NCBI GenBank assembly: GCA_010671905.1
Contig: JAAHII010000001.1
Location: 4,712,001-4,776,000, forward strand
Source of the DNA: Leptolyngbya sp. SIOISBB
GTDB taxonomy: Bacteria; Cyanobacteriota; Cyanobacteriia; Phormidesmidales; Phormidesmidaceae
Reading direction: 5' to 3'
Length of the DNA: 64,000 bases
Below, piece by piece: positions 1 to 64,000 of this stretch. A model generated the notes under the pieces. That model had not been told where the DNA came from and searched no databases. It was given only the letters and a program-made list of their open reading frames with translations. Each line of letters starts with the position of its first letter. Positions within the stretch are counted from its first letter, which is position 1. A program made the position numbers and the translations under genes.

Positions 1-283
1 GTTGATAGCTGTCGGTGCCGATCGCCACAACGAAGCCTGCGCCTGTCAGTCCCGTTAGGGCATCAAGGGTGTCGTCAGCGGCCTGAGCCCCTAAGTCTGA
101 GGGAGTTTTGGCTGCGAACGCAGCATCAAAGCGGTTCTGTGTGTAGTAAAGATTAGTGCCCCCTTCAAGGAGATCGTCGGTGGTTTCGGGGCCGATGCCG
201 CCATTACCCTGAGGCGGATACCCATGGCCCACGCTCAACCGAGTCACCTGGGGCTGCACGTTGATGCTGACTTTCTGGTCCAT
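1..283 (-). CDS. Phage tail-fibre-like protein, 3' end outside the window
   Basis: The frame opens with ATG at 283 (residues MDQKVSINVQPQ) and stays open to the window edge, about 94 codons. The middle contains an LYYTQNRFDAAFAAK-type segment of the kind common in tail-fibre and tail-tip proteins, followed by a D/A-rich stretch. It starts two bases after the stop of the upstream gene at 286-867, so the pair is probably cotranscribed. The role in host attachment is inferred from the segment and the tail-gene context. Confidence 0.6.
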   Translation of the reverse strand, partial: MDQKVSINVQPQVTRLSVGHGYPPQGNGGIGPETTDDLLEGGTNLYYTQNRFDAAFAAKTPSDLGAQAADDTLDALTGLTGAGFVVAIGTDSYQ

Positions 284-285
284 CG

Positions 286-867
286 TCAAGCCCCTTTCTG
301 ACTCACGACCACGAAACCTTCGACGGGGCGCAGGATCAGCGAGTTAGTGTCGGTGAGGTGTAGCTGCCAGATGTAATGCGAGCCTTGCTCGGTGATGGCT
401 TGTAGCTCGGCTTCGGTGAGAAACTCCGATGTCGTGGAAGGCAATGGGCCACTGGTGGCATTGGCCATCGTCAAGATCAGCTTGCCTTCAGTCGGCGCGG
501 TGTCTACATCGGCGGTGAGTTGCGCGATTGACGCCTCAGAAAGGTTGCGATAAATCGGGGCGATCGCCGTAAACCCAGTCAGGTTGAGGCATTTCTCACC
601 AGTCACGCGCTCTAACTTGAACCCCAGCGGCTCAACCGTCAGCGTCTTGGTGCCGACAGTGGCTGGTGCTGCGAGGGTAGCGATCGCCCCTTCAAAATTT
701 ACTTTATCGCCAGTCGCCAGGGCGGTTCGGAGTGGTGCGACTAGGGGAATTGAGGAAGCCCCAACTGCCGCGCCGGTTGTGCGAAAGCTCGGCCCTTCGG
801 TCAGCGTCAAGGTCAGGGCATAGTCAGTACCCTGAGGGATCAACAAGTTGTACTGAGCTGGGTTCAC
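286..867 (-). CDS. Phage structural protein, probably tail or baseplate associated
   Basis: 193 residues starting with GTG at 867. The protein opens with an LLIPQGTDYALTLTL segment, a pattern seen in small beta-rich phage proteins encoded next to tail fibres. It has no membrane segment or catalytic motif that I recognise. It is followed at once by the tail-fibre-like gene and is divergent from the tail operon at 921, with only 53 bases between. Function is inferred from context. Confidence 0.5.
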   Translation of the reverse strand: MNPAQYNLLIPQGTDYALTLTLTEGPSFRTTGAAVGASSIPLVAPLRTALATGDKVNFEGAIATLAAPATVGTKTLTVEPLGFKLERVTGEKCLNLTGFTAIAPIYRNLSEASIAQLTADVDTAPTEGKLILTMANATSGPLPSTTSEFLTEAELQAITEQGSHYIWQLHLTDTNSLILRPVEGFVVVSQKGA

Positions 868-886
868 GGCAATCGCTCAAAACTGC

Positions 887-900
887 CGGGAATGTTCCCG
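887..900. promoter_or_regulatory. 14-bp palindrome between divergent tail genes
   Basis: CGGGAATGTTCCCG is an inverted repeat with 6-base arms in the 53-base gap between the leftward gene at 867 and the rightward gene at 921. It could be an operator or a short hairpin. There is no T-run, so a terminator is unlikely. Confidence 0.3.
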
Positions 901-920
901 ACGTGGCTTAAACGGGCGCT

Positions 921-1328
921 ATGGCAGGCTTTCCAGCAAACGCAACACTGACTTTTGAGGTCTCTAGCGGTGAGCAGGAGATTGACGAGAACGGGGTAAC
1001 TCGGGTCGTGACCGAAACGCTGACCGTAAAGGCATTTCTCAACGAAGCTAGTAGCAACACTTCCAGCAGTGTCGACGACTATGAGCCCATTGGAGAGCGC
1101 CACAGTCTGTTCATGGAAGGGCGCTGCCTCGACCCGAAATCATTGCCGCCGTCGTTAGGGGTGGGCAGTGAGGCTAAAGCAGTGATTGGTGGCCAGGTGG
1201 GCAAGATCACCGGCACATTTTCGCTGGCAGCGGTCGCACAATCGCCTTTTGAAAAAGTGCCAAAAGCATTGGGGCAAAAGATTCGAGGTGAACTGGTCGT
1301 CAGTTCTCAATATGTGGGGCAGGGCTGA
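921..1328 (+). CDS. Hypothetical phage protein in the tail operon
   Basis: 135 residues, not recognised. It appears beta-rich and soluble (FEVSSGEQEID near the start, FMEGRCLDPKSLP in the middle). It is the first gene of the rightward structural operon and its last base overlaps the first base of the next gene (TGATG). From its position just before the virion morphogenesis gene it may be a head-tail connector or structural protein, but that is inference. Confidence 0.6.
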   Translation: MAGFPANATLTFEVSSGEQEIDENGVTRVVTETLTVKAFLNEASSNTSSSVDDYEPIGERHSLFMEGRCLDPKSLPPSLGVGSEAKAVIGGQVGKITGTFSLAAVAQSPFEKVPKALGQKIRGELVVSSQYVGQG

Positions 1329-1846
1329 TGGTCGCCAACTTCGAAACGGTCACCAGTGGCGTCAATCTCAACCAGTACGCCGGTCGGCTGGAGCAGCTAG
1401 GGCCAGCGCTGGACGGCATTGGGGCGTATGCCGAGCGGCAGGTAAAGCTAGCGATCGCGCAGGGACGGAAGCTGAGCGGTGAGCGGCTGGCTCCGTTGAG
1501 CCCCAATACTGTTGCCGAAAAGCGCCGTAGTCGAAAGGCGCGGGGGATACTGCGGCGGGATGGCGGACTCTTGGCGAGCATCCAGTTTCAGCGCACCCGT
1601 GCCAATGAGGTGCAAGTGGGCTCCAATCTGAAATACGCGCCGTGGGTCATTCTGGGCACTCGCCCGTACAAAATACGGCCCAAACGGAAACCAACCCTAC
1701 GGTTTTACACGGCGGATGGGTGGCGATCTGCAACGGAAATAAACCACCCTGGCTTACCAGAACGCAACATTTTCGAGGGAGCGGAGAAGGCGATCGGGCC
1801 GTTCGCCACCGCGACCATTGCAGCGCACTTGGAGGGGGATTTGTAA
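1328..1846 (+). CDS. Phage virion morphogenesis (Mu gpG-like tail completion) protein
   Basis: 172 residues. The segment SPNTVAEKRRSRKARG followed by ILRRDGGLLASIQF, then YAPWVILGT and PGLPERNIF, is the usual layout of the Mu gpG / tail-completion family, which acts in joining or sealing head and tail. It begins on the stop of 921-1328 and its own stop overlaps the next start (TAATG), so translation is coupled. The family call rests on these motifs. Confidence 0.75.
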   Translation: MVANFETVTSGVNLNQYAGRLEQLGPALDGIGAYAERQVKLAIAQGRKLSGERLAPLSPNTVAEKRRSRKARGILRRDGGLLASIQFQRTRANEVQVGSNLKYAPWVILGTRPYKIRPKRKPTLRFYTADGWRSATEINHPGLPERNIFEGAEKAIGPFATATIAAHLEGDL

Positions 1847-2073
1847 TGCCAACGATTCCGTTTTGGCTACGCTGGGCCACGTCTGGGTGGCAGTCAATCA
1901 AGATGCAAGTTGATGCCAAGGCTGAGGCGATGGGCCTTGAGACCTACTCTGAAGCGCCTGACCTGTATCGGTTTCACGGGTGGGGATTGGTGGGCATTAA
2001 CCTCGCCTGCAATGTGATGTATCGCCCTGGCGATGGTGACTACGAGAAAGATTTGGGGAGGATCGTTGCGTGA
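1846..2073 (+). CDS. Small hypothetical phage protein
   Basis: 75 residues starting at the ATG that overlaps the preceding TAA. It is rich in aromatic residues (FWLRWATSGW near the N-terminus). The last codons overlap the GTG start of the next gene. A longer upstream reading of this frame runs inside the morphogenesis gene and is rejected. No function is assigned. Confidence 0.6.
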   Translation: MPTIPFWLRWATSGWQSIKMQVDAKAEAMGLETYSEAPDLYRFHGWGLVGINLACNVMYRPGDGDYEKDLGRIVA

Positions 2074-2555
2074 GCTTTACTGACCTGATAGCCCTCAAAC
2101 CCGTCATCCGCGATCGCCTGGCCCCAATCACCGACCATGGCTATGTCGATAACTTAGGATGGCGACCACCCCGCACGGGCACCGCTATTCCGCCCGAAAA
2201 ACTGGGGCGTTCCATCACGCTATTTTGGGCAGCATCGGCACCGCTACAAGAGGGAGGTAGTCGAGTGCGGGGGGCTCAAATTGTCGCTCACACACTGGTG
2301 TGCTGGCTCCGATTTAGCAGCGACACTGAGGCACTTGAAGTAATCGGAGAGCTGCGCCAATACCTCGCTGGGTGGAACTTGGACGGGCGAGAGCTGTTCC
2401 TTGAGTACTTAGGGTTTGAGCTGATCGACCCCGACGCACCCGGACTAGATAGGTATGCGGTACGATTTCGGATGTTGACGCAAGAGTCTCCTAATCGCCA
2501 TGGCCGATCAGTGGAAGGTCGAACAAAAAGACGGCAAGCTGGCGGTTTCGGTTAA
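2070..2555 (+). CDS. Phage Gp37-like (Mu-type) structural protein
   Basis: 161 residues from a GTG start overlapping the previous stop (GTGA). Content (ALKPVIRDRLAPI at the start, later a strand-rich VCWLRFSSDTEALEVI region and a LELIDPDAPG-type turn) and its place after the tail completion gene resemble the Mu Gp37 / tail-terminator group. The final 19 codons overlap the next gene, which starts at 2500, so the exact C-terminus is slightly unusual. Confidence 0.55.
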   Translation: MSFTDLIALKPVIRDRLAPITDHGYVDNLGWRPPRTGTAIPPEKLGRSITLFWAASAPLQEGGSRVRGAQIVAHTLVCWLRFSSDTEALEVIGELRQYLAGWNLDGRELFLEYLGFELIDPDAPGLDRYAVRFRMLTQESPNRHGRSVEGRTKRRQAGGFG

Positions 2556-2811
2556 CGGTCAGCCTTTGAAGCACGTCGAAAATGCGTCCTACAGTTATTA
2601 CCCAGGCGATGACTACCAGCAAGGGACACTACAAATCACGGTCGGCGTGGATTCCATCGAGCTGGTAAGTGACACACCTATCAATGCTCTGCTACAACCA
2701 GATGAGTCGGCCTTGGAAAGCTTGAAGTTTTTAGAAGAATCCTACAAAGAGCTGAAGGGCCAGTACCACAGGATGATCAATGACCAACGCAAGCAACGCG
2801 CCTCAACTTAA
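2500..2811 (+). CDS. Hypothetical phage protein
   Basis: 103 residues: a beta-rich N-terminal part (QPLKHVENASYSYYPGDDY) and a charged helical C-terminal part with KFLEESYKELKGQYHRM. It starts inside the end of the previous gene and overlaps the next gene by 32 bases, which is typical of compact phage operons. Not recognised. Confidence 0.6.
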   Translation: MADQWKVEQKDGKLAVSVNGQPLKHVENASYSYYPGDDYQQGTLQITVGVDSIELVSDTPINALLQPDESALESLKFLEESYKELKGQYHRMINDQRKQRAST

Positions 2812-3025
2812 ACCCGGCGATAAACTCCAGTACCACAAAGGCGAGCTGTGGCTTGATGCGATCGTACTGGGCAAGGTGGTGGTGATGACAGAACTGCTCG
2901 TCATCGGCATCGACGCGACACACCCCGAGGTGGCTGAGATGCTGACGGAACAAGAATACGAAGGGCGGCAATTGAAGATTACATGTGCGGCAGCGGACTC
3001 CGAGAAAATCAGGCCGCCGTTCTGA
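2780..3025 (+). CDS. Small hypothetical phage protein
   Basis: 81 residues, not recognised. It reads as a small beta-barrel-like protein (KPGDKLQYHKGELWLDAIVLGKVVVMTELLV would fit an SH3/KOW-like fold). It sits between the Gp37-like gene and the tail-tube candidate in the same operon. Function unknown. Confidence 0.55.
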   Translation: MTNASNAPQLKPGDKLQYHKGELWLDAIVLGKVVVMTELLVIGIDATHPEVAEMLTEQEYEGRQLKITCAAADSEKIRPPF

Positions 3026-3073
3026 TAAGGAAGCCTCTCTCCTGAAACTTGCAAGTTTTAGGAGAGTCCCGCT

Positions 3074-3883
3074 ATGGGGATGTTACAAGGATTAGCAAAC
3101 TTCTATGCGGTGGACTCCGAGACACAGCTGCCGCTAGAGCCAGTCGGCGTTACATTTGACGAAGAAACCAGTGAAAAGCTATCCCAACGATTCAACAGCC
3201 AAGGTGTACTCGTTACCTCGTCTCAGGTTCAAGGCACCTCTACGGAATCTGGCACCATTGACTTTAACTCTACGACTTGGGGGCAATTGGCCTTTGCGCG
3301 GGGCCAGAAACCTCGTCAGGTAACGGGCGGCAACTTGATTCTGCCAGATGAGTTTGTTTATGACCGTGTCCCCACTTCCGCTCCGTACGAGATTAATGAC
3401 CCATACGTCACAGCCGTCAATGACGCATTGCGTGGTTCCGAAACCATTAAAGTTTCAGCCAACGAAACAGCGGCGGGAATGCCTGCAGGAACGACTTTTG
3501 CGCGAGCCTCGACCCCTGCTAGTCCAGCGGAAGGCGAAGTAGGGGTCGATACGAGCGGCGGCAAACTGGTTTTCGACGCGGCTCAGGCGGGGCTCAGCAT
3601 TTTCTACCCCCGCTACAAGACTTTCACCGACTATCAAGACATTGGTGGCCCTACTGGTTTTACGAACTGGGGTACGTTTGCGCTGTTTGGTGAAATTGTT
3701 GACCCAGGCAACGGCGGGGCTCGTTACATCTTCCGAGCGGGGGCTGTAACCCTGTCGGGCAAGGCACCGTTTACCGTGGACGACAGCGTTCCGACGCTAT
3801 CTGTACCGGTCGCGTTTGGTGCCCCCGCAGGGGAGGACACTGGCATCCACTTGATCAACAAGTTCGGCGCGGTGACTGCGTAA
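3074..3883 (+). CDS. Major tail (tube) protein candidate
   Basis: 269 residues. An AGGAGA ribosome site about ten bases before ATG 3074 is the strongest in this operon, as expected for an abundant structural protein. The sequence is beta-rich, low in cysteine, rich in T/S/G/A, with an ASPAEGEVGVDTSGGKLVFD strand pair and VTLSGKAPFTVDD near the end. Its size and position before a probable tail assembly gene fit a siphovirus major tail protein. No strict family motif is visible, so the call is by context. Confidence 0.5.
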   Translation: MGMLQGLANFYAVDSETQLPLEPVGVTFDEETSEKLSQRFNSQGVLVTSSQVQGTSTESGTIDFNSTTWGQLAFARGQKPRQVTGGNLILPDEFVYDRVPTSAPYEINDPYVTAVNDALRGSETIKVSANETAAGMPAGTTFARASTPASPAEGEVGVDTSGGKLVFDAAQAGLSIFYPRYKTFTDYQDIGGPTGFTNWGTFALFGEIVDPGNGGARYIFRAGAVTLSGKAPFTVDDSVPTLSVPVAFGAPAGEDTGIHLINKFGAVTA

Positions 3884-4558
3884 ATGTGGATACCTGAAGC
3901 CGACGCCCCCACGTATCGCTTCCGTCCGTCTGGAGCACTGGAGTTCCGGGACCGGCGGGGACGATATCAGCTCGTCTACGGATGCACGGTGGACGGGTAT
4001 TTCGACTTTTGGGGCACAGAAGGCGACCCCGGCTACTACGACCAAGCTAGAGAACTGTTCTTTGGCCAGGACAAGGAAACGGTCGACCAGCTCTACGTAA
4101 ACTGTGACGAGTTCCGGCACCTATGCGATCGCTGCTTGGAACTGTCGGGCATCGACCTCGACTGGATTGCCCCCAAGATGATCGCGTGGCTGTTGTTCGC
4201 TCACCAAGTAGGCGACACGGCAATAGAAGCGGCCTTAGTGCTACTCAATCGGCCCACCGAGCGCAAATATCCGCCGTTGCCGGGGGGCACAGCCCTGGAC
4301 AGCCACACCAAGCTCATGGCAGCGATCGTCGGCGCTGCTGGGGGCGACATGGCCAAGGCGGTGGAGCTGGCTAAGAAGGTCTCGGCAAAACAATTCTTTG
4401 AGGTGTCTGAGGAGATCAATTGGCAGCGAGCCGACACCAAGGCCAAGGGTAAGGCGTGGGTGAATCAGCGGCTTGAAGAGATGAGGAACCAAGGCCAGAC
4501 GACGGTGCTGGCCCCGGCTGAGATTGCGGCGTTGCGATCGAAGGGGAAGGGTGGCTAG
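3884..4558 (+). CDS. Phage protein after the major tail gene, possible tail assembly chaperone
   Basis: 224 residues starting directly after the previous stop. The N-terminal half is rich in aromatic and acidic residues; the C-terminal half is helical and charged (VELAKKVSAKQFFEVSEEI). Siphoviruses usually place tail assembly chaperones right after the major tail gene, sometimes with a frameshift. I see no clear slippery site here. It is the last rightward structural gene in view, and its end overlaps the leftward gene at 4555. Confidence 0.45.
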   Translation: MWIPEADAPTYRFRPSGALEFRDRRGRYQLVYGCTVDGYFDFWGTEGDPGYYDQARELFFGQDKETVDQLYVNCDEFRHLCDRCLELSGIDLDWIAPKMIAWLLFAHQVGDTAIEAALVLLNRPTERKYPPLPGGTALDSHTKLMAAIVGAAGGDMAKAVELAKKVSAKQFFEVSEEINWQRADTKAKGKAWVNQRLEEMRNQGQTTVLAPAEIAALRSKGKGG

Positions 4559-4824
4559 TCTGGCAACTTAGCTAAGATTTGCGCCAGTACTCCCTCGATG
4601 GCGTCGAAGCGGTTGTCGATCGCGGCAAACTTTTCGTCTATAGCGTCGAAGCGAGCCGTGTGCTCAATCTGCACAGTTTCTACTCTTTCCATGCCCACTT
4701 CTATCGTCTGGAGACGCTGCTCAATGCTGTCGAGGCGGTAGGTAATGCTCCGAAGCTCAACAGAAACGTCTCGGGTGAACTCCTCTACAGCGACTACTCT
4801 TTCTTCTACCCGGGATGTTGACAT
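4555..4824 (-). CDS. Small coiled-coil protein
   Basis: About 89 residues from ATG 4824; in-frame starts at 4848 (ATG) and 4863 (TTG) cannot be excluded. The whole protein is one heptad-patterned helix with repeated (F/R)DAIDEKFAAID-type units. It is of the small coiled-coil type common in cyanobacteria, often found near Uma2 or toxin-like genes. It is opposite to the tail operon and overlaps its end by four bases, so it is probably cargo rather than virion protein. Confidence 0.6.
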   Translation of the reverse strand: MSTSRVEERVVAVEEFTRDVSVELRSITYRLDSIEQRLQTIEVGMERVETVQIEHTARFDAIDEKFAAIDNRFDAIEGVLAQILAKLPD

Positions 4825-5040
4825 GGCGATCGTGCAAATTGACCTCATGGGATTATAGTACAAGACATTTGTACTAAGGCGCTACAAGTGGGGCAAGCTT
4901 GACATTTTTACGTAGCGTTTGACACTACGGATGAATCGATACGTACGGGCAATTACTCACAGGGGTCAAGGATTCTGAAATCGCCAAGACTATCTTGAAG
5001 GAAATAGAGTCTTTCAGATGTTTCTCCGAGTTTGAGCACC

Positions 5041-5751
5041 ATGCGACGAAGGGGCCAGCGATTAGGGTTTTGGAAACGGTTATTCAGTAGCGATACGCTG
5101 CGGAATCTATTTTTCATTTTCATCGGCGTGAGCGCTGTCCTTTGGTTTGTGTCGTGGCGGACGGGATTCTATGACGATGACTGGCTTCAAGATGTCCTGG
5201 TCGAAGCTCATGGTATGTGGTTCGACATCCTGATTCTGGGGCTTCTGGCTACAGTCCTCAGTATCGTCGCTGAAAAGAAACAGAATCTCCAACGATACAA
5301 CGAGGAAATTCAAGACTTCCTGGGCTGGCAATCAGACGAAGCTTCGTACAGGATTGCGGGCAATATTCGGAGAATTAATCAGCTAGGAGAAGTACCTGAA
5401 ACCCTCAGCGGTGCTTACCTAGTCAATGCCAACCTCCTCAGTGCCAACCTCCGCACTGCCGACCTCCACTTTGCCAACCTCAGCGGTGCTTACCTAGTCA
5501 ATGCCAAGCTATCCCATGCCAAGCTCCTCAGTGCCAACCTCAGCTTTGCCGACCTCAGCTTTGCCAACCTCAGCTTTGCCGACCTCCGCTTTGCCAACCT
5601 CCTCAGTGCCAACCTCCGCAGTGCTGACCTCAGCCTTGCCGACCTCAGCAACATCAAATGGGACGAGGACACCCAATGGCCCGCCCCCGAAGAAGTCGCC
5701 AAAGCACGAAACATCCCTGATGCACTAAAGCAGCAACTCGGTATTGAGTAG
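5041..5751 (+). CDS. Membrane-anchored pentapeptide-repeat protein
   Basis: About 236 residues from ATG 5041; an in-frame TTG at 5032 is possible. Two hydrophobic segments (residues about 22-40 and 58-78) are followed by a short linker and roughly 17 tandem A(N/D)L-x-x pentapeptides (about 120-215), which should form a right-handed beta-helix facing the cytoplasm. The C-terminal WDEDTQWPAPEEVAKARNIP tail is common in cyanobacterial pentapeptide proteins. The repeats are also nearly repeated at DNA level. It is probable prophage cargo of unknown function. Confidence 0.8.
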   Translation: MRRRGQRLGFWKRLFSSDTLRNLFFIFIGVSAVLWFVSWRTGFYDDDWLQDVLVEAHGMWFDILILGLLATVLSIVAEKKQNLQRYNEEIQDFLGWQSDEASYRIAGNIRRINQLGEVPETLSGAYLVNANLLSANLRTADLHFANLSGAYLVNAKLSHAKLLSANLSFADLSFANLSFADLRFANLLSANLRSADLSLADLSNIKWDEDTQWPAPEEVAKARNIPDALKQQLGIE

Positions 5752-6032
5752 CCCCCTGCAATAGCCCAATCCCTCTGTATCGTGTACGGTAGATGCCCCT
5801 GACAAGGTCTAGTGGGGCGCTGAGAGCCCTTGATCCTTGGCATGGTGCCAGAGCCTGAAAGCACAGCATTGAGTAGCCTCAACAATGGCCGGGGCGGGGT
5901 GTGGGTAACCCTCAACCTTCCATCTAGAGCCATTACTCCGCTTGATGGAACCCATTGATAGAACTCACAGTATTGTTCCGGAATCACAGCCCTTAAACTT
6001 GGAACTAAGCACAAAGTTATCGGGTTACCGCC

Positions 6033-6458
6033 ATGGAACTGGCTGCACTGGTGGCGTCATTTCTGTCGCCTTTCTTGCCTCACTTACTTAAACTCGGTCA
6101 ACCTGCCGCCGAAGCTGCGGGTAAAAAGCTAGGTGAAAAATTTGGCGAGGGGACTTGGAACAAAGCTCAAGATGTCTGGAAAAAGCTTTCGCCCAAAGTA
6201 AACGAAAAACCTCTGGCTCAAGGAGCCGCTGAAGCTCTCGCTGAGGATACTCAAGATGAAGATGCCAGAGAGGTCTTAACCAAACAGCTCGATAAAGTTT
6301 TGGCATCTGATCCAGAGCTGGCTTCTGCCCTGCAACAGTTGCTGACCACCGATGCGGAAGCCGTGAAGAAGGTGGTGTCAGTGACCCAAACCGTCACGGG
6401 TGACAAGAACATCGTCATTGGCGAGGCTAGTGGCTCAGTCAACATTCGACAGAACTAA
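6033..6458 (+). CDS. Small helical protein with C-terminal TGDxN motif, candidate NLR-linked effector
   Basis: 141 residues. Residues 1-30 hold a hydrophobic helix with two prolines, and 60-115 hold two or three charged helices (EDAREVLTKQLDKVLASDPEL). After a short linker the C-terminus carries TGDKNIVIG (122-130) and a second strand SGSVNI. The downstream NB-ARC gene starts four bases after this stop and has the matching TGNQNVVFG near its own N-terminus. In bacterial NLR pairs described in the literature, a helical 'Bell' effector ends in an amyloid motif shared with the neighbouring receptor. That assignment here is inference, since no experiment or profile search was possible. Confidence 0.65.
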   Translation: MELAALVASFLSPFLPHLLKLGQPAAEAAGKKLGEKFGEGTWNKAQDVWKKLSPKVNEKPLAQGAAEALAEDTQDEDAREVLTKQLDKVLASDPELASALQQLLTTDAEAVKKVVSVTQTVTGDKNIVIGEASGSVNIRQN

Positions 6459-6461
6459 GCC

Positions 6462-8069
6462 ATGGGACGACGTGCCCCGCAGGGATGGCTAACACGACTG
6501 GTCAAACGGCTACTGGCCTGGTGGTCGCGGCTATGGTCCAGACTGCGAGGCCAGAGTATCCCCTCAGTTCCCCGTGACCCAGCGCCGCCACTACCGCCAC
6601 AAACTCAGGTAGATCAATCGGTTACCGGGAATCAGAATGTCGTTTTCGGTGTGAATGAACCGGGTAGCCAGGTCATAGTGAACTTAGGCGCTGCGGCCCC
6701 TACCGCTCAATCCGTCGGCGTCCCCAACAATACCCCGCTCAAAGGCAGCCAGCATTTCGTGGGTCGCGACACCGATTTACAGCGCCTGCATGAGCAGCTC
6801 CAGCAATCCCAACCCGTCGCTATCACTGCCGTGGTGGGCATGGGCGGCATTGGCAAGACGGAATTAGCCCTGCAATATGCGCGGGCTTATGCAGCGTCCT
6901 ACCCCGGTGGCGTGTGCTGGCTGGAAGCGCGAGACCAAGACCTCACCGCTCAAATCCTGGCGTTTGCTGCCATCAAGCTGGATTTCTCTCCTACTGACGA
7001 TCTACCGTTAGACTCCAGAATCAGCCAATGCTGGGAGCACTGGCCCTCGTTCTCTACCGAAGAGACCCCAGCCCCTGCCCTGATTGTGGTGGATGATGTC
7101 ACGGACTATGAGACGATTGCGCCCTATCTGCCTGCTGCCCCCCGGTTTACCCAGTTGCTGACCACTCGACAACAGAACCTGGCCGCTACTGTCACTTCAC
7201 TGCAGATTAATGTGCTGGATGAAGCCCCCGCCCTGGACTTACTGCGGCAACTGGCAGGCTCAGATCGCATTGATAAGGAGTTGGAAACCGCCCAAGCCCT
7301 CTGTCAGTGGCTGGGGTATTTGCCACTGGGATTGGAGCTGGTGGGGCGGTATCTAAAGCGCAAGCCCGATCTCTCCCTGGCAGAACTACAGCAGCGCTTG
7401 AGCGATCAAGACCTGGCCGCCAAAGCCTTAGCAAAAGCCGAGCCAGGAATGACCAATGCGGTCGGGGTGGCCAGTGCCTTTGAGTTAAGCTGGCAGGCCC
7501 TCAGTGACGACGCTCAAAACCTCGCCCGTCTGCTGAGCTGCTTTGCCTTGGCCCCCATTCCTTGGGAGCGGGTTGAGGCTTGCTGGCCGGAGATGGATGC
7601 TGAAACCCTGGAAGACTGGCGGGATCAGGAACTGCGGCAATTGCACCTCCTGCAGCGCGTGAGTGCAGGTCGCTATCAGCTGCACCCGCTCATTCAGCGC
7701 TTTCTCCGTATTAAGTTGACGGCTGGTTCACCCGAAATTACGGCCTATTGTCAGGCAATGGTTACGGCAGCGAAAGCTATGAAATACAGGCCCAACCAAG
7801 CGCAACGCCTGGCTTGGCAGGAGATGCCCCCCCATGTGGCCGAAACCATTCATCAGTGGCTCGCTGGGCTGCCTGATAAGGATTTAGCCTTGCCCTTTGC
7901 AGCGTTAGGGTGGTACTACCAAGGCCAGGGATTATATGAGTCAGCCGAGCCGTGGTTGGAACAGGCAGTTTTGGTCACCCGGCAGCGGTTAGGGAGCCGA
8001 CCATCCCGATTTCGCCTTCAGTCTCAACAATTTGGCCCTTTTACATATGAATCAGGGGCGCTACAGTGA
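6462..8069 (+). CDS. NB-ARC STAND NTPase, NLR-like receptor (N-terminal and ATPase part)
   Basis: 535 residues in this frame. Residues 1-30 are a Trp/Arg-rich amphipathic stretch. TGNQNVVFG (55-63) matches the motif of the upstream protein. An NB-ARC ATPase follows: GRDTDL (101-106), P-loop GMGGIGKT (126-133), Walker B LIVVDD (207-212), TTR (234-236) and GYLPLGLEL (285-293), then a winged-helix-like region and the first TPR near 500. The frame then reads into unrelated residues: an extra C at 7997-7998 breaks it and the TPRs continue in the frame of 8032-8838. Proteins of this type switch on ATP-driven oligomerisation after sensing a trigger through the TPRs. Confidence 0.85.
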   Translation: MGRRAPQGWLTRLVKRLLAWWSRLWSRLRGQSIPSVPRDPAPPLPPQTQVDQSVTGNQNVVFGVNEPGSQVIVNLGAAAPTAQSVGVPNNTPLKGSQHFVGRDTDLQRLHEQLQQSQPVAITAVVGMGGIGKTELALQYARAYAASYPGGVCWLEARDQDLTAQILAFAAIKLDFSPTDDLPLDSRISQCWEHWPSFSTEETPAPALIVVDDVTDYETIAPYLPAAPRFTQLLTTRQQNLAATVTSLQINVLDEAPALDLLRQLAGSDRIDKELETAQALCQWLGYLPLGLELVGRYLKRKPDLSLAELQQRLSDQDLAAKALAKAEPGMTNAVGVASAFELSWQALSDDAQNLARLLSCFALAPIPWERVEACWPEMDAETLEDWRDQELRQLHLLQRVSAGRYQLHPLIQRFLRIKLTAGSPEITAYCQAMVTAAKAMKYRPNQAQRLAWQEMPPHVAETIHQWLAGLPDKDLALPFAALGWYYQGQGLYESAEPWLEQAVLVTRQRLGSRPSRFRLQSQQFGPFTYESGALQ

Positions 8070-8838
8070 GGTTGAACCCCTCTGCCGTCAAGCCCTAGAG
8101 ATCGGGAAACGCACTCTGGGGGAGGAGCATCCCACTGTCGCCACCGGTCTCAACAATTTGGCCCTTTTATACTGGAAGCAGGGGCGCTATAGCGAAGCCG
8201 AGCCGCTCTACCGGCAATCCTTAGAGGTCACGAAACGGACCCGAGTGGAGGACCATCCCGATGTCGCGTCCAGCCTCAACAATTTGGCCAGTTTATACCA
8301 GGACCAGGGGCGCTATAGCGAGGCCGAACCCCTCTTACTGCAAGCCCTCGACATCGGCAAACGGACCCTAGGGGAGGACCATCCCGATGTCGCGTTCAGC
8401 CTCAACAATTTGGCCAGTTTATACTGGAAGCAGGGGCGCTATAGCGAGGCCGAGCCCCTCTTACTGCAAGCCCTCGACATCGGCAAACGGACCCTAGGGG
8501 AGGACGATCCCTATGTCGCCACCGGTCTCAACAATTTGGCTATATTATACCAGGACCAGGGGCGCTACCGCGAGGCCGAACCCCTCTTACTGCAAGCCCT
8601 CGACATCGGCAAACGGACCCTCGGCAATGACCATCCCGATGTGGCAGGCGGCCTGTTCAATTTGGGCACACTGCGATACGAGCAGCAGCAATATGCCGAC
8701 GCCCAGTCTTTACTGCTAGCGGCGCACCAGATTTTTCAGTCGCGTCTTGGCAGCGAACACCCACACACCCAGACAGCGCAAGCTTGGCTGAATAAAACCC
8801 AAGCCGCCTTAGACGCGGTGAATGAAAAGTCTGATTAA
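8032..8838 (+). CDS. TPR sensor part of the NB-ARC protein (frame-shifted continuation)
   Basis: 268 residues of kinesin-light-chain-like tetratricopeptide repeats of 42 residues, each with LNNLA(L/S)LY, QGRYSEAEPL and GKRTLGEDHPDVA blocks. Its first codon is a TTG with no ribosome site, inside a repeat. The residues before it in this frame (HPDFAFSLNNLA) complete the repeat, so it is the continuation of the gene at 6462. Removing one C near 7998 restores a single protein of about 790 residues. Repeats two to six are almost identical in DNA, so copy number may vary. The last four bases overlap the convergent RecT-like gene. Confidence 0.8.
   Translation: MALLHMNQGRYSEVEPLCRQALEIGKRTLGEEHPTVATGLNNLALLYWKQGRYSEAEPLYRQSLEVTKRTRVEDHPDVASSLNNLASLYQDQGRYSEAEPLLLQALDIGKRTLGEDHPDVAFSLNNLASLYWKQGRYSEAEPLLLQALDIGKRTLGEDDPYVATGLNNLAILYQDQGRYREAEPLLLQALDIGKRTLGNDHPDVAGGLFNLGTLRYEQQQYADAQSLLLAAHQIFQSRLGSEHPHTQTAQAWLNKTQAALDAVNEKSD
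8100..8640 (+). repeat. 126-bp tandem repeats encoding TPR units
   Basis: Four to five direct repeats of 126 bp (42 codons) recur with few differences, for example around the CTCAACAATTTGGCC block at about 8148, 8274, 8400 and 8526. Near-identity shows recent expansion or homogenisation of the sensor region. Assembly collapse or expansion is possible here. Confidence 0.8.
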
Positions 8839-9572
8839 TCGCTATCACCAGGCACGATATTGCCTTCAGCCTCAATCATCTCAACCAACTGATCACATTG
8901 CTCCGGCGTCAGCTCGTTAGGAATGCGAACACCAAACGTTTGCAGCATCGCAATCACCGTCGGCTTGTCTACGCCAGCAGCCTCACGCACATCCTGAATG
9001 CGGCGGTTATTGTCAATCCGCATCGCGTGTTCTGGAATCGTATCGGTTTCGGATTCATCCAGAAAGCCCAGACCACAGATAGAGAGGGTGACACGGCGTT
9101 TACTCTTGGTCTCGGCCTTCATGATGGCATTGGCTAAGTCATCACCACGCAAAGGGCTGAACGTACCGTCCTTCTTGAAATATCGCTTACCACTTTGAGC
9201 CGTTTCCCAGGTGCCGTTTGCCTTCTCAATGGGCACAACCCCAGTAGCCTCATCGGTGCGGCCATAGCTGTTCGTCGCCCTCGCCTTGACGATGTAGACG
9301 CCATTACATTCGCTGCGTTCGACGATTTCAATGCTGACGCCGTGAATGCTGCGGAGCTGATCCGTTGCATCCTTACGGGCATAGAGGGTCAGTTTGTCGT
9401 TCAGCACGATGTATTCAAAGGGGCGGGTCAGTGGGTTCAAGCCCACACTGTTGCAGACCGCTCGATAATAGTTCATGCGCTCTAAGGGAGCCAATGATGA
9501 TAAATCGCCATTCACTAAGACCTTTTCTAAATCCAAGGTCTCGACGGGTTGTTTAACGATTGCATCACTCAT
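8835..9572 (-). CDS. RecT-like single-strand annealing protein
   Basis: 245 residues from ATG 9572, chosen because GGAGG lies seven bases upstream; an upstream extension lacks a good site. The block GLNPLTRPFEYIVLN, then KLTLYARKDATDQLR, TGVVPIEKANG and ANAIMKAETKSKRRVTLSI is typical of a phage family placed with RecT/Bet-type annealing proteins that pair complementary DNA ends during replication and recombination. The C-terminal 45 residues are acidic and may bind a partner nuclease or SSB. It is the last gene of the leftward operon under the promoter at 10486. No partner exonuclease gene is seen beside it. Confidence 0.7.
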   Translation of the reverse strand: MSDAIVKQPVETLDLEKVLVNGDLSSLAPLERMNYYRAVCNSVGLNPLTRPFEYIVLNDKLTLYARKDATDQLRSIHGVSIEIVERSECNGVYIVKARATNSYGRTDEATGVVPIEKANGTWETAQSGKRYFKKDGTFSPLRGDDLANAIMKAETKSKRRVTLSICGLGFLDESETDTIPEHAMRIDNNRRIQDVREAAGVDKPTVIAMLQTFGVRIPNELTPEQCDQLVEMIEAEGNIVPGDSD

Positions 9573-9720
9573 CTTCAATCCTCCAACCACTGACAAAACC
9601 ACAGAGTTATCGGCCCATCGGCAATCCAATGACCCACGATATCGAGACGCAGGATGATGAACCCTGCGATGCGGTGTTTAATCTTGTTCATTGCTCATCC
9701 CTGAAACGTTTGCAAAAGAA

Positions 9721-9750
9721 AGGCGATCGCCTTACCTGCAGCGATCGCCT
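9721..9750 (-). terminator. HIP1-based hairpin terminator after the leftward gene at 9765
   Basis: AGGCGATCGC and GCGATCGCCT form a perfect 10-bp stem with a 10-base loop. Read on the minus strand, the stem is followed by TTTCTTTT, as in an intrinsic terminator. It lies 15 bases after the gene at 9765-10100, so part of the transcription may stop before the RecT-like gene. Confidence 0.5.
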
Positions 9751-9764
9751 CGAAAACTCAGTGC

Positions 9765-10100
9765 TTAAAACAGGTCGTGACCGTCAGCAACGCATAAGCT
9801 GTTGCCAGCGCTGCCATCGACATAACCCCAAGCGTGGGTAGGAGCCTGACGCTTACTGCGGTCGGCTGCCCGGTAGCTATTGATCAGTCGCTCTTGTTCC
9901 TCAAGCTTGAACTTGAACGCTGTGAGTACCGCACTGCGGTAGACAGGGCACTTGGCAACACGCGCTTGGTCAACGGTGCCAGCATCAATGTCATGCTGAG
10001 CAGATTCATAAATATCGCCCACCATGTCAGCGCCATCAGGCTCATAGTGGCTTTCTACAGCAGTCGCGCCGAATGCAGGTACAGAATTTTCGAGTAACAT
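9765..10100 (-). CDS. Small hypothetical prophage protein
   Basis: About 111 residues from ATG 10100; an in-frame TTG nine bases upstream is the alternative. Acidic N-terminal half, then a VLTAFKFKLEEQERLINSYR helix. Not recognised. It lies between the small CxxC protein and the RecT-like gene in the leftward operon, so it is probably an early protein connected with DNA metabolism or its control. Confidence 0.55.
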   Translation of the reverse strand: MLLENSVPAFGATAVESHYEPDGADMVGDIYESAQHDIDAGTVDQARVAKCPVYRSAVLTAFKFKLEEQERLINSYRAADRSKRQAPTHAWGYVDGSAGNSLCVADGHDLF

Positions 10101-10194
10101 ATTGGTCAATAACCTTTTGTTGGGTTTACGAATAGGGCGATCGCGGATCTTTGGTAGGAGAGGCGACGCCCTTTTTGGTGTCTTGATAGATGCC

Positions 10195-10427
10195 CTAAGC
10201 AGCCTTTTGACCGAAATCGACGTGAATCACGTTGCTTTCCATGAGCCCTAGGTACGTCGCGAGTGCCACTACGTCTTGCTTGCGGCGTAGGTCAAGACCC
10301 CCGTGCAAAGGGGGCAGACTTTACGCAGCTTGCGGGTGCGGTAGCCTTTGCTGTACCCAGCCACGCCACACGCTACGTAAATCGCTTGGCGCAATTCGTT
10401 GATAGGAGTGGCGGCGGTGAGTTTCAT
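10195..10427 (-). CDS. Small CxxC early phage protein with a frame break
   Basis: Starting from ATG 10427, the frame gives 52 residues ending soon after KVCPLCTG and stops at 10269. A one-base shift at the C5 tract 10298-10302 lets it continue as GLDLRRKQDVVALATYLGL to a TAG at 10195, giving a coherent protein of about 77 residues. The CPLC pair suggests a metal or redox site. It is the first gene after the leftward promoter at 10486-10458. Whether the shift is real or a sequencing error cannot be told here. Confidence 0.5.
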
Positions 10428-10457
10428 GGCTTCGGTTCGTTGGTTGCTTATGGGTCT

Positions 10458-10486
10458 ATTGTAGTCCAGTTAACTGGACTTGTCAA
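10458..10486 (-). promoter_or_regulatory. Leftward sigma70-type promoter
   Basis: On the minus strand TTGACA (10486-10481) is followed after exactly 17 bases by TACAAT (10463-10458), five of six matches to consensus. It should drive 10427 to 8835. The perfect 18-bp operator fills the spacer. Confidence 0.7.
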
Positions 10487-10514
10487 TTAACTGGACTGAT
10501 TGACAAGTCCAGTT
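10463..10514. promoter_or_regulatory. Operator cluster between divergent promoters
   Basis: A perfect 18-bp palindrome AGTCCAGTTAACTGGACT (10463-10480), a half-site TTAACTGGACT (10487-10497) and AGTCCAGTT (10506-10514) repeat one element. In addition 16-base arms at 10472-10487 and 10499-10514 form a larger inverted repeat. The sites cover both spacers and the gap between the two -35 boxes, which is the expected design for a phage repressor/Cro operator. The likely binder is the HTH protein at 10575. Confidence 0.75.
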
Positions 10515-10528
10515 GGTTTAGATAGACT
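10500..10528 (+). promoter_or_regulatory. Rightward sigma70-type promoter
   Basis: TTGACA at 10500-10505 and TAGACT at 10523-10528 with a 17-base spacer, upstream of the regulator gene. An operator half-site lies in the spacer, which fits autoregulation. Confidence 0.6.
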
Positions 10529-10574
10529 CGCGATGTAGTCTATTTGGGTGGTCTAAGTGATTGGAGTCGCCACC

Positions 10575-10796
10575 GTGGACATGAAGGAGTTGCGGGAGAG
10601 GGTAGATCTTTCTCCTGAGGCTGTTGCTGTTGCCCTTAGTGTTGCGGTTTCAACTGTTCGGAATTGGGAAGCTGGAACAACAGAACCTCGGCCAGGTGTG
10701 ACAAGCCTGCCGATGTATCTAGAGGTTTATGGCTGCACTCTTTCGGAATTGGTTGAAGCGGCAAAAGAGAGCCTGCAAAAACGGTCAGCAAAATAA
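10575..10796 (+). CDS. Cro/C1-type helix-turn-helix regulator
   Basis: 73 residues from GTG 10575, chosen because GGAG sits eight bases upstream; ATG 10581 and GTG 10557 are alternatives. The domain runs through LRERVDLSPEAVAVALSVAVSTVRNWEAG, a clear XRE helix-turn-helix with the recognition helix at VSTVRNWEAG. No dimerisation or protease domain follows, so it is Cro-like in size. It is divergent from the recombination operon and next to the operator cluster, so it probably sets the balance between the two promoters. Confidence 0.75.
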   Translation: MDMKELRERVDLSPEAVAVALSVAVSTVRNWEAGTTEPRPGVTSLPMYLEVYGCTLSELVEAAKESLQKRSAK

Positions 10797-10798
10797 GA

Positions 10799-10834
10799 AG
10801 GCGATCGCAGCCGTCCAAAGCATTGCGATCGCCT
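10799..10834 (+). terminator. HIP1 pair hairpin after the regulator gene
   Basis: GGCGATCGC and GCGATCGCC, 16 bases apart, form a 9-bp stem just after the stop at 10796. No T-run follows, so termination is weak or absent; it may only be a pair of HIP1 sites. Confidence 0.3.
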
Positions 10835-10872
10835 CTAACTCCACCCAAGCAGTTAAACCCATAGGTGAAGTC

Positions 10873-11196
10873 ATGAATACTTTATCAACGACGCTCCGCG
10901 AGGGGCGACAGATTGTCACGCAATTACCGCCCGGTATGCCGCTGCCCGAGTTCGACCTATTCCAGCCCGTGCAATGGGAGGACTATCGCGGAACGACCAA
11001 GGGCCATGTGGTTGGCCGGTATTGGATTGATGTCAATACCGCAGTGCTAGAGCTGGGTCGCGTCGAACCCGGTTGGCACTACCAAGTAAGTCGCGTCTAT
11101 GGCGTCACCGATCTAAAGGAATTGATTGGCGCTAACCCCGAGCAAGTCATGCTGCCGGAATCGGATCTCACCGCATTGGAGGGCGTTGCATCATGA
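10873..11196 (+). CDS. Hypothetical prophage protein
   Basis: 107 residues from ATG 10873; an upstream extension of the frame overlaps the regulator gene and the HIP1 hairpin and is not supported. The protein reads as a small soluble alpha/beta domain (GHVVGRYWIDVNTAVLELGRV, then EPGWHYQVSRVYG). It is not recognised and is the first of three overlapping genes ending at 11557. Confidence 0.6.
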   Translation: MNTLSTTLREGRQIVTQLPPGMPLPEFDLFQPVQWEDYRGTTKGHVVGRYWIDVNTAVLELGRVEPGWHYQVSRVYGVTDLKELIGANPEQVMLPESDLTALEGVAS

Positions 11197-11387
11197 AAAC
11201 GTTTATTCCCTTGACCGTCGATGACGCGGTTCCTGCCATGCAAGGGTGTTATCAGGAATGGTGTTCAGACCAAGGCGTCGAGCGCAGTCCCGTTGCATGG
11301 CTGATGTGGCGCAATAAACAGTTACCAGAGTTTGAGGCGACGTGCCGGGGCTTTGTGAGGCTGCATTGCCGGGAGGGTTTAGCATAA
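11193..11387 (+). CDS. Small hypothetical prophage protein
   Basis: 64 residues, start overlapping the previous stop (ATGA). It contains two Cys-rich spots (GCYQEWCSD and CRGFVRLHCR) and several Trp. No function recognised. Translation is coupled on both sides. Confidence 0.55.
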   Translation: MKTFIPLTVDDAVPAMQGCYQEWCSDQGVERSPVAWLMWRNKQLPEFEATCRGFVRLHCREGLA

Positions 11388-11557
11388 TGCAGCCAGTAGC
11401 CAAGCAAATCCTCGGCATCACAAAGAAACGTCGTGAGGCACTCGACGAGCTGACCACTCAAATACTTGACAGTTCTGACTGTCCCTCTGAGTGGCGGGAA
11501 TTGGTACTCGAAGTGAATTTCACCTATCCGGCCCGCAAGGGTAAGGAGGTGCCATGA
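11387..11557 (+). CDS. 56-residue prophage protein, copy 1 of a duplicated family
   Basis: MQPVAKQILGITKKRREALDEL-type N-terminus, then a basic end with ARKGKEV. The gene at 23801-23971 encodes the same protein with about 80 percent identical residues. In both places it overlaps the preceding stop and is near the end of an operon. All-helical; function unknown. Confidence 0.65.
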   Translation: MQPVAKQILGITKKRREALDELTTQILDSSDCPSEWRELVLEVNFTYPARKGKEVP

Positions 11558-12759
11558 GAAGGTATTGTGTTGCTCGATAAATCAGCCCATAGAACCTGGA
11601 AACCCCCCTCACCATATCGGCAAGGGGGTTTCGTTTTGGGGTTAACTAGGGCTCTCGGAGTCCTTAGCCAGCCCTCGTAGTGCTCGACAGTCTTTTTGAG
11701 GCGATCGGCAAACTGGTACAAGTCATCGACCTTCCCGAGATCGACTTTTTCTTCATTTTTGCCTTCAACCCCATGATCGAACAGGCCAAGACGCAGTCTC
11801 TCAGGGTTGTTGAAATAGAACCTGCAAATTGGTTTACGGTTATTGTCGTCCAAAAGGATGCCGCAGTAAGTCATCACATCCCGCATCGCAACTCTTGACG
11901 CCTCAATGCTTTCTCTCAGGATGGACTTAACGATGTACCAGCCCTCTAGCTCCTCTTCTGTGGTGACGACTCCATTGGAGCTTTGATCTTCGTCTTCGGA
12001 TGGTGACTCTGCAGCCTGCTCAGGTTCAGTCGATCCAGACTCGGCAAGACTGGATGCTGACTGCAATAACCCACTGATTTGTTCGCGGATAAATTGTCGG
12101 AAAGCTCTTTTAACAAAGCCTTCAAACTCTTCTTTGACGCGCTCGGTGATCCTGCCTGGATAGACCTGGGCGGCAAAGAAGCGGATAAATTCATCAGAGG
12201 GAGCATTTAACTCATCGGTAAGGATGCGCTGAATCTCCCGTGTATACTTCAATTCGCTGGCTGTGGTAAGAATCTCCTCTATGTCAAAGGATTGCTTGCT
12301 GAGTCTTTTTAATTCAGCAATTGCCCCATCCTGAAGATTGAGCATATCAATCTCTAGAAAAGGCTTTTCATCCAGCTTATTGGGCTCTACTAAGTCTGAA
12401 TAAAACCGATACATGAGGCCATTGGTGAGAACCCCGATTCTCGCCTTGGTCGCTGCAAAGTAGTGGAATAGCTGACTATGTGCATCGTCGTTTGCAAGCT
12501 TGTCGGCATGATGCTTGCACTCAATCAGGATAATTGGCTTGCCGTCCTGAATGATTGCGTAGTCTAACTTGTACTTCCTGCTAGCTCCAACATTGGCATC
12601 GAATTCTGGCACCACCTCATTGATGTCAAAGACGTTGTAACCTAGCGCCTGAATGAAGGGCATGATCAGGCTTGTTTTAGTTGCTTCCTCGGTTTTTATC
12701 CGATCCAATTGAGAGGAAAGGTTTGAGGATAAAGCTTTAATTTGATCTATAAAGTCCAT
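11524..12759 (-). CDS. HsdR N-terminal-like nuclease-domain protein
   Basis: 411 residues as read. Residues about 25-150 match the type I restriction R-protein N-terminal domain: TKTSLIMPFIQALGYNVFD, a conserved D in YKLDYAII and the ECK core in IILIECKHHAD, the PD-(D/E)xK nuclease signature. A helical region, an acidic linker (SEDEDQSS) and an all-beta C-terminal domain follow. No methylase or specificity subunit is beside it. The last 35 residues run through a terminator hairpin; a one-base shift at 11672-11674 would end the frame at 11642, just before the hairpin. Probable defence-related cargo. Confidence 0.75.
   Translation of the reverse strand: MDFIDQIKALSSNLSSQLDRIKTEEATKTSLIMPFIQALGYNVFDINEVVPEFDANVGASRKYKLDYAIIQDGKPIILIECKHHADKLANDDAHSQLFHYFAATKARIGVLTNGLMYRFYSDLVEPNKLDEKPFLEIDMLNLQDGAIAELKRLSKQSFDIEEILTTASELKYTREIQRILTDELNAPSDEFIRFFAAQVYPGRITERVKEEFEGFVKRAFRQFIREQISGLLQSASSLAESGSTEPEQAAESPSEDEDQSSNGVVTTEEELEGWYIVKSILRESIEASRVAMRDVMTYCGILLDDNNRKPICRFYFNNPERLRLGLFDHGVEGKNEEKVDLGKVDDLYQFADRLKKTVEHYEGWLRTPRALVNPKTKPPCRYGEGGFQVLWADLSSNTIPSHGTSLPLRAG
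11598..11637 (+). terminator. Intrinsic terminator after the 10873-11557 operon
   Basis: AAACCCCC and GGGGGTTT arms around a loop of about 15 bases, followed by TTTCGTTTT on the plus strand. It lies 40 bases after the stop of 11557. The convergent HsdR-N-like frame reads through this hairpin, which argues that its true end is upstream of it. Confidence 0.7.
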
Positions 12760-12892
12760 AAGGTTTTAGATGATAATTGAACGCTATTCGTCTTCGCCAA
12801 AGAACTGCTTTTCGCTGAATGGAGGTTGTTAATGATCGGGGGTAGGAGTGTTGAGAAACCCTAGGTTTATAGCTTGGGGCTTTACGCAAAAC

Positions 12893-13016
12893 TCACTCCG
12901 TTTGCTTTGTTTCTTCTAGTTCTTCCAGAGTTTCTTGAATTTCGTCAGCAGCATCTCTCATCAAACGCAACAATTCCAGCAATTCCCCACTTAGCTAATC
13001 CAGATAGCTTCTCCAT
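12893..13016 (-). CDS. Small helical protein with a frame break
   Basis: ATG 13016 follows an AGGATAAGGAT ribosome site 32 bases after the stop of 13049. Eight codons (MEKLSGLA) read in one frame and the rest (GELLELLRLMRDAADEIQE to TGA 12895) in the next. Losing one A at 12991-12992 joins them into about 40 residues of acidic coiled coil. Whether it is a real gene is uncertain. Confidence 0.35.
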
Positions 13017-13048
13017 ATCCTTATCCTGTAAAACGAGATTTATAGTGG

Positions 13049-14089
13049 CTAGAATTGAATCCAACCAGCTACCGTCAGAACCAAAACCGCCGCATCAGAA
13101 ACCTGTTGATCCGCCAAGTATTCTTCATCAGAAATTTCCATAAGCAATGCATCGATACCGTTGGCTAGATCTTGTGCCAGCGGTTTGATGTCTTCAGGGG
13201 TTCTAGCTTTGGCGGCAATCTCTGGTATAAGTTGGCCATCGTTCCCCAACGCAGCCAGCATGTCTGCACTGGTTGCTAGCTTATTTGCTGAGGAAGCGTT
13301 TTTCCATTGCAGGGTATTGGCCTGATGAAGAGTTCCGCCTTTGTACCATTCCTCTTCTGCTCGTTTTAAGTCCCGAGCTTCAATAAAGCGAGTATGAGCA
13401 ATTTCCTCATTTGCCTTATACTCGGCCAGCTTGGCCTGAGCCTCACTATATTGGGGGCTTTCTGGCGGAATTCTCTCCAGTGAATTCAATGCTTTGCGCC
13501 ATTCAGAAACTACGTTCCTCCAATCACTTTCAGATTCAGCAGTGCTTGCAGAGATGGCGGCTGTTTCTCCAGCCTCAAGGGCATTCCCCCAGTGGTCAAT
13601 CTCAGGCTCTGTACTTTCAGTTTGACCCGAAGTAGTTTGTGATGAAGCATTATTAAGTGCAGAGATCACAGTGACTCCCCCCACGGTTAAGGCTCCCATG
13701 CAAATCAGGCCAGCAACACCGACGCTAATTGCGATAGGCCTCGGCAAGCCGAAAAGCGTAGGGCGTTTTTGGGGACTGGTAATAGGCGCTGAAGCCTCAG
13801 CGCTTGAGATCTTCCATTTGTCTTGCCATGCAGCACCCCGCCCGATCGCCTCTGCCTGCAGGGCTACATCGGTGAACCCTTTCGGAGCGATCGTCTGAAT
13901 CCCCTTTTTTATTTTTGTGGCCAAGCTTTGTTCGGGGGGCTGTTGGCCGCTGACTCGTATTTTGAGCAATGAACCGGAATTGGTCACTCGCACAGTCACG
14001 TTTTCCGACGAAAACGACTTATTCATTAAGGCTTCTAGAGCTTTGGTGTCACCATCCTTTGCTGCCTGTAGCGTTAGCGTTGCTGACAT
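13049..14089 (-). CDS. Membrane-anchored protein with N-terminal cyanobacterial domain
   Basis: 346 residues from ATG 14089 (MSATLTLQAAKDGD), preferred over the longer form because this is the usual start of the domain. Residues 1-90 are the small alpha/beta domain seen at the N-terminus of many cyanobacterial proteins (LQAAKDGDTKALEALMNKS). One transmembrane segment follows (about 120-145, PIAISVGVAGLICMGALTVG), then a long charged helical part. Function unknown. The small helical gene at 13016 follows it on the same strand. Confidence 0.7.
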   Translation of the reverse strand: MSATLTLQAAKDGDTKALEALMNKSFSSENVTVRVTNSGSLLKIRVSGQQPPEQSLATKIKKGIQTIAPKGFTDVALQAEAIGRGAAWQDKWKISSAEASAPITSPQKRPTLFGLPRPIAISVGVAGLICMGALTVGGVTVISALNNASSQTTSGQTESTEPEIDHWGNALEAGETAAISASTAESESDWRNVVSEWRKALNSLERIPPESPQYSEAQAKLAEYKANEEIAHTRFIEARDLKRAEEEWYKGGTLHQANTLQWKNASSANKLATSADMLAALGNDGQLIPEIAAKARTPEDIKPLAQDLANGIDALLMEISDEEYLADQQVSDAAVLVLTVAGWIQF

Positions 14090-14824
14090 GATGAGTACCT
14101 GTAGGAAGGTTATCCAAGTTTTCACGGATGCCGCCCAAAGATCAGCATTTCACAACCATTGAAAAAATCCACGGTTACGAATTGGAGCGTTAGTTTCTCT
14201 TGCTACCCAAACAAGCACTAACTATCGAATCAAATAAATGGACTCCGTGAATTCGCCATTAGCCGCACTTGGCGCGACAAAAATCCTTAACAGAGTAGAT
14301 TCCTGCTTAACAGGAAGGTAAAACCTTTGCGAAGTATCGGGGTATACCTTCTGTCCAGAATTAAATCCATTTGATTGATGGGTTATGTTTTTGGCTAATG
14401 CAGCTCTTTATTGCAGTATTTTTAGGTGGGTGCTGTCGAGATGTGCATGTGAAGTTCAGGTGCTTGTGAGTGGGATCACCTAAGAGTCAGAGCGGAAGTC
14501 CGTAAGGTTTTGATAAAGCCAGAAAACAAAACATCCCCTTGAACTGGCGGGGTTTTAGGAAGACTATTCAAGACTGCTTCTATTTTGCAGCGTCAGGGTG
14601 CCGCCTCGTTGTCATTGCACAAAGACATGTTTACTACTCAAAAAGCCTTTATAAACACTGCACAACACGAGATCTGCACTTTGTCGCCAGAGGCAGCTGA
14701 CTCAAAATGGCGATCGTATTGCAGCAAACCACAGGCTCATCACCTTACAGTATTGGTGGAGGCGGCAGGCTCAAAAAGGCTTTGGGCTAGTTCACTTAAT
14801 CGACGCCGCTCCGAAGGGGCATCA
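14090..14824. other. Gene-poor stretch upstream of the PAS-like gene
   Basis: No convincing gene. An imperfect CCCC/GGGG hairpin followed by TTTT lies near 14531-14555. The frame of the PAS-like protein is open back to 14585, but without a ribosome site or protein-like composition. A promoter for 14089 should lie in its left part. Confidence 0.4.
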
Positions 14825-15208
14825 ATGACAGAATTACAAAGCCTATGGGCCAGTAGTCACGATGACTACTGGCAAGGGCTAACCGAGACCGCGTTTATCT
14901 ACAGCAGTGATAACGACTTTCAGTGCTTAGCAGTACGTTCTCCGTTGGGGGATCGCAGGCTGAATAGAAATGATTGTCTAGGTAAATCACTGAATTACCT
15001 AGATCCAGAGATAGCTAATCCACGAATCGAGGCAATCAAAGAAGCCCTGGCGATTCGCGAAACGATCACCTACGAATACAGTCACTACTGGGATAACTTG
15101 ACTTGGGAGTTTGTTTGTGAAGTAACTCCCCTGGCAGGTTTTGATGAGGTACTGGTGACCATTGCCGACAAGCATGAATGGCAAAAAGAGTATTGGGCTA
15201 AGCAATGA
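14825..15208 (+). CDS. PAS-like sensor-domain protein
   Basis: 127 residues from ATG 14825. The layout TAFIYSSDNDFQCLAV, then NDCLGKSLNYLDPE, IEAIKEALAIRETITYEY and FVCEVTPLAGFDEVLVTIAD follows the strands and helices of a single PAS fold. There is no output domain. Its stop overlaps the end of the convergent repressor gene by 11 bases. A small ligand- or partner-sensing protein next to a repressor suggests a role in induction, which is inference. Confidence 0.6.
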   Translation: MTELQSLWASSHDDYWQGLTETAFIYSSDNDFQCLAVRSPLGDRRLNRNDCLGKSLNYLDPEIANPRIEAIKEALAIRETITYEYSHYWDNLTWEFVCEVTPLAGFDEVLVTIADKHEWQKEYWAKQ

Positions 15209-15917
15209 TGCTCTTGCCGTTTTTCTTCCAAGGGGACTGATAGGAGATGCTGCCTTCAGATAACCCTTGGGCGTAGTCGGTCGTCCATTTGTCGTCCCCC
15301 GTGAAGGTCGCTATCAAATAAGCGATCGCAGCGTCTTCTGGCTCGGTCGTTTCTACAATCCCAAAAACAATATCCCGCAGGCGCTGTTGACTCATTTCAG
15401 GTGCTTTGCGGTAGCCCATGCCGCCTTGGTCGATCGGAGTCGTAAATAACTGGTGCAAAGTGCTGATAGTGGAATGATCACGCCAGTCCATTCCGGCTAC
15501 CCATATCGCATCTTGAATCGCTCTCGATAGCGCAGGCATCGACCAGTCGGGTTGGATTACCCGTGAAGTTTTTGATTGCTCCAAAAGCTCTGCAATAGCC
15601 GCCTCTAGCTCCTGCACTCGATCTTCGAGGGTGGGAGATTTTGTTGTTTTGAGCCACTCCCCTGTGCGAAGCCAAGATTGCAACTCCCCAACTGAGCGCC
15701 CCTCCATTTTTGCCATCGCAGACAAGCTTTCTAGACTGATCTCTGTTTTGAGGGGACGGTTACGCCAGTCACTGATCGTTGTCCTGCTAACCCCAAGCGC
15801 TGAAGCGAGGCGCGAGTAATTCATCCCAGGCTTGTCAGCTTGGGACTCGATCCACTCCTTCAAACGCGATTGGTAGTCGGAAATTGTCAAGGCAACTGTT
15901 AGGTCATCTAACAACAT
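15198..15917 (-). CDS. XRE-family phage repressor
   Basis: 239 residues from ATG 15917. The helix-turn-helix lies at residues about 33-56 (YSRLASALGVSRTTISDWRN). A coiled segment (LEDRVQELEAAIAELLEQ, about 97-115) may serve for dimerisation, and the C-terminal half is a domain I do not recognise, with no LexA-type Ser/Lys protease motif visible. An operator (15897-15913) overlaps the first codons, so translation may in fact begin at a TTG near 15890. It is divergent from the early operon at 16011 and is its probable repressor. Confidence 0.8.
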   Translation of the reverse strand: MLLDDLTVALTISDYQSRLKEWIESQADKPGMNYSRLASALGVSRTTISDWRNRPLKTEISLESLSAMAKMEGRSVGELQSWLRTGEWLKTTKSPTLEDRVQELEAAIAELLEQSKTSRVIQPDWSMPALSRAIQDAIWVAGMDWRDHSTISTLHQLFTTPIDQGGMGYRKAPEMSQQRLRDIVFGIVETTEPEDAAIAYLIATFTGDDKWTTDYAQGLSEGSISYQSPWKKNGKSIIA

Positions 15918-15993
15918 TCAAGCATTAACCACTAAAAATCTCTGCCCGCTCGGTTGACATTCCAGCTAACAATATGCAAGATCATGTTAGCTG
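15897..15993. promoter_or_regulatory. Operators of the second repressor switch
   Basis: Two inverted repeats share the half-site TGTTAG/CTAACA: TGTTAG-N5-CTAACA at 15897-15913, and CAGCTAACA (15963-15971) with TGTTAGCTG (15985-15993). A TTGACA box (15954-15959) lies just before the second repeat, so binding would block the rightward early promoter; the -10 is weak. Confidence 0.6.
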
Positions 15994-16010
15994 AGTTAAC
16001 ACTTTCGCTG

Positions 16011-16178
16011 ATGCAGACAAATGTTCGTTTTTACAGGGCGAAACTCAACCTACTCAATGGCTTGGCTGCGTTGAGCGGAAAAAGCGTGGCCGAGTACCTG
16101 GGCGACTTGGTTGAGCGCGACGCCAAAGAAAGAGGGGTGCCGATTCCCAAGCCCACCCAGCCCGCCGAGGCTGCGTGA
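16011..16178 (+). CDS. Small RHH-like protein at the start of the early operon
   Basis: 55 residues from ATG 16011. The N-terminal strand (TNVRFYRA) and following helices (LNLLNGLAALSGKSVAEYLGDLVE) match the shape of ribbon-helix-helix DNA-binding proteins. As the first gene right of the operators it could be an antirepressor or Cro-like factor. The fold call is tentative. Confidence 0.5.
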   Translation: MQTNVRFYRAKLNLLNGLAALSGKSVAEYLGDLVERDAKERGVPIPKPTQPAEAA

Positions 16179-16214
16179 GTGCGACGACGTGAACCCATTT
16201 AGACGGAGGAATTG

Positions 16215-16529
16215 ATGGACGCATTACTCGCATTGTTTTTGATTTTTGTCGTAGCGCTGCCGTTGTCAGCAGTGCTGAACGGATGGGCCTTGATAAATCT
16301 GTGGGGTTGGTTTGTGACCCCCTTATTCAGCCTGCCTGAGCTAACGATGGGCTACGCAATTGGGCTGGGCATGGTGGTTTCTTTTCTGACCTACCACTAC
16401 GACACCTCATCCAGCAACAACAGCAAAGAATCGGCGCTGGCTATTGCCTCTGGTGCCTTGGTCGCCACCGTTTTGAGGCCCACTATCACTGTTTTTGTCG
16501 GTTGGGTCGTCTACCAAATTTTTCTCTAA
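16215..16529 (+). CDS. Small membrane protein of the early operon
   Basis: 104 residues from ATG 16215, preceded by GGAGG five to six bases upstream. Three or four hydrophobic segments (about 3-25, 30-55, 70-100) make it an integral membrane protein. No family recognised. Superinfection exclusion or holin-like roles are possible but unsupported by motif. Confidence 0.6.
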   Translation: MDALLALFLIFVVALPLSAVLNGWALINLWGWFVTPLFSLPELTMGYAIGLGMVVSFLTYHYDTSSSNNSKESALAIASGALVATVLRPTITVFVGWVVYQIFL

Positions 16530-16583
16530 AGCAAAAACCCCCGCCGTGCGATGGCGAGGGCTGTAAAACCACAGGTAATAATC

Positions 16584-16934
16584 ATGCAAAACCTTTGTAC
16601 TAGCAGGGTAGCACAGCCCTGCGAAACTGATTCCCCGCCCCGGTACACCTTCCGGGAAGCGCACGAAGAAAACCCAATGGCCGAGCTGGTCGAACTGTTC
16701 CCCGGTGGCTTTGCGGTCGAATTTTGGAATACCGAATTCGCCAGGGTCTTGGTTCATCCCGACTTTGTGATGACCGATAGCCTGCTCACTGCTATCTCCG
16801 ATCAGGGTGGCGATGTACCCCCCGCTGTTTTCTGGGCCTGGAACGACCACGGCGCTATCTGCGTGGCGTGGCATTGGCTAGAGCTCGTCACCGACTGCGA
16901 GTACGACGCAGTTGAGGAGGTGGCGGCGGCATGA
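16584..16934 (+). CDS. Early phage protein, copy 1 of three tandem paralogues
   Basis: 116 residues from ATG 16584. Its second half (MAELVELFPGGF, then SDQGGDVPPAVFWAW and AICVAWHW) lines up with the two following genes in spacing and in the terminal Trp-containing strand. The paralogy is remote. It overlaps the next gene by four bases. Function unknown. Confidence 0.55.
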   Translation: MQNLCTSRVAQPCETDSPPRYTFREAHEENPMAELVELFPGGFAVEFWNTEFARVLVHPDFVMTDSLLTAISDQGGDVPPAVFWAWNDHGAICVAWHWLELVTDCEYDAVEEVAAA

Positions 16935-17191
16935 AAACCCTCCGATGCCAATACACCCAAAACGCTTTAATGCGGGCAATCAACGGACTTAATGTCGGCG
17001 GCTGGAAGCCCGTTGCTGATGAGTACAACCTCTACCAAGTGCCCGTGACCGAGGCCGAGCGTTCCGTTATCTGCGTCGCCTTGCGCTGCGACGGCATTCC
17101 CTCAGAGACGCGACGTCGTTGGTCAGAGCGGGGCGAGCTGTGGATTCCTCACTACTGGACGATGCCCCTCGCGGGCGTGGGGGCGGCATGA
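16931..17191 (+). CDS. Early phage protein, copy 2 of three tandem paralogues
   Basis: 86 residues. LMRAINGLNVGGWK at the start and GELWIPHYW near the end align with LAHIINQLNPNGFE and HELWIPAAW in the next gene. It is coupled on both sides by ATGA overlaps. No known family recognised. Confidence 0.6.
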   Translation: MKTLRCQYTQNALMRAINGLNVGGWKPVADEYNLYQVPVTEAERSVICVALRCDGIPSETRRRWSERGELWIPHYWTMPLAGVGAA

Positions 17192-17475
17192 CACAGACCA
17201 CCCACGAAGCGACCTTTTACCGCTGCAACTTCGATCACCCGCTCGCTCACATCATTAACCAACTCAATCCCAATGGCTTTGAGTATCTGGGTAAAACCAG
17301 CGCGGGCAAATGGATTCAGATCGCCTACGACACCGACGAACGCGCCGCCATACACGCGGCGATTCATTGCGCTGATACCCCGCCCATTACTCGTTACGCC
17401 TGGGATGACGCGCTCTTAGAGCATGAATTGTGGATTCCCGCCGCCTGGTGCGAGGAGGTGCAGCATGCCTCGTAG
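17188..17475 (+). CDS. Early phage protein, copy 3 of three tandem paralogues
   Basis: 95 residues from ATG 17188, which overlaps the previous stop. It shares the helix LAHIINQLN, the central strand and the ELWIP-x-x-W end with the gene before it. Small tandem paralogues in phage early regions are often host-takeover or anti-defence factors; no direct evidence here. Confidence 0.6.
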   Translation: MTQTTHEATFYRCNFDHPLAHIINQLNPNGFEYLGKTSAGKWIQIAYDTDERAAIHAAIHCADTPPITRYAWDDALLEHELWIPAAWCEEVQHAS

Positions 17476-18259
17476 AAAAGGCGGAACCGTCACCCCCCAC
17501 GGCGAAATCCATAAGCGTTTCAAGCGCAGAGACATCGCCGATCAGGTGATGGGCCTGTTGAAATATGCCGATAAAACGCCGGAACAACTGATCATTGCCC
17601 TCGGCATCAACCGCTGGGACAACAGAGCCAAGGCGACTCAGCAGCAAGAGTTGTGCAAGGAGATGGACGCCCTGATCAAGCGGCGCGGACTCCCGATCAC
17701 CAAAACCGAAGCCCCCGGACGAGGCGCTCAGCCCAAGTACGGACTAAGTCGCCAACGCACCCAACGAGTGCAGGCTGAGCCCACTCTCAAGACCTGCATC
17801 GACCCCGCCCTCAAAGGCACTTGGAGCGCTGACCAAAAAGACGCCCACCGCGACAGGAAGAAAGCGGCTTGGGCCGAGAAAGCGCAGCTCATGGAGGCTG
17901 ATTCCAAGGCTCAACGGGCCGATATGCGGAAGCGCCTTCAGCCCAAGTCCGAGAGGAAAACTCAGGCATCTACCAAGGCTCGTAAACCTCGCACTCCTAA
18001 ACCGGCAGTAGCGCCCAAACCCGCTGCGACGGGACGCCCGCGCAAGGTGAGTCGTGGCCCCACTGAGGCCGTACGGATGCAGCTAGAGCCCAAAATCCTG
18101 CGATTACTCAGGACTCAGGGCAACGTCACCGAGGCTCAAATGCGTCGTCGTCTTGGGGCCGCTGCTGTTGAGGTCGCCAAGGCTATGACCGGCGTGGACT
18201 CCGGGCAGTTGGGGGTGGGGCGCTTCTTTTACCTGTCAGAGGAGGCGAGTGTATCATGA
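17465..18259 (+). CDS. Basic early phage protein with winged-helix-like C-terminus
   Basis: 264 residues from ATG 17465; a longer form would overlap the previous gene in another frame. Residues 20-90 are helical, 140-200 are a Lys/Arg/Pro/Ala-rich linker, and the C-terminus (EPKILRLLRTQGNVTEAQMRRRL, ending GRFFYLSEE) resembles a winged helix. Probably DNA- or RNA-binding. Coupled to 18256. Confidence 0.55.
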   Translation: MPRRKGGTVTPHGEIHKRFKRRDIADQVMGLLKYADKTPEQLIIALGINRWDNRAKATQQQELCKEMDALIKRRGLPITKTEAPGRGAQPKYGLSRQRTQRVQAEPTLKTCIDPALKGTWSADQKDAHRDRKKAAWAEKAQLMEADSKAQRADMRKRLQPKSERKTQASTKARKPRTPKPAVAPKPAATGRPRKVSRGPTEAVRMQLEPKILRLLRTQGNVTEAQMRRRLGAAAVEVAKAMTGVDSGQLGVGRFFYLSEEASVS

Positions 18260-18555
18260 CCCGTTTTGAAATCGTCGATCGCGCCATCCTTTCCGCCCTG
18301 CAGTTTGGCAACGACAGCGGCTATTACACGCTAGGCGACTGGCTACGTGACTGTCGGCATGTGGGCCTGTTCATCGTTGCCGTACTGCTGAACTGGCGAC
18401 TCCCGGACGACCCGGAGCATCTGCTGATTGACGAAACCACCGGGCCGTTTTGCTCAGAGGTGTCTTGCTACATAGGGACTTCACAGACCATCGAAGTCAA
18501 ATGGTTTGGGCACCCGTGGCTACCCGTTTACATGATTTCCATCTACCCAAGCTAG
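18256..18555 (+). CDS. Small hypothetical early phage protein
   Basis: 99 residues, start overlapping the previous stop (ATGA). Contains SALQFGNDSGYYTLGDWLRDC and an aromatic-rich C-terminus. Not recognised. A terminator follows directly, so it ends the first transcription segment of the early region. Confidence 0.55.
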   Translation: MTRFEIVDRAILSALQFGNDSGYYTLGDWLRDCRHVGLFIVAVLLNWRLPDDPEHLLIDETTGPFCSEVSCYIGTSQTIEVKWFGHPWLPVYMISIYPS

Positions 18556-18597
18556 CCTCTGGAGCCTCGCATCTACACTCCAGAGGCTCCTTTTTTC
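18554..18597 (+). terminator. Strong intrinsic terminator inside the early region
   Basis: AGCCTCTGGAG (18554-18564) and CTCCAGAGGCT (18578-18588) form an 11-bp perfect stem, followed by CCTTTTTTCTTG. It separates 16011-18555 from the replication segment, so the latter needs read-through, antitermination or its own promoter in 18597-18626. Confidence 0.85.
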
Positions 18598-18626
18598 TTG
18601 CTTTCAACTGAGAACTGAGAAACGTC

Positions 18627-18827
18627 ATGAATATCAAAATTCCGCCCTGCCCAGGCAAGCTGCCGATTGAGAAGCCGGACATCGAACGCTGGTTACTGGG
18701 CCTATACGGCGTTCGCCCCGTCGTGGAGCGCGACGGCGACGGCTGGGTGTGCTCATGGCCAGATCCCGAGCCAGGTGGCTTCGTCGAAATCCCTTGGGGC
18801 TCACTCCATACAGCAGAGGTGAAGTGA
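18627..18827 (+). CDS. Small hypothetical early phage protein
   Basis: 66 residues, ends one base before the primase start. Contains IERWLLGLYGVRPVVERDGDGW and VEIPWGSLH. Not recognised; its linkage to the primase suggests a role in replication. Confidence 0.55.
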   Translation: MNIKIPPCPGKLPIEKPDIERWLLGLYGVRPVVERDGDGWVCSWPDPEPGGFVEIPWGSLHTAEVK

Positions 18828-18828
18828 C

Positions 18829-20280
18829 ATGGTGACAACGCCTCTGTACCCCAAACACCCCCACGGCAAACGACTAGCCGAAATATTTAACTACGGCTGG
18901 AAATGGCTATCCACCCCCAACGACGGGGGGCGCACCGCCTGGACAACGAACGACGATTATCCCCTTAAGCCGCGCACTCTCTGGAAGCGCTGGCAAGACA
19001 TGACCGAAATCATCGGCGTGCGGTTTGGTCGTCTCACCCGCTACGCCATGCTCGATATCGATGCTGGTAGCGAATACCTCGAAATGCTGCCCCAAATCAA
19101 GATGGCCCTCGAAACCATCGGCATTGTCCGCACCATCTTTCTTCGGTCGAGTTGGAGCGGTGGCCTGCACATATACATCCCCCTGCCTGCGGAGTTTTCT
19201 ACTTTCTCAGTCGCTTGTGGCCTCCGTCAGTGCTTAGAAGCTCAAGGGTTTGTGGTCGCTAACGGACAGCTCGAAATCTTCCCAAATGAAAAAGCTTACT
19301 CCCGCCCTTGGCGCGGCGAAAAACCGACCGAGTACAACGGTCATCGTCTACCGTTGCAGCCCCACAGTGGAGCCTGTCTACTAGACGACGACCTGCAATC
19401 GATGGGCAACGACATCGCCGTCTTTTGGGCGATGTGGGATAACGCTGTAGTCATGAACGACGCCCAAGACATCATGTGGGCCTTGTCGACAGCTCGCAAC
19501 AACCGGCGTAAACATCGCCGTCAGGCCACTGGCCCTGCTCAAGAGTGGCAGCAAGACCTCGAAGCCATCATCCGCGAAGGCTGGACCGGCCCCGGTCAAA
19601 CTAACAAAATCCTCAAAGAGATTGCCACCTACGGCAGAGTCTTTGAAAAGCTCTCAGGACACGAGCTAATCATCTACATCGCCACCACTGCTTTTGACTG
19701 CCCTGGCTATCTAGAGCACTGCCAGCACAAACACGAGATTGAACGCCGCTGTCGAGCGTGGGGCATGGCCGTCGAGAAATACTACTGGCCCCTGGGCGAT
19801 GAACCCCTGAGAGAGCGCAAATCCTTTGGTGACATCTGCCAGCAACGAGCCAATGACGCCCGCGATCGCATCGCAGACGCAGTGAAATGGCTACGACAGC
19901 AGATGCAAGGCTTCAACATCAAACAGATGGTCGCCGCCATCTGTAGAGAAGCCCGCTGCAGCCCCAACACCCTCTATAAAAACCGTGATTTATGGCACCC
20001 CGACGGCGAAAAACCATCAGAGGGTGTAACCCCTTCCAGTGTAAGCGATCCAGCCGAATTAGAGGCGGTGCAGCGTCAAGTTAGGGAATCGCTTGAAAGC
20101 GTTGGTGCGTGGGAGGTTACACCCAAGGGGGGGAGAGATGAAGTGTATATCTTGAAGTCGCCCCATTTAAAAAACTTATCTCCGGAAGGGGAAAAGAGGG
20201 GGTGTGGGGGAGAAAAGGGGTTATCCACAGGGTGGTCACCCCTGAATGGCTGGAAAGAGGGGGGCGTCGACGATGTCTGA
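18829..20280 (+). CDS. AEP-type primase / replication protein
   Basis: 483 residues. MLDIDAGSEY (about 74-83) supplies the D-x-D metal site and RSSWSGGLHIYIPLP (about 105-120) the S-x-x-G-H-h-h-h pattern of archaeo-eukaryotic-type primase-polymerases. The rest is a helical region, and a basic HTH-like part near residues 350-390 (FNIKQMVAAICREARCSPNTLYKNR). No helicase Walker motif is present, so helicase must come from another gene or the host. It starts the replication/modification segment and overlaps the next gene by eight bases. Related proteins occur on cyanobacterial plasmids and phages. Confidence 0.7.
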   Translation: MVTTPLYPKHPHGKRLAEIFNYGWKWLSTPNDGGRTAWTTNDDYPLKPRTLWKRWQDMTEIIGVRFGRLTRYAMLDIDAGSEYLEMLPQIKMALETIGIVRTIFLRSSWSGGLHIYIPLPAEFSTFSVACGLRQCLEAQGFVVANGQLEIFPNEKAYSRPWRGEKPTEYNGHRLPLQPHSGACLLDDDLQSMGNDIAVFWAMWDNAVVMNDAQDIMWALSTARNNRRKHRRQATGPAQEWQQDLEAIIREGWTGPGQTNKILKEIATYGRVFEKLSGHELIIYIATTAFDCPGYLEHCQHKHEIERRCRAWGMAVEKYYWPLGDEPLRERKSFGDICQQRANDARDRIADAVKWLRQQMQGFNIKQMVAAICREARCSPNTLYKNRDLWHPDGEKPSEGVTPSSVSDPAELEAVQRQVRESLESVGAWEVTPKGGRDEVYILKSPHLKNLSPEGEKRGCGGEKGLSTGWSPLNGWKEGGVDDV

Positions 20281-20605
20281 CACTGCCCCAGCTACTAAAC
20301 CACTAGTCCGTCCTACCCCACCTCAAAATCTCAGTGGTTTGATTGGTCGGATTGAGGCTGTTTTCAGGCTGCTAGCTCGTTACGATTCCAGCTTTGGCGA
20401 GAACGGCTATGGCGCGGAAGGCGACGCGGCGGTGTGCGAAGGGTGGCAGCACCCGATTATCAAAACTTACTTGCGGTCCAAGGGTTACCAAGATCGCCAC
20501 GACTGGACTGAGCACGATCTGGATGGGTTGTACTTCAACCTGGTCAAACTGCTGGGTCGCTACGAGGCAACCGCATGCCTTCTCAAGCGGGAGGTTGTCT
20601 CATGA
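20273..20605 (+). CDS. Hypothetical early phage protein
   Basis: 110 residues from ATG 20273, with a G-rich ribosome site eight bases upstream. Helical, with IGRIEAVFRLLARYDSSFG and LYFNLVKLLGRYEA. Not recognised. Both ends overlap neighbours. Confidence 0.55.
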   Translation: MSDTAPATKPLVRPTPPQNLSGLIGRIEAVFRLLARYDSSFGENGYGAEGDAAVCEGWQHPIIKTYLRSKGYQDRHDWTEHDLDGLYFNLVKLLGRYEATACLLKREVVS

Positions 20606-20850
20606 CTCCCGCCGAACGCATCACCGCTGCCGCCGCCTGGTATGGCCGACACCGTGCCGAGCTGCCCAGCGCCCCATTCCAGCTCAGTCAGGGTGTCAGG
20701 GTCTCCGAACCCACCCGGTTCTACGCTGCTCTGGATGAGGCGATATCCGGTTGGCAGACGAAGCGTGAAACCAGTCGCCTTGATGTTTGTCACATCCTTC
20801 TGCCCATGCGCAAACTTCGCGCCTATTTGGAGAAAGGAGGTGCAACGTGA
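20602..20850 (+). CDS. Small hypothetical early phage protein
   Basis: 82 residues starting at an ATGA overlap. Helical (ERITAAAAWYGRHRAEL). Not recognised. Its stop overlaps the methyltransferase start (TGATG). Confidence 0.55.
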   Translation: MTPAERITAAAAWYGRHRAELPSAPFQLSQGVRVSEPTRFYAALDEAISGWQTKRETSRLDVCHILLPMRKLRAYLEKGGAT

Positions 20851-21662
20851 TGCAGTTGGCTCTTCCCTCTCTATCTTTTCCCCATCGTCCACCACTGCGT
20901 TATTTCGGTGGTAAGTGGCGCATGGCCCCGTGGTTGCTCAAGCAGTATCCACTGCATCGCAACTATGTCACGCCCTACGGCGGTGGGTGGTGCGAGTCCT
21001 TTCAAAAAACTCGAGCCGGTGGTGTGGAGGTTTACAACGATCTCAACCACAGCACCGTCAACTTTTTCACCCAACTGCGCGACCACCCAGACATCCTGAT
21101 TCCCGCTATTGAAGCGACCGAGCGGAATCGAGCTGAATTTATCCGTAGCCGAAAGCCCGCTGAAAACCTCATTGAGCAGGCAAGACGCTACTACATCTAC
21201 TGCCATCTCAGTGTGATGGGTGGGGGCGGGCCTTTGTGGTCAGGCACCAGCGCGGATCGGCTCGAGGTGAAAGCGATTAAGGATGATTCTCATCTCTGGA
21301 CTGCATCCGAACGGTTGCAAGGGGTTCGCATCGAGCAGCAAGACGCGCTGGAGTGCATCGCTAAATACGACGACTCAAAGACGTTGTTTTACTGCGATCC
21401 GACCTACCCCAAGCAGTCGCTCGCGAGCGGGAACCGGACTTGGTATCTGCACCACATGCCAGATGAGCATCATCGAAAACTGGCAGCACTGCTGAGTCGG
21501 ATTGAGGGTGCGGCAGTTGTGAGCGGCTATGACTGTCCGCTCTACCAAGAAATCTTTGCCGGATGGAAGCGCGTCGAACGTCGCACCACAAACATGCAGC
21601 GTAAGCAGGCACTTGAATGCATCTGGATAAAGGAGGCCCGCCATGCCAGAACAAAGCACTAA
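20850..21662 (+). CDS. D12-class DNA adenine methyltransferase
   Basis: 270 residues from ATG 20850. RYFGGKWRMAPWLL (about 17-30) is the F-x-GGK AdoMet site of Dam-like D12 enzymes and LFYCDPTYP (about 180-188) is the catalytic motif IV, here DPTY instead of the usual DPPY. No restriction partner is present, so it is probably an orphan methylase that protects phage DNA. It overlaps the next gene by 20 bases. Confidence 0.85.
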   Translation: MQLALPSLSFPHRPPLRYFGGKWRMAPWLLKQYPLHRNYVTPYGGGWCESFQKTRAGGVEVYNDLNHSTVNFFTQLRDHPDILIPAIEATERNRAEFIRSRKPAENLIEQARRYYIYCHLSVMGGGGPLWSGTSADRLEVKAIKDDSHLWTASERLQGVRIEQQDALECIAKYDDSKTLFYCDPTYPKQSLASGNRTWYLHHMPDEHHRKLAALLSRIEGAAVVSGYDCPLYQEIFAGWKRVERRTTNMQRKQALECIWIKEARHARTKH

Positions 21663-21957
21663 AGAGCGATTGATGGGCTATCCAAAGGAGATTTTGGTCG
21701 ATTACATGCTCGACGGGCCGCTGCTTTTCCAGATTGACTTCAAAAAACTTGAGTGGCGAAAGCTCCAACTGAGAAGGCGAAAGCTTTTGGACGAATTCCG
21801 AGCGCTCCTAGATGTGCCAACCAAGCCACGGTCGAAATGGTTTCAGGCTCATGAACGTATAGACCAAATTCAGGCGCAGCTTGAGCGTCTGGAGGCAAAA
21901 ACTGACAGCCTTTTATGGCCTGAAAAAGAGGAGGTAACCCATGCCGATGGACCGTAG
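21643..21957 (+). CDS. Hypothetical early phage protein
   Basis: 104 residues, mostly one long charged helix (KKLEWRKLQLRRRKLLDEF, then ERIDQIQAQLERLEAK). Probably a small coiled-coil. Lies between the methylase and the HNH gene and overlaps both. Confidence 0.55.
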   Translation: MPEQSTKERLMGYPKEILVDYMLDGPLLFQIDFKKLEWRKLQLRRRKLLDEFRALLDVPTKPRSKWFQAHERIDQIQAQLERLEAKTDSLLWPEKEEVTHADGP

Positions 21958-22405
21958 CCTCTACCCGCCCAACTGGGAAGCGATCGCCCTCGAAAAGAAG
22001 ATCGCCGCCAACTGGACATGTGAGCACTGCGGGCGACCGTGCCGGAAGCCTGGGGTCGGCTGGATGGACTTTGTTCTGTTCCTGCTGAACTCAGAAGGCA
22101 TGGACGGGTGGTATGCCCAGACTTATGAGGAAACAGCCGACGGCGGAACTGTCGAAAAGCCGCAGCGGTTCACCTTGACCGTTGCGCACCTTGACCAAGA
22201 TCCTAAAAATAACGACCCCAGCAACCTCGCAGCGCTGTGTGCGCCCTGCCATCTGAACCACGATCGCCCCTACATCCTGCTCAATCATCGCCGCAAGCAG
22301 GAGCGGCGGGGACAGCTTAATCTGTTGGACCCCCCCCTGTTCCCCGAGCCTGCGGGGCACGGGAAAGACCCGAAGGCGGTGCAGCACCCAATCTGGAGGA
22401 CTTGA
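21941..22405 (+). CDS. HNH endonuclease-like protein
   Basis: 154 residues. CEHCGRPCRKPG supplies the first zinc Cys pair, TVAHLDQDPKNNDPSNL the H and N residues, and ALCAPCHLNHD the second Cys pair and final His of an HNH nuclease. Phage copies may act in packaging, homing or nicking. The 3' end overlaps no gene; a cytosine methylase follows four bases later. Confidence 0.8.
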   Translation: MPMDRSLYPPNWEAIALEKKIAANWTCEHCGRPCRKPGVGWMDFVLFLLNSEGMDGWYAQTYEETADGGTVEKPQRFTLTVAHLDQDPKNNDPSNLAALCAPCHLNHDRPYILLNHRRKQERRGQLNLLDPPLFPEPAGHGKDPKAVQHPIWRT

Positions 22406-22408
22406 GTG

Positions 22409-23083
22409 ATGCATCGCAAACCGCGCTTACTGGATTTGTTTTGCTGTGCTGGAGGGGCAGGTATGGGTTACTCCAATGCTGGCTTTGAAGTTGTCGGCGT
22501 TGATATACGCCCACAACCTCGTTACCCATTCGCGTTTCATCAGTCAGACTGGCAAACGTTTCTTGATGAGCATTGGCAAGAACTTGACGTCTTACATGCC
22601 TCGCCGCCATGTCAGGGTTACTCAGTCCTCAAGAGCCTGAGTAAGTCCAATGCGCCACTACTAATTCCGGCTGTTCGGGCGGCCTTCAAGGCAACTGGCA
22701 AAAGCTATGTGATCGAAAATGTCCCGGGTGCGAAGCGGGATCTAGTCAACCCGTTGACCCTTAGAGGTAATCAGTTTGGTTTGCGCGTGATCCGCGACCG
22801 ACTGTTTGAGGTCAACCCGTTTCTGTTGTCCCCTCCCTTGGTTCCCGTAAATGGCTCCACAAAAAGCCATCGAGGGAAAAACAGGCTTCATGACGGCGCT
22901 GAATACATAACAGTGACCGGGCATTGTTTTTTGGTCGAAGAGGCGCGCAGGGCTATGGGAATTGATTGGATGACCCAGGATGAACTTGCTCAGGCAATTC
23001 CTCCTGCTTACACCCAGTGGATCGGTGAACAGCTGATGAGAGTGTGCAGTGGGCGAGTTGAACAAACCTTGGAGGTGCTCTGA
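22409..23083 (+). CDS. DNA cytosine-5 methyltransferase (small phage type)
   Basis: 224 residues from ATG 22409 (a GTG three bases earlier is the alternative). LDLFCCAGGAGMGY is AdoMet motif I, SPPCQGYS holds the catalytic Cys, and VIENVPG is motif VI. At under 230 residues the target recognition region is very short. It is a second orphan methylase beside the adenine enzyme. Confidence 0.85.
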   Translation: MHRKPRLLDLFCCAGGAGMGYSNAGFEVVGVDIRPQPRYPFAFHQSDWQTFLDEHWQELDVLHASPPCQGYSVLKSLSKSNAPLLIPAVRAAFKATGKSYVIENVPGAKRDLVNPLTLRGNQFGLRVIRDRLFEVNPFLLSPPLVPVNGSTKSHRGKNRLHDGAEYITVTGHCFLVEEARRAMGIDWMTQDELAQAIPPAYTQWIGEQLMRVCSGRVEQTLEVL

Positions 23084-23244
23084 TGCACTACTGCCCCCGC
23101 TGCGGACATGCCTGCAACTGCAATGGCGACACCGAAGAGCGCTGCCAGCATGAATGCGATCCACGCGATCCGCCACTACAGAGCAAACCAGACACCGAGC
23201 AACGCAACCTACTCGACAAAGCCCTGATGAGGTTTCTGAAATGA
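23083..23244 (+). CDS. Small Cys-rich zinc-finger-like protein
   Basis: 53 residues starting at the overlap with the previous stop (TGATG). CPRCGHACNC and CQHEC give six cysteines and two histidines in the first 25 residues, so a zinc-binding knuckle is likely. It overlaps the ASCH gene by four bases. Confidence 0.6.
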   Translation: MHYCPRCGHACNCNGDTEERCQHECDPRDPPLQSKPDTEQRNLLDKALMRFLK

Positions 23245-23801
23245 ATCCCAAAATAATTACCCTTTGGCAGCCGTGGGCTTCGCTTGTCGCCTATGGATTC
23301 AAGCAATACGAAACTCGATCATGGGCAACTAATTATCGTGGACCGCTGCTTATCCATGCGGCCAAGCGCCCATTTGTACATCCGACATCTGGCAAGGTTC
23401 TCTGTAGAGACTCAGATCGCGCTTGGTTGGATGCCTTGGACTTGGCCTACGAGGGCGGAATCATTGACGATCAAATGCGGTTGCCAGACCAGACGCGGGT
23501 GCCGTTCTCGCATGAGCTTCCCTTGGGGGCAGTAGTCGCGATCTGCAACCTGAGACAGTGCGAACGAATGAGGCTAGGTGTGGGTGGCTATGTTGCTCCA
23601 ATACACGAAATCCAAATCGACCGAGTTTCTGAATTAGAGCGAGCGGTTGGCAATTGGACTTCAGATCGCTACGCCTGGAGACTCTCCAAAGTTCAACGCC
23701 TTGCAATGCCAATCACCTGGAAGGGTGCGCAGGGTTTGCGGAATGCACCACCCGAGCTGCTCTCTCTAGTGAAAGTCGCCTACAAAGGGAGGGTAGCGTG
23801 A
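23241..23801 (+). CDS. ASCH-domain protein
   Basis: 186 residues from ATG 23241. LWQPWASLVAYGFKQYETRSW followed by RGPLLIHAAKRP and LGAVVAICNL is the typical ASCH/PUA-like fold with its conserved G-x-K-x-x-E-x-R core. ASCH proteins bind RNA or modified nucleosides, and phage copies are common, but their role is mostly unknown. It is coupled to the small gene at 23801. Confidence 0.8.
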   Translation: MNPKIITLWQPWASLVAYGFKQYETRSWATNYRGPLLIHAAKRPFVHPTSGKVLCRDSDRAWLDALDLAYEGGIIDDQMRLPDQTRVPFSHELPLGAVVAICNLRQCERMRLGVGGYVAPIHEIQIDRVSELERAVGNWTSDRYAWRLSKVQRLAMPITWKGAQGLRNAPPELLSLVKVAYKGRVA

Positions 23802-23971
23802 TGCAACCCGTAGCAAAGCGAATTCTCGAAATCACCAAAAAACCTCGCGAAGCACTCGACGAACTAACCGAGCTAATGCTTGCCAGTCCTGATTGTCCCC
23901 CTGAGTGGCGGCGGCTGGTGCTTGAGGCGAATTTTACCTACCAGGCTCGCAAGGGTAAGGAGGTTGCGTGA
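23801..23971 (+). CDS. 56-residue prophage protein, copy 2 of a duplicated family
   Basis: MQPVAKRILEITKKPREALDEL-type start, then a PEWRRLVLEANFTY helix and ARKGKEV end. It is the paralogue of 11387-11557. It starts on the ASCH stop (GTGATG) and its stop overlaps the next GTG start, so it is tightly coupled. Confidence 0.65.
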   Translation: MQPVAKRILEITKKPREALDELTELMLASPDCPPEWRRLVLEANFTYQARKGKEVA

Positions 23972-24132
23972 AAATTAAACTGCGAATCACCAAAAGCGGG
24001 AGTCTGTGGCTCATGGTGAGATTCGGTCCAAAATTCAAGCCCTATTTTTTATTCACCTACGATTCTCACTCTGTTGCCGGTGACGGCTACACAATTATTG
24101 ATTTGAAGCTGCTCCTGTCTCCCGGCTGCTAG
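23968..24132 (+). CDS. Small hypothetical protein at the end of the early operon
   Basis: 54 residues from GTG 23968, overlapping the previous stop (GTGA). Mostly beta-strand (MKIKLRITKSGSLWLMVRF). Its last four bases overlap the convergent recombinase stop. Coding is supported by coupling and composition only. Confidence 0.5.
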   Translation: MKIKLRITKSGSLWLMVRFGPKFKPYFLFTYDSHSVAGDGYTIIDLKLLLSPGC

Positions 24133-25445
24133 CGCAGCACCACCCTAACCACGTCGGCCCCCAACACATCCACCCGCGCCACTAATTGAGAGTAAACGTC
24201 GCGTCGTTCCTCGGCTGACATGGCCGCCCACTGTTCCTGCTTCATCATTGCCAGTGCCTGTATCAACTCCATCCGCTCTGCACCCGTCACCGTGTCCCGA
24301 TCTGCAGCGGTTTTTAGTTGTTCAATCTCCAGTTTCAACCCCTCGATCGCATCCGCCACACCCGGCACATGGGCCAGCTTTCGTAGCTGGGTAAGCTCCC
24401 GTTCCTTTTCCGCCACCGCTGGGTTTACCGTGTCCTTGCCCCCTTCTGAGAGGACATCCGCCACGGCCTCAGCGGCGTCGGCGATCGCTTCCTGGATAGC
24501 GGCTTCCACCCATAAATCTCGACAGTACTTTCGGGGTGCATTGCACGAGCCATCTCGCAGGGAGCAGCGGTAATAGCAGTAAAAATAGCGGCCATGGGTT
24601 GAGACCTTTACCGCTAGCGACCTTCCGCAGTCCTGGCATCGACACAAATTACTTGGAACTGGATAGATTCGCCCCTTATTGCGCCCCCTCAGGCGGCGAT
24701 TCTGCTCTAGTTGGCGCTTTATTTGCTGCCACTCACTTTCTGTGATTAGCGGTTCATGGGTGTTGTAGAAGATTTCTTCACGATGCTTGCTATGTCCCCG
24801 GATAGCAGGATGTTTCAGCCATGCGATCAGCCCATGCCGTGACTTGCGAGTACCCTGCTCGGCCAACCAGCGACAAATGCCGTTGATGGGCTCGCCGTTC
24901 ATGAAATGTTCAACAGACTCGCGGCAGATTTGCCAGTCCTTGCTAGGCACCCAGTGAGACTTATCCGTGCTGTGCTGATAGCCCCAGATCGGTCGATTGC
25001 TGGTGGGGCGGTGCTTGAGTTTGCGAGCATCATACGCCCGTCGAGATCTCCCACTCAGCTCGATCGAATAGTAGTGAGCCATGACGCTTTTCATACTCGT
25101 GGAGATAAAGCCATCAGCCGTCATCAGCGTCAGAGGCTGTCCAGTAGTGGTTTCAATAACCAAAACGCCAGCATCTTCCAACCGCTTCAGCGTATCTAGC
25201 GCGAATGCAGTATCTCTAGCCCATCGCGACCATTCAATGACCAGCACATGAACGTCGTGTCTATGTTCGCGAAGCTCTAATGCTCGCTCCGTAAGCTTTG
25301 CAAACTCAGGGCGATCTCGTTTTCGACCTGAGACCCTCTCTTGAAATAGCTCGTCATACCCCAACGACTCGAACTGCCCGATCTGCAATTCGATATTCTG
25401 GTCTTGAGAGGACACCCGAGCATAAGCCAGTCGGTATAGTGCCAT
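24129..25445 (-). CDS. Large serine recombinase (integrase/excisionase of the element)
   Basis: 438 residues from ATG 25445; a GTG eight codons earlier is possible. The N-terminal resolvase domain has YARVSSQDQ with the catalytic Ser12, WSRWARD and a SGRSRRAYDARKLK helix. A recombinase domain, a zinc ribbon (CRCQDCG with paired C in YYRCSLRDGSCNAP) and a long coiled coil (AVAEKERELTQLRKL) follow, as in XisF/phiC31-type enzymes. It lies about 65 bases from the comM junction, the normal place for an integrase, and should catalyse integration and, with a directionality factor, excision. Confidence 0.9.
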   Translation of the reverse strand: MALYRLAYARVSSQDQNIELQIGQFESLGYDELFQERVSGRKRDRPEFAKLTERALELREHRHDVHVLVIEWSRWARDTAFALDTLKRLEDAGVLVIETTTGQPLTLMTADGFISTSMKSVMAHYYSIELSGRSRRAYDARKLKHRPTSNRPIWGYQHSTDKSHWVPSKDWQICRESVEHFMNGEPINGICRWLAEQGTRKSRHGLIAWLKHPAIRGHSKHREEIFYNTHEPLITESEWQQIKRQLEQNRRLRGRNKGRIYPVPSNLCRCQDCGRSLAVKVSTHGRYFYCYYRCSLRDGSCNAPRKYCRDLWVEAAIQEAIADAAEAVADVLSEGGKDTVNPAVAEKERELTQLRKLAHVPGVADAIEGLKLEIEQLKTAADRDTVTGAERMELIQALAMMKQEQWAAMSAEERRDVYSQLVARVDVLGADVVRVVLR

Positions 25446-25469
25446 GCACTCTACAAATGCAGCACCCAC

Positions 25470-25525
25470 AGCCTACGTCAATAGCGATTTGTCATAGTTC
25501 CATACACATTACTGCCCATAATAAC
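25470..25525. other. Right attachment site region (attR/attL) in comM
   Basis: On the minus strand comM coding matches its family up to the GGTTATTATGGG codons (about 25523-25512) and then stops in TAA 25511-25509. Beyond this the sequence is unrelated. The crossover must lie in or just before this point. Only one junction is in view, so the core dinucleotide cannot be defined. Confidence 0.7.
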
Positions 25526-26588
25526 CACAGGGGCAGGGATTGGTGCTAGAAATCAGGGTGAATTGGGCAGGAAATTCCACGGACTGACGAGTGCGGGTAA
25601 TCGTGACATGGCCGTCTTCTAGAGGCTGTCGTAGAAACTCCAGTACGTCTCGCTTGAACTCAGTCATCTCGTCCAAAAATAAGACCCCGCGATGGGCCAG
25701 CGAGATCTCTCCCGGTTTCGGAAAACTGCCCCCGCCGACAAGCGAAGGCCCAGATGCTGAATGGTGCGGGCTGCGAAACGGTCGGCTGGTGACCAGGCTG
25801 CCCTTTTCTTTCAGCAGCCCAGCGACAGAATGGATCTGGGTGACTTCCAATGCTTCTTCAAAAGAGAGGGGCGGCAAAATGCTGGGTAGGCGTCGGGCTA
25901 GCATCGTTTTCCCACTCCCTGGCGGTCCGACAAATATCAGATTGTGGCCTCCGGCAGCGGCGATTTCCAACGCGCGACGAGCTTGAGCTTGGCCTTTGAC
26001 GTCGCGCAGATCGAGTTGATTAGCATGGGCATTGGCGAGTTCTGCCTGACTGTCGAGCTGATAGGGTAAGTGCTGCTCGGGATGGTTCAAAAAGTCGGCG
26101 ATTTCGGTCAACTGCTTGAAGCCATAGACTTCGAGTCCAGGCACCACCGCAGCTTCCCGCGCATTGTCTGCAGGCACTACCACGCCTTTGATACCCAGAG
26201 ATTTGGCAGCAGCAGCGATCGCCAGCACCCCAGCCACTGGCCTTAAGGTCCCATCAAGTGACAACTCACCTAAAAAGAGCAACTCATTGAGCAAGTCTGG
26301 CTTTACCTGCTCTGTGGCGGCCAGTACTCCTACACTAATGGGCAGATCGAAACTGGGGCCTTCTTTACGTAAATCTGCCGGAGTCAGGTTGATCACAATC
26401 TTCCGCATGGGAAATGGAAAGCCCGAGTTTTTGAGGGCGGCGCGGCAGCGTTCGCGAGATTCCTGCACGGCGGTATCCGGTAACCCCACGACGACCATGG
26501 TGGGTAACCCCCCTGATAGGTCGACCTCAACGCCAACTTTGATGGCATCAATGCCGACGATCGCGGCACTCCAGATTCTCGATAGCAT
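25509..26588 (-). pseudogene. comM: comM (YifB-family Mg-chelatase-like AAA ATPase), interrupted by the element
   Basis: 359 residues, against about 510 for the family. The N-terminal Lon-like domain (residues 1-170), the P-loop GPPGSGKT (221-228) and the LFLDEM Walker B (about 305) are intact. The frame ends with NPCPCGYYG plus one residue, so the sensor and C-terminal lid domain (about 150 residues) are lost. ComM is a branch-migration helicase that helps integrate DNA taken up by natural transformation. The break coincides with the element border, so the rest should lie beyond the left end of the element. Confidence 0.9.
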
Positions 26589-26858
26589 GACACCCTCAAC
26601 GTCGCGGTAGCGGTTTTAGAGTGCCCGCATGACTGAGAACAGTTCTGGTCAATCCTCCTCAAAGTGCTGCAGGCATCGCAATGAAGAGCTGGAATTTTGC
26701 CTATTCACGTTAGGGGCAAGTGTCAAAGATTTAGGGGTACGGCGACTAAACGAGAACTCGTGCACCAAAAATGCCGACATCTCTGTAAGGCGCAAACAAA
26801 AACCTGGTAAGACTGACTTTGCTCAGGCTACTGTCTACTAAAAATATGTCAATTAAAC

Positions 26859-26929
26859 TGGGGTGCTAGGATTCGAACCTAGGAATGGCGGGACCAAAAC
26901 CCGCTGCCTTACCGCTTGGCCACACCCCA
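26859..26929 (-). tRNA. tRNA-Gln (anticodon TTG)
   Basis: 71 bases on the minus strand fold as a cloverleaf: a TGGGGTG/CACCCCA acceptor, an anticodon stem GCGGG/CCCGC with loop TTTTGGT, and a T-arm with GGTTCGAATCC. The anticodon is TTG (Gln, CAA). The CCA end is not encoded. It is intact and shows no sign of being an integration site. Confidence 0.95.
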
Positions 26930-27035
26930 TTGAGGAGGTTTAAATAATCTAGCAGTTTTTAACCCGTCTATGTCAAGCAATTTTTGAGTATCCGGCCAAA
27001 ATTTTGCAAAACTCCTCGTGTTTTGCGCTGACCGC

Positions 27036-27977
27036 TTACTTCAGGGCTGAGTCATGTACCTGAGAGGAAGGCTCCGGCCGTGCAATCATTGCGGCCACGC
27101 GTTCTTGAATGTGGTTTGCCAGGGCGATGGGCTGCTCCACCATTGCCATGTGGCCGCACTCAGGCAATATCTGGACATTACCCTCAAGACTCTCAAAGAG
27201 TGGATGAAAGCTGGCCAAATGCTTGACGTACTTGACTTCCATGACGGTGTCTTCGGCTCCCGCTAAAAAGTAGGTCGGTTGCTGTAGATTCGCCACTACC
27301 TGAGGGAGCTGATGGACTTCTGCTTCCGTAGTGGACTCTAGCAGCACCCCTTTGGCTGCTTCCGCATGGGCCGCAAGTAAATCAGTGACCCGCTTTTGTC
27401 CCCAAGCGATCGCCAACGGTTCATGCACCATCATGCGAGTGAAGGCCCAGTTGATGAAGGGGAGATGTTGCATCCACGAGGGTCGCCAGCGGACAATTTG
27501 CTCTCCCGCCTGGCGAAAACGCGCAAATTCATCCGGCAAATACACGCCACCGCCAGCATTGACACAAATGACCCCTTGCACCTGCTGCGGAAATAACTTT
27601 GCTGCCCATAGGGCAATGCTGCCGCCTAAAGAATGCCCAACTAGCCATACGGGGGTAGTTAGTTCCAAAGCTGCCAGCAACTCGCCTAAGTCTTCTGCAT
27701 AGGCTTCTAAGCTGTAAGGATGCGGAGAGTTTGAAGAACCAGCGGATGACTGGAGCGCGATGGGCGATCGCGACTCTAATGCCTGGTTGGATTGACCAAA
27801 CCCTCTCAAGTCATAACTTAAACACTGAAAGTCTATCGCCAGGTGCTCAATCACCGGTTGCCAATAACATTGACTCAAAAGCCATCCGTGGATAAAAACC
27901 AGCGTTGCTGATGTCGTTTTTGTCTGAGGTGTCAGGCGATAAGCATGGGGGACACCCAAGACATTCAGATAAGTCAT
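27036..27977 (-). CDS. Alpha/beta hydrolase
   Basis: 313 residues. FIHGWLLSQCYW gives the oxyanion-hole region, GHSLGG (about 116-121) the nucleophile elbow, AGAEDTV the acid region and CGHMAM the catalytic His. A helical cap lies between. The size and cap match the cyanobacterial hydrolases of unknown substrate, esterase- or haloperoxidase-like. It stands alone downstream of the ACT-domain gene on the same strand. Confidence 0.85.
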   Translation of the reverse strand: MTYLNVLGVPHAYRLTPQTKTTSATLVFIHGWLLSQCYWQPVIEHLAIDFQCLSYDLRGFGQSNQALESRSPIALQSSAGSSNSPHPYSLEAYAEDLGELLAALELTTPVWLVGHSLGGSIALWAAKLFPQQVQGVICVNAGGGVYLPDEFARFRQAGEQIVRWRPSWMQHLPFINWAFTRMMVHEPLAIAWGQKRVTDLLAAHAEAAKGVLLESTTEAEVHQLPQVVANLQQPTYFLAGAEDTVMEVKYVKHLASFHPLFESLEGNVQILPECGHMAMVEQPIALANHIQERVAAMIARPEPSSQVHDSALK

Positions 27978-28036
27978 AACCTCATCATATCTTGAAGAGG
28001 GAAGCGAGCTAGGGAGCGATCGCTGAGAGCTTTATC

Positions 28037-28762
28037 TCAGCTGGTCCCACTCAACAACCGGTACCGCATCCCTTCCGCAATCTTGTGCCCCAAATATTCC
28101 GGAATCAGGCTTTCATTTGGCCCCAGTAAGTAAAGGATTAACCGCGTGCGACCGCGCCATACGAGCAGATTAGCGTTAACCACCAAGAGGTCTTCTTGCC
28201 AAATGGCGTACATCACTTTGTAAAATAAGCCCGGCTGGTTGTCCGCCTCAATCAGTAATGCGGGTAAGTGAAACACCGGATCGACATAAAACTCGGTCTC
28301 AACTTGCGCGAGTCCCTCATCTAAATTGAACTCGACCGTCAACATCTCTTCGACTTCAAAGTGGCCTGCCAAGGCTTCTCGAATCGCGCGGCAAACGTTA
28401 TCTGCGGTCTTGGTGGGCAGCGCTTTGCCCCCCCGCGAGACCACCAGTTTGATAAATACCAGCATGGGCGGATAGATCTGCCCATATAAACTTAGGTTGT
28501 GAATCGTGAGGCCATACGCGGCCAGCACGCCAAAAATATCACTCAGTAAGAAAGATTGATTACGGTAAGCGAAATGCAGGGCACTGCGATGGCCCTCTGG
28601 CTTCAGCTCAATCACGGCTTTGCGCGTTTTATAGAGCTGATAAGCTAAACGCAAATTCTGCAGTTGAATTTCACTGCTGACGAACTGCTCATAGAACTGC
28701 GGAAAAGCACGATTAAATCGCTTAAGCAACTCTACTGTAGACGGTTTTAAACCAGCAGCCAT
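28037..28762 (-). CDS. Cyanobacterial ACT-domain protein
   Basis: 241 residues from ATG 28762 (MAAGLKPSTVELL), preferred because the upstream extension is Cys-rich and not protein-like. Two regulatory halves are visible: QSFLLSDIFGVLAAYGLTIHNLSLYGQIYPPM, then EADNQPGLFYKVMYAIWQEDLLVVNANLLV, both typical of GlnD-type ACT repeats that bind amino acids. There is no catalytic domain, so it is probably a sensor or regulator. Confidence 0.65.
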   Translation of the reverse strand: MAAGLKPSTVELLKRFNRAFPQFYEQFVSSEIQLQNLRLAYQLYKTRKAVIELKPEGHRSALHFAYRNQSFLLSDIFGVLAAYGLTIHNLSLYGQIYPPMLVFIKLVVSRGGKALPTKTADNVCRAIREALAGHFEVEEMLTVEFNLDEGLAQVETEFYVDPVFHLPALLIEADNQPGLFYKVMYAIWQEDLLVVNANLLVWRGRTRLILYLLGPNESLIPEYLGHKIAEGMRYRLLSGTS

Positions 28763-29041
28763 AACCAGGGAACACTCAATTGCCTTGGGGTGAGTCAAAC
28801 TTGCTAGACAACACTGACAGCTCAATCACTTACAGATGTGCCAATATCTTATCCCTGCTTCTGGCATTCAGACTGCAGTATCTTTCGCTCACTGTATACA
28901 GAATTCCCTCCTGCTAGAGGGAATCGGGCAAGCAGCGTGCGGTAACTTTGTTTTTTCGTGACCAACAGAAGACAAGGTTAAGCAGATATATTAGTCTAGT
29001 AGACTGTCACTGTTTCTCATTTATTTATTATCCAAACCTGT

Positions 29042-29566
29042 ATGGGTTTCTGGAAAAGTTTATTTACTGGTGCTGAGACCGATACGCCCCCCCGGGACAA
29101 GGATTTATCAGCGAAAACTCTGACCGAGGTCTCTAGTCCAGATCGCGGCGCTCAAATTGTCTTTAGCACTGAACGCGACATCGATCTCTACGAGCTAGAA
29201 GAGCTGTGTGATGCCGTCGGCTGGGCTCGGCGGCCTATTCGCAAGGTTCGTAAAGCGATCGAACACAGCTTTTTAGTCGTCACCATGTGGGAACAACAAG
29301 GTGGGCGGCGGCGCTTGATTGGATTTTCCCGAGCGACGTCTGATCATGCTTTTAACGCCACAATCTGGGATGTCGTCGTACATCCTGATTACCAGGGCAA
29401 GGGTCTGGGCAAAACCTTGATGAAGCAACTCATCAAAAAACTGCGTAGCGAAGATATCAGCAATGTCACTTTGTTTGCTGATCCTCATGTGGTCGATTTT
29501 TACCGGAACCTCGGCTTCATGCCCGATCCTGAAGGGATCAAAGGCATGTTCTGGTATCCTGACTAG
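29042..29566 (+). CDS. GNAT-family N-acetyltransferase (Ycf52-like)
   Basis: 174 residues. [23 protein letters not shown] holds the Q-x-x-G-x-G acetyl-CoA loop, and [18 protein letters not shown] the C-terminal part of the GNAT fold. The sequence [19 protein letters not shown] is typical of cyanobacterial and plastid Ycf52/NSI proteins, which acetylate protein or small amines; the substrate in cyanobacteria is not settled. Confidence 0.85.
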
Positions 29567-29790
29567 CTGCTTTGCCTAACGGGACGATCAACCAAGCAAC
29601 ATCGTGAGTCACTATTACGTTTTAGGGTCTTACGGTTTGGTGGCTTGCGGCGATGCTACTTGGGTTGCTGCCGTTGCTCATGCCCCATCCTGGGTGACTT
29701 ATGAGAATCCTGACTAAATGCCTGAGCTTTCAGGCTGATCAGCGTTTTTCGTGAGACGCACTAAAATAGAACCCAGTAACTTCGTCATGT

Positions 29791-32502
29791 GTGCCTAGTC
29801 CAGTGCTTAATCTGGCAACGCTGTTTCCGTTTCAACTTGATTCCTTCCAAAAAGATGCCATTCAGGCGCTGGACGAGAATAAATCTGTCGTAGTATGCGC
29901 GCCCACCGGTTCTGGTAAAACACTGATTGGGGAATATGCCATCTATCGGGCGCTCGATCGCGGCAAGCGGGTATTTTACACAACGCCTCTGAAAGCGCTT
30001 TCAAACCAAAAGCTACGGGACTTTCGAGAACAGTTTGGATTCGATAATGTCGGACTGCTGACGGGAGATATCGCCATCAACCGCGATGCGGCAGTTGTGG
30101 TGATGACCACAGAGGTATTCCGCAATATGCTATATGGCACCCGGATTGGAGAGGTGGGGACATCCTTGGCGGATGTTGAAGCCGTGGTGCTGGACGAGTG
30201 TCACTATATGAACGATCGCCAGCGCGGCACCGTTTGGGAAGAGTCAATTATCTACTGTCCTCCCGAATTGCAGATCGTGGCACTGTCGGCCACCGTCGAA
30301 AACGGTGGTCAGCTCACTGATTGGCTCAGTCAGGTACATGGCCCGACGGAGCTCATTTATTCCAATTTTCGTCCCGTGCCGCTGCACTTTCATTACTGCC
30401 ACAGCAAGGGCGTGTTTCCCCTGTTGAATGAGCAGCATACGCACATCAATCCCCGGTTAAAGCAACGGCGGAAACAAAGTCCCGCCCGCAAAGGGAAAAA
30501 AGATGCGTTAGCGATTCCTTATGTGGTGGGGCAGTTGCATCAACGTCAGATGCTCCCGGCGATCTACTTTATTTTTAGTCGTCGAGGATGCGATCGCGCG
30601 GTAACCGCCATGGGCAATGCGGTCTTGGTGGATGACACTGAAGCGGCGCAGCTCAAGCTGAAAATTGATGAGTTTTTGGGATGGAATCCCGACGCGGGAA
30701 GGGCGGGACAGGTCGAACCACTCTATCGTGGAATCGCTGCGCACCATGCGGGGATCTTGCCAGCTTGGAAAGGGTTGGTCGAAGAACTGTTTCAGGCCGG
30801 GTTGATTAAGGTGGTGTTTGCTACCGAAACGCTGGCTGCCGGAATCAACATGCCAGCTCGCACCACAGTGATCTCCAGTTTGTCAAAACGTACCGATAGC
30901 GGTCATCGCTTATTGATGGCGTCGGAGTTTTTACAAATGTCGGGCCGAGCCGGGCGGCGAGGCATGGATGAGTTGGGCCACGTGGTCACGGTAGAAACAC
31001 CTTTTGAGGGAGCCAAGGAGGCGGCCTATTTAGCCACTGTCGGCCCCGATCCGCTAGTCAGCCAATTCACCCCAAGCTATGGAATGGTGCTGAATCTGTT
31101 GCAGCGTCATACGTTAGAAGAAGCCCGCACCCTGGTCGAGCGGAGCTTTGGTCAATATCTGGCGAATGTGCAACTCGCGCCCCAGCAGCAGGCGATCGTG
31201 GATATCAAAGATGAAATCGAACACGTCCGCGCTCAGGTTGAAGCCTTTGATGAAGAGGTGTTTGCCGATTTTGAGAAGCTGCGAGAACGCCTGCGGGAAG
31301 AAAAACGTCTGTTGAAAATTTTGCAGCAGCAGGCGGCGGAAGTGCTCAAAGGTGACATGGGGCCAGCCTTGGCGTTTGCGATCGCCGGTACCACCCTCTC
31401 GCTTAAAGGGAAGCATGTGCCGGTGGCAGCGCCTTTGCCTGCTGTCCTCGTCAATAAAGTCCCTGGCTCTGGCCAGTTTCCGTATCTTATTTGCCTGACC
31501 CGAGACAATCAGTGGTACGTGGTGACCACAAGTGACGTGGTGGGGCTACATGCCGAGTATCCGCGATTAGCGCCAGTCGATGATCTCGAACCACCTGCCG
31601 GGTTACCCCATAAACCGGGTGCTCATTATCCCGGGGATACCCAGACTGCGGCGACGGCTTGCCAAGTGCCGCAACCACCCCCACTCGAAGAAATTGCTCC
31701 GGAAGTGAAGGAACAGTTAGAGCGGACCCAAGAAGTTGAAGCGCGGATGGCCAATCATCCAGCCCGCGACTACGGGAATCCTAAAAAGCTGCTGAAGCAA
31801 TATCGCCGCATCCAGCGATTAGAAGAAGAATTGCGCGAGCGTGAGCAAGCCCTGGCTCGATTGAGCGATCGCTATTGGCAAGAATTTGTCAGCATCATGG
31901 CCGTTTTGGAGGCCTTTGATTGTTTGAAGGCGGGACAGCCAACTTCCCTGGGGGAAACGGCAGCGGCGATTCGAGGTGATAATGAAATCTGGTTAGGTCT
32001 GGCGCTGGCTTCGAGCGATTTTGACCACCTCACCCCTGCTCAACTGGCCTCGGCTTGTGCCGCCTTGGTCACGGAGAGTGCCCGTCCCGATACATGGGTT
32101 GATTATGACCATTCTGCTCCGGTGGATGCAGCTTTGGGGGGGCTCCGTCAGTTCCGCCGGGAACTGTTTCAGCAGCAGCGGCGGCATCATATTATGTTTC
32201 CGATTTGGTTGGAATACGATCTGATTGGGTTGGTCGAACGCTGGGTTGAATTTGGTGAAGCCGCTGCCATGGCCACGCCAGAAGGCTTTGGCACCAACCG
32301 TCAAAAGCGGGGCGATCGCAGCGACTGGGTTGAACTTTGCGATAATACGAGTCTGGACGAAGGCGATATCGTGCGAGTGTTACGCCGCACTCTGGACTTT
32401 CTCTCACAAATTCCCCATGTGCCGCACATTTCTGACACCTTGCGCACCAATGCTCGTCAAGCCTGCGACTGGATGAACCGCTTCCCTGTCAATGAAAACT
32501 AG
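29791..32502 (+). CDS. Ski2/Mtr4-like DExH RNA helicase
   Basis: 903 residues from a GTG start at 29791 with no better ATG. Motif I APTGSGKT (37-44), Ia TTPLKALSNQKLRDF, motif II DECH (about 134-137), SATV, IFSRRGCDRA, ETLAAGINMPART and QMSGRAGRRG (motif VI) are all intact. A DSHCT-like C-terminal part follows. Cyanobacterial members are related to plant ISE2 and are thought to act in RNA processing or turnover. It is convergent with acsF. Confidence 0.9.
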   Translation: MPSPVLNLATLFPFQLDSFQKDAIQALDENKSVVVCAPTGSGKTLIGEYAIYRALDRGKRVFYTTPLKALSNQKLRDFREQFGFDNVGLLTGDIAINRDAAVVVMTTEVFRNMLYGTRIGEVGTSLADVEAVVLDECHYMNDRQRGTVWEESIIYCPPELQIVALSATVENGGQLTDWLSQVHGPTELIYSNFRPVPLHFHYCHSKGVFPLLNEQHTHINPRLKQRRKQSPARKGKKDALAIPYVVGQLHQRQMLPAIYFIFSRRGCDRAVTAMGNAVLVDDTEAAQLKLKIDEFLGWNPDAGRAGQVEPLYRGIAAHHAGILPAWKGLVEELFQAGLIKVVFATETLAAGINMPARTTVISSLSKRTDSGHRLLMASEFLQMSGRAGRRGMDELGHVVTVETPFEGAKEAAYLATVGPDPLVSQFTPSYGMVLNLLQRHTLEEARTLVERSFGQYLANVQLAPQQQAIVDIKDEIEHVRAQVEAFDEEVFADFEKLRERLREEKRLLKILQQQAAEVLKGDMGPALAFAIAGTTLSLKGKHVPVAAPLPAVLVNKVPGSGQFPYLICLTRDNQWYVVTTSDVVGLHAEYPRLAPVDDLEPPAGLPHKPGAHYPGDTQTAATACQVPQPPPLEEIAPEVKEQLERTQEVEARMANHPARDYGNPKKLLKQYRRIQRLEEELREREQALARLSDRYWQEFVSIMAVLEAFDCLKAGQPTSLGETAAAIRGDNEIWLGLALASSDFDHLTPAQLASACAALVTESARPDTWVDYDHSAPVDAALGGLRQFRRELFQQQRRHHIMFPIWLEYDLIGLVERWVEFGEAAAMATPEGFGTNRQKRGDRSDWVELCDNTSLDEGDIVRVLRRTLDFLSQIPHVPHISDTLRTNARQACDWMNRFPVNEN

Positions 32503-32571
32503 TTGGTCGGGAGCTCATCAGCCTGATGACAGGAAGGAACTGTGGACGATCGCTCACTCACCTCATAAAAA

Positions 32572-32603
32572 AACTGCGCCCCTAAAACTTTAGGGGCGCA
32601 GTT
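32572..32603 (-). terminator. acsF terminator hairpin
   Basis: Perfect inverted arms AACTGCGCCCCTAAA and TTTAGGGGCGCAGTT separated by two bases. On the minus strand the stem is followed by TTTTTTATG, so it terminates acsF. It lies between the convergent helicase and acsF genes; the plus-strand side lacks a T-run. Confidence 0.85.
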
Positions 32604-32638
32604 CAGCAAATTGAGCAGATCTTGAAAGTGGCCAGAAA

Positions 32639-33697
32639 TCAGCAAACTTGACCGCGCAATGCTTCTGTATCGATGGGTTTCATCATAAATAAGCACAACA
32701 AGTCGCCCGCCGTTCCCGCGATGTGAGGCAGTTTGCGGAGAAACTTGAGAGGCCGTGGCTGATGGCTATCGGCGATCGCCTTCAGTTTCACATTGCGTTC
32801 TACGCACCGATCCATTCGCTTAAAGAAATCCGGGTGCTCCACATTGAGCCTGACGGGAAAAGCACTAGCCGCTGTCGCATTGGTTTGGCGTATCACCTCT
32901 TCATCAAAGGCCGTCGCGTCGAGCCCCAGCATTTCATAGAACTTGCCCCGCTCATGAACGGTCAATGAATGGGTCGCAAAGACCGACAAGAGGAAAAAGC
33001 GACTCCAAAACCGGGCTTTCCAGCCTTGCCACATGTGGGGCTGCGATCGCAGCAGCGCCTTGAAAATATCGCCGTGACGATTCTCGTCCTGACACCAGCT
33101 TTCAAAATAATTGAACAGCGGGTAGAACTTGTTTTCCGGTTGCTGCTCTAAGTGATGAAAGATCAGTATATAGCGCCAGTAGCCAATCTTTTCAGACAAA
33201 TAGACCGCATAAATCACCCACTCGATTGGAAAGAAGGTGTAAGTACGGTTTTTAGTCAGTTTTGCCAGATCGAGGGAAATGTTGAAGTCGGCCATGGCCT
33301 TGTTGATAAAACCGGCGTGTCGCGCTTCATCTCGGGCCATGAGATGAAAAATTTCTGCCAGTAAAGGATTACGCTGCTTGAGTTTGCGTGAGAGTTCTTT
33401 GAAGAGTAAGAAACCGGAGAATTCCGACACACAGGAACGTTCTAGATAATCCACAAAAGCCTTGCGCTCTTCGCCTTGAATATGTTCCCAGGCTTGCTCG
33501 AATTCTTCATTGCGCACGAAGTGATAGCGATTATAGTCAGCGCGCATTTCTGCCAGCATGGCTCGCAGATCAGTTTCGCCCTGCGATAAATCCATCGTCG
33601 CGGCTTTTTCAAAATCGGTCGTGTAAAAACGAGGTGTTAATAGATTTTCTTCGACAGCAGTTTTAACACTGGGAGACTTAGGAGCGGTACTAACCAT
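32639..33697 (-). CDS. acsF: Mg-protoporphyrin IX monomethyl ester oxidative cyclase (aerobic)
   Basis: 352 residues from ATG 33697, matching the usual MVSTAPKSPS-type start and length. The di-iron motifs E-x-x-R-H in MARDEARHAG and ESWCQDENRHGD are intact, as are the FYTTDF and LNVEHPDFFKRMDRC blocks. The enzyme forms the fifth ring of chlorophyll using O2, at the thylakoid or cytoplasmic membrane with Ycf54 and ChlM. It identifies an oxygenic phototroph. It is divergent from gshA across a region with tandem repeats, and followed by a strong terminator. Confidence 0.97.
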   Translation of the reverse strand: MVSTAPKSPSVKTAVEENLLTPRFYTTDFEKAATMDLSQGETDLRAMLAEMRADYNRYHFVRNEEFEQAWEHIQGEERKAFVDYLERSCVSEFSGFLLFKELSRKLKQRNPLLAEIFHLMARDEARHAGFINKAMADFNISLDLAKLTKNRTYTFFPIEWVIYAVYLSEKIGYWRYILIFHHLEQQPENKFYPLFNYFESWCQDENRHGDIFKALLRSQPHMWQGWKARFWSRFFLLSVFATHSLTVHERGKFYEMLGLDATAFDEEVIRQTNATAASAFPVRLNVEHPDFFKRMDRCVERNVKLKAIADSHQPRPLKFLRKLPHIAGTAGDLLCLFMMKPIDTEALRGQVC

Positions 33698-34136
33698 AGT
33701 GTTCTTGATCAACCGTGAAAAATAATGAGGTCTATTGCATCGATAGACTGCCACCACGGTATCAGGAAGTGAGGCGGCGATCGCGGCCCTGCATGGGAGC
33801 TGTTACAAAGCGTCAAACACAGTGATATCAGTTACTTTGGCGTTCCTAAGTGACTGACGGTAAAAAATAGCAAGGCTGCCCTGAGCGGATTACGCCGTCC
33901 GATTTCGGCTGGATCAACTGTCCGTTTCTCGGATCCGTTCATCAGCCTCCGGCAGTTGCCGACTTTATCTATATATAGATGTAATCACTATATATAGATG
34001 TAATCACTATATATAGATGTAATAACTCCGATCAGCATCTTCGATGTTGATGCCTGCAGGGCTTCACAGGCACTCCTCAGAAAGAACTGAAGATCGCCCG
34101 GTACTATTAAGTAAACTGTCGCAGCGAGAAACAGCC
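33698..34136. other. Intergenic region between divergent acsF and gshA
   Basis: 439 bases with no gene; in-frame upstream codons of gshA back to 34044 lack support. It holds the promoters of both genes and the triple 19-bp repeat at 33969-34025. The HIP1-like site near 33778 is the only other feature I see. Confidence 0.5.
33969..34025. repeat. Three tandem 19-bp repeats upstream of gshA
   Basis: CTATATATAGATGTAATCA occurs three times head to tail (33969-33987, 33988-34006, 34007-34025); the third differs by one base. Each contains the self-complementary CTATATATAG. The position between divergent genes fits a binding-site array, or simple expansion of an AT-rich unit. Confidence 0.9.
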
Positions 34137-35288
34137 GTGTCGCTATCCAAAGGGTTTGAAGTTGAGATTTACACGGGCACACCAACCGGGGAAATTATTG
34201 GCTTTTCTGATCGCATCGTTGCCGACCTGCATGGCTTTGTGCGCGAACCAGATGCCCGCAATGTGGAATATACGACGCCGCCGCTAAATCGCTATGAGCA
34301 ACTCCTCTGCGAGTTGGTGCGTCCTCGCCAAACCCTCCGTAACTACCTCACAACTTTGGGGGACTACACACTGATACCGGGGAGTACCTTGTCGTCAGGC
34401 GATACGCAGCGATTTTATCGCTCTGATCCGCATAACCCTTACCACGCCTATATTGAAGACACCTATCACACTGATGTGGTGACAGCGAGTATCCATATTA
34501 ATATCGGCATTTCTGATCCAGAGTTGCTGATGCAGGCTTGCCGTCTGATTCGTTTAGAAGCCCCTCTCTACCTGGCTTTGACAGCTTCTTCGCCGTTTTT
34601 GGATAACCAGGCCACGGGCTATCACTCGACTCGCTGGCATTTATTTCCCCAGACGCCGTCGTCCGTCCCTTTGTTTACCAGTCATCAGCATCATATTGAC
34701 TGGATGGAGGCCCAACTGGCCGCAGGCACGATGCATAATGTCCGCCATCTGTGGAATTCGGTCAGACCTAATGGCGATCGCCGTCCCTACTGCCTCAATC
34801 GACTAGAACTGCGGATTTGTGATCTGGTGATTAATCCGCTGCACCTGCTGGCCATCACGGCCCTCTTAGAAGCTCGATTGCTGCAAATGATGGCCGATCC
34901 GTCTTTGGATCCATTAAAAATTAGCCAGTTGCCAGCGGCTAACCGCGCAGAAGACCTTGTTCAGCTCGCGATGGCCAATGAACAGGCGGTGGCTCGCCAG
35001 AGCTTAGATGCAACGGTGCACCACTGGGTCGATGGGCGCGCGATTACCGCTAAGCATTGGATTCAGGATTTGTATGAAACATTGTGGCCGATCGCTCATC
35101 AACAGGGATTCGGATGCTTTTTGACACCGATCCAAGCCATTTTGGAGCAGGGAAACGAAGCCCAACAGTGGCTAGCGCTCCATGAACAGGGGCAGAGTGT
35201 ACAGGAAATATTGGAGATCGCCATTCAGACTGCTGCTGAACAAGATCATCGGCTGGCTGAAGAACTTTGCCTTCCCTGTATGGCTTAG
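34137..35288 (+). CDS. gshA: Glutamate-cysteine ligase, cyanobacterial type
   Basis: 383 residues from GTG 34137, chosen because the family starts with (L)LSKGFEVE(I/M)YTG and is about 380-385 residues long; the upstream in-frame codons are unlike it. The GFEVEIYTGTPTGEI, NVEYTTPPLNRYE and HINIGI blocks are typical. The enzyme makes gamma-glutamylcysteine, the first step of glutathione synthesis, in the cytoplasm. It stands alone, divergent from acsF. Confidence 0.9.
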   Translation: MSLSKGFEVEIYTGTPTGEIIGFSDRIVADLHGFVREPDARNVEYTTPPLNRYEQLLCELVRPRQTLRNYLTTLGDYTLIPGSTLSSGDTQRFYRSDPHNPYHAYIEDTYHTDVVTASIHINIGISDPELLMQACRLIRLEAPLYLALTASSPFLDNQATGYHSTRWHLFPQTPSSVPLFTSHQHHIDWMEAQLAAGTMHNVRHLWNSVRPNGDRRPYCLNRLELRICDLVINPLHLLAITALLEARLLQMMADPSLDPLKISQLPAANRAEDLVQLAMANEQAVARQSLDATVHHWVDGRAITAKHWIQDLYETLWPIAHQQGFGCFLTPIQAILEQGNEAQQWLALHEQGQSVQEILEIAIQTAAEQDHRLAEELCLPCMA

Positions 35289-35426
35289 ATGTATATTCTC
35301 AGGCTTCTGTCAACCGTGTTTTAAGTGGCAAAATCCGCCGAATTATCCATTCATTAAGAAAATATATCGTTGGTTCTACTCAACGCCTAAACGATGCTTC
35401 AATTCTGCTGAGTAATTTAGATTGTT

Positions 35427-35882
35427 ATGCCCAGGGTTGTACTCGTTTATCCGGAAATTCCGCCGAATACTGGCAATATCGCTCGTACCTGCGCCGCGAC
35501 TCGTACAGCACTCCACTTAGTTAAGCCTTTAGGGTTTGAGTTGAGCGATCGCTATCTCAAGCGGGCTGGACTGGATTACTGGCCCTATGTCGATTTACAT
35601 CTACATGATTCGTGGTCGGCTTTTCTCTTGGTCGCCCGCCAACAGGGCGGCAAACTCATCGGATTCAGCACCTCTGGCACTCAAAGCTATACCCACATCA
35701 CTTACCAAGCCGCAGATTGGCTGCTCTTTGGTAAAGAAACGGCTGGCTTAACTCCGGAAATGTTGGCGACCTGCGAAGTCACAGCGTATATCCCCATGGC
35801 GGAACCCGGAGTCCGGAGTTTAAATCTGTCAGCGAGTGCCGCGATCGGTTTGTTTGAGGCCCTGCGCCAAACCGATACTTAA
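35427..35882 (+). CDS. trmL: tRNA (cytidine/uridine(34)-2'-O)-methyltransferase
   Basis: 151 residues, the normal TrmL length. SPOUT knot motifs are clear: YPEIPPNTGNIARTCAAT at the N-terminus, FGKETAGL in the middle and PMAEPGVRSLNLSASAAI at the AdoMet knot. It methylates the wobble base of tRNA-Leu in bacteria. Confidence 0.93.
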   Translation: MPRVVLVYPEIPPNTGNIARTCAATRTALHLVKPLGFELSDRYLKRAGLDYWPYVDLHLHDSWSAFLLVARQQGGKLIGFSTSGTQSYTHITYQAADWLLFGKETAGLTPEMLATCEVTAYIPMAEPGVRSLNLSASAAIGLFEALRQTDT

Positions 35883-36609
35883 CCCAAAGGTGATTGTCTA
35901 AGGGTGATTGCAACCATGAAAGCTCTTATAACCAAGTTATCAAGCATCGCTTTTATTACTTAAGGGTTATCTAAATGCCCCGATGCAGCATTAAATTAAT
36001 CATGATCTTGTCGCTTCTTGAGCCATTCAAGGCTGGTTGAATAATTCAGGGGTTTCGTGCGCCAAGCTACAAAATTGTGATTTAGAGAATAAGAATTTTC
36101 TATTGCTATGTCTGCTAGGTGTTTTGATCTAGCTAAGCAAACTATTACTACCTGGAATAGACACATAAAAAATCAATATACCCTTCCTTCTGAAATCCTG
36201 AAACCGTTGCAGGGAAGTGGATTCGCGGATGTATGCTTGTCTGTGATTCTGCCTTTTGCGTGCTCAAGCCAAAGGCATTGGTGCAATACCTTACAGACAT
36301 TCGCTTAAGCATTCTGGCAATCTCGCAGATGAAGTCATAGCAACGATTTCGTGGGAAAGCGCCATACTTGAATTCGGAAATTTTGTCCAAAAAAGATTGA
36401 AATTTCTTGATCTTCGACGGAAGTTATGTAAACTTGCTTAAATCTGATAGGCAGTGTATTGTTAGCTCTCGAAGCTAATTTGCTTAACCACGAGGATTGT
36501 GGGATTGCCTTGGTTTCTGGGTCTTTGAACCTCAGATGATTCAACTTAGAGTCACCTTCGGGCTGACCTATGGAACTGTCGAGCTCTGGTTATAAGGAGG
36601 ATTATTCCT
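35883..36609. other. AT-rich intergenic region upstream of the M23 gene
   Basis: 727 bases without a convincing gene; small open frames here lack ribosome sites and protein-like composition. The last bases hold AAGGAGG (36594-36600), the ribosome site of the next gene. A long 5' leader or an sRNA is possible but not shown. Confidence 0.5.
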
Positions 36610-38646
36610 TTGAGTCCCGTTTTTTCTCAGGAGTTTGCGCCTGACACGCAGAGTCAAACAAGCGCCCTGTTACCGATGCAGAGCGAAACAGGAGTTTTTG
36701 AGACCGGTAGAAGAGTCCGTACTTCGTTTACAGTTTTGAGCCTGGCATTGTCACTGGGCACGGCTGGCTCATTTGTTTCGAGTGCTGAAGCCGCAGATTC
36801 GCTGCAGTTGGCGGCCTTGCCTTCTGTCTCTGGTCAGGCAAATACTTTGCCCTCTTTTGGGTCTGCTCGTCCCGATACAGCTCCTGCCAGCTACCACACT
36901 GTGGCTGATGGTGAAACTATTTGGGCTATTGCTGAGCAGCACGGCTTGACGGTCAATGATATTAGGCGTGCTAATGGCATTGCCGATGACCAGGTTATCC
37001 AGGTAGGCCAGGTCCTTAAGGTTCCAACGATTGCTACCAATGCGTCAGTTCTGTTGGAGGCTGCTGAATTCTCGGTTTCCGAAGAAGACGCTGGAGTGGT
37101 TAGCTCTGTCCGGTCTCAGGAACATCCTGAGTTGAGGATGGCTGCATTGCCGGAGGCTGCTTTCTCGGAGCCGATTTCTAACACTGCGGGTGATGAGTCG
37201 CCTCACCTCGTTCCAGGGGTTGCCCCAGCTAATGAGCTTCAGCTGGAAGCCAAGCCCGTTGGAGAGGCAACTGGTATCGAGGTCCCTGCAGCTCACGAGA
37301 TTGAGTCAGAACTTGGCGCTGCAACTCCTTCACTGCCTGTGGCAAAGACTGAGCTTTTAGGGAACAAGACGCCGCTGGCGTTACTTCCTGAATCTGAACC
37401 TCAAGCTGAGTCAGTGCAGCAATTTGCTGACCAGCTAAGTGCTGCGAATGAGACTTTTGAAAGCCCCAAACCAATTGCTCGTGAAGTTGAGTCGAGGCTG
37501 CAAGTATCTCATGCAGAGGGAGTTACTCACCGAGTGGGAGCTGGAGAGACGGTATGGTCCATTGCTCGTAGCTATGGTCTTGATCCGGATTTTTTGCAGC
37601 AGTCTAACCGCATTACCAACTCTAGGATGCTGATGCCTGGAGACGAGCTGGTCATTCCTGTTGAAGACTCTTTAGCAGTTTCTGAAGTGGAGCGTCTTCG
37701 CCATCAATTGATGACTGATCAGCAGATGGCCGCCGTGTCCCCTTTAGTTGAAGCGCCTTCTAGTCAGGCTGACTCTTCTGAGCAAAGATTAAGACATGTG
37801 CCTGCTGTAGAGACAATTGTTCCTGATGCGGCCTATGAGGACGTTAGGCAGCGGGCAATTGAAGTTGCGACTGCTGATGCTGATCCGTTTGTAGAAAATT
37901 TACTTTCTCAGGTAACTGCGACTCCTGCATCTCAAGTGGATGAGGCGAATGTTGTCGCTGAGGAAGTGAGTGATGTGTCTGAGGAATTACTTGTTGCCAC
38001 TCGTGAGCAGGAAGTACTGGCCGCAGCGCTTGATAGTGGTGAATCAGTCAATGAAGTCGCCTTGAATCCTCAGTTTGTTGATAATGCAGAAGTTGAGTTG
38101 ACTGGTGGGGAGCCTGACTCAGACTCTTCCAATCTTTTAGCGGCCGCACCTTTAGGGTCTGAAGTTTACTCTCCAATCGTTGAGAATCCGACCGGTCGGG
38201 TGGTTACACCAGAGATGCCAGTGCTGCCTGCTCAAGATGTTTATTTGCCTGAAGCTCCTAACCACTTTGATGGCTATATGTGGCCTTCTCAGGGTGTTTT
38301 GACTTCCGGCTATGGTTGGCGATGGGGACGGATGCACCGAGGTGTTGATATCGCTGGACCTGTCGGTACACCTATTTACGCAGCGGCTCCAGGAGTGGTG
38401 GTGACCTCTGGATGGAACTCTGGTGGCTACGGTAATCTCGTCGATATTCGTCATCCTGACGGCAGCATGACTCGATACGCTCACAACAGTCGCCTGTTAG
38501 TCAGTGCTGGTCAGCAAGTTCGTCAGGGTCAGCAGATTGCTGAGATGGGAAGTACTGGATTCAGTACTGGACCACACTTGCATTTCGAGATTCATCTTCC
38601 TAACCAGGGTACTGTCAATCCGATGGCGATGCTGCCCAGTCGCTAA
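36610..38646 (+). CDS. LysM-containing M23 peptidoglycan endopeptidase
   Basis: 678 residues from TTG 36610, supported by AAGGAGG nine bases upstream. A membrane/signal segment lies at about 40-60 (FTVLSLALSLGTAGSFVSS). Two LysM domains (about 95-140, HTVADGETIWAIAEQHGL; 306-351, HRVGAGETVWSIARSYGL) bind peptidoglycan, separated by acidic low-complexity linkers. The M23 domain (about 560-678) keeps MHRGVD and HLHFE for zinc. Acts in the periplasm in cell-wall remodelling, division or septal opening. The codon style here differs from neighbours, with more T-ending codons. Confidence 0.92.
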   Translation: MSPVFSQEFAPDTQSQTSALLPMQSETGVFETGRRVRTSFTVLSLALSLGTAGSFVSSAEAADSLQLAALPSVSGQANTLPSFGSARPDTAPASYHTVADGETIWAIAEQHGLTVNDIRRANGIADDQVIQVGQVLKVPTIATNASVLLEAAEFSVSEEDAGVVSSVRSQEHPELRMAALPEAAFSEPISNTAGDESPHLVPGVAPANELQLEAKPVGEATGIEVPAAHEIESELGAATPSLPVAKTELLGNKTPLALLPESEPQAESVQQFADQLSAANETFESPKPIAREVESRLQVSHAEGVTHRVGAGETVWSIARSYGLDPDFLQQSNRITNSRMLMPGDELVIPVEDSLAVSEVERLRHQLMTDQQMAAVSPLVEAPSSQADSSEQRLRHVPAVETIVPDAAYEDVRQRAIEVATADADPFVENLLSQVTATPASQVDEANVVAEEVSDVSEELLVATREQEVLAAALDSGESVNEVALNPQFVDNAEVELTGGEPDSDSSNLLAAAPLGSEVYSPIVENPTGRVVTPEMPVLPAQDVYLPEAPNHFDGYMWPSQGVLTSGYGWRWGRMHRGVDIAGPVGTPIYAAAPGVVVTSGWNSGGYGNLVDIRHPDGSMTRYAHNSRLLVSAGQQVRQGQQIAEMGSTGFSTGPHLHFEIHLPNQGTVNPMAMLPSR

Positions 38647-38671
38647 GATGCTTGCCTAATGGAATTGGTGA

Positions 38672-38708
38672 AATAGCAGGAGGAATTTAAATCCTCCTGC
38701 TATTTTGT
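38672..38708 (+). terminator. Terminator after the M23 gene
   Basis: AATAGCAGGAGGA and TCCTCCTGCTATT form a 13-bp stem with a seven-base A/T loop, followed by TTGTTGTTTTT on the plus strand, 25 bases after the stop. Confidence 0.8.
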
Positions 38709-38719
38709 TGTTTTTGTAT

Positions 38720-40420
38720 GGTTACCTAAGATGGTTTTGAGGATGCTGCGCTTGGGCGCACGTCACTTTTTGTGCAGCTAGTTCGTAACCGTTCCAGAAA
38801 CTAAAGAAAGCTTTATAGCTTGAGCCCCGAAAAATGTTCTAGATATGGAACATGGACGAGATTGAGATTGGCGGAGAAAAGATCCCCGAACAGGATTGGG
38901 AAGCCGCGCCAGCGAGTGTAAAGAGGGCGCTGGTCAATCTAGCTGAGCAGGTAAAACAGCTGAGTGAGCGTCTAGCGGCAGTAGAGGAAACGCTCAACCA
39001 GAACTCGTCGAATTCGTCGCGTCCCCCCCTCCAGTGATGGGTTTGCCGCGAAGCCAACCAAAGCCCCTCAGCGACGCAAGGCTAAAGGTAAGCAGAAACG
39101 TCCTCGCCAGGTTCGTCAGTTGGTTGCCGTGGAGCATTGTAACCAGGTGTATGAAGAGAAACCGGAGGTTTGCCCAACCTGTGGTGAGCGACTGAGGGGC
39201 GAAGACCCGCATCCACATCGCCATCAAGTATGGGAATTGCCACCGATCCAGCCGTTGGTGATGGAGTATCGCCTGCATGAGTTGCCGTGTGCCGCCTGTG
39301 GTGCCAAGACTCGAGCGCGGTTGCCTGGCGGTGTATCGGCATCAGGAAATGGCGAGCGATTGAGTGCGGTGGTGGGGTTGCTCAGCGGCGTCTATCGCCA
39401 AAGTCACGCTCAAGTGCAAGGTTTGATGCAAGAGGTCTTTGGCATCAGGTTGTCCTATGGCGGCGTGCATCGACTCCGGTGTGAGATGAGTGAGGCCATT
39501 CGCCCAATGGTGGAGCAGGCCAAAGCGTATGTCTGCCAGCAACCATTGCTGCATAGTGATGAAACCAGTTTCCCTCAGGGCAATCGCGATGGCCACAATC
39601 CGCAGGCTCGACAAGGCTGGCTATGGGTGTTAGTTACCCCCCCTGATGAGTTGGTTTGCGGTGGTCCTCAGTCGCTCACAGGAAACCGCCAAGCACTTGA
39701 TTGGTGAGACCTTTGACGGCATTGTTAGCTCGGATCGCTACGGGGCTTACGGCTGGATTGAGGTGACCCGACGGCAAGTGTGCTGGGCGCATCTCAAACG
39801 AGACTTAACGGCCATCGCTCAGCGAAGCGGAGTTTCTCAAGGAATTGGTGAATCCTTGTTGCGTCGGCAACAGCGGTTGTTTCGATGGTGGTATCGAGTC
39901 CGTGATGGCACCCTCTCACGAGAGACTTTCGAGCAGATGGTGGCGCATCTGAGAGCCGGATTCAAAGCCGAGTTGGAAACCGCTGCCCGTCTGCCCATCG
40001 GCGAGCGAGAGAAAACGCCGTTGGCAAAAACCGTTCGCACCTGCCAGAAGCTGCTGCAGGTGGAAGCCGCGCTCTGGACGTTTGTCTACACCCCGGATGT
40101 TGAGCCCACCAATAATGCGGCAGAGCGGGCCTTACGTCCGGCGGTGATTTGGCGGCGCACGAGTTTTGGCTCACAATCGGAAGCTGGGAGTCAGTTTGTC
40201 TCCCCGGATGCTCACGGTTTCTACCTCTCTCAAGGCTCAGAACCGTCCGGTGCTGGAGGCGCTGACCCAAGCTTGTCGAGCCGCACGCTTAGGCCAGGAA
40301 CCCCCCTTCCTTGTTACCAGAAACTGAAATGCTGCCTCAGCCGCCTCCGGTTCTTTTGCTGCCTCAGCCTTTGTGAGGAATGGATACGCTAGTTCAGAGG
40401 ACTCGCGCTCACAAATCAGT
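38720..40420 (+). mobile_element. IS66-family insertion sequence copy (approximate limits)
   Basis: The transposase reading frame defines the element; terminal inverted repeats and target duplications could not be located with confidence, so the limits are rough. It lies between the M23 gene and cysQ, in a gene-free gap. Confidence 0.7.
38852..40376 (+). pseudogene. IS66-family transposase, broken by four one-base frame shifts
   Basis: The frame pieces join into about 506 residues: N-terminal coiled coil (LAEQVKQLSERLAAVEETLNQNSSNSSRPP), zinc-binding CPTCGERL region, then the DDE domain (HSDETSF, SSDRYGAYGW, NNAAERALRP) and the RPVLEALTQACRAA tail. Breaks fall at C-tracts 39023-39029, 39637-39643, 40202-40205 and 40301-40306; in each case one C less restores the family sequence. 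Either slippage decay or base-calling error. As given it cannot make a full transposase. Confidence 0.85.
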
Positions 40421-40650
40421 GAAAATCACGATGATTGTGTTTTTCGTCCGTCTTGTGAAGTGGAGGGTATCAACGGCAGCTTGTCGTTGCTTCGGGCTCA
40501 TGAACTATGACACGTATTCATTGTGATGCAGCTAATTTTAACCTCTGACGGGTAAGCCGGGCTGAGTAAAGTACGGGATAGGGTGAAGATCTGCGCTAGG
40601 GCTTGGGTAGACTAAACCTGAATTTCGGAAACTGCTTCGAGGACGATGGT

Positions 40651-41613
40651 ATGGCGTACGAAAATGAGTTGGCGATCGCGCAAAAGGCGGTAATGGCCGC
40701 CGCTAAACTCTGTGAGACCGTGCGCCGGGAAATGGTGCCGGAAGCAATGGAGAAAAAAGACAAAAGTCCTGTAACGGTGGCAGATTACGGGTCCCAAGCA
40801 ATTATCTGTAAGGCCCTCAGTGAGGCTTTTCCTAACGATTCGGTGGTAGGGGAAGAAGATGCGGCCGAGCTGAAGTTACCAGAGATGAGCGATCGCCTGC
40901 AGCAAGTAACCCAATTTGTAGAAGGTGTCATTGGTACCGTTAAGTCGGAGAATGTGACCCAGTGGATTGATCACGGTAATGGGACCACGGCTAAGCGTTT
41001 TTGGACGCTAGATCCCATTGATGGGACCAAGGGATTTTTACGTGGTGACCAGTACGCGATCGCACTTGCCCTGATTGAAGACGGTGATCTAAAAGTCGGT
41101 ATTCTTGGCTGCCCGGCTCTTGATTTGGGTTATGGGAATGGTCTCTTATTTACGGCAATGCGCGGTCAGGGAACTTATATGCAGCCTATTGGAGGCGGTG
41201 AGGCCAAGCAAGTGCAGGTGGTGCAGCCCGGAGATGCTGAGCGGTTGCGGTTTGTGGAAAGCGTTGAAGCTAGTCACGGCAACCAGTCAGAGCAAGAAGC
41301 GGTTGCCAAGACGGTAGGTATTACGCAAGAGTCTGTACGGATGGACAGTCAGGCTAAGTACGGTGCAGTTGCAGCTGGAGAAGCGGCTCTTTATCTGCGC
41401 TTGCCGTCGCCTAAGTACCCCGACTATCGCGAGAAGATTTGGGATCATGCCGCTGGGGCGATCGTGGTGGAAGAGGCCGGTGGTAAGGTAACGGACATGT
41501 ACGGCAAGCCATTGGATTTCTACACTGCTTCCAAGATGAATGGAAACCGAGGCGTTGTTGTCAGTAATGGGACTATTCATCATGATGTGATGTCTGCTCT
41601 AAAGGCATCTTGA
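40651..41613 (+). CDS. cysQ: 3'(2'),5'-bisphosphate nucleotidase
   Basis: 320 residues from ATG 40651. The metal motifs VGEEDA, DPIDGTKGF and WDHAAGAIVVEEAGG of the inositol-monophosphatase superfamily are intact, and the length with the insert VEGVIGTVKSENVTQ matches Hal2/SAL1-type enzymes that hydrolyse PAP/PAPS in sulfur assimilation. It stands alone after the IS66 copy. Confidence 0.9.
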   Translation: MAYENELAIAQKAVMAAAKLCETVRREMVPEAMEKKDKSPVTVADYGSQAIICKALSEAFPNDSVVGEEDAAELKLPEMSDRLQQVTQFVEGVIGTVKSENVTQWIDHGNGTTAKRFWTLDPIDGTKGFLRGDQYAIALALIEDGDLKVGILGCPALDLGYGNGLLFTAMRGQGTYMQPIGGGEAKQVQVVQPGDAERLRFVESVEASHGNQSEQEAVAKTVGITQESVRMDSQAKYGAVAAGEAALYLRLPSPKYPDYREKIWDHAAGAIVVEEAGGKVTDMYGKPLDFYTASKMNGNRGVVVSNGTIHHDVMSALKAS

Positions 41614-42682
41614 GCAGGGCCAAAAATCGCTCACTATCCTGAGTTCGACGACCAAATGTCAATGGATAAAGTCGAGCTCAGCGGTATATGGATTACGTTT
41701 ACTCAGCCGACGTGGATGGGTGACTCTGTGATGGTGACAGTAGAACCCGTCAGGAGCCCAGGCAGCAATATGGATAGGTGGCACTTTGCTGGCAAAACAC
41801 GTTGTCTCTCACATTCCATTGCGCTTTAACTTTAGGTTCTTTGGCGTGCAGCCCCTGGAAACCTTTGTCTGCTTTGATGTGATGAAAAATCCTGATATTG
41901 AGAATGATGTCAGGTGAATCTCGACCAGCATTTCAAGACGCTATTGACTGCCTGACAAGCCGCTGGATTGAACGCGATCGCCGATTTGGGCTATTGATGA
42001 AACAGTTCGCTTCTCTTAAATTCAGAGGTGTTCAGCGATTATTTTAGTTTTTTTCCTGAAGCGACAAATTTCCCACTGTATAAAGTCCAAGGGTCTCTGC
42101 TATTGATTGAATTGTCATAATAGGTGTCACAGTGATGTTGACTCTTGCTTGTCATTCTATGACTTTGGTTGATGAGCAGTTTTGAGGCGAAGTTATACCT
42201 TGAGTGAGGTAGCAGTGCTGCAAATTCTGGGCTGTGGTTCTGTGGCAGCTCAGTTCAATGGCTCATGTATCAACAACTCTATTACTTAGTCAGCCAAGCT
42301 GGGCCGATGGCGTGGTCAAGACTGTTCTGGCCAGGGCGATCGCTCTTGTCTAGTTTATGTCCCTAATTGTGGCTGACTCAATTAGGAGGTTGATCCGAGA
42401 AAACCAGCAAGTTTATTCGAATGCTCTGACTCCCGCTATTTTTTTAGGCGTATTTACGGCACTACAAGTTCCCCAAAACTCCCGATAATAAAAGACAGCA
42501 AACCCCGTACAAACTACTATCTTTGTTGCTAGATGTTACAACTGCCAATGCAACTAAGTGATGCATTACGTAGCTACTACCAACATTTGTCAGCCTTTTC
42601 CTCGCAAACTGGATGTTTGGCAAAGTAGGTTGTACGTATTTTCCGGCCCCCTAGTTGAAGATCTGAAGCCCGAGGCATCCTA
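41614..42682. other. Long gene-free stretch
   Basis: About 1.07 kb without a supported gene on either strand; frames are closed by frequent stops. Contains HIP1-like sites near 41976 and 42337 and AT-rich segments before the glycosyltransferase gene. It may hold remnants or regulatory RNA; nothing definite is seen. Confidence 0.5.
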
Positions 42683-43753
42683 ATGAGTACAGTGAAATTC
42701 TTCTGTGATTTTACGGTCGCAATTCCTACTTATAACGGAGCTAAACGCATTAGTGATGTGCTGAAACGGTTGAATTGGCAACTGGGCACTGAGCAAATCG
42801 CTTGGGAAGTGATCGTAGTTGATAACAACAGCACTGATGAGACCGCTGCGGTTGTACGCCAGTTTCAAAAAGACTGGCCAGAACTGCGCTATGCCTTTGA
42901 ACCTAAGCAAGGGGCAACTTACGCTCGGCAGCGTGCGGTTAAGCTGGCACGGAGTCCCTTGATTGGGTTTTTAGATGATGACAATCTGCCTTCTGCAATT
43001 TGGGTTAACCAGGCAGTGAAGTTTTTGCGTGAGCATCCTCAAGCGGGCATTATTGGTAGCCATATTCGGGGTCAGTTTGACAGTGAAGTGCCGAAGGATT
43101 TTGATCGCATTGCGCCTTTTTTGGCGTTAATCGACCGTGGCTCTCAACCGCTATTTTATGCTCCAGAGAAGAAAGTTTTGCCGCCTGGTGCTGGTATGGT
43201 TGTGCGGCGTCATGCTTGGGTGGAAAATGTTCCGGATAACCCTGTCCTAGGGGGACCGACTAAAGACAACATTCTAGCTAGCGAAGATATGGAGACGACG
43301 CTGCACATTCAGCGAGGTGGATGGGAAGTTTGGTACAACCCGGCGATGCGAGTTGAGCACAAAATTCCGGCCCAGCGCTTGACTCATGATTATTTATGTG
43401 AATTGATGCGAGGGGTTGGTCTGAGTCGTTATCGCACGCGTGTGCTCAGCGTTAAGAAGTACCAAAAATATCCGATATTGCTAGCTTACGCAATCAACGA
43501 CATCCGCAAAATTGTCCGACATCTCATCAAATATCGTGCCGGTGTTTGGCGCGATCCGGTGACGGCTAGTGAGATGACGCTTTACTTTTACAGTTTGCTG
43601 AGCCCTGCGTTCTTTTTACGGATGCACTTACAAAGAATCTGGTCGAATAGCCCCATAAAAAAATGTTGGCTCGGTGGCGACCCTTGTAATAGGCTCAATC
43701 AGTCTGGAGTGGGCTCTCAGGTTACCTCAACTATCGGTTCGGAATCTCAGTAA
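42683..43753 (+). CDS. Family 2 glycosyltransferase, HpsE-like
   Basis: 356 residues. FTVAIPTYNGAKRI and VIVVDNNSTDETA form the nucleotide-sugar site, FLDDDN (about 96-101) the metal motif, SEDMETTLHIQRGGWEVWYNP the acceptor region. The middle (FLALIDRGSQPLFYAPEKKVLPPGAGMVVRRHAW) is characteristic of HpsE, which acts in hormogonium/exopolysaccharide synthesis in filamentous cyanobacteria. No other hps gene is beside it. The last 40 residues are less conserved. Confidence 0.8.
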   Translation: MSTVKFFCDFTVAIPTYNGAKRISDVLKRLNWQLGTEQIAWEVIVVDNNSTDETAAVVRQFQKDWPELRYAFEPKQGATYARQRAVKLARSPLIGFLDDDNLPSAIWVNQAVKFLREHPQAGIIGSHIRGQFDSEVPKDFDRIAPFLALIDRGSQPLFYAPEKKVLPPGAGMVVRRHAWVENVPDNPVLGGPTKDNILASEDMETTLHIQRGGWEVWYNPAMRVEHKIPAQRLTHDYLCELMRGVGLSRYRTRVLSVKKYQKYPILLAYAINDIRKIVRHLIKYRAGVWRDPVTASEMTLYFYSLLSPAFFLRMHLQRIWSNSPIKKCWLGGDPCNRLNQSGVGSQVTSTIGSESQ

Positions 43754-43861
43754 AGCTTGTTGACGCATGTTTGGCGGGGTTGCTGCAGCTGACTTGATAA
43801 CCCGCTGATTGTGTTCGCCAGAGTCTAGTCATGTCGTTGGGCGGCCCAGTATGCTGGGAGT

Positions 43862-45712
43862 ATGGCGAGACGATACATCCGACGTTGGCAAAGGGCTGGG
43901 CGAGGCCAATGGCAAAACTTGCAAAGTTCCCTAGGTATTTATCAATATTGTGGCCGGGCAATTCAACTGGTTTGGCAAACTCACAGCCAATTGACCCTAT
44001 TGTTGGCGGTTTGCACATTGATTGCGGGGCTGCTGCCTGGGGCGATCGCGTACTTTGGCAAGCTCATTGTGGATGGGGTGATTCAAGCCGCCGAATCGGG
44101 GACGACTGCTGATCGGAATCAAGCTCTGCTATATCTCGCCATTGAAGCGATGCTTGTGATGTTGCTGGCGGGGGCTCGTCAAGGCTTGAATCTCTGCACA
44201 TCATTACTGCGCGCCTTACTGGCTCAAAAAGTTAATCTTCTCATTCTCGAAAAAGCCCAGTTATTACCGCTGACTTATTTCGAAGATTCGGAATTTTACG
44301 ACAAAATGAGTCGAGCACGGCGAGAGGCCTCCAGTCGACCTCTAAGCATGGTCAATCGCACCTTTGGCTTGATCCAAAATACGCTGTCGCTACTGACTTA
44401 TAGCGGTTTACTACTGCAATTTTCTGGGTGGGCGGTGGTGCTTTTGTTGGGGGCGACGATTCCGGTTTTTGTGGCCGAAACTCGTTTTGCAGGACAAGCC
44501 TTTCGCTTATTTCGCTGGCGATCGCCCGAAACCCGACAGCAAAACTATTTGGAAGTTTTGCTAGGTCGTGAAGATTACGCTAAAGAGGTCAAACTCTTTC
44601 AACTCGGTCCCATGTTGTTACAGCGCTATCAAGCCATTTTTGATCGGCTGTATAGCGAAGATCGCAATTTGACCGTGCGGCGCAGTGGTTGGACCTATGG
44701 GTTGGGGTTGCTCAGCACCGCTGCCTTTTATGGTGCTTACGGCTGGATTGTGCTGGCTGCGATCTCCCGGCGCATTTCCCTCGGCGAGTTAACGATGTAT
44801 CTCACAGTGTTTCGCCAAGGGCAAAATGCCTTTTCCGCTATTTTGACGGCAATCGGCGGCATGTACGAGGATGGTCTGTACCTGTCGAACCTGTACGAAT
44901 TTCTGGAGCAACCGATGCCCCAAACGATGGGTGCTGCGCGCTCGGGCCCTGACCCCACCGATGGACTGCGCTTTGAGCATGTCTCGTTTAAGTATCCGGG
45001 CTCTAACCGGGTGGCGTTGTCGGATGTTTCCTTTCACCTGAAGCCGCGCCAAAAGTTGGCGATCGTGGGCGAAAACGGGTCGGGCAAAACGACCTTGATC
45101 AAGCTGTTGACTCGTCTCTATACTCCCACCGAGGGGCGGATTTGGCTCGATGGTCGCGATTTGAATGAATGGGATATTGACGTGCTGCGCCGACGCATTG
45201 GCGTCATTTTCCAAGATTTTGTTCGCTATCAGTTTAAAGTCGGAGAAAACATTGGTGTGGGTGATGTGCAGCGGTTAGAGCAAGAAGCCCAGTGGGCGAT
45301 CGCGGCTCAGAAGGGCACCGCCACGCCATTTATTGAATCCCTGCCAGAGGGCTTTCAAACGCAACTCGGGCGCTGGTTTAAGGGAGGGCAAGAACTCTCT
45401 GGCGGGCAATGGCAGAAGGTGGCACTATCGCGCGCGTTCATGCGGGCCGATGCCGACTTGTTGGTACTGGATGAGCCGACTTCGGCGATGGATGCTGAAG
45501 CCGAAGCCAACATCTTTGACCAATTTCGTCAGGCAACCGAACATCAGATGGCAATTTTGATTTCTCACCGGTTCTCGACTGTGCGACGGGCGGATGTGAT
45601 CTTGGTATTGTCGGCAGGTCAAGTGATCGAATATGGCACCCATGAAGCACTATTGGCGAGAAACGGGCGCTACGCCCGACTGTTTCAGATGCAAGCTGCA
45701 GGCTATCAGTAA
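43862..45712 (+). CDS. ABC transporter, fused permease and ATPase
   Basis: 616 residues. Six predicted membrane segments in 1-335, then an ATPase with VGENGSGKTT (about 401-410), Q-loop IFQDF, signature LSGGQ (about 510-514), Walker B LLVLDEPTSA and switch His ILISHRF. This exporter-type half transporter should work as a homodimer. The substrate cannot be told; the neighbouring glycosyltransferase hints at a glycoconjugate but they are not clearly one operon. Confidence 0.88.
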   Translation: MARRYIRRWQRAGRGQWQNLQSSLGIYQYCGRAIQLVWQTHSQLTLLLAVCTLIAGLLPGAIAYFGKLIVDGVIQAAESGTTADRNQALLYLAIEAMLVMLLAGARQGLNLCTSLLRALLAQKVNLLILEKAQLLPLTYFEDSEFYDKMSRARREASSRPLSMVNRTFGLIQNTLSLLTYSGLLLQFSGWAVVLLLGATIPVFVAETRFAGQAFRLFRWRSPETRQQNYLEVLLGREDYAKEVKLFQLGPMLLQRYQAIFDRLYSEDRNLTVRRSGWTYGLGLLSTAAFYGAYGWIVLAAISRRISLGELTMYLTVFRQGQNAFSAILTAIGGMYEDGLYLSNLYEFLEQPMPQTMGAARSGPDPTDGLRFEHVSFKYPGSNRVALSDVSFHLKPRQKLAIVGENGSGKTTLIKLLTRLYTPTEGRIWLDGRDLNEWDIDVLRRRIGVIFQDFVRYQFKVGENIGVGDVQRLEQEAQWAIAAQKGTATPFIESLPEGFQTQLGRWFKGGQELSGGQWQKVALSRAFMRADADLLVLDEPTSAMDAEAEANIFDQFRQATEHQMAILISHRFSTVRRADVILVLSAGQVIEYGTHEALLARNGRYARLFQMQAAGYQ

Positions 45713-45781
45713 CCGGCGGTTTGCCAGAACGGTTAATAGGACCCCAAATAAGCTCGAAGCCGGGAGTTCCTGATCACTAAC

Positions 45782-46180
45782 CTACATGGCCCCAGAGGGA
45801 AATACGGGGATGTCGGCTTGAGTACAATCGGTCACCGGGTCATCTTGAGTGGGTGCTTCTAAACTAAAGGACACACCACAGCCACAGACCTGTTTGGCGA
45901 GGGGATTAGTGAAACGAAAATTCCCTCCCATCAAGTCTTCAGAATAGTCGATCGCCAGGTCCTCACAATTGGCCAAATGCTCGGCTGCAATAACGATCTT
46001 GAGCTGATCGATCTTGAGCATCTGATCGGTGGACTTGGTCGTTTGTCGAAACTGTAAGTCGTAAGTGAGCCCTGAACAGCCGCCAGGGGCAATGACTAGT
46101 CGCACGACGCCACTGCCATAGGGATCCTTCGATTCCAGGCGTTTGAGTTCGCGGATGGCACTCTGGCTCAGGTGAATCAT
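45782..46180 (-). CDS. A-type iron-sulfur carrier (HesB/IscA/SufA family)
   Basis: 132 residues. The three ligand cysteines are present: Cys35 in APGGCSGL, and Cys99/Cys101 in VCGCG. An extra C-terminal tail of about 25 residues follows. The protein carries Fe-S clusters to apoproteins. Just downstream on the minus strand of the broken phosphatase-like gene. Confidence 0.88.
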   Translation of the reverse strand: MIHLSQSAIRELKRLESKDPYGSGVVRLVIAPGGCSGLTYDLQFRQTTKSTDQMLKIDQLKIVIAAEHLANCEDLAIDYSEDLMGGNFRFTNPLAKQVCGCGVSFSLEAPTQDDPVTDCTQADIPVFPSGAM

Positions 46181-46241
46181 GGCAATCAGACAAGGTCACA
46201 AGTCATTTCATAGCTTATCGCTAAGCTTGACCCATGCGGCA

Positions 46242-47152
46242 CTAGACAGTGGGAATTTGGAATCCCTTCAAGGCTGTGATCAAGTCGCGGTGTATGTCTG
46301 ACGAGGTGGCGATCACGACTCCTGGCCAAGCATAGTTCTCACATTGATCGAGTCGGGGTAACAGCTGCCCTTGATGATCGGTCACTATACACCCAGCTTC
46401 TTGAGCGAGAAAGGCGAGTGCCGCCCCATCGATGAACTTGCCTGCGGCCAATACCACGCCCCCCAATTGGCCTTTCAAAATGCCGTTCACGTTGGGAATA
46501 GGAGTGTCGGAGGCATAGTCCTCAGATACGCTGATAACTGGGTAGCGATCGCTCAACTGCGGCTTTAATGGGGCGATTCTGGTGCCTAGAAACACCGTCT
46601 CGGTCGGCGGCAAAGTCAGCGGTTGGCAGGCGTCCAAATCTTGAGCGAGTTGACCGACCCGCGTGCCCTGTCCGCGCAGGGCATAGTAATACTGATCTTC
46701 AGCTGGACTCAATGCCAGCACCGCTTCAAAACCATCAGCATTGAGCACTGTCAAGATGATTTGATAGTTGGGAAACCCATCCATGTAAAAACGGGTGCCG
46801 TCAATCGGGTCAAGCGTCACCAAGTAGTCACCCTCTGGCCCCTAGATCAATCGCCCGAAAGTACTTCGTGTTGTAAGACTGCTCAAACTCTTCTCCGTAA
46901 AAATCGAATGTGAGGAAAGCTGCCTAGTAGCGCCACTTCCACGAAGGTTTGTACCGACAGGTCAGCATCGGTAAGCGCCATCGAAAATGGATTAGGTCCC
47001 TCTTTAGATGGTTGAGCCGCGATCTTTGACTGAATGTGATGCGAATAGCTAGCGGCCAAGCGCAACGGCGGAAGCAGGGTCGCCAAGATTTGATGGGGGA
47101 GTCGGCATTGGAGACATGAGTGCAGGGAGTTGAGCAGCGTCTTTATTATCAC
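46242..47152 (-). pseudogene. Inositol-monophosphatase-family gene with two frame shifts
   Basis: Three frame pieces join into about 300 residues. The N-terminal part ends at SFPHIRF, the middle carries YGEEFEQSYNTKYFRAIDLG, and the last has LDPIDGTRFYMDGFPNYQI and GKFIDGAALAFLAQEAG. Breaks lie at 46899-46903 (A5) and 46839-46842 (C4); one base less at each restores the frame. The superfamily motifs GEE, DPIDGT and D-G-A are otherwise kept, so the loss is recent or a sequencing error. Overlaps no other gene. Confidence 0.8.
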
Positions 47153-47352
47153 GGCTGCAGGGCTGACCTGAACTCGACTTCAAGGAATTCCTACACTACC
47201 GACCAATGTCAGCGCTTTGGCGATCTCGGGATCACTTGCCATGAGTCCGTTTCGGTGAGTGGGGACAACTTCGGGTAAGATGAATGCATAAAAGCTGTTT
47301 TGTATTCCTTAATACATTATGAAGAATGCGGAGCAGTAGCGACGTCTTCAAG

Positions 47353-47610
47353 ATGACTACGATCATGGCTTCCGTCACTGTTTATCCCAGTTGCTTCCTG
47401 AAACCCCAATTGGAGAGCGATCGCCCTCACCGACATCCCCACTGCTCGCTGACACATTGTCGCGGAGACTGGGTCAAGCTGTTGCGAGGCCCTCATGGAA
47501 CCAGTGCCCGGCAAGCTCAACTGCTGTTCTCCGAGTCATTGACAACTTGGATCGCGAAGATTCCGGATCACGGTGAAGTGGTGCTAGATCGCAGTCAATT
47601 TTATTGTTAA
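47353..47610 (+). CDS. Small cyanobacterial hypothetical protein
   Basis: 85 residues from ATG 47353 (ATG 47326 possible). The second half (GDWVKLLRGPHGTSARQAQ, then WIAKIPDHGEVVLDRSQFY) has the compact strand/helix look of a conserved cyanobacterial small protein. I do not know its function. Confidence 0.5.
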   Translation: MTTIMASVTVYPSCFLKPQLESDRPHRHPHCSLTHCRGDWVKLLRGPHGTSARQAQLLFSESLTTWIAKIPDHGEVVLDRSQFYC

Positions 47611-47691
47611 GGACTTTCTCATAGCTGCGGCAGTTGATAGCTTCCCCGGTATACAGTGATTCTGATCACAGATGTTTCCTGCGGGCAGGCC

Positions 47692-48399
47692 ATGGCAGCA
47701 AGACGAGTTTTCGAGATGGCGGCCGTAGGTCAGCGCGCTTGCCTGGGCTGGTTACTTGTCGCGATCTGCTGGCTGGCTCTACCAGCCGGAGCGATCGCCT
47801 TTCCGCAAACCTGTTTTATCGACCAAGCTCGTCACCTGCCAAATGGGGCGGCAGTCACTGTGACCGGCAATGTCACCGTTCCCAGTGGCACGTTTGGTTC
47901 CGCTAATTTAGATGCGGGTTTTGCGATTCAAGATGTGACGGGGGGCATTTACGTCACTACTGACACGCTTCAACCCTTGCGCCTGGGTGAAACAGTGCAA
48001 GTGACGGGGCAATTGCAGGATGATGGTCATGGTCAGCGAATGTTGCGGTTGACAGACTGGTATCGGAGCCAGCGACCGCTCTTACCCATGTCCCCGCTCT
48101 TGGCCTCGGCAGAACAGGCAGGCAAAATTTTAGACGGGCAACTCGTCACAGTTAAGGGCGAGATCGTCAAACCGCTAAAGGAGGATGCACCCTACGGCGA
48201 TCGCCTCTGGATTCAGGATGAGACCGGCGAAATTCAGATCTATATACCCAAATCGACAGGCATTGCTCCTGAAGAATTGCTGTACTTAGAGGTGGGTCAG
48301 AAAATTGTCGTGACGGGGCTGAGTAGTCAGTTTGATGATAATGATGAAGTGATGCCGCGATCGCGGGCTGATATTGTGGCCATCCAGACTTTGGACTGA
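47692..48399 (+). CDS. Secreted OB-fold-like protein
   Basis: About 235 residues from ATG 47692; a GTG at 47656 and other in-frame ATGs exist. A signal peptide (LGWLLVAICWLALPAGAIA) precedes two OB-fold-like beta barrels: AVTVTGNVTVPSGTF to LGETVQVTGQL, and DGQLVTVKGEIVK to VGQKIVVTGLSS. Probably periplasmic; ligand unknown. Confidence 0.7.
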   Translation: MAARRVFEMAAVGQRACLGWLLVAICWLALPAGAIAFPQTCFIDQARHLPNGAAVTVTGNVTVPSGTFGSANLDAGFAIQDVTGGIYVTTDTLQPLRLGETVQVTGQLQDDGHGQRMLRLTDWYRSQRPLLPMSPLLASAEQAGKILDGQLVTVKGEIVKPLKEDAPYGDRLWIQDETGEIQIYIPKSTGIAPEELLYLEVGQKIVVTGLSSQFDDNDEVMPRSRADIVAIQTLD

Positions 48400-48496
48400 A
48401 TGAGCTAAAGGGTGTGACGGAGGTGTGTCAGTCCCAGCTCAACAAGACGTGTACCGGTCTGAGATGCCCTAGGCCCCTTGTCGACCGCCGCGCCTT

Positions 48497-48934
48497 TTAC
48501 CGTTGGGTTGGTGCAGGCCCTTGAAAATAGTTGACTAACGCGATCGCTAAGCCACCTAACAACCCATAAATGGCCATTGCGGTCAGCACATTCACGTCAA
48601 AAATGCGCGATGCATCGGCATTGGTGGGACTAATAAACAGGGTGGAAAACGGCCTCATGAAAACAGCCGACAAATTCATGATGAATTGAGCGAAAACGTT
48701 GTCCAGATTGGCGAGTGACAGCCGCAGTAAAAACCGAATTGCCAGCAAAACTTCTAACGCGCCGACTAGCAGACCAGTGGAATTCCGAATCCACGCGAGG
48801 GTGCGATGGCGATTCGCTGCCTTTAATCGTTGCTTTTCTTGTTGCAAGCGCAAGGTTTCGCGCTCTTGTTGGAGTTTATGCAACTGCTCTCGATCAGGAG
48901 GCGGATTGTATGGGCTGTTAGGAGGCTGGTTCAT
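48497..48934 (-). CDS. YggT-family-like membrane protein
   Basis: 145 residues: a Pro-rich then coiled N-terminus (REQLHKLQQERETLRLQQEKQRL) followed by two membrane segments, with LEVLLAIRFLLRL and VNVLTAMAIYGLLGGL as in the YggT/Ycf19 group. The family has roles in envelope and plastid membrane protein assembly. Confidence 0.7.
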   Translation of the reverse strand: MNQPPNSPYNPPPDREQLHKLQQERETLRLQQEKQRLKAANRHRTLAWIRNSTGLLVGALEVLLAIRFLLRLSLANLDNVFAQFIMNLSAVFMRPFSTLFISPTNADASRIFDVNVLTAMAIYGLLGGLAIALVNYFQGPAPTQR

Positions 48935-49164
48935 GCTGAGGGATAAAAGGGCACGATTGCGTCAACGCAGACTGACTAACACTGCCCATCGCTTTGAAAG
49001 CTACAGGACTGCTGCATCATCAGGATCTCTAGAAGTGTATCTGCCAGGGCCAGAATGCAGTGACATCATTACTAAACTAAACTGACAAAAATGCGAGAAA
49101 AATGATCATCACTTTGACTTGCTCGCCATCGCTGGGGCGGCTAACGTCCCCATCAGGCTTAGGT

Positions 49165-49830
49165 TTATGCTGACCGCTGTTGCCCAGTCAATAACATGAC
49201 AACTTCTTTGCCAAGTTGTTCAAATTCTGCTGAGGCGGCAATGGCAGAGCGACCCGCGAGATCAAAGACGGTTGCGCGCTGCCCAAAGGTATCGGCCACA
49301 ACTTGTCGCTGATGAATGACGGTACGGCATGTCGGCACTTTTGCCTTTTTGAGAATCGCGATCGCTTCGTCTTTGAGTCGAGTCCCTGTCACCGCTCGCG
49401 ATAGTAATACTTGGGCATTGGGGAGTCCCTGACGCGCTTTGCGAATTTTCCAGGCGAGGCGGATGGCATCGGCGGCGCTGCGCAAATCGACGCCCGTCGG
49501 CTGACAGGGAATCAATGCCAAGTCGGCTCTCAAAAGTATGGCCTTGGTGGCATCAGATAACCCGGCTGGGCCATCGACGATGCAATAGGTATATTCTGCG
49601 GCCACTGCCGGAATTTTGGTGCGCAAATCATCAGGCGATTGCATCACCTGATAGGGAATCTGGGTGTCGATTAATCCCTTCAGCCAGATCGAGGACGATC
49701 GCTGCGCATCGGCATCAATCAAGCAGACGGTATGCCCCTGGCTCTGTAGCCAGTAGGCCAAATGTACCGATGTTGTACTTTTGGCACACCCACCTTTTTG
49801 ATTAACCACGCCCAAAATTGCCACGTGCAT
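49165..49830 (-). CDS. ParA-like P-loop ATPase
   Basis: 221 residues from ATG 49830 (ATG 49851 possible). Deviant Walker A NQKGGCAKSTTSVHLA, LIDADAQRSS, and YCIVDGPAGL are typical of ParA/MinD-type ATPases. No parB or parS-like partner is adjacent, so it may act in positioning a cell component rather than DNA segregation. Confidence 0.82.
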   Translation of the reverse strand: MHVAILGVVNQKGGCAKSTTSVHLAYWLQSQGHTVCLIDADAQRSSSIWLKGLIDTQIPYQVMQSPDDLRTKIPAVAAEYTYCIVDGPAGLSDATKAILLRADLALIPCQPTGVDLRSAADAIRLAWKIRKARQGLPNAQVLLSRAVTGTRLKDEAIAILKKAKVPTCRTVIHQRQVVADTFGQRATVFDLAGRSAIAASAEFEQLGKEVVMLLTGQQRSA

Positions 49831-50075
49831 ACCATGCTCTAGATGCTGCATATGTACTGTATTACGCGGGGCGATCGCAACCGGATGCAGGCACTCATTG
49901 TCTTGTGTGGGCGGTAACGATTGGGGTGAAGGACCAATGCCTTAACGTCATGTCATCGCGCCGCCAAGTTGGCGATCCCTCAGGCGTGTCCTCTGAATCG
50001 GGAGTGGTCTTAAACTCATGGAGACCCCACCTCTGATGATTCAATAATGGTCACAGGGAGATCACCAGGAGACCT

Positions 50076-50966
50076 ATGCGATTACGTGCTTTCATCACAT
50101 CTCTATTAGTCGGCATGGCAGTTCTCCCGTTGGAAGCCCGTGCGATCACTGCAACAATGCTGGATTTAGAACAGCCAGAAGATTTTTTGGTGGTTTTTCG
50201 CAAGGTGCTTTGTTCTCTCGCAGATGGCGAAGTTACCTACTTTACCTGGCAAGGACAGGTGTATAGCCGGGTTCCCGGTGAGCGCGATCGCCACCTTTTT
50301 AACGTGCAGGGCATGAGTGCTCGCGCGTGCGGCTCGTTAACGTCAGAAACGGGTGAGGCCGGGTTTCGACAGGTGACCCGTGAAGTCATGCTTTATCTGG
50401 ATCCAGAAACTAATACGGTGCTGGAAACCTGGCAGAATCCTTGGACTGAGGAAATCAACACGGTCGTTCCTGTGGCGAATGATCCGGTGAACTCTGGACC
50501 CTTTTGGGAGACCGCTACGGCACAACGCATCTCGTTTGACCGTCTGGGAGATACTGATCTCCTGTTTCTAACGTTCACGATCCCCTTATTTTATCCAAAT
50601 CCTTTGGGGGGTGAGTATCAATCCTATATGGGTGGGCATTACCACGCGATGGAGATGTTTAACTTTACGGTGGGCGAACAGGAGGTTCTCAGGAGCGTGG
50701 AGACCACTGTCCCGGTGGCGATTACCTGGAGCCGTATCTCGCCTTGGTTGCCATGGATGGCCATGGGCAGTCGACCAGGGGAACTGGTGTTTCATGCTGC
50801 GGGAGCACGGGTGACAAATTGGGAAGATCTGCCAGAGCCTTTACGAGAACAAATCGCCACAGAGTTTTCCCTGTATCAATTGCCACCCCCGCTCGATGAC
50901 GATCGGCCTAATCAAACGACTTGGACCAATTTTCGCGATTATCTGGACAGTCAACCCCAGCCGTAA
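50076..50966 (+). CDS. DUF1838-like secreted protein
   Basis: 296 residues from ATG 50076, preceded by AGGAGA. A signal peptide (LLVGMAVLPLEARA) is followed by LDLEQPEDFLVVFRKVLCSL, VYSRVPGERDRHLFNVQG and PVAITWSRISPWLPWMAMGSRPG, the features of the DUF1838 family. Function unknown. Confidence 0.65.
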   Translation: MRLRAFITSLLVGMAVLPLEARAITATMLDLEQPEDFLVVFRKVLCSLADGEVTYFTWQGQVYSRVPGERDRHLFNVQGMSARACGSLTSETGEAGFRQVTREVMLYLDPETNTVLETWQNPWTEEINTVVPVANDPVNSGPFWETATAQRISFDRLGDTDLLFLTFTIPLFYPNPLGGEYQSYMGGHYHAMEMFNFTVGEQEVLRSVETTVPVAITWSRISPWLPWMAMGSRPGELVFHAAGARVTNWEDLPEPLREQIATEFSLYQLPPPLDDDRPNQTTWTNFRDYLDSQPQP

Positions 50967-51230
50967 TGGAACGCTGGGGTGTTTGCATCCTGCACCCTGA
51001 CCAGGATGCATGGGGCAACACCTCCATCAATGTTAGAGAGACGAGGGCAAGTCGCCCGTGAATTCAAAAGTCATGGTTAATATCTGTTGGTCAGAGCGTT
51101 TTCCACGTTTCAATTGATGTGTTTCCAATCGTCGTCGATCGCTGGTCTGAACATTGGCCGTTAACTGGGGACTGGTCGAGTTGCCTGGATTGGCGATTGC
51201 CTTGCACTAACCAACGAGAAGTGTGCCACT

Positions 51231-53369
51231 ATGACAAACTCGCTTTTTATTAGCACTGCCGAAGCGGGCAGCGGCAAGGCGTTGGTGTCCTTGGGCATTA
51301 TCGAACTCTTGTTGCGACGTACGACACGGGTACATTTCTTTCGACCGTTGATTCAGGCAACGGAGCCTACGGAGTCAGCGTTTGTGGAAGGACAGGATCA
51401 GGATGAAGATATTCACCTGATCGTTAGCCACTTTGACTTGAAGCAGAGTTATGAAGAATCTTTTGGGCTGCGATCGCGAGAGGCCCAAGACTTAGTCGCC
51501 CAGCATCGCACCGACGAAGTCATCGACACCATTATTCGCAAGTTTAAGACCTTGGAATCGCGAGGCGACTTTTTGCTGTGTGAAGGCTCCGATTATTTGA
51601 CTGAAAGTTTTGCGTTTGAGTTTAGCTTTAACCAAGAAATTGCTAAAAACCTGGGGGCACCCGTGTTGATCTTGGGGAATGCCTACAATCGCTCTTTAGA
51701 GGAAGCCGTTGGCCCGGTTGAGCTCGCCGTCGATGCTTATCAAGATGTCGGCTGTGATATTGCGGGCATTATTCTCAACAATGCGGCCGCCGAACTCGTC
51801 AATCCTCTCAAAGAAGAGCTATTTCGCCGGTTTGGCATGCGCGGGCTGCTCTTGTCGGTGATTCCGCATCACCCCAGGCTGGCGAGTCCGCGGATGCGAG
51901 ATATTGCCACGCAACTGCAGGCCCAAGTGCTGTACGGCCGCAAGCGGCTCAAAAACCTCGCAACCAGGCGGATTGTGGCGGCCATGCAACTGCAAAACTG
52001 TCTCAATCGCTTGGAGCCCAATTCCCTGGTGATTACGCCTGGCGATCGCGGGGACATGATTGCAGGCATGTTGCAGGCCCACCAATCCACCAGCTATCCT
52101 CCATTGGCTGGGTTGTTACTCTCCACGGGGATGCAGCCGGATCCGGCGATCGCCCGATTGATCGAAGGGATTCCCGATCCACTGCCCATCCTTTCTGTTG
52201 AGACTGACACGTACACCACCGCTGCCCAGGTGAATGAAGTCCACAGCACTCTTTGGCCTGACGACCGCGAAAAAATTGATCTCAGCATTCAAACCTTTGA
52301 TCAGCACGTTGATCTGAATCGATTAGAACAGCAGATCAGCGCGGTGCGGGTGCGGGGCATGACGCCCAAAATGTTTACTTACAACCTGATGGAACGGGCA
52401 AAGTCGCAACTGCAGCACATCGTTTTGCCAGAGTCCTATGATCCTCGCATCCTTAAGGCGGCGGCCACGTTAGTCAGTCGGGGCATCGTTAAGCTCACGC
52501 TGTTAGGTCAGCGTCAAGATATCCAACGTGTGGTCGATAAATATCAGATACGCCTCGACTTAGAGCAAGTCAATGTCGTGTACCCGTCTGCTAGTGAGGC
52601 TTTGAAAGACTATGCTCAAACCTTTTTTGAGCTGCGCCAGCACAAAGGCGTCACGCTAGACAACGCTCTGGATGTGATGATGGACGTCTCTTACTTTGGC
52701 ACCATGATGGTTTACCAGGGCGATGCCGATGGTATGGTATCGGGGGCGGTGCATACAACTCAGCATACGATTCGGCCAGCGTTGCAGTTTGTCAAAACCC
52801 AGCCCGGATTTTCGGTGGTGTCGTCAGTCTTTTTGATGTGCCTAGAACAGCGGGTGCTGGTGTATGGCGACTGTGCCATTAATCCCAACCCGACGGCAGA
52901 GCAACTGGCAGAAATTGCGATTTCCTCAGCCGATACGGCTCGCACCTTTGGTGTCGATCCCAAGGTGGCGCTACTCTCCTATTCATCGGGCGAGTCGGGC
53001 AAAGGCGAAGAAGTGGAAAAGGTCAGAGCCGCGACCAAACTTGCTCGGGAACGCCGTCCTGATTTGTTGCTAGAAGGACCGATTCAATACGATGCAGCGG
53101 TTGATCCGGAAGTCGGGGCGCAAAAAATGGAGGGTTCAGCAGTCGCTGGTAAAGCCACGGTGCTGATCTTCCCTGATTTGAATACGGGCAACAACACCTA
53201 CAAAGCCGTGCAGCGGGAAACGGGGGCGATCGCGATCGGGCCAGTACTACAAGGACTCCGCAAACCCGTCAATGACCTCAGTCGTGGTTGTACCGTCGAA
53301 GACATTATCAATACAGTTGCCATTACCGCTGTGCAGGCGCAAACGGCTCAAGAGGCTCTGCCAGTATGA
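51231..53369 (+). CDS. pta: Phosphate acetyltransferase, long form
   Basis: 712 residues: an N-terminal P-loop-like domain (FISTAEAGSGKALVSLG), a DRTGG middle domain (about 220-330), and the C-terminal phosphotransacetylase domain (about 385-705) with VLPESYDPRILKAA, GDADGMVSGAVHTT and FPDLNTGNNTYKAVQRE. It interconverts acetyl-CoA and acetyl phosphate. No ackA gene is adjacent. Confidence 0.95.
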   Translation: MTNSLFISTAEAGSGKALVSLGIIELLLRRTTRVHFFRPLIQATEPTESAFVEGQDQDEDIHLIVSHFDLKQSYEESFGLRSREAQDLVAQHRTDEVIDTIIRKFKTLESRGDFLLCEGSDYLTESFAFEFSFNQEIAKNLGAPVLILGNAYNRSLEEAVGPVELAVDAYQDVGCDIAGIILNNAAAELVNPLKEELFRRFGMRGLLLSVIPHHPRLASPRMRDIATQLQAQVLYGRKRLKNLATRRIVAAMQLQNCLNRLEPNSLVITPGDRGDMIAGMLQAHQSTSYPPLAGLLLSTGMQPDPAIARLIEGIPDPLPILSVETDTYTTAAQVNEVHSTLWPDDREKIDLSIQTFDQHVDLNRLEQQISAVRVRGMTPKMFTYNLMERAKSQLQHIVLPESYDPRILKAAATLVSRGIVKLTLLGQRQDIQRVVDKYQIRLDLEQVNVVYPSASEALKDYAQTFFELRQHKGVTLDNALDVMMDVSYFGTMMVYQGDADGMVSGAVHTTQHTIRPALQFVKTQPGFSVVSSVFLMCLEQRVLVYGDCAINPNPTAEQLAEIAISSADTARTFGVDPKVALLSYSSGESGKGEEVEKVRAATKLARERRPDLLLEGPIQYDAAVDPEVGAQKMEGSAVAGKATVLIFPDLNTGNNTYKAVQRETGAIAIGPVLQGLRKPVNDLSRGCTVEDIINTVAITAVQAQTAQEALPV

Positions 53370-53782
53370 GACGGTAAGACCAATCTTCATGCGACTGGCG
53401 GCAGTTCTTTGCAAGAGCTGTGCCTAGCTCATAGACGGATGACTTGGCGACTTGTCGGTACAAGGCGGTTCACTATTGCAGCAGAGAAGTTGGTCAAGAC
53501 ATTTACGGGCTGGTTTTTTCGAGGCCCTTGGGGGCAGGCCCCCAAACCCCCGACGTGGGGAACTCGACTTCCCCACCCCCCTCGCAAAATTCACTCAAGC
53601 TGCGAAAGCCGAGTGAGGTGCCTCAACCACTTGGAGAGGATTAAGGGTTGGAGAGCGCTCGCCAACATCCTGATGAATTATTCAGGCTACGAATACTTCG
53701 TATGCAATATGACAATCCCCATCAGCCGCTATCACGCCGCTGGTGGGGATTTATCGATTTCTGGGCAATTCGTGACAACCGA
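53370..53782. other. Intergenic region with GC-rich hairpins
   Basis: 413 bases between the convergent pta and mddA-like genes. No supported gene. The hairpin pair at 53528-53576 is the main feature and may end transcription from one side. Confidence 0.5.
53528..53576. repeat. Two adjacent GC-rich inverted repeats, REP-like
   Basis: TTGGGGGC/GCCCCCAA at 53528-53545 (two-base loop) and GTGGGGAA/TTCCCCAC at 53555-53576 (six-base loop). No T-run follows on either side. This resembles a small dispersed palindromic element of cyanobacterial genomes. Confidence 0.55.
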
Positions 53783-54559
53783 TTAACGGGCCGTCCGTTT
53801 CTTCGCAAAGGGAATCAGCATGGGCACTTGGCGACGATAAGTCACGTAATTTTGCCCATGAGTGGTGATCAGGTCACGCTCTTCGAATGGAATCGCCACC
53901 AAAATATAGGCGGTGGTAATCAGTGCAAAGACTAAATGGGTAACTGTCATGGTGGGGGTGGCCCAAAAGGCAAATAACCAACCGACGTACAGCGGATGAC
54001 GCACCACTTTGTAAAGACCAGGGGTGGCAAACTTCAGGGGCGTATACTCCCGACCAATCAGGTTGCAATACACCTGGCGCAGGCCAAACAAATCAAAGTG
54101 ATTAATCAAAAACGTCGATACCAAAACTAGCAACCAGCCAAATGCATAGAGTGCATAGAGGATGGCCTGACCGACTGGGTTTTGGACATCCCAAATAGTG
54201 ATGCCCAATGGCTGCCAGAAGGCGAAGAGGGCAATCAAGCACAGACTGGAAAACAAAACGTACGTGCTGCGCTCGACGGCCTGGGGGACGATACGAGTCC
54301 AAGCGCGCTTAAAGGCGGGACGGGCCATGACACTATGCTGAATGCCAAATATGCCTAACAGGGCGATGTTGATGAGTAGGGCCTGGTAAAACGGTAGGGC
54401 AGGCAAAGCATCAATGGTTTTGGGCACCACTAAGTTACCAACAAACCCAATGGCATATAAAAACGTCACGAAAAAGATGGCGTAGCAAATTAGGCCATAA
54501 ATAAAGGCGGTAATTCGGCTAAGACGGTTGCTTTGGGGGACGATCGCTTGAGTCGTCAT
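53783..54559 (-). CDS. mddA: Methanethiol S-methyltransferase-like membrane protein
   Basis: 258 residues with five or six membrane segments. FGIQHSVMARPAFKRAWTRIVPQAVERSTYVLF, STFLINHFDLFGLRQV and YKVVRHPLYVGWLFAFWATPTM fit MddA, a NnrU/isoprenylcysteine-methyltransferase relative that converts methanethiol to dimethyl sulfide. The enzymatic role is by family resemblance. Confidence 0.8.
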   Translation of the reverse strand: MTTQAIVPQSNRLSRITAFIYGLICYAIFFVTFLYAIGFVGNLVVPKTIDALPALPFYQALLINIALLGIFGIQHSVMARPAFKRAWTRIVPQAVERSTYVLFSSLCLIALFAFWQPLGITIWDVQNPVGQAILYALYAFGWLLVLVSTFLINHFDLFGLRQVYCNLIGREYTPLKFATPGLYKVVRHPLYVGWLFAFWATPTMTVTHLVFALITTAYILVAIPFEERDLITTHGQNYVTYRRQVPMLIPFAKKRTAR

Positions 54560-54907
54560 AGTACAAAGTCTCCTAAAAGTGAAAAGGACAAGCGGGTGCA
54601 GTTTGCGAGCTTGTGAGGTTCACCATAGGAAGCCAATGAGAAGACCCCGAGAATACAAAGAGAACTTCGAGAGAAGACGTTAGCGATGTCACGAACCAAT
54701 GGTTCTGTATGCGCAAATCTGTTGGCACAAAGGTCCCATAATTTTGGATGTACGTAGTTGATAATTGGCTGGGTTAACCTTGAAGCGGTTTCTCATCGAA
54801 CTATCAGAAATCGTTCACATAGCTTTTAGGGAATGCCGCGACAGTAGAAAAAGTTGGCTGCTGTGTAGCACTCATTTCCCCCTTGGCGATCACTCTTCCT
54901 TAGGCCT
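54560..54907. other. Divergent intergenic region mddA-bcsA
   Basis: 348 bases with promoters of two divergent genes. No additional gene seen. No clear box could be fixed. Confidence 0.4.
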
Positions 54908-57154
54908 ATGACTTCAGCAAGACTTTCCCGCCAGCAATGGCGTCCGCAATTGGCCACGTTGTTCATGGTGGGCACTTTGGCGATCTCTGCCGGCATCGCG
55001 ATCGCCTGGTTTGCTGGGAATGGTGTCATCACGACCATTTTTGAACAGTTGGATTATTTGCAGCAGCATCCCCCGACTTGGGCGATGACGCCGATGGCAA
55101 TTGGTAACTATTTCTGGTTTTGGGCCACGGCACTGATGCTGTTGGTGTGGTTGATTATGCGAGTTTCGCCGACGCCCCAAACCTGGTCACGCACCATTGT
55201 GGTGGGCATTTTGGGCGTGTTAACCCTGCGATATCTCATCTGGCGCACCACCTCAACGCTCAATCTCGGGACTCCGCTGAATGGCATCTTTAGCTTGGGC
55301 CTATTGGCATTAGAGCTGCTGATCCTCTTTAGTGGGTTGGTGCAGCTCTTTTTGCTATTGCGGGTGCGCGATCGCCGCAAAGCCGCCGACCAATTGGCTC
55401 AGACAGTCAGCAGTGGTGAGTATCGCCCCACGGTAGACGTGCTGATTCCGACCTATGATGAGCCAGAATTCATTTTGCGGCGGACAATTATCGGCTGTCA
55501 GGCCTTAGACTACGAACCCAAGACGGTCTATCTGCTTGACGATACTCGTCGTCCTGCGATTCAAGCCCTCGCCGCAGAACTGGGCTGTGAGTACATCACC
55601 CGTTCTAATAATGATCACGCCAAAGCGGGCAACCTCAACCATGCCATTCCTCAAACCCAGGGAGAGTTGTTGGTGTGTTTTGATGCCGACTTTGTGCCCA
55701 CGAGAAATTTTCTCACTCGCACGGTGGGTTTTTTCCAGGATCCGCATGTGGGCTTAGTGCAAACCCCCCAGAGCTTTTACAATCCCGACCCGATCGCCCG
55801 CAATCTGGGATTAGAAGATGTACTCACGCCTGAAGAAGAGGTGTTTTATCGCCAAATTCAGCGAGTGCGGGATGGCGCGGGCGCGGTGGTCTGTGCGGGG
55901 ACATCCTTTGTGATGCGGAAGTCTGCCCTAGCAGACATTGGCGGCTTCGTCACAGAAGCCGTGAGTGAAGACTTCTTCACCGGTATTCAACTCGCTGCCA
56001 AGGGCTATCGACTGGTTTATCTCAACGAAAAACTGAGTGCAGGTCTCGCCGCCGAAAATATTGCCGCCCATGCGCTCCAGCGGGTGCGGTGGGAACAGGG
56101 CACACTGCAAGCCTTTTTTATCAAGTCCAATCCGGTGACGATTCCCGGATTGACCCCGATCCAGCGGCTCGCCTATTTTGAGGGCCTGATCCACTGGTTT
56201 AGCAGCATCGCCCGCGTCGGCTTTTTGCTGATGCCCCTAGCCTACGCCTTCCTGAACGTGATTCCCTTGCGCGCGACAGAAGCTGAATTGCTGTACTTCT
56301 TTCTGCCGTTTTACCTGGTGCAGCTGAGTGTCTTTTCCTGGTTGAATTACCGATCGCGATCGGCGCTACTCTCTGATGTGTATTCCCTGGTGTTGGCGTT
56401 TCCCCTGGCGATTACCGTTTTTCAAGTGATGGTGCGTCCCTTTAGCAAAGGGTTTAAGGTGACGCCAAAAGGGACTGCTAGCGATCGCTACCGTTTCAAC
56501 TGGGCGCTGGCCTGGCCCTTGGTGCTGGTCTTTGGCCTGACGGCGCTGAGTTTGTGGATCAACCTCGGGCATTGTCTCGTGACGATGGCTAATCCTGTTG
56601 ATCACTGGCGCGGATTGGGAATTAGCTGGCTATGGAGTGGCTACAACCTAATCATGCTAGGACTCGCCTTGCTGATTTTGCTCGATGCGCCCCGTCCGAC
56701 ACCTTATGAATGGTTTACCTTACGCCGAGTAGCGAAGCTGCAGCTCACCACACCTGACGGCACCTCAACCACCGTTTGGGGAACGACCACGATGATTTCC
56801 GAGGTGTCGGCAGAGGTGCAACTCACCAAAGCTGATACTCTGCCGACAGAGGTTGATACCGGTCAAGAAATCGTTCTAGAACTGGTCGATGAGCACTGCA
56901 CTTTGCCCACCAACCTGGTTCAGCAGCGTTCAGAAGACGGCTTACCCACCTTGACGCTGCAGTTCGCCCCCTTGGCTTTGCCCCAACAGCGCCGACTGAC
57001 AGAACTGCTATTTTGCCGTCCGGGCCAGTGGCAAAGTCGGTGTTCGCCCAATGAGTTGCAATCGCTTTGGCTAATTTTGACCTCTCTAGTGCGGCCTCGC
57101 TTTCTCACGAATCGGCATCTGCAGCCCAAGCCCGTCATTCTGACTCGCGGTTAG
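54908..57154 (+). CDS. bcsA: Cellulose synthase catalytic subunit-like (BcsA)
   Basis: 748 residues. Membrane segments at both sides of a GT2 core with PTYDEPEFILRRT (about 180), DADF (about 258), SEDFFTG (about 352) and QRVRW (Q-x-x-RW, about 390). C-terminal residues from about 600 look like a PilZ domain, but the R-x-x-x-R and D-x-S-x-x-G signature is degenerate (RRVAK, ISEVSAEV). It should polymerise glucose from UDP-glucose at the plasma membrane. No bcsB or cellulase gene is adjacent. Confidence 0.85.
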   Translation: MTSARLSRQQWRPQLATLFMVGTLAISAGIAIAWFAGNGVITTIFEQLDYLQQHPPTWAMTPMAIGNYFWFWATALMLLVWLIMRVSPTPQTWSRTIVVGILGVLTLRYLIWRTTSTLNLGTPLNGIFSLGLLALELLILFSGLVQLFLLLRVRDRRKAADQLAQTVSSGEYRPTVDVLIPTYDEPEFILRRTIIGCQALDYEPKTVYLLDDTRRPAIQALAAELGCEYITRSNNDHAKAGNLNHAIPQTQGELLVCFDADFVPTRNFLTRTVGFFQDPHVGLVQTPQSFYNPDPIARNLGLEDVLTPEEEVFYRQIQRVRDGAGAVVCAGTSFVMRKSALADIGGFVTEAVSEDFFTGIQLAAKGYRLVYLNEKLSAGLAAENIAAHALQRVRWEQGTLQAFFIKSNPVTIPGLTPIQRLAYFEGLIHWFSSIARVGFLLMPLAYAFLNVIPLRATEAELLYFFLPFYLVQLSVFSWLNYRSRSALLSDVYSLVLAFPLAITVFQVMVRPFSKGFKVTPKGTASDRYRFNWALAWPLVLVFGLTALSLWINLGHCLVTMANPVDHWRGLGISWLWSGYNLIMLGLALLILLDAPRPTPYEWFTLRRVAKLQLTTPDGTSTTVWGTTTMISEVSAEVQLTKADTLPTEVDTGQEIVLELVDEHCTLPTNLVQQRSEDGLPTLTLQFAPLALPQQRRLTELLFCRPGQWQSRCSPNELQSLWLILTSLVRPRFLTNRHLQPKPVILTRG

Positions 57155-57644
57155 TCTGTTATAGGGAGTAGGGAATAGGGATAGGAATGATTCTCTACAG
57201 GGAGAAAATTAGCTATGACCCGGCATCTCCGTTAGACTTCAAAATGAACGCAACATAAAAATGAGAGTTTCACCTTTTTTCTTTGTCGAGAGAATCAGCC
57301 CTAGGAATAGGGCGGCTTGATTCTACTGCATGTCGCTAGCAGCGTGTTATTGAAGGGGAATTTTTCAGCCTTCCTGCAACGTGATGACAACCCGTTGGGT
57401 AGGCTTTCTACAGCAAACTGCAGTTTGGTCAGGCCATTCCAGATGACTGAAACCACCATCCGCTGAGCTTTTCAACTCCGAATTCTGGATTCCGAATTCT
57501 GCTATAGCCTGCCAGGCTCCCCCGATCGCCCCAGCACAGCCAGGGCGATCATCAAACCTCTCGCGGAAATTTGAGTATTCTGTCGGGATAATTTGTCATC
57601 ATAGGCGGGAGGGCGTGCTGCCCTCTGCGTGAGCCCCCAAGCCG
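57155..57644. other. Intergenic region bcsA-U32
   Basis: 490 bases without a supported gene. A direct repeat CCGAATTCTG occurs twice near 57480-57501. Upstream of the U32 gene a promoter is expected but not identified. Confidence 0.45.
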
Positions 57645-60182
57645 ATGTCATCTATTCAAAATAATCCTGCTACTGCTGTTGAAACAGCGATCGCGCTCCC
57701 TGAACTGCTGGCCCCAGCCGGTAACTGGGACTGCGCCAAAGCCGCTGTCGAAAATGGTGCAGATGCCATTTACTTTGGACTAGATCGCTTCAACGCCCGG
57801 ATGCGGGCGGACAACTTTACGGAAGCTGATTTGCCTGACCTGATGACTTTTTTACATCGTCGGGGAGTGAAAGGCTACATCACGCTGAATACGCTTATTT
57901 TCACAGCGGAACTACCGGCCATTGAGCAATATCTGCGGACGGTGATTGCGGCGGGGGTGGATGCGGCGATCGTTCAAGATATTGGCCTGTGTCGCCTAAT
58001 CCGCGAATTGTCGCCGGACTTTCCCATTCACGCGTCGACGCAGATGACGGTGACCAGCGCGGCGGGCGTCGCGTTTGTCCAAGAACTGGGCTGTCAGCTC
58101 GTCGTTCTAGCGCGGGAAACATCGCTGAAAGAGATCAACCGCATTCAGCAGCAGCTCAGCGATCGCGCCATCGCCATGCCGTTAGAAGTTTTTGTCCATG
58201 GGGCGTTGTGTGTCGCCTATTCGGGACAGTGCCTCACCAGCGAAGCCCTGGGTGGCCGCTCTGCCAACCGAGGGGAATGTGCCCAAGCTTGCCGTATGAC
58301 CTATGACTTGATTGCCGATGGTCATCCAGTCGATGTCGGCGATCGCCAATATTTGCTAAGTCCCCAAGATTTGTCGGGCCTGCCCGTGCTGGCGGAACTC
58401 ATCACTGCTGGGGTGTCTTGCCTGAAAATTGAAGGCCGCCTGAAAGCGCCGGAATATGTGGCGAACGTCACCCAGGTCTACCGCCGCGCGTTGGATCAAG
58501 TGGCCGCTCAGATTGTGCCCGATGCCCCCACCCCGCCACGCTACCAACCCACTGACGATGAAAGCTATCGATTGGAAATGGCCTTTTCTCGCGGGCTCTA
58601 CACCGGATGGTTTGAGGGCATTGATAACCAATCCCTCATCCATGCCCGCTTTGGCAAAAAACGGGGCGTCTATCTCGGCAAGGTGAAAAAAATCGATAAA
58701 GAGGGCGTCACTCTGAAACTGCTAGCTCCCGTGAAAGCAGGCGATGGTGTGGTGTTTGATAACGGACATCCCGCCGCGAAAGAGGAAGGTGGGCGAGTAT
58801 ATGCGGTGCAGCGCCAGGGCAAGACCACCCTACTGACCTTTGGCCGCCGCGATGTAGATCTTAGTCGCCTCCACGTCCGTGACTATGTTTGGAAAACCAG
58901 CGATCCGGAACTGGATAAGACCGTGCGGCAAAGCTATGCGGGTGATACTCCCAAGTTTCAACAACCCATCACAATGGAGATTTATGGTGCTGTGGATCAG
59001 CCGCTGATGGCGATCGCCCGTGATCGGCAAGGTCACATTGCCCAAGCTGAGTCGGCGATGTTGCTGGTTAGTGCTCACAGCAAACCCCTCAGCACTGAAA
59101 AGCTGACGCAACAATTTAGCCGATTGGGCAACACGCCGTTCCAGCTAGAGGAACTGGTGAATCACGTTGAGGGTGACGTGATGTTGCCCGTTAGTGAACT
59201 GAATCGACTGCGACGTTCTTTGGTAGAAGCGTTAGACGAGCAGCGATCGCGGCTTCAAGTGTGGCAACTGGCAGCAACGCCCATTTTGCCAACGCTGCTA
59301 CCCATCTCGGAGGTCACCCCGATCGCCCAGCCGGAACTCATTGCAATGGTGCGGAACCAAGCGCAGCTGGCCGCCGCGATCGCCACGGATGTCTCAACGG
59401 TCTACTGCGAGTTAGAAAACCCCGCTGCCTACAAAGACTTGGTGCAGTGGTTCCGGCAGCATCGGCGCTCTGAGGCGCAAACGATCTGGGTCGCGCCGCC
59501 CCGCATCACCAAGCCGCTGGAAAACTACATTTTGGAGCAGGTGGCGCGATCGCAGGCCGATGGGTATTTAGTCCGCAACTATGATCATTTGGCCTGGTTC
59601 CAAAATCAGCCCTGTATTGGCGACTTCTCGTTGAATGTGGCGAATCCCCTCACCGCCGCCTATTTCAAAGAACAGTATGGTCTGGAACGACTCACCGCTT
59701 CCTACGACCTCAATATTGATCAGCTCGAATCGCTGCTGCGGGGCAGCCCTGCCGACTGGTACGAAATCACGCTGCACCAGCATATGCCCCTGTTTCATAT
59801 GGAGCCCTGCGTTTTTTGTGCCTTCCTTTCCGATGGCAAAGACTTTCGCGATTGTGGCCGTCCCTGTGAAACTCAGACCGTGACCCTACGCGATCGCACC
59901 GGCACTGAACACGTTCTGCAAGCCGACGCCGGATGCCGCAATACCCTCTACAACGGCGTTGCCCAAACCGGGGCGGAATATGCCCAACGGCTAATTAAGG
60001 CGGGAGCACGACAGTTTCGCATTGAGTTCCTCAACGAGTCGCCTCAGCAGGTTTCACAAACCCTGCAGCACTACCAACAGTTACTCTCCGGTGACTTATC
60101 GGGAGGCAAGCTCTGGAAAAAGCTGAAGCTGCAAAGCAAGCTCGGCGTCACCCGTGGCCCCCTGGATAAAGACCAGCATTAG
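57645..60182 (+). CDS. Peptidase U32 family protein, long form
   Basis: 845 residues. LLAPAGNWDCAKAAVENGADAIYFG opens the U32 domain, with EVFVHGALCVAYSGQC and RGECAQACRMTYDL bearing the conserved cysteines, and CLKIEGRLKAPEYVANVT. A DUF3656-like region (about 350-460) and a second U32-like half with MEPCVFCAFLSDGKDFRDCGRPCE follow. Relatives (RlhA, TrhP, UbiU) hydroxylate RNA or quinones using Fe-S clusters, so a hydroxylase role is more likely than proteolysis. Confidence 0.9.
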   Translation: MSSIQNNPATAVETAIALPELLAPAGNWDCAKAAVENGADAIYFGLDRFNARMRADNFTEADLPDLMTFLHRRGVKGYITLNTLIFTAELPAIEQYLRTVIAAGVDAAIVQDIGLCRLIRELSPDFPIHASTQMTVTSAAGVAFVQELGCQLVVLARETSLKEINRIQQQLSDRAIAMPLEVFVHGALCVAYSGQCLTSEALGGRSANRGECAQACRMTYDLIADGHPVDVGDRQYLLSPQDLSGLPVLAELITAGVSCLKIEGRLKAPEYVANVTQVYRRALDQVAAQIVPDAPTPPRYQPTDDESYRLEMAFSRGLYTGWFEGIDNQSLIHARFGKKRGVYLGKVKKIDKEGVTLKLLAPVKAGDGVVFDNGHPAAKEEGGRVYAVQRQGKTTLLTFGRRDVDLSRLHVRDYVWKTSDPELDKTVRQSYAGDTPKFQQPITMEIYGAVDQPLMAIARDRQGHIAQAESAMLLVSAHSKPLSTEKLTQQFSRLGNTPFQLEELVNHVEGDVMLPVSELNRLRRSLVEALDEQRSRLQVWQLAATPILPTLLPISEVTPIAQPELIAMVRNQAQLAAAIATDVSTVYCELENPAAYKDLVQWFRQHRRSEAQTIWVAPPRITKPLENYILEQVARSQADGYLVRNYDHLAWFQNQPCIGDFSLNVANPLTAAYFKEQYGLERLTASYDLNIDQLESLLRGSPADWYEITLHQHMPLFHMEPCVFCAFLSDGKDFRDCGRPCETQTVTLRDRTGTEHVLQADAGCRNTLYNGVAQTGAEYAQRLIKAGARQFRIEFLNESPQQVSQTLQHYQQLLSGDLSGGKLWKKLKLQSKLGVTRGPLDKDQH

Positions 60183-60243
60183 CGATCGCTCTGCCACTAA
60201 TCGACACTGACTAAAATAGAGACACCGTAGGAAAGGCCCGCCG

Positions 60244-60846
60244 ATGGTTCAACTCCAATCCCAACGCCTCAAGCCCCCCTTTCCAGACCAACGGATTGTC
60301 CATTCCGGCATTACCTGGCAGCAGTTTAAGCTGATTCAGTCCGGCTTTGGCGACACTCGTAACGTGCGCCTGTTTTACTACAACAACACTGTCGAAATCA
60401 TCCTGCCGGGGCGCGATCACGAATTTTTTAAATCCATCATCGGCTTTCTACTAGAGTTGTTTTGCCTAGAAACAGGCACCGAATTTGAACCCCTCGGTTC
60501 CACGACTCAAGAACGAGAAGATGAAGCCGCCGCCGAACCGGATGAGTCCTACTGTTTTGGTACATCTAAGCCTACCCCCGACTTAGTTATCGAAGTCATT
60601 TTCAGCAGCAGCAGCCTCAAAAAGCTGCCTCTCTACCGAGCGTTGAACATTCCCGAAGTGTGGTTTTGGGAAGACGGTGTATTTAGCCTTTATCGCCTGC
60701 GGGGTAATGACTATGAACCCATCACCCAAAGCGACGTTTCTGAATTGGCCACTCTGGATATAGAGGTGCTGACCCGCTGTGTGTTAATTGCCCAAACCTC
60801 ACGACTCGATGCTGCCAAGACGCTCCGCAAGGCACTCAAGCCTTAG
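60244..60846 (+). CDS. Uma2-family (DUF820) putative endonuclease
   Basis: 200 residues. The PD-(D/E)xK-like core is visible in KPTPDLVIEVIFSSSS and LPLYRALNIPEVWFWEDG. The family is greatly expanded in cyanobacteria and of uncertain function. Confidence 0.85.
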   Translation: MVQLQSQRLKPPFPDQRIVHSGITWQQFKLIQSGFGDTRNVRLFYYNNTVEIILPGRDHEFFKSIIGFLLELFCLETGTEFEPLGSTTQEREDEAAAEPDESYCFGTSKPTPDLVIEVIFSSSSLKKLPLYRALNIPEVWFWEDGVFSLYRLRGNDYEPITQSDVSELATLDIEVLTRCVLIAQTSRLDAAKTLRKALKP

Positions 60847-61227
60847 CAATCCAATTAGTTCCAGTGAGAAGACTCGTACCGCATAAGGCGATCGCTATGC
60901 TCATCTGTGCTCATACCAATTTGTTTTTGAACTGTCCCACATAGCTTCTGTCGGGGATTCGCCTGACTCGGAAGCAGCTACAGAACCAACCAAAATTTCT
61001 GAACTTTGGAGATGGCATATTTCAAAGCTAAAACCGGATGACTTGTCGAGCCGGTGAAAACCACTACGTCAAGCACTTTCAGGGGCTAACCGACAACGTC
61101 ACGTATACCGCTCTGCAGATTGAATTCACTAAGGTTGATGAGTTTCATTCTGTGATCAGGTTTTGCCCACAAACCGTTATCCCAGATAGCTGTCCCAATT
61201 GAGGAACCCACCCAACGCCGAAGAGAA
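60847..61227. other. Intergenic stretch after Uma2
   Basis: 381 bases; short open frames on the minus strand (61086-61316) overlap the next gene and are not supported. Nothing else is seen. Confidence 0.4.
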
Positions 61228-61500
61228 TTAGCGCCCCGTGTGTGGCCAATAGTTGCTTGCCTGAAACCAGTACTTAGGCTGTGGCGGTGCGGGCTTTTTC
61301 TCTGGTTCTGGTTCATCGGCCCAGGAAACTGTCATGGCTCTAGGGCGATCTTCACGTAGAAACCACTCGCGACACGCCTCAAGGTCCAAAACCTGTTCGT
61401 CGGGGTTCGTCGGGGATGGGCGTTTGGTGACGCGAGAGATCCATTGATTACCCTGCATCAGGTAGATCGCTTTACTCGTCTGCTTGATCCAAGTGCTCAT
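61228..61500 (-). CDS. Small hypothetical protein
   Basis: 90 residues from ATG 61500. An N-terminal strand region (WIKQTSKAIYLMQGNQWISRV), then VLDLEACREWFLRED and a Pro/Lys-rich C-terminus (PEPEKKPAPPQPKYWF). Small cyanobacterial proteins of this look are common; not recognised. Confidence 0.6.
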   Translation of the reverse strand: MSTWIKQTSKAIYLMQGNQWISRVTKRPSPTNPDEQVLDLEACREWFLREDRPRAMTVSWADEPEPEKKPAPPQPKYWFQASNYWPHTGR

Positions 61501-61940
61501 GATTTTACTCGATTAATACCCTTGTCCATAAGGACTTATTTACAGCAACGAAAAAAATTGGCCTTTAAGGCTGGAGTGTTGGCGTCTTGTAGCAAATATT
61601 CGGAGTCGAAAATATCTTAGACTACTATCTAAGACTTGTGGAGTCGAGTGAATTTTAGAATTTAAGAATTGGCCTAAGCTGTCGCAATGAAAAGAGTTCA
61701 GTTAATCACAGCAAGTAAGTTGGTTAAGGTGTCTGTTGATAAAGTTAGAGAGCTTGAGAGGCAAAAAGACAAACAGTCATGAATGTCTTGGGCCTAGATA
61801 TGGATGACTATATTAAGGGTTTAATATGCCTTTCAATAATCTCTGAAAGATATTCTCTATAAACTTGATTGTTCACTACCATCAGCACCACTTCAAACAT
61901 CGATAAATTTCTCAGAGTCCCAGTCTTGCTAGGTTAGGAG
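61501..61940. other. AT-rich region
   Basis: 440 bases of lower GC than its surroundings. One short open frame of 31 codons (61687-61782) is the only candidate. The base composition continues into the next gene, which suggests transferred DNA. Confidence 0.45.
61687..61782 (+). CDS. Possible 31-residue basic peptide
   Basis: MKRVQLITASKLVKVSVDKV-type start and a charged end; composition is helical. No clear ribosome site. Low support. Confidence 0.2.
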   Translation: MKRVQLITASKLVKVSVDKVRELERQKDKQS

Positions 61941-62786
61941 TTAATCCATGACTGCAAACGATATTTCTGGCCCTGGATGCCTCGACAAAGCATCATTCAA
62001 GCGCACTAAATGCTTGAATCTCTCTTGCAATTCTCGACATTCTTCTGGGTTATTGTCTCCTACACGATTTATTAAATAGCTGACTGTACTTATCAAAGGG
62101 CCTAGCTCATACTTGATTATCCCGTAATCTAGACTTCCTTCCAGACACTCATACGAGATGTAATTTAGATGCTCCGCAATTTTTCTGATGGGCGAAATTT
62201 CCAGATTTTCGTAAAGGCTACCTACTATTTCATCTGGGGAGACGAGAGATAGGTCTTTAAAGGAAAATCCACTTCCAAAAGGAATAAAGACGTCGCTTAT
62301 AGGAAGTTGAGAAAGTTTCCAATTCTCTCCTTTCCGTTTGTAGACCAAGAAATATCCGGGTTTTAGTCCATAAATACCTTCGTAGGTGTTGCCCGAAAAT
62401 AATTCAAGTATTTCAACTTCTGATTCTTTTATGTACCTAGAGAAAAGCTTATCTATAATAGCGAATGAGTTGTTTTGTCGAGCTTGTCTGGCATCCGACT
62501 TTACTTGCTCATTTTGAAGGTTTACTTGTTTTACCTGAGACTTGTATGTCCAAACAGCGATAATTACACCGGAAATTACCGCTATGCTTTCAGCAATCTG
62601 AAAATAAGTCGTAATCTTTTCCAAGCTTCTAGCTTCCTTAATTGGCTTACTAACCAGTGCGCTATTTATTGATTTATTGTTCTGGGTCCACGGTTCTCTC
62701 CTTATTTTCAAAACGTAGAACAGGCTAACCACCATCCCTGAAATGATTTCAGGACGAGGCTTGAATCGCCATACGAGGACTTTCAA
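61941..62786 (-). CDS. Hypothetical membrane-anchored protein
   Basis: 281 residues from ATG 62786; other in-frame starts occur. A hydrophobic segment (IAVISGVIIAVWTY, about 70-83) is followed by a KSQVKQVNLQNEQVKSDARQ coil and a soluble C-terminal domain (YLINRVGDNNPEECRELQERF near the end). The layout resembles small bacterial DUF4760-like membrane proteins. AT-rich codons unlike the neighbours suggest horizontal transfer. Function unknown. Confidence 0.6.
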   Translation of the reverse strand: MKVLVWRFKPRPEIISGMVVSLFYVLKIRREPWTQNNKSINSALVSKPIKEARSLEKITTYFQIAESIAVISGVIIAVWTYKSQVKQVNLQNEQVKSDARQARQNNSFAIIDKLFSRYIKESEVEILELFSGNTYEGIYGLKPGYFLVYKRKGENWKLSQLPISDVFIPFGSGFSFKDLSLVSPDEIVGSLYENLEISPIRKIAEHLNYISYECLEGSLDYGIIKYELGPLISTVSYLINRVGDNNPEECRELQERFKHLVRLNDALSRHPGPEISFAVMD

Positions 62787-62823
62787 GCCTCAAATCCAAT
62801 TATTTAGCTTCTGCACAGTATAG

Positions 62824-63066
62824 CTATTCCGAATCGAGTTCTCCGGCTTCGCGGCGCAGTAGGTAGTCCAAAATGCGATCATGACGTTCGCTAGCGGCTG
62901 TCAGCGCTCTGATATCAACCGCATTGCGTCGAGTTTCCTGGGTGATCGCTTCAATGTCCAAGGCGTTCCTTTCCGCAATTCGCGAAGCTTGTGTGAGTAA
63001 TTCTCCGGCACTATTCAGAAGCGACTCTACGCAATCTAATTGTGGTGCCATGTCATCGTTAGACAT
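62824..63066 (-). CDS. Small coiled-coil protein, paralogue A
   Basis: 80 residues. LNSAGELLTQASRIAERNALDIEAI and a C-terminal RILDYLLRREAGELD are shared with the gene just upstream. The whole is helical with heptads. Starts three bases after the stop of its paralogue. Function unknown. Confidence 0.65.
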   Translation of the reverse strand: MSNDDMAPQLDCVESLLNSAGELLTQASRIAERNALDIEAITQETRRNAVDIRALTAASERHDRILDYLLRREAGELDSE

Positions 63067-63069
63067 TAC

Positions 63070-63345
63070 TCAATCCTCATCAAGTTCTCCAGCTTCGCGG
63101 CGCAGCAGGTAATCCAAAATGCGTTCCTGGCGCTCGCCAGCAGCAGCTAAACTATCTACTCTCTGGGTCATTGCCCGAATATCGACGGCGTTTCGGCGAA
63201 TGTTTTTGGTCAGAGACTCGATATCTAAAGCATTGCGTTCAGCCACATTTTCAGCTCGAATCAGAACCTCTCCGGCACTGTTCATAAGCGATTCTAATCG
63301 ACTCAAACGTCTTTCAGTATCATCGTTAGATTGGGCGTTCGTCAT
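63070..63345 (-). CDS. Small coiled-coil protein, paralogue B
   Basis: 91 residues from ATG 63345; an upstream in-frame ATG is possible. MNSAGEVLIRAENVAERNALDIESL, RRNAVDIRAM and RILDYLLRREAGELD match paralogue A. Tandem duplication is clear. Confidence 0.65.
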   Translation of the reverse strand: MTNAQSNDDTERRLSRLESLMNSAGEVLIRAENVAERNALDIESLTKNIRRNAVDIRAMTQRVDSLAAAGERQERILDYLLRREAGELDED

Positions 63346-63458
63346 GTTGAAACTTGGATGGTTGAATATTTTCAATCAGTCCTTAAAGATACAAACATAT
63401 TAGCCGATGGCTACTGACGATCTCGATCGCCGTTGCCCCATCTCGCGACTCAGCATCC

Positions 63459-63502
63459 AGTTCTCCGGCTTCGTGGCGCAGTCAGTCGTCCAAAAATCGT
63501 GC
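63459..63502 (-). pseudogene. 3' remnant of a third coiled-coil copy
   Basis: The 44 bases resemble the 3' ends of the two intact paralogues (the tract coding LRREAGELD), but no open frame extends upstream and the codon series is broken. A decayed third copy is the simplest reading. Confidence 0.6.
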
Positions 63503-63539
63503 CGATCCAACCTATCCACTTCTGCTTGGGCTCATCTTG

Positions 63540-64000
63540 CTAAGCGCCTGTCCCCAGCATGGCGGGCACATCAATTTCCTTGATGCAGGTGGCGCGGGAT
63601 AACGACAGCACGCAACTGATGATGCCCAGCAAATCTGACAAAGGTATGGCCTCGCCGCCGTTCAAGCCGTCGTTCGCCAAATCTTGCAGAACTTCGGGGG
63701 TGCCGACATTGCCGGGGTTGATGATGGTGATGCCAATTTGTTGAGGCCGCAACTCCTCCCTCAGGGCATGGACAACGCCCCGCAAACCGAACTTTGAGGC
63801 ACTATTTGCCACCTCACGACCGGGAAAGTTGTCCCGCCCCGACAGTGCTCCCATGAAAATAATTTTGGGATTGTCGGCTTTTTGCAGAGCAGGCAGCAGC
63901 GCTTGCACCAGCCGAATCGGAGCCACCAAATTCACCCCAATCACGCGGGTGATATCCTCATCCGAGCAGTCGGCAAAGCGATACTGCGGCGTAAAGGCAT
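63540..64000 (-). CDS. Short-chain dehydrogenase/reductase, 5' end outside the window
   Basis: The frame is open to the window edge, about 153 codons. VIGVNLVAPIRLVQALLPAL is the SDR N-x-x-x-P helix, IIFMGALSGRDNFPG the strand with the catalytic Ser region, then SASKFGLRGVVHALREEL with the S-x-S-K site (Y replaced by S in the usual YxxxK position, as SASK), and NPGNVGTPEV. The NAD-binding TGxxxGxG part would lie beyond 64000. Confidence 0.8.
   Translation of the reverse strand, partial: AFTPQYRFADCSDEDITRVIGVNLVAPIRLVQALLPALQKADNPKIIFMGALSGRDNFPGREVANSASKFGLRGVVHALREELRPQQIGITIINPGNVGTPEVLQDLANDGLNGGEAIPLSDLLGIISCVLSLSRATCIKEIDVPAMLGTGA

Follow-up and report, generated by a model that had tools for sequence, protein, structure and literature searches.

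The comM gene of Leptolyngbya sp. SIOISBB breaks off in mid-frame within the window analysed here (a stretch of 64,000 nucleotides, G000:C1:4712001-4776000, where G000 is the studied genome), and a gene for a large serine recombinase lies next to the break. This raises the question of whether a mobile element has been inserted in a competence gene, what kind of element this might be, and what its presence or removal would mean for the gene and for transformation of the host.

The split gene and its empty site

A preliminary description of the window held that comM stops at its NPCPCGYYG motif exactly at the edge of an element, and proposed that the rest of the gene be sought to the left of position 1 and that uninterrupted relatives be compared. 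All three points are borne out. Specifically, the 5′ part of comM abuts foreign DNA at a GG dinucleotide (25517-25516, minus strand), with which the codon following CGYY begins. The same part is 96% identical over residues 1-358 to the intact comM of G170, a genome of the same genus, which represents the empty site (...GGTTACTATGGCGACCC...) and places the crossover on this GG: the 5′ junction of the studied genome matches G170 through TATGG, the 3′ junction matches it from GGCGACCC, and only the GG is common to both junctions and the empty site at the crossover. The missing 3′ part was found about 36 kb to the left of the window, on the same contig and on the minus strand, as the sole match to PF13335 in a profile search of the whole genome (C1:4675489-4675782, in a frame of 158 codons), and the core-to-core distance between the two parts is 61,591 bp (61.6 kb).

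When the flanks are joined, comM comprises 509 codons with no stop, the same length as in G170, in line with the earlier claim that precise excision would restore the gene; comM frames of 523-541 codons with the full C-terminal domain occur in three other genomes of the genus (G388, G389 and G391). A short core repeat had also been proposed as something to seek at the far end. A long direct repeat is absent, the longest stretches shared by the junctions being 6 bp and lying off the crossover; a core of only 2 bp fits the expectation for a serine integrase. The junctions support the reading that an element with its own large serine recombinase has entered comM site-specifically and split it, and that precise removal of this element would rebuild the gene. 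The insertion would count as the disruption of a competence gene, as it lies in the comM coding sequence and the site is empty in relatives. The features of the locus are collected in Table 1.

Table 1. Features of the interrupted comM locus (plain numbers are window positions; E-values follow the profile names)
Feature	Position	Strand	Remarks
Right-hand part of the 61.6-kb prophage	1..25515		Remainder G000:C1:4675927-4712000
Tail completion / Neck1-like protein	1328..1846	+	phrog_26, 9.6e-11
Phage endonuclease-like protein with HSDR_N domain	11524..12759	minus	phrog_4225, 5.7e-114; PF04313, 2.2e-15
HTH repressor-like protein	15198..15917	minus	phrog_4, 6.2e-6; HTH_3, 2.6e-6; weak repressor matches
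D12-class adenine DNA methyltransferase	20850..21662	+	PF02086, 1.3e-15; phrog_56, 1.8e-47
C5-cytosine methyltransferase-like protein	22409..23083	+	PF00145, 2.2e-7, N-terminal match only
Large serine recombinase (integrase)	24129..25469	minus	ATG start 25445, GTG start 25469
Deduced attP right arm, 25 bp, element side	25491..25515	minus	Left arm G000:C1:4675927-4675951
Core dinucleotide, comM 5′/element junction	25516..25517	CC on +, GG on comM strand	Partner G000:C1:4675925-4675926, outside the window
comM 5′ part	25518..26588 (frame 25509-26588)	minus	357 codons to ...CGYY; Pfam Mg_chelatase, 7.4e-81; ChlI, 2.5e-47
comM 3′ part	G000:C1:4675468-4675926	minus	Outside the window, about 36 kb to its left
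Second (tyrosine) integrase, far from the att ends	L007:2208-3080		phrog_1, 1.2e-37; PF00589, 5.4e-17

Integrase, attachment sites and prophage genes

The recombinase gene adjoins the edge of the element, as the preliminary description had it, although what faces comM is the start of the gene, 46 bp (GTG) to 70 bp (ATG) from the core, and not its end at about 65 bases; the 3′ end lies about 1.4 kb inside the element, and the gene is on the same strand as comM and downstream of it. The protein is predicted to be a large serine recombinase, with a Resolvase catalytic domain (6.3e-19) containing the Ser and Arg motifs, followed by Recombinase (4.6e-9) and Zn_ribbon_recom (6.5e-6) domains, all above the Pfam cut-off, and its PHROG match is to integrase (3.6e-52). 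The Y-R-V-S motif and a later conserved Arg are kept, but Ser replaces the Asp beside the conserved Arg that is found in four aligned relatives and also in G636 and G667. The Asp in this position aids catalysis in serine recombinases. Close relatives are few: among 386 cyanobacterial genomes only the studied genome gave an integrase homologue at E <= 1e-30, none was found in viral_contigs, and a class scan of 388 genomes at E <= 1e-25 added only G636 and G667 (both 29% identity). Identity to the recombinases of G109 and G030 is 25% and 26%, respectively, and it reaches about 25-26% at most in the phage collection (best 20 of 99 matched records), while a search of solved structures returned resolvase/invertase catalytic domains only (8 sequences).

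The deduced attP is an imperfect dyad about the GG, with 19 of 25 positions symmetric; when arms were paired at random within the element, none of 200,000 pairs reached this value (maximum 18). Similarly, the best 22-bp arms in the junction windows are symmetric at 18/22 positions, a score that did not exceed 15/22 in any of 300 window pairs drawn at random. The deduced attB shows next to no symmetry (5 of 20 positions). Crossover at the central dinucleotide of a pseudo-palindromic attP of about 50 bp, as deduced here, is what a large serine integrase predicts.

As to the element itself, a simple gene finder made 66 gene calls, of which 40 were scanned with PHROGs and 21 of these matched. The matches include tape measure (1.9e-75), portal (1.3e-72), major head protein (9e-66), sigma factor (1.6e-25), terminase large subunit (1.5e-18), head morphogenesis (3.5e-16) and scaffold (9.2e-15), with weak matches to terminase small subunit and tail fibre, and Pfam adds an M23 peptidase and a phage tail lysozyme. 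With head, packaging and tail genes present, the element reads as the prophage of a tailed phage; no directionality factor was identified in it. A 57.8-kb IMG/VR contig encodes a relative of the major head protein with 79% identity, and further relatives occur in 6 other genomes of the 386 (best 55%). The IMG/VR contig was considered as the same element and rejected, given that it has no integrase match and that only 9 of 68 gene products match (E <= 1e-4).

The integrity of the prophage is less clear. The terminase large-subunit gene (L007:4520-7736) carries a LAGLIDADG insertion (7.2e-14) with intein-like ends at its ATP-binding (GCGK) stretch, and within this insertion it is split over two frames, which overlap at L007:5334-5380, which could mean either a defective phage or errors in base calling. 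Moreover, the head genes are on the plus strand, and the tape measure and subsequent genes are on the minus strand. Inverted repeats in pieces that are 89%, 90% and 85% identical (C1:4683975-4685588 and 4722089-4723379, the latter at 10089-11379 of the window) lie between the head and tape-measure blocks and bracket a prophage segment of about 36.5 kb that contains the head genes. This suggests a rearranged late operon, in which a flip of the 36.5 kb would set both blocks on one strand.

Beside these genes, an NB-ARC protein (PF00931, 3.1e-14) lies next to a TPR-repeat protein at 6678-8838 of the window and might be defence or exclusion cargo. PADLOC gave weak or generic matches only, for 3 of 10 element proteins, the NB-ARC/TPR pair yielding a generic TPR match only.

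Fate of comM and effect on transformation

Very probably, then, a temperate siphovirus-like phage has integrated in comM by way of a large serine integrase, in such a way that loss of ComM should lower transformation and that excision could restore the gene. The integrase of such a cyanophage would recombine its pseudo-palindromic attP with an attB over the NPCPCGYYG codons, with crossover at the GG. The ComM of the lysogen would be truncated after residue 358 and, separated from its conserved C-terminal domain, is expected not to function. Transformation with diverged or heterologous DNA would be lowered, not necessarily abolished, and the host would presumably be less able to remove the prophage by transformation. 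Excision, aided by a directionality factor, would restore comM without a scar, a product seen here on sequence alone.

The statement in the preliminary description that integration blocks transformation is too strong. Loss of ComM lowers transformation to a degree that depends on the kind of DNA: in Vibrio cholerae, one kind of DNA transforms less well by two orders of magnitude, whereas identical DNA is hardly affected (PMC11472951). An effect of the prophage on transformation is likely, though it would be graded. In the studied genome, the frames of comEC (781 codons) and dprA (370 codons) are open. The portion covered of a competence screen in S. elongatus, in which competence peaks around dusk and darkness, does not name comM (PMC7125226), a review of cyanobacterial competence gave no match for ComM or chelatase (PMC7690421), and no work on comM interruption in cyanobacteria was recognised among the titles and abstract openings in the literature searched.

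Both halves of comM are free of decay and under strong constraint, with neither half relaxed. Between the studied genome and G170, the 5′ half has a dN/dS of 0.010 and the 3′ half one of 0.025, values that are rough since dS (2.4 and 1.8) is near saturation; dN to G215 is 0.145/0.185 for the studied genome versus 0.139/0.197 for G170, so the former is no more distant than the latter. The absence of decay is compatible with recent integration or with ongoing use after excision, and the data do not discriminate between the two.

Other histories of the locus were weighed. The element could have arrived by the same integration route and since lost excision and virion production, leaving comM permanently gone in the lineage. 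This is a real possibility, albeit a somewhat doubtful one: the broken terminase frame, the division of the late genes between the two strands, separated by long inverted repeats, and the unusual Ser in the catalytic domain of the integrase are all what a frozen remnant might look like, whereas the attP arms, the reading frame of the integrase and the two halves of comM are all intact, and the halves show neither relaxed constraint nor an excess of dN to G215 over that of G170. That a spare copy of the comM 5′ part, or two misjoined loci, should account for the break is extremely improbable, and nothing speaking for either came to light. A second, intact comM, with the fragment as an old duplicate, was the case that the preliminary description had named against itself; the whole genome yielded no second comM, with one PF13335 match and one match to the 5′ part. 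The halves also join in a clean frame on a GG that is present in the intact gene, and a misjoin could not give rise to the attP dyad. Duplication and misassembly alike are refuted on the assembly by the single matches and the G170 junction.

At the opposite extreme, the host might excise the element under competence-inducing conditions and so regain comM, like the comK prophages or skin/SPbeta, with the integrase perhaps read from the comM promoter. The comM frame is precisely restored on joining, the integrase starts 46-70 bp beyond the core on the same strand as comM, the interval up to its start showed no terminator-like site on that strand (in a promoter/terminator scan whose matches were at chance level), both comM halves have a purifying signature, and a prophage excised in development provides a precedent (PMC4191935). 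Nevertheless, such a regulated switch is quite unlikely. Recent integration explains the constraint equally well, and serine integrases need a directionality factor for excision (PMC3783163), which means that read-through into the integrase alone would be insufficient. Furthermore, the integrases of G109, G030 and Nostoc sp. NMS8 are at the opposite edge of their elements and point against comM, which means that the co-directional arrangement is not general. A temperate phage, integrated in comM and able in principle to leave it, is still the reading preferred here.

comM as a target in cyanobacteria and in other bacteria

Several cyanobacterial mobile elements use comM as a target, this prophage among them. 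When 386 cyanobacterial genomes were scanned with PF13335, 352 gave a match, with short frames in several among the matches listed; further cases came from the order, of which 63 genomes were scanned (G419 and G423), and from the integrase search (G636 and G667). In draft assemblies, a short comM frame often reflects a contig end or a frameshift (e.g. G414, G444, G441 and G437), and the counts of splits are not a rate, with genomes overlapping between the comM scans and G636 and G667 having come via the integrase. In eight other genomes, comM is split on a single contig with a serine recombinase at one edge and halves 41-72 kb apart. The break is at the Walker B stretch (LFLDE, residues about 301-310) in G145 (halves 56 kb apart), G014 (41 kb), G030 (42 kb), G419 (61 kb) and G423 (47.5 kb), within NPCPC (350-354) in G109 (72 kb), and near FTLV (about 344-347) in G636 and G667, whose integrases are flush with comM and whose elements are about 56 and 54 kb long; the break in the studied genome is at residue 358. 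Four of the other comM recombinases, used to scan genome_contigs, led to 9 loci. Five of these directly adjoin a comM fragment, namely G030 and G419 again and, each covered from one side only, Nostoc sp. NMS8, a Pseudanabaena MAG and the SBLK MAG; the remaining 4 are without comM in the flanking DNA covered. Not every broken comM is of this kind: in G516 the gene is split near Walker A by an 8-kb insertion (L068:1490-9454, C1) with two tyrosine recombinases and a DUF6262 protein, which resembles Tn554; in G398 a 10-kb gap separates the halves, part of comM is missing and no serine recombinase was seen; and G374 has a stop in comM and no insertion.

Both of the closest integrase relatives, in G636 and G667, are themselves in comM near the stretch used in the studied genome, and so its integrase may be of an own comM-using lineage. 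In a recombinase tree of 13 rows, G109 (NPCPC) is sister to G145 (Walker B) with 100/100 support, which implies that the site used within comM can change. The Walker B recombinases do not come out as one group in this tree (4 changes, with 323 of 500 shuffles as low), in which the row of the studied genome is on a very long branch, and a single origin is accordingly not claimed for them.

The contents of the other elements are diverse. In that of G109, the 10 largest of 48 ORFs of at least 150 codons gave matches to helicase, ATPase and methyltransferase and none to a virion protein. The G145 element (10 of 37 scanned) yielded matches to a type ISP restriction enzyme, a KAP NTPase, a kinase and a subtilase, and a weak one to a coupling protein, that of G014 an RND efflux pump and a heavy-metal P-type ATPase at L034:8454-13969 (4 of 26 scanned), and that of G030 a D5-type primase and an AAA ATPase (3 of 29 scanned). 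By gene content, a phage nature is established for the element of the studied genome, and those of G109, G145, G014 and G030 are not shown to be phages. The G109 element also carries a second dprA-like gene (G109:C1:4040766-4041389; PF02481, 5.2e-67; 396 codons), so that a gene for DNA processing resides in an element which itself disrupts competence.

A bolder reading is that comM is a phylum-wide, multi-lineage hot spot, in which separate recombinase lineages settled on conserved AAA+ motifs of ComM (Walker A, Walker B and FTLV-CGYYG), since breaking comM would shield the element from transformational removal while precise excision would leave the option with the host. As it stands this is rather unlikely; if true, how far these lineages can be transformed would depend on whether the occupant of comM is excised. 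What appears new is the splitting of comM, with a serine recombinase at the edge, in eight further cyanobacterial genomes; mobile elements in comM of other bacteria are already known (PMC4774983, PMC11472951). The locus offers (i) a cyanobacterial counterpart of the comK/comM conflicts of other bacteria, with exact att sites, (ii) a deduced attP/attB pair for a cyanobacterial serine integrase, a possible genetic tool if active, and (iii) several recombinase lineages in one competence gene, which makes self-defence of elements against transformation testable in a phylum where, by the literature covered, ComM has hardly been studied.

Two comparisons drawn in the preliminary description, with comM as an insertion hot spot elsewhere and with the comK prophages of Listeria, prove apt: prophages are on record in comK, comYC and comFA, and several bacteria have mobile elements of other kinds in comM (PMC4774983). 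The comM elements of Aggregatibacter, Acinetobacter (AbaR), Mannheimia, Francisella and Pseudomonas have the same target and the same expected benefit to the element; they use one CF65_00446-like integrase family at one orthologous position, or are Tn7-like islands (PMC4774983, PMC11472951), whereas the cyanobacterial elements use large serine recombinases at several comM positions. The heterocyst interruption elements (nifD, fdxN, hupL and others) likewise have a recombinase at the edge and restore the gene by precise excision, but comM is absent from the 22 + 3 interrupted orthologs of Table 1 in that survey (PMC4874684). Of this parallel, which the preliminary description also drew, the sequence bears out the precision of excision and not its developmental control. 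SPbeta in spsM of Bacillus subtilis also rebuilds a host gene on excision through a site-specific recombinase (SprA, with SprB), in that case demonstrated and tied to sporulation (PMC4191935). Listeria A118 and LI share with the present prophage a large serine integrase, a competence gene as target, the restoration of this gene that excision would bring, and an attP of about 50 bp that is pseudo-palindromic around a central dinucleotide (PMC3556126, PMC3783163, PMC4774983). In contrast to both SPbeta and the Listeria phages, the prophage described here is known from its sequence alone, and it differs from the latter in residing in a cyanobacterium and in targeting comM, not the regulator comK.
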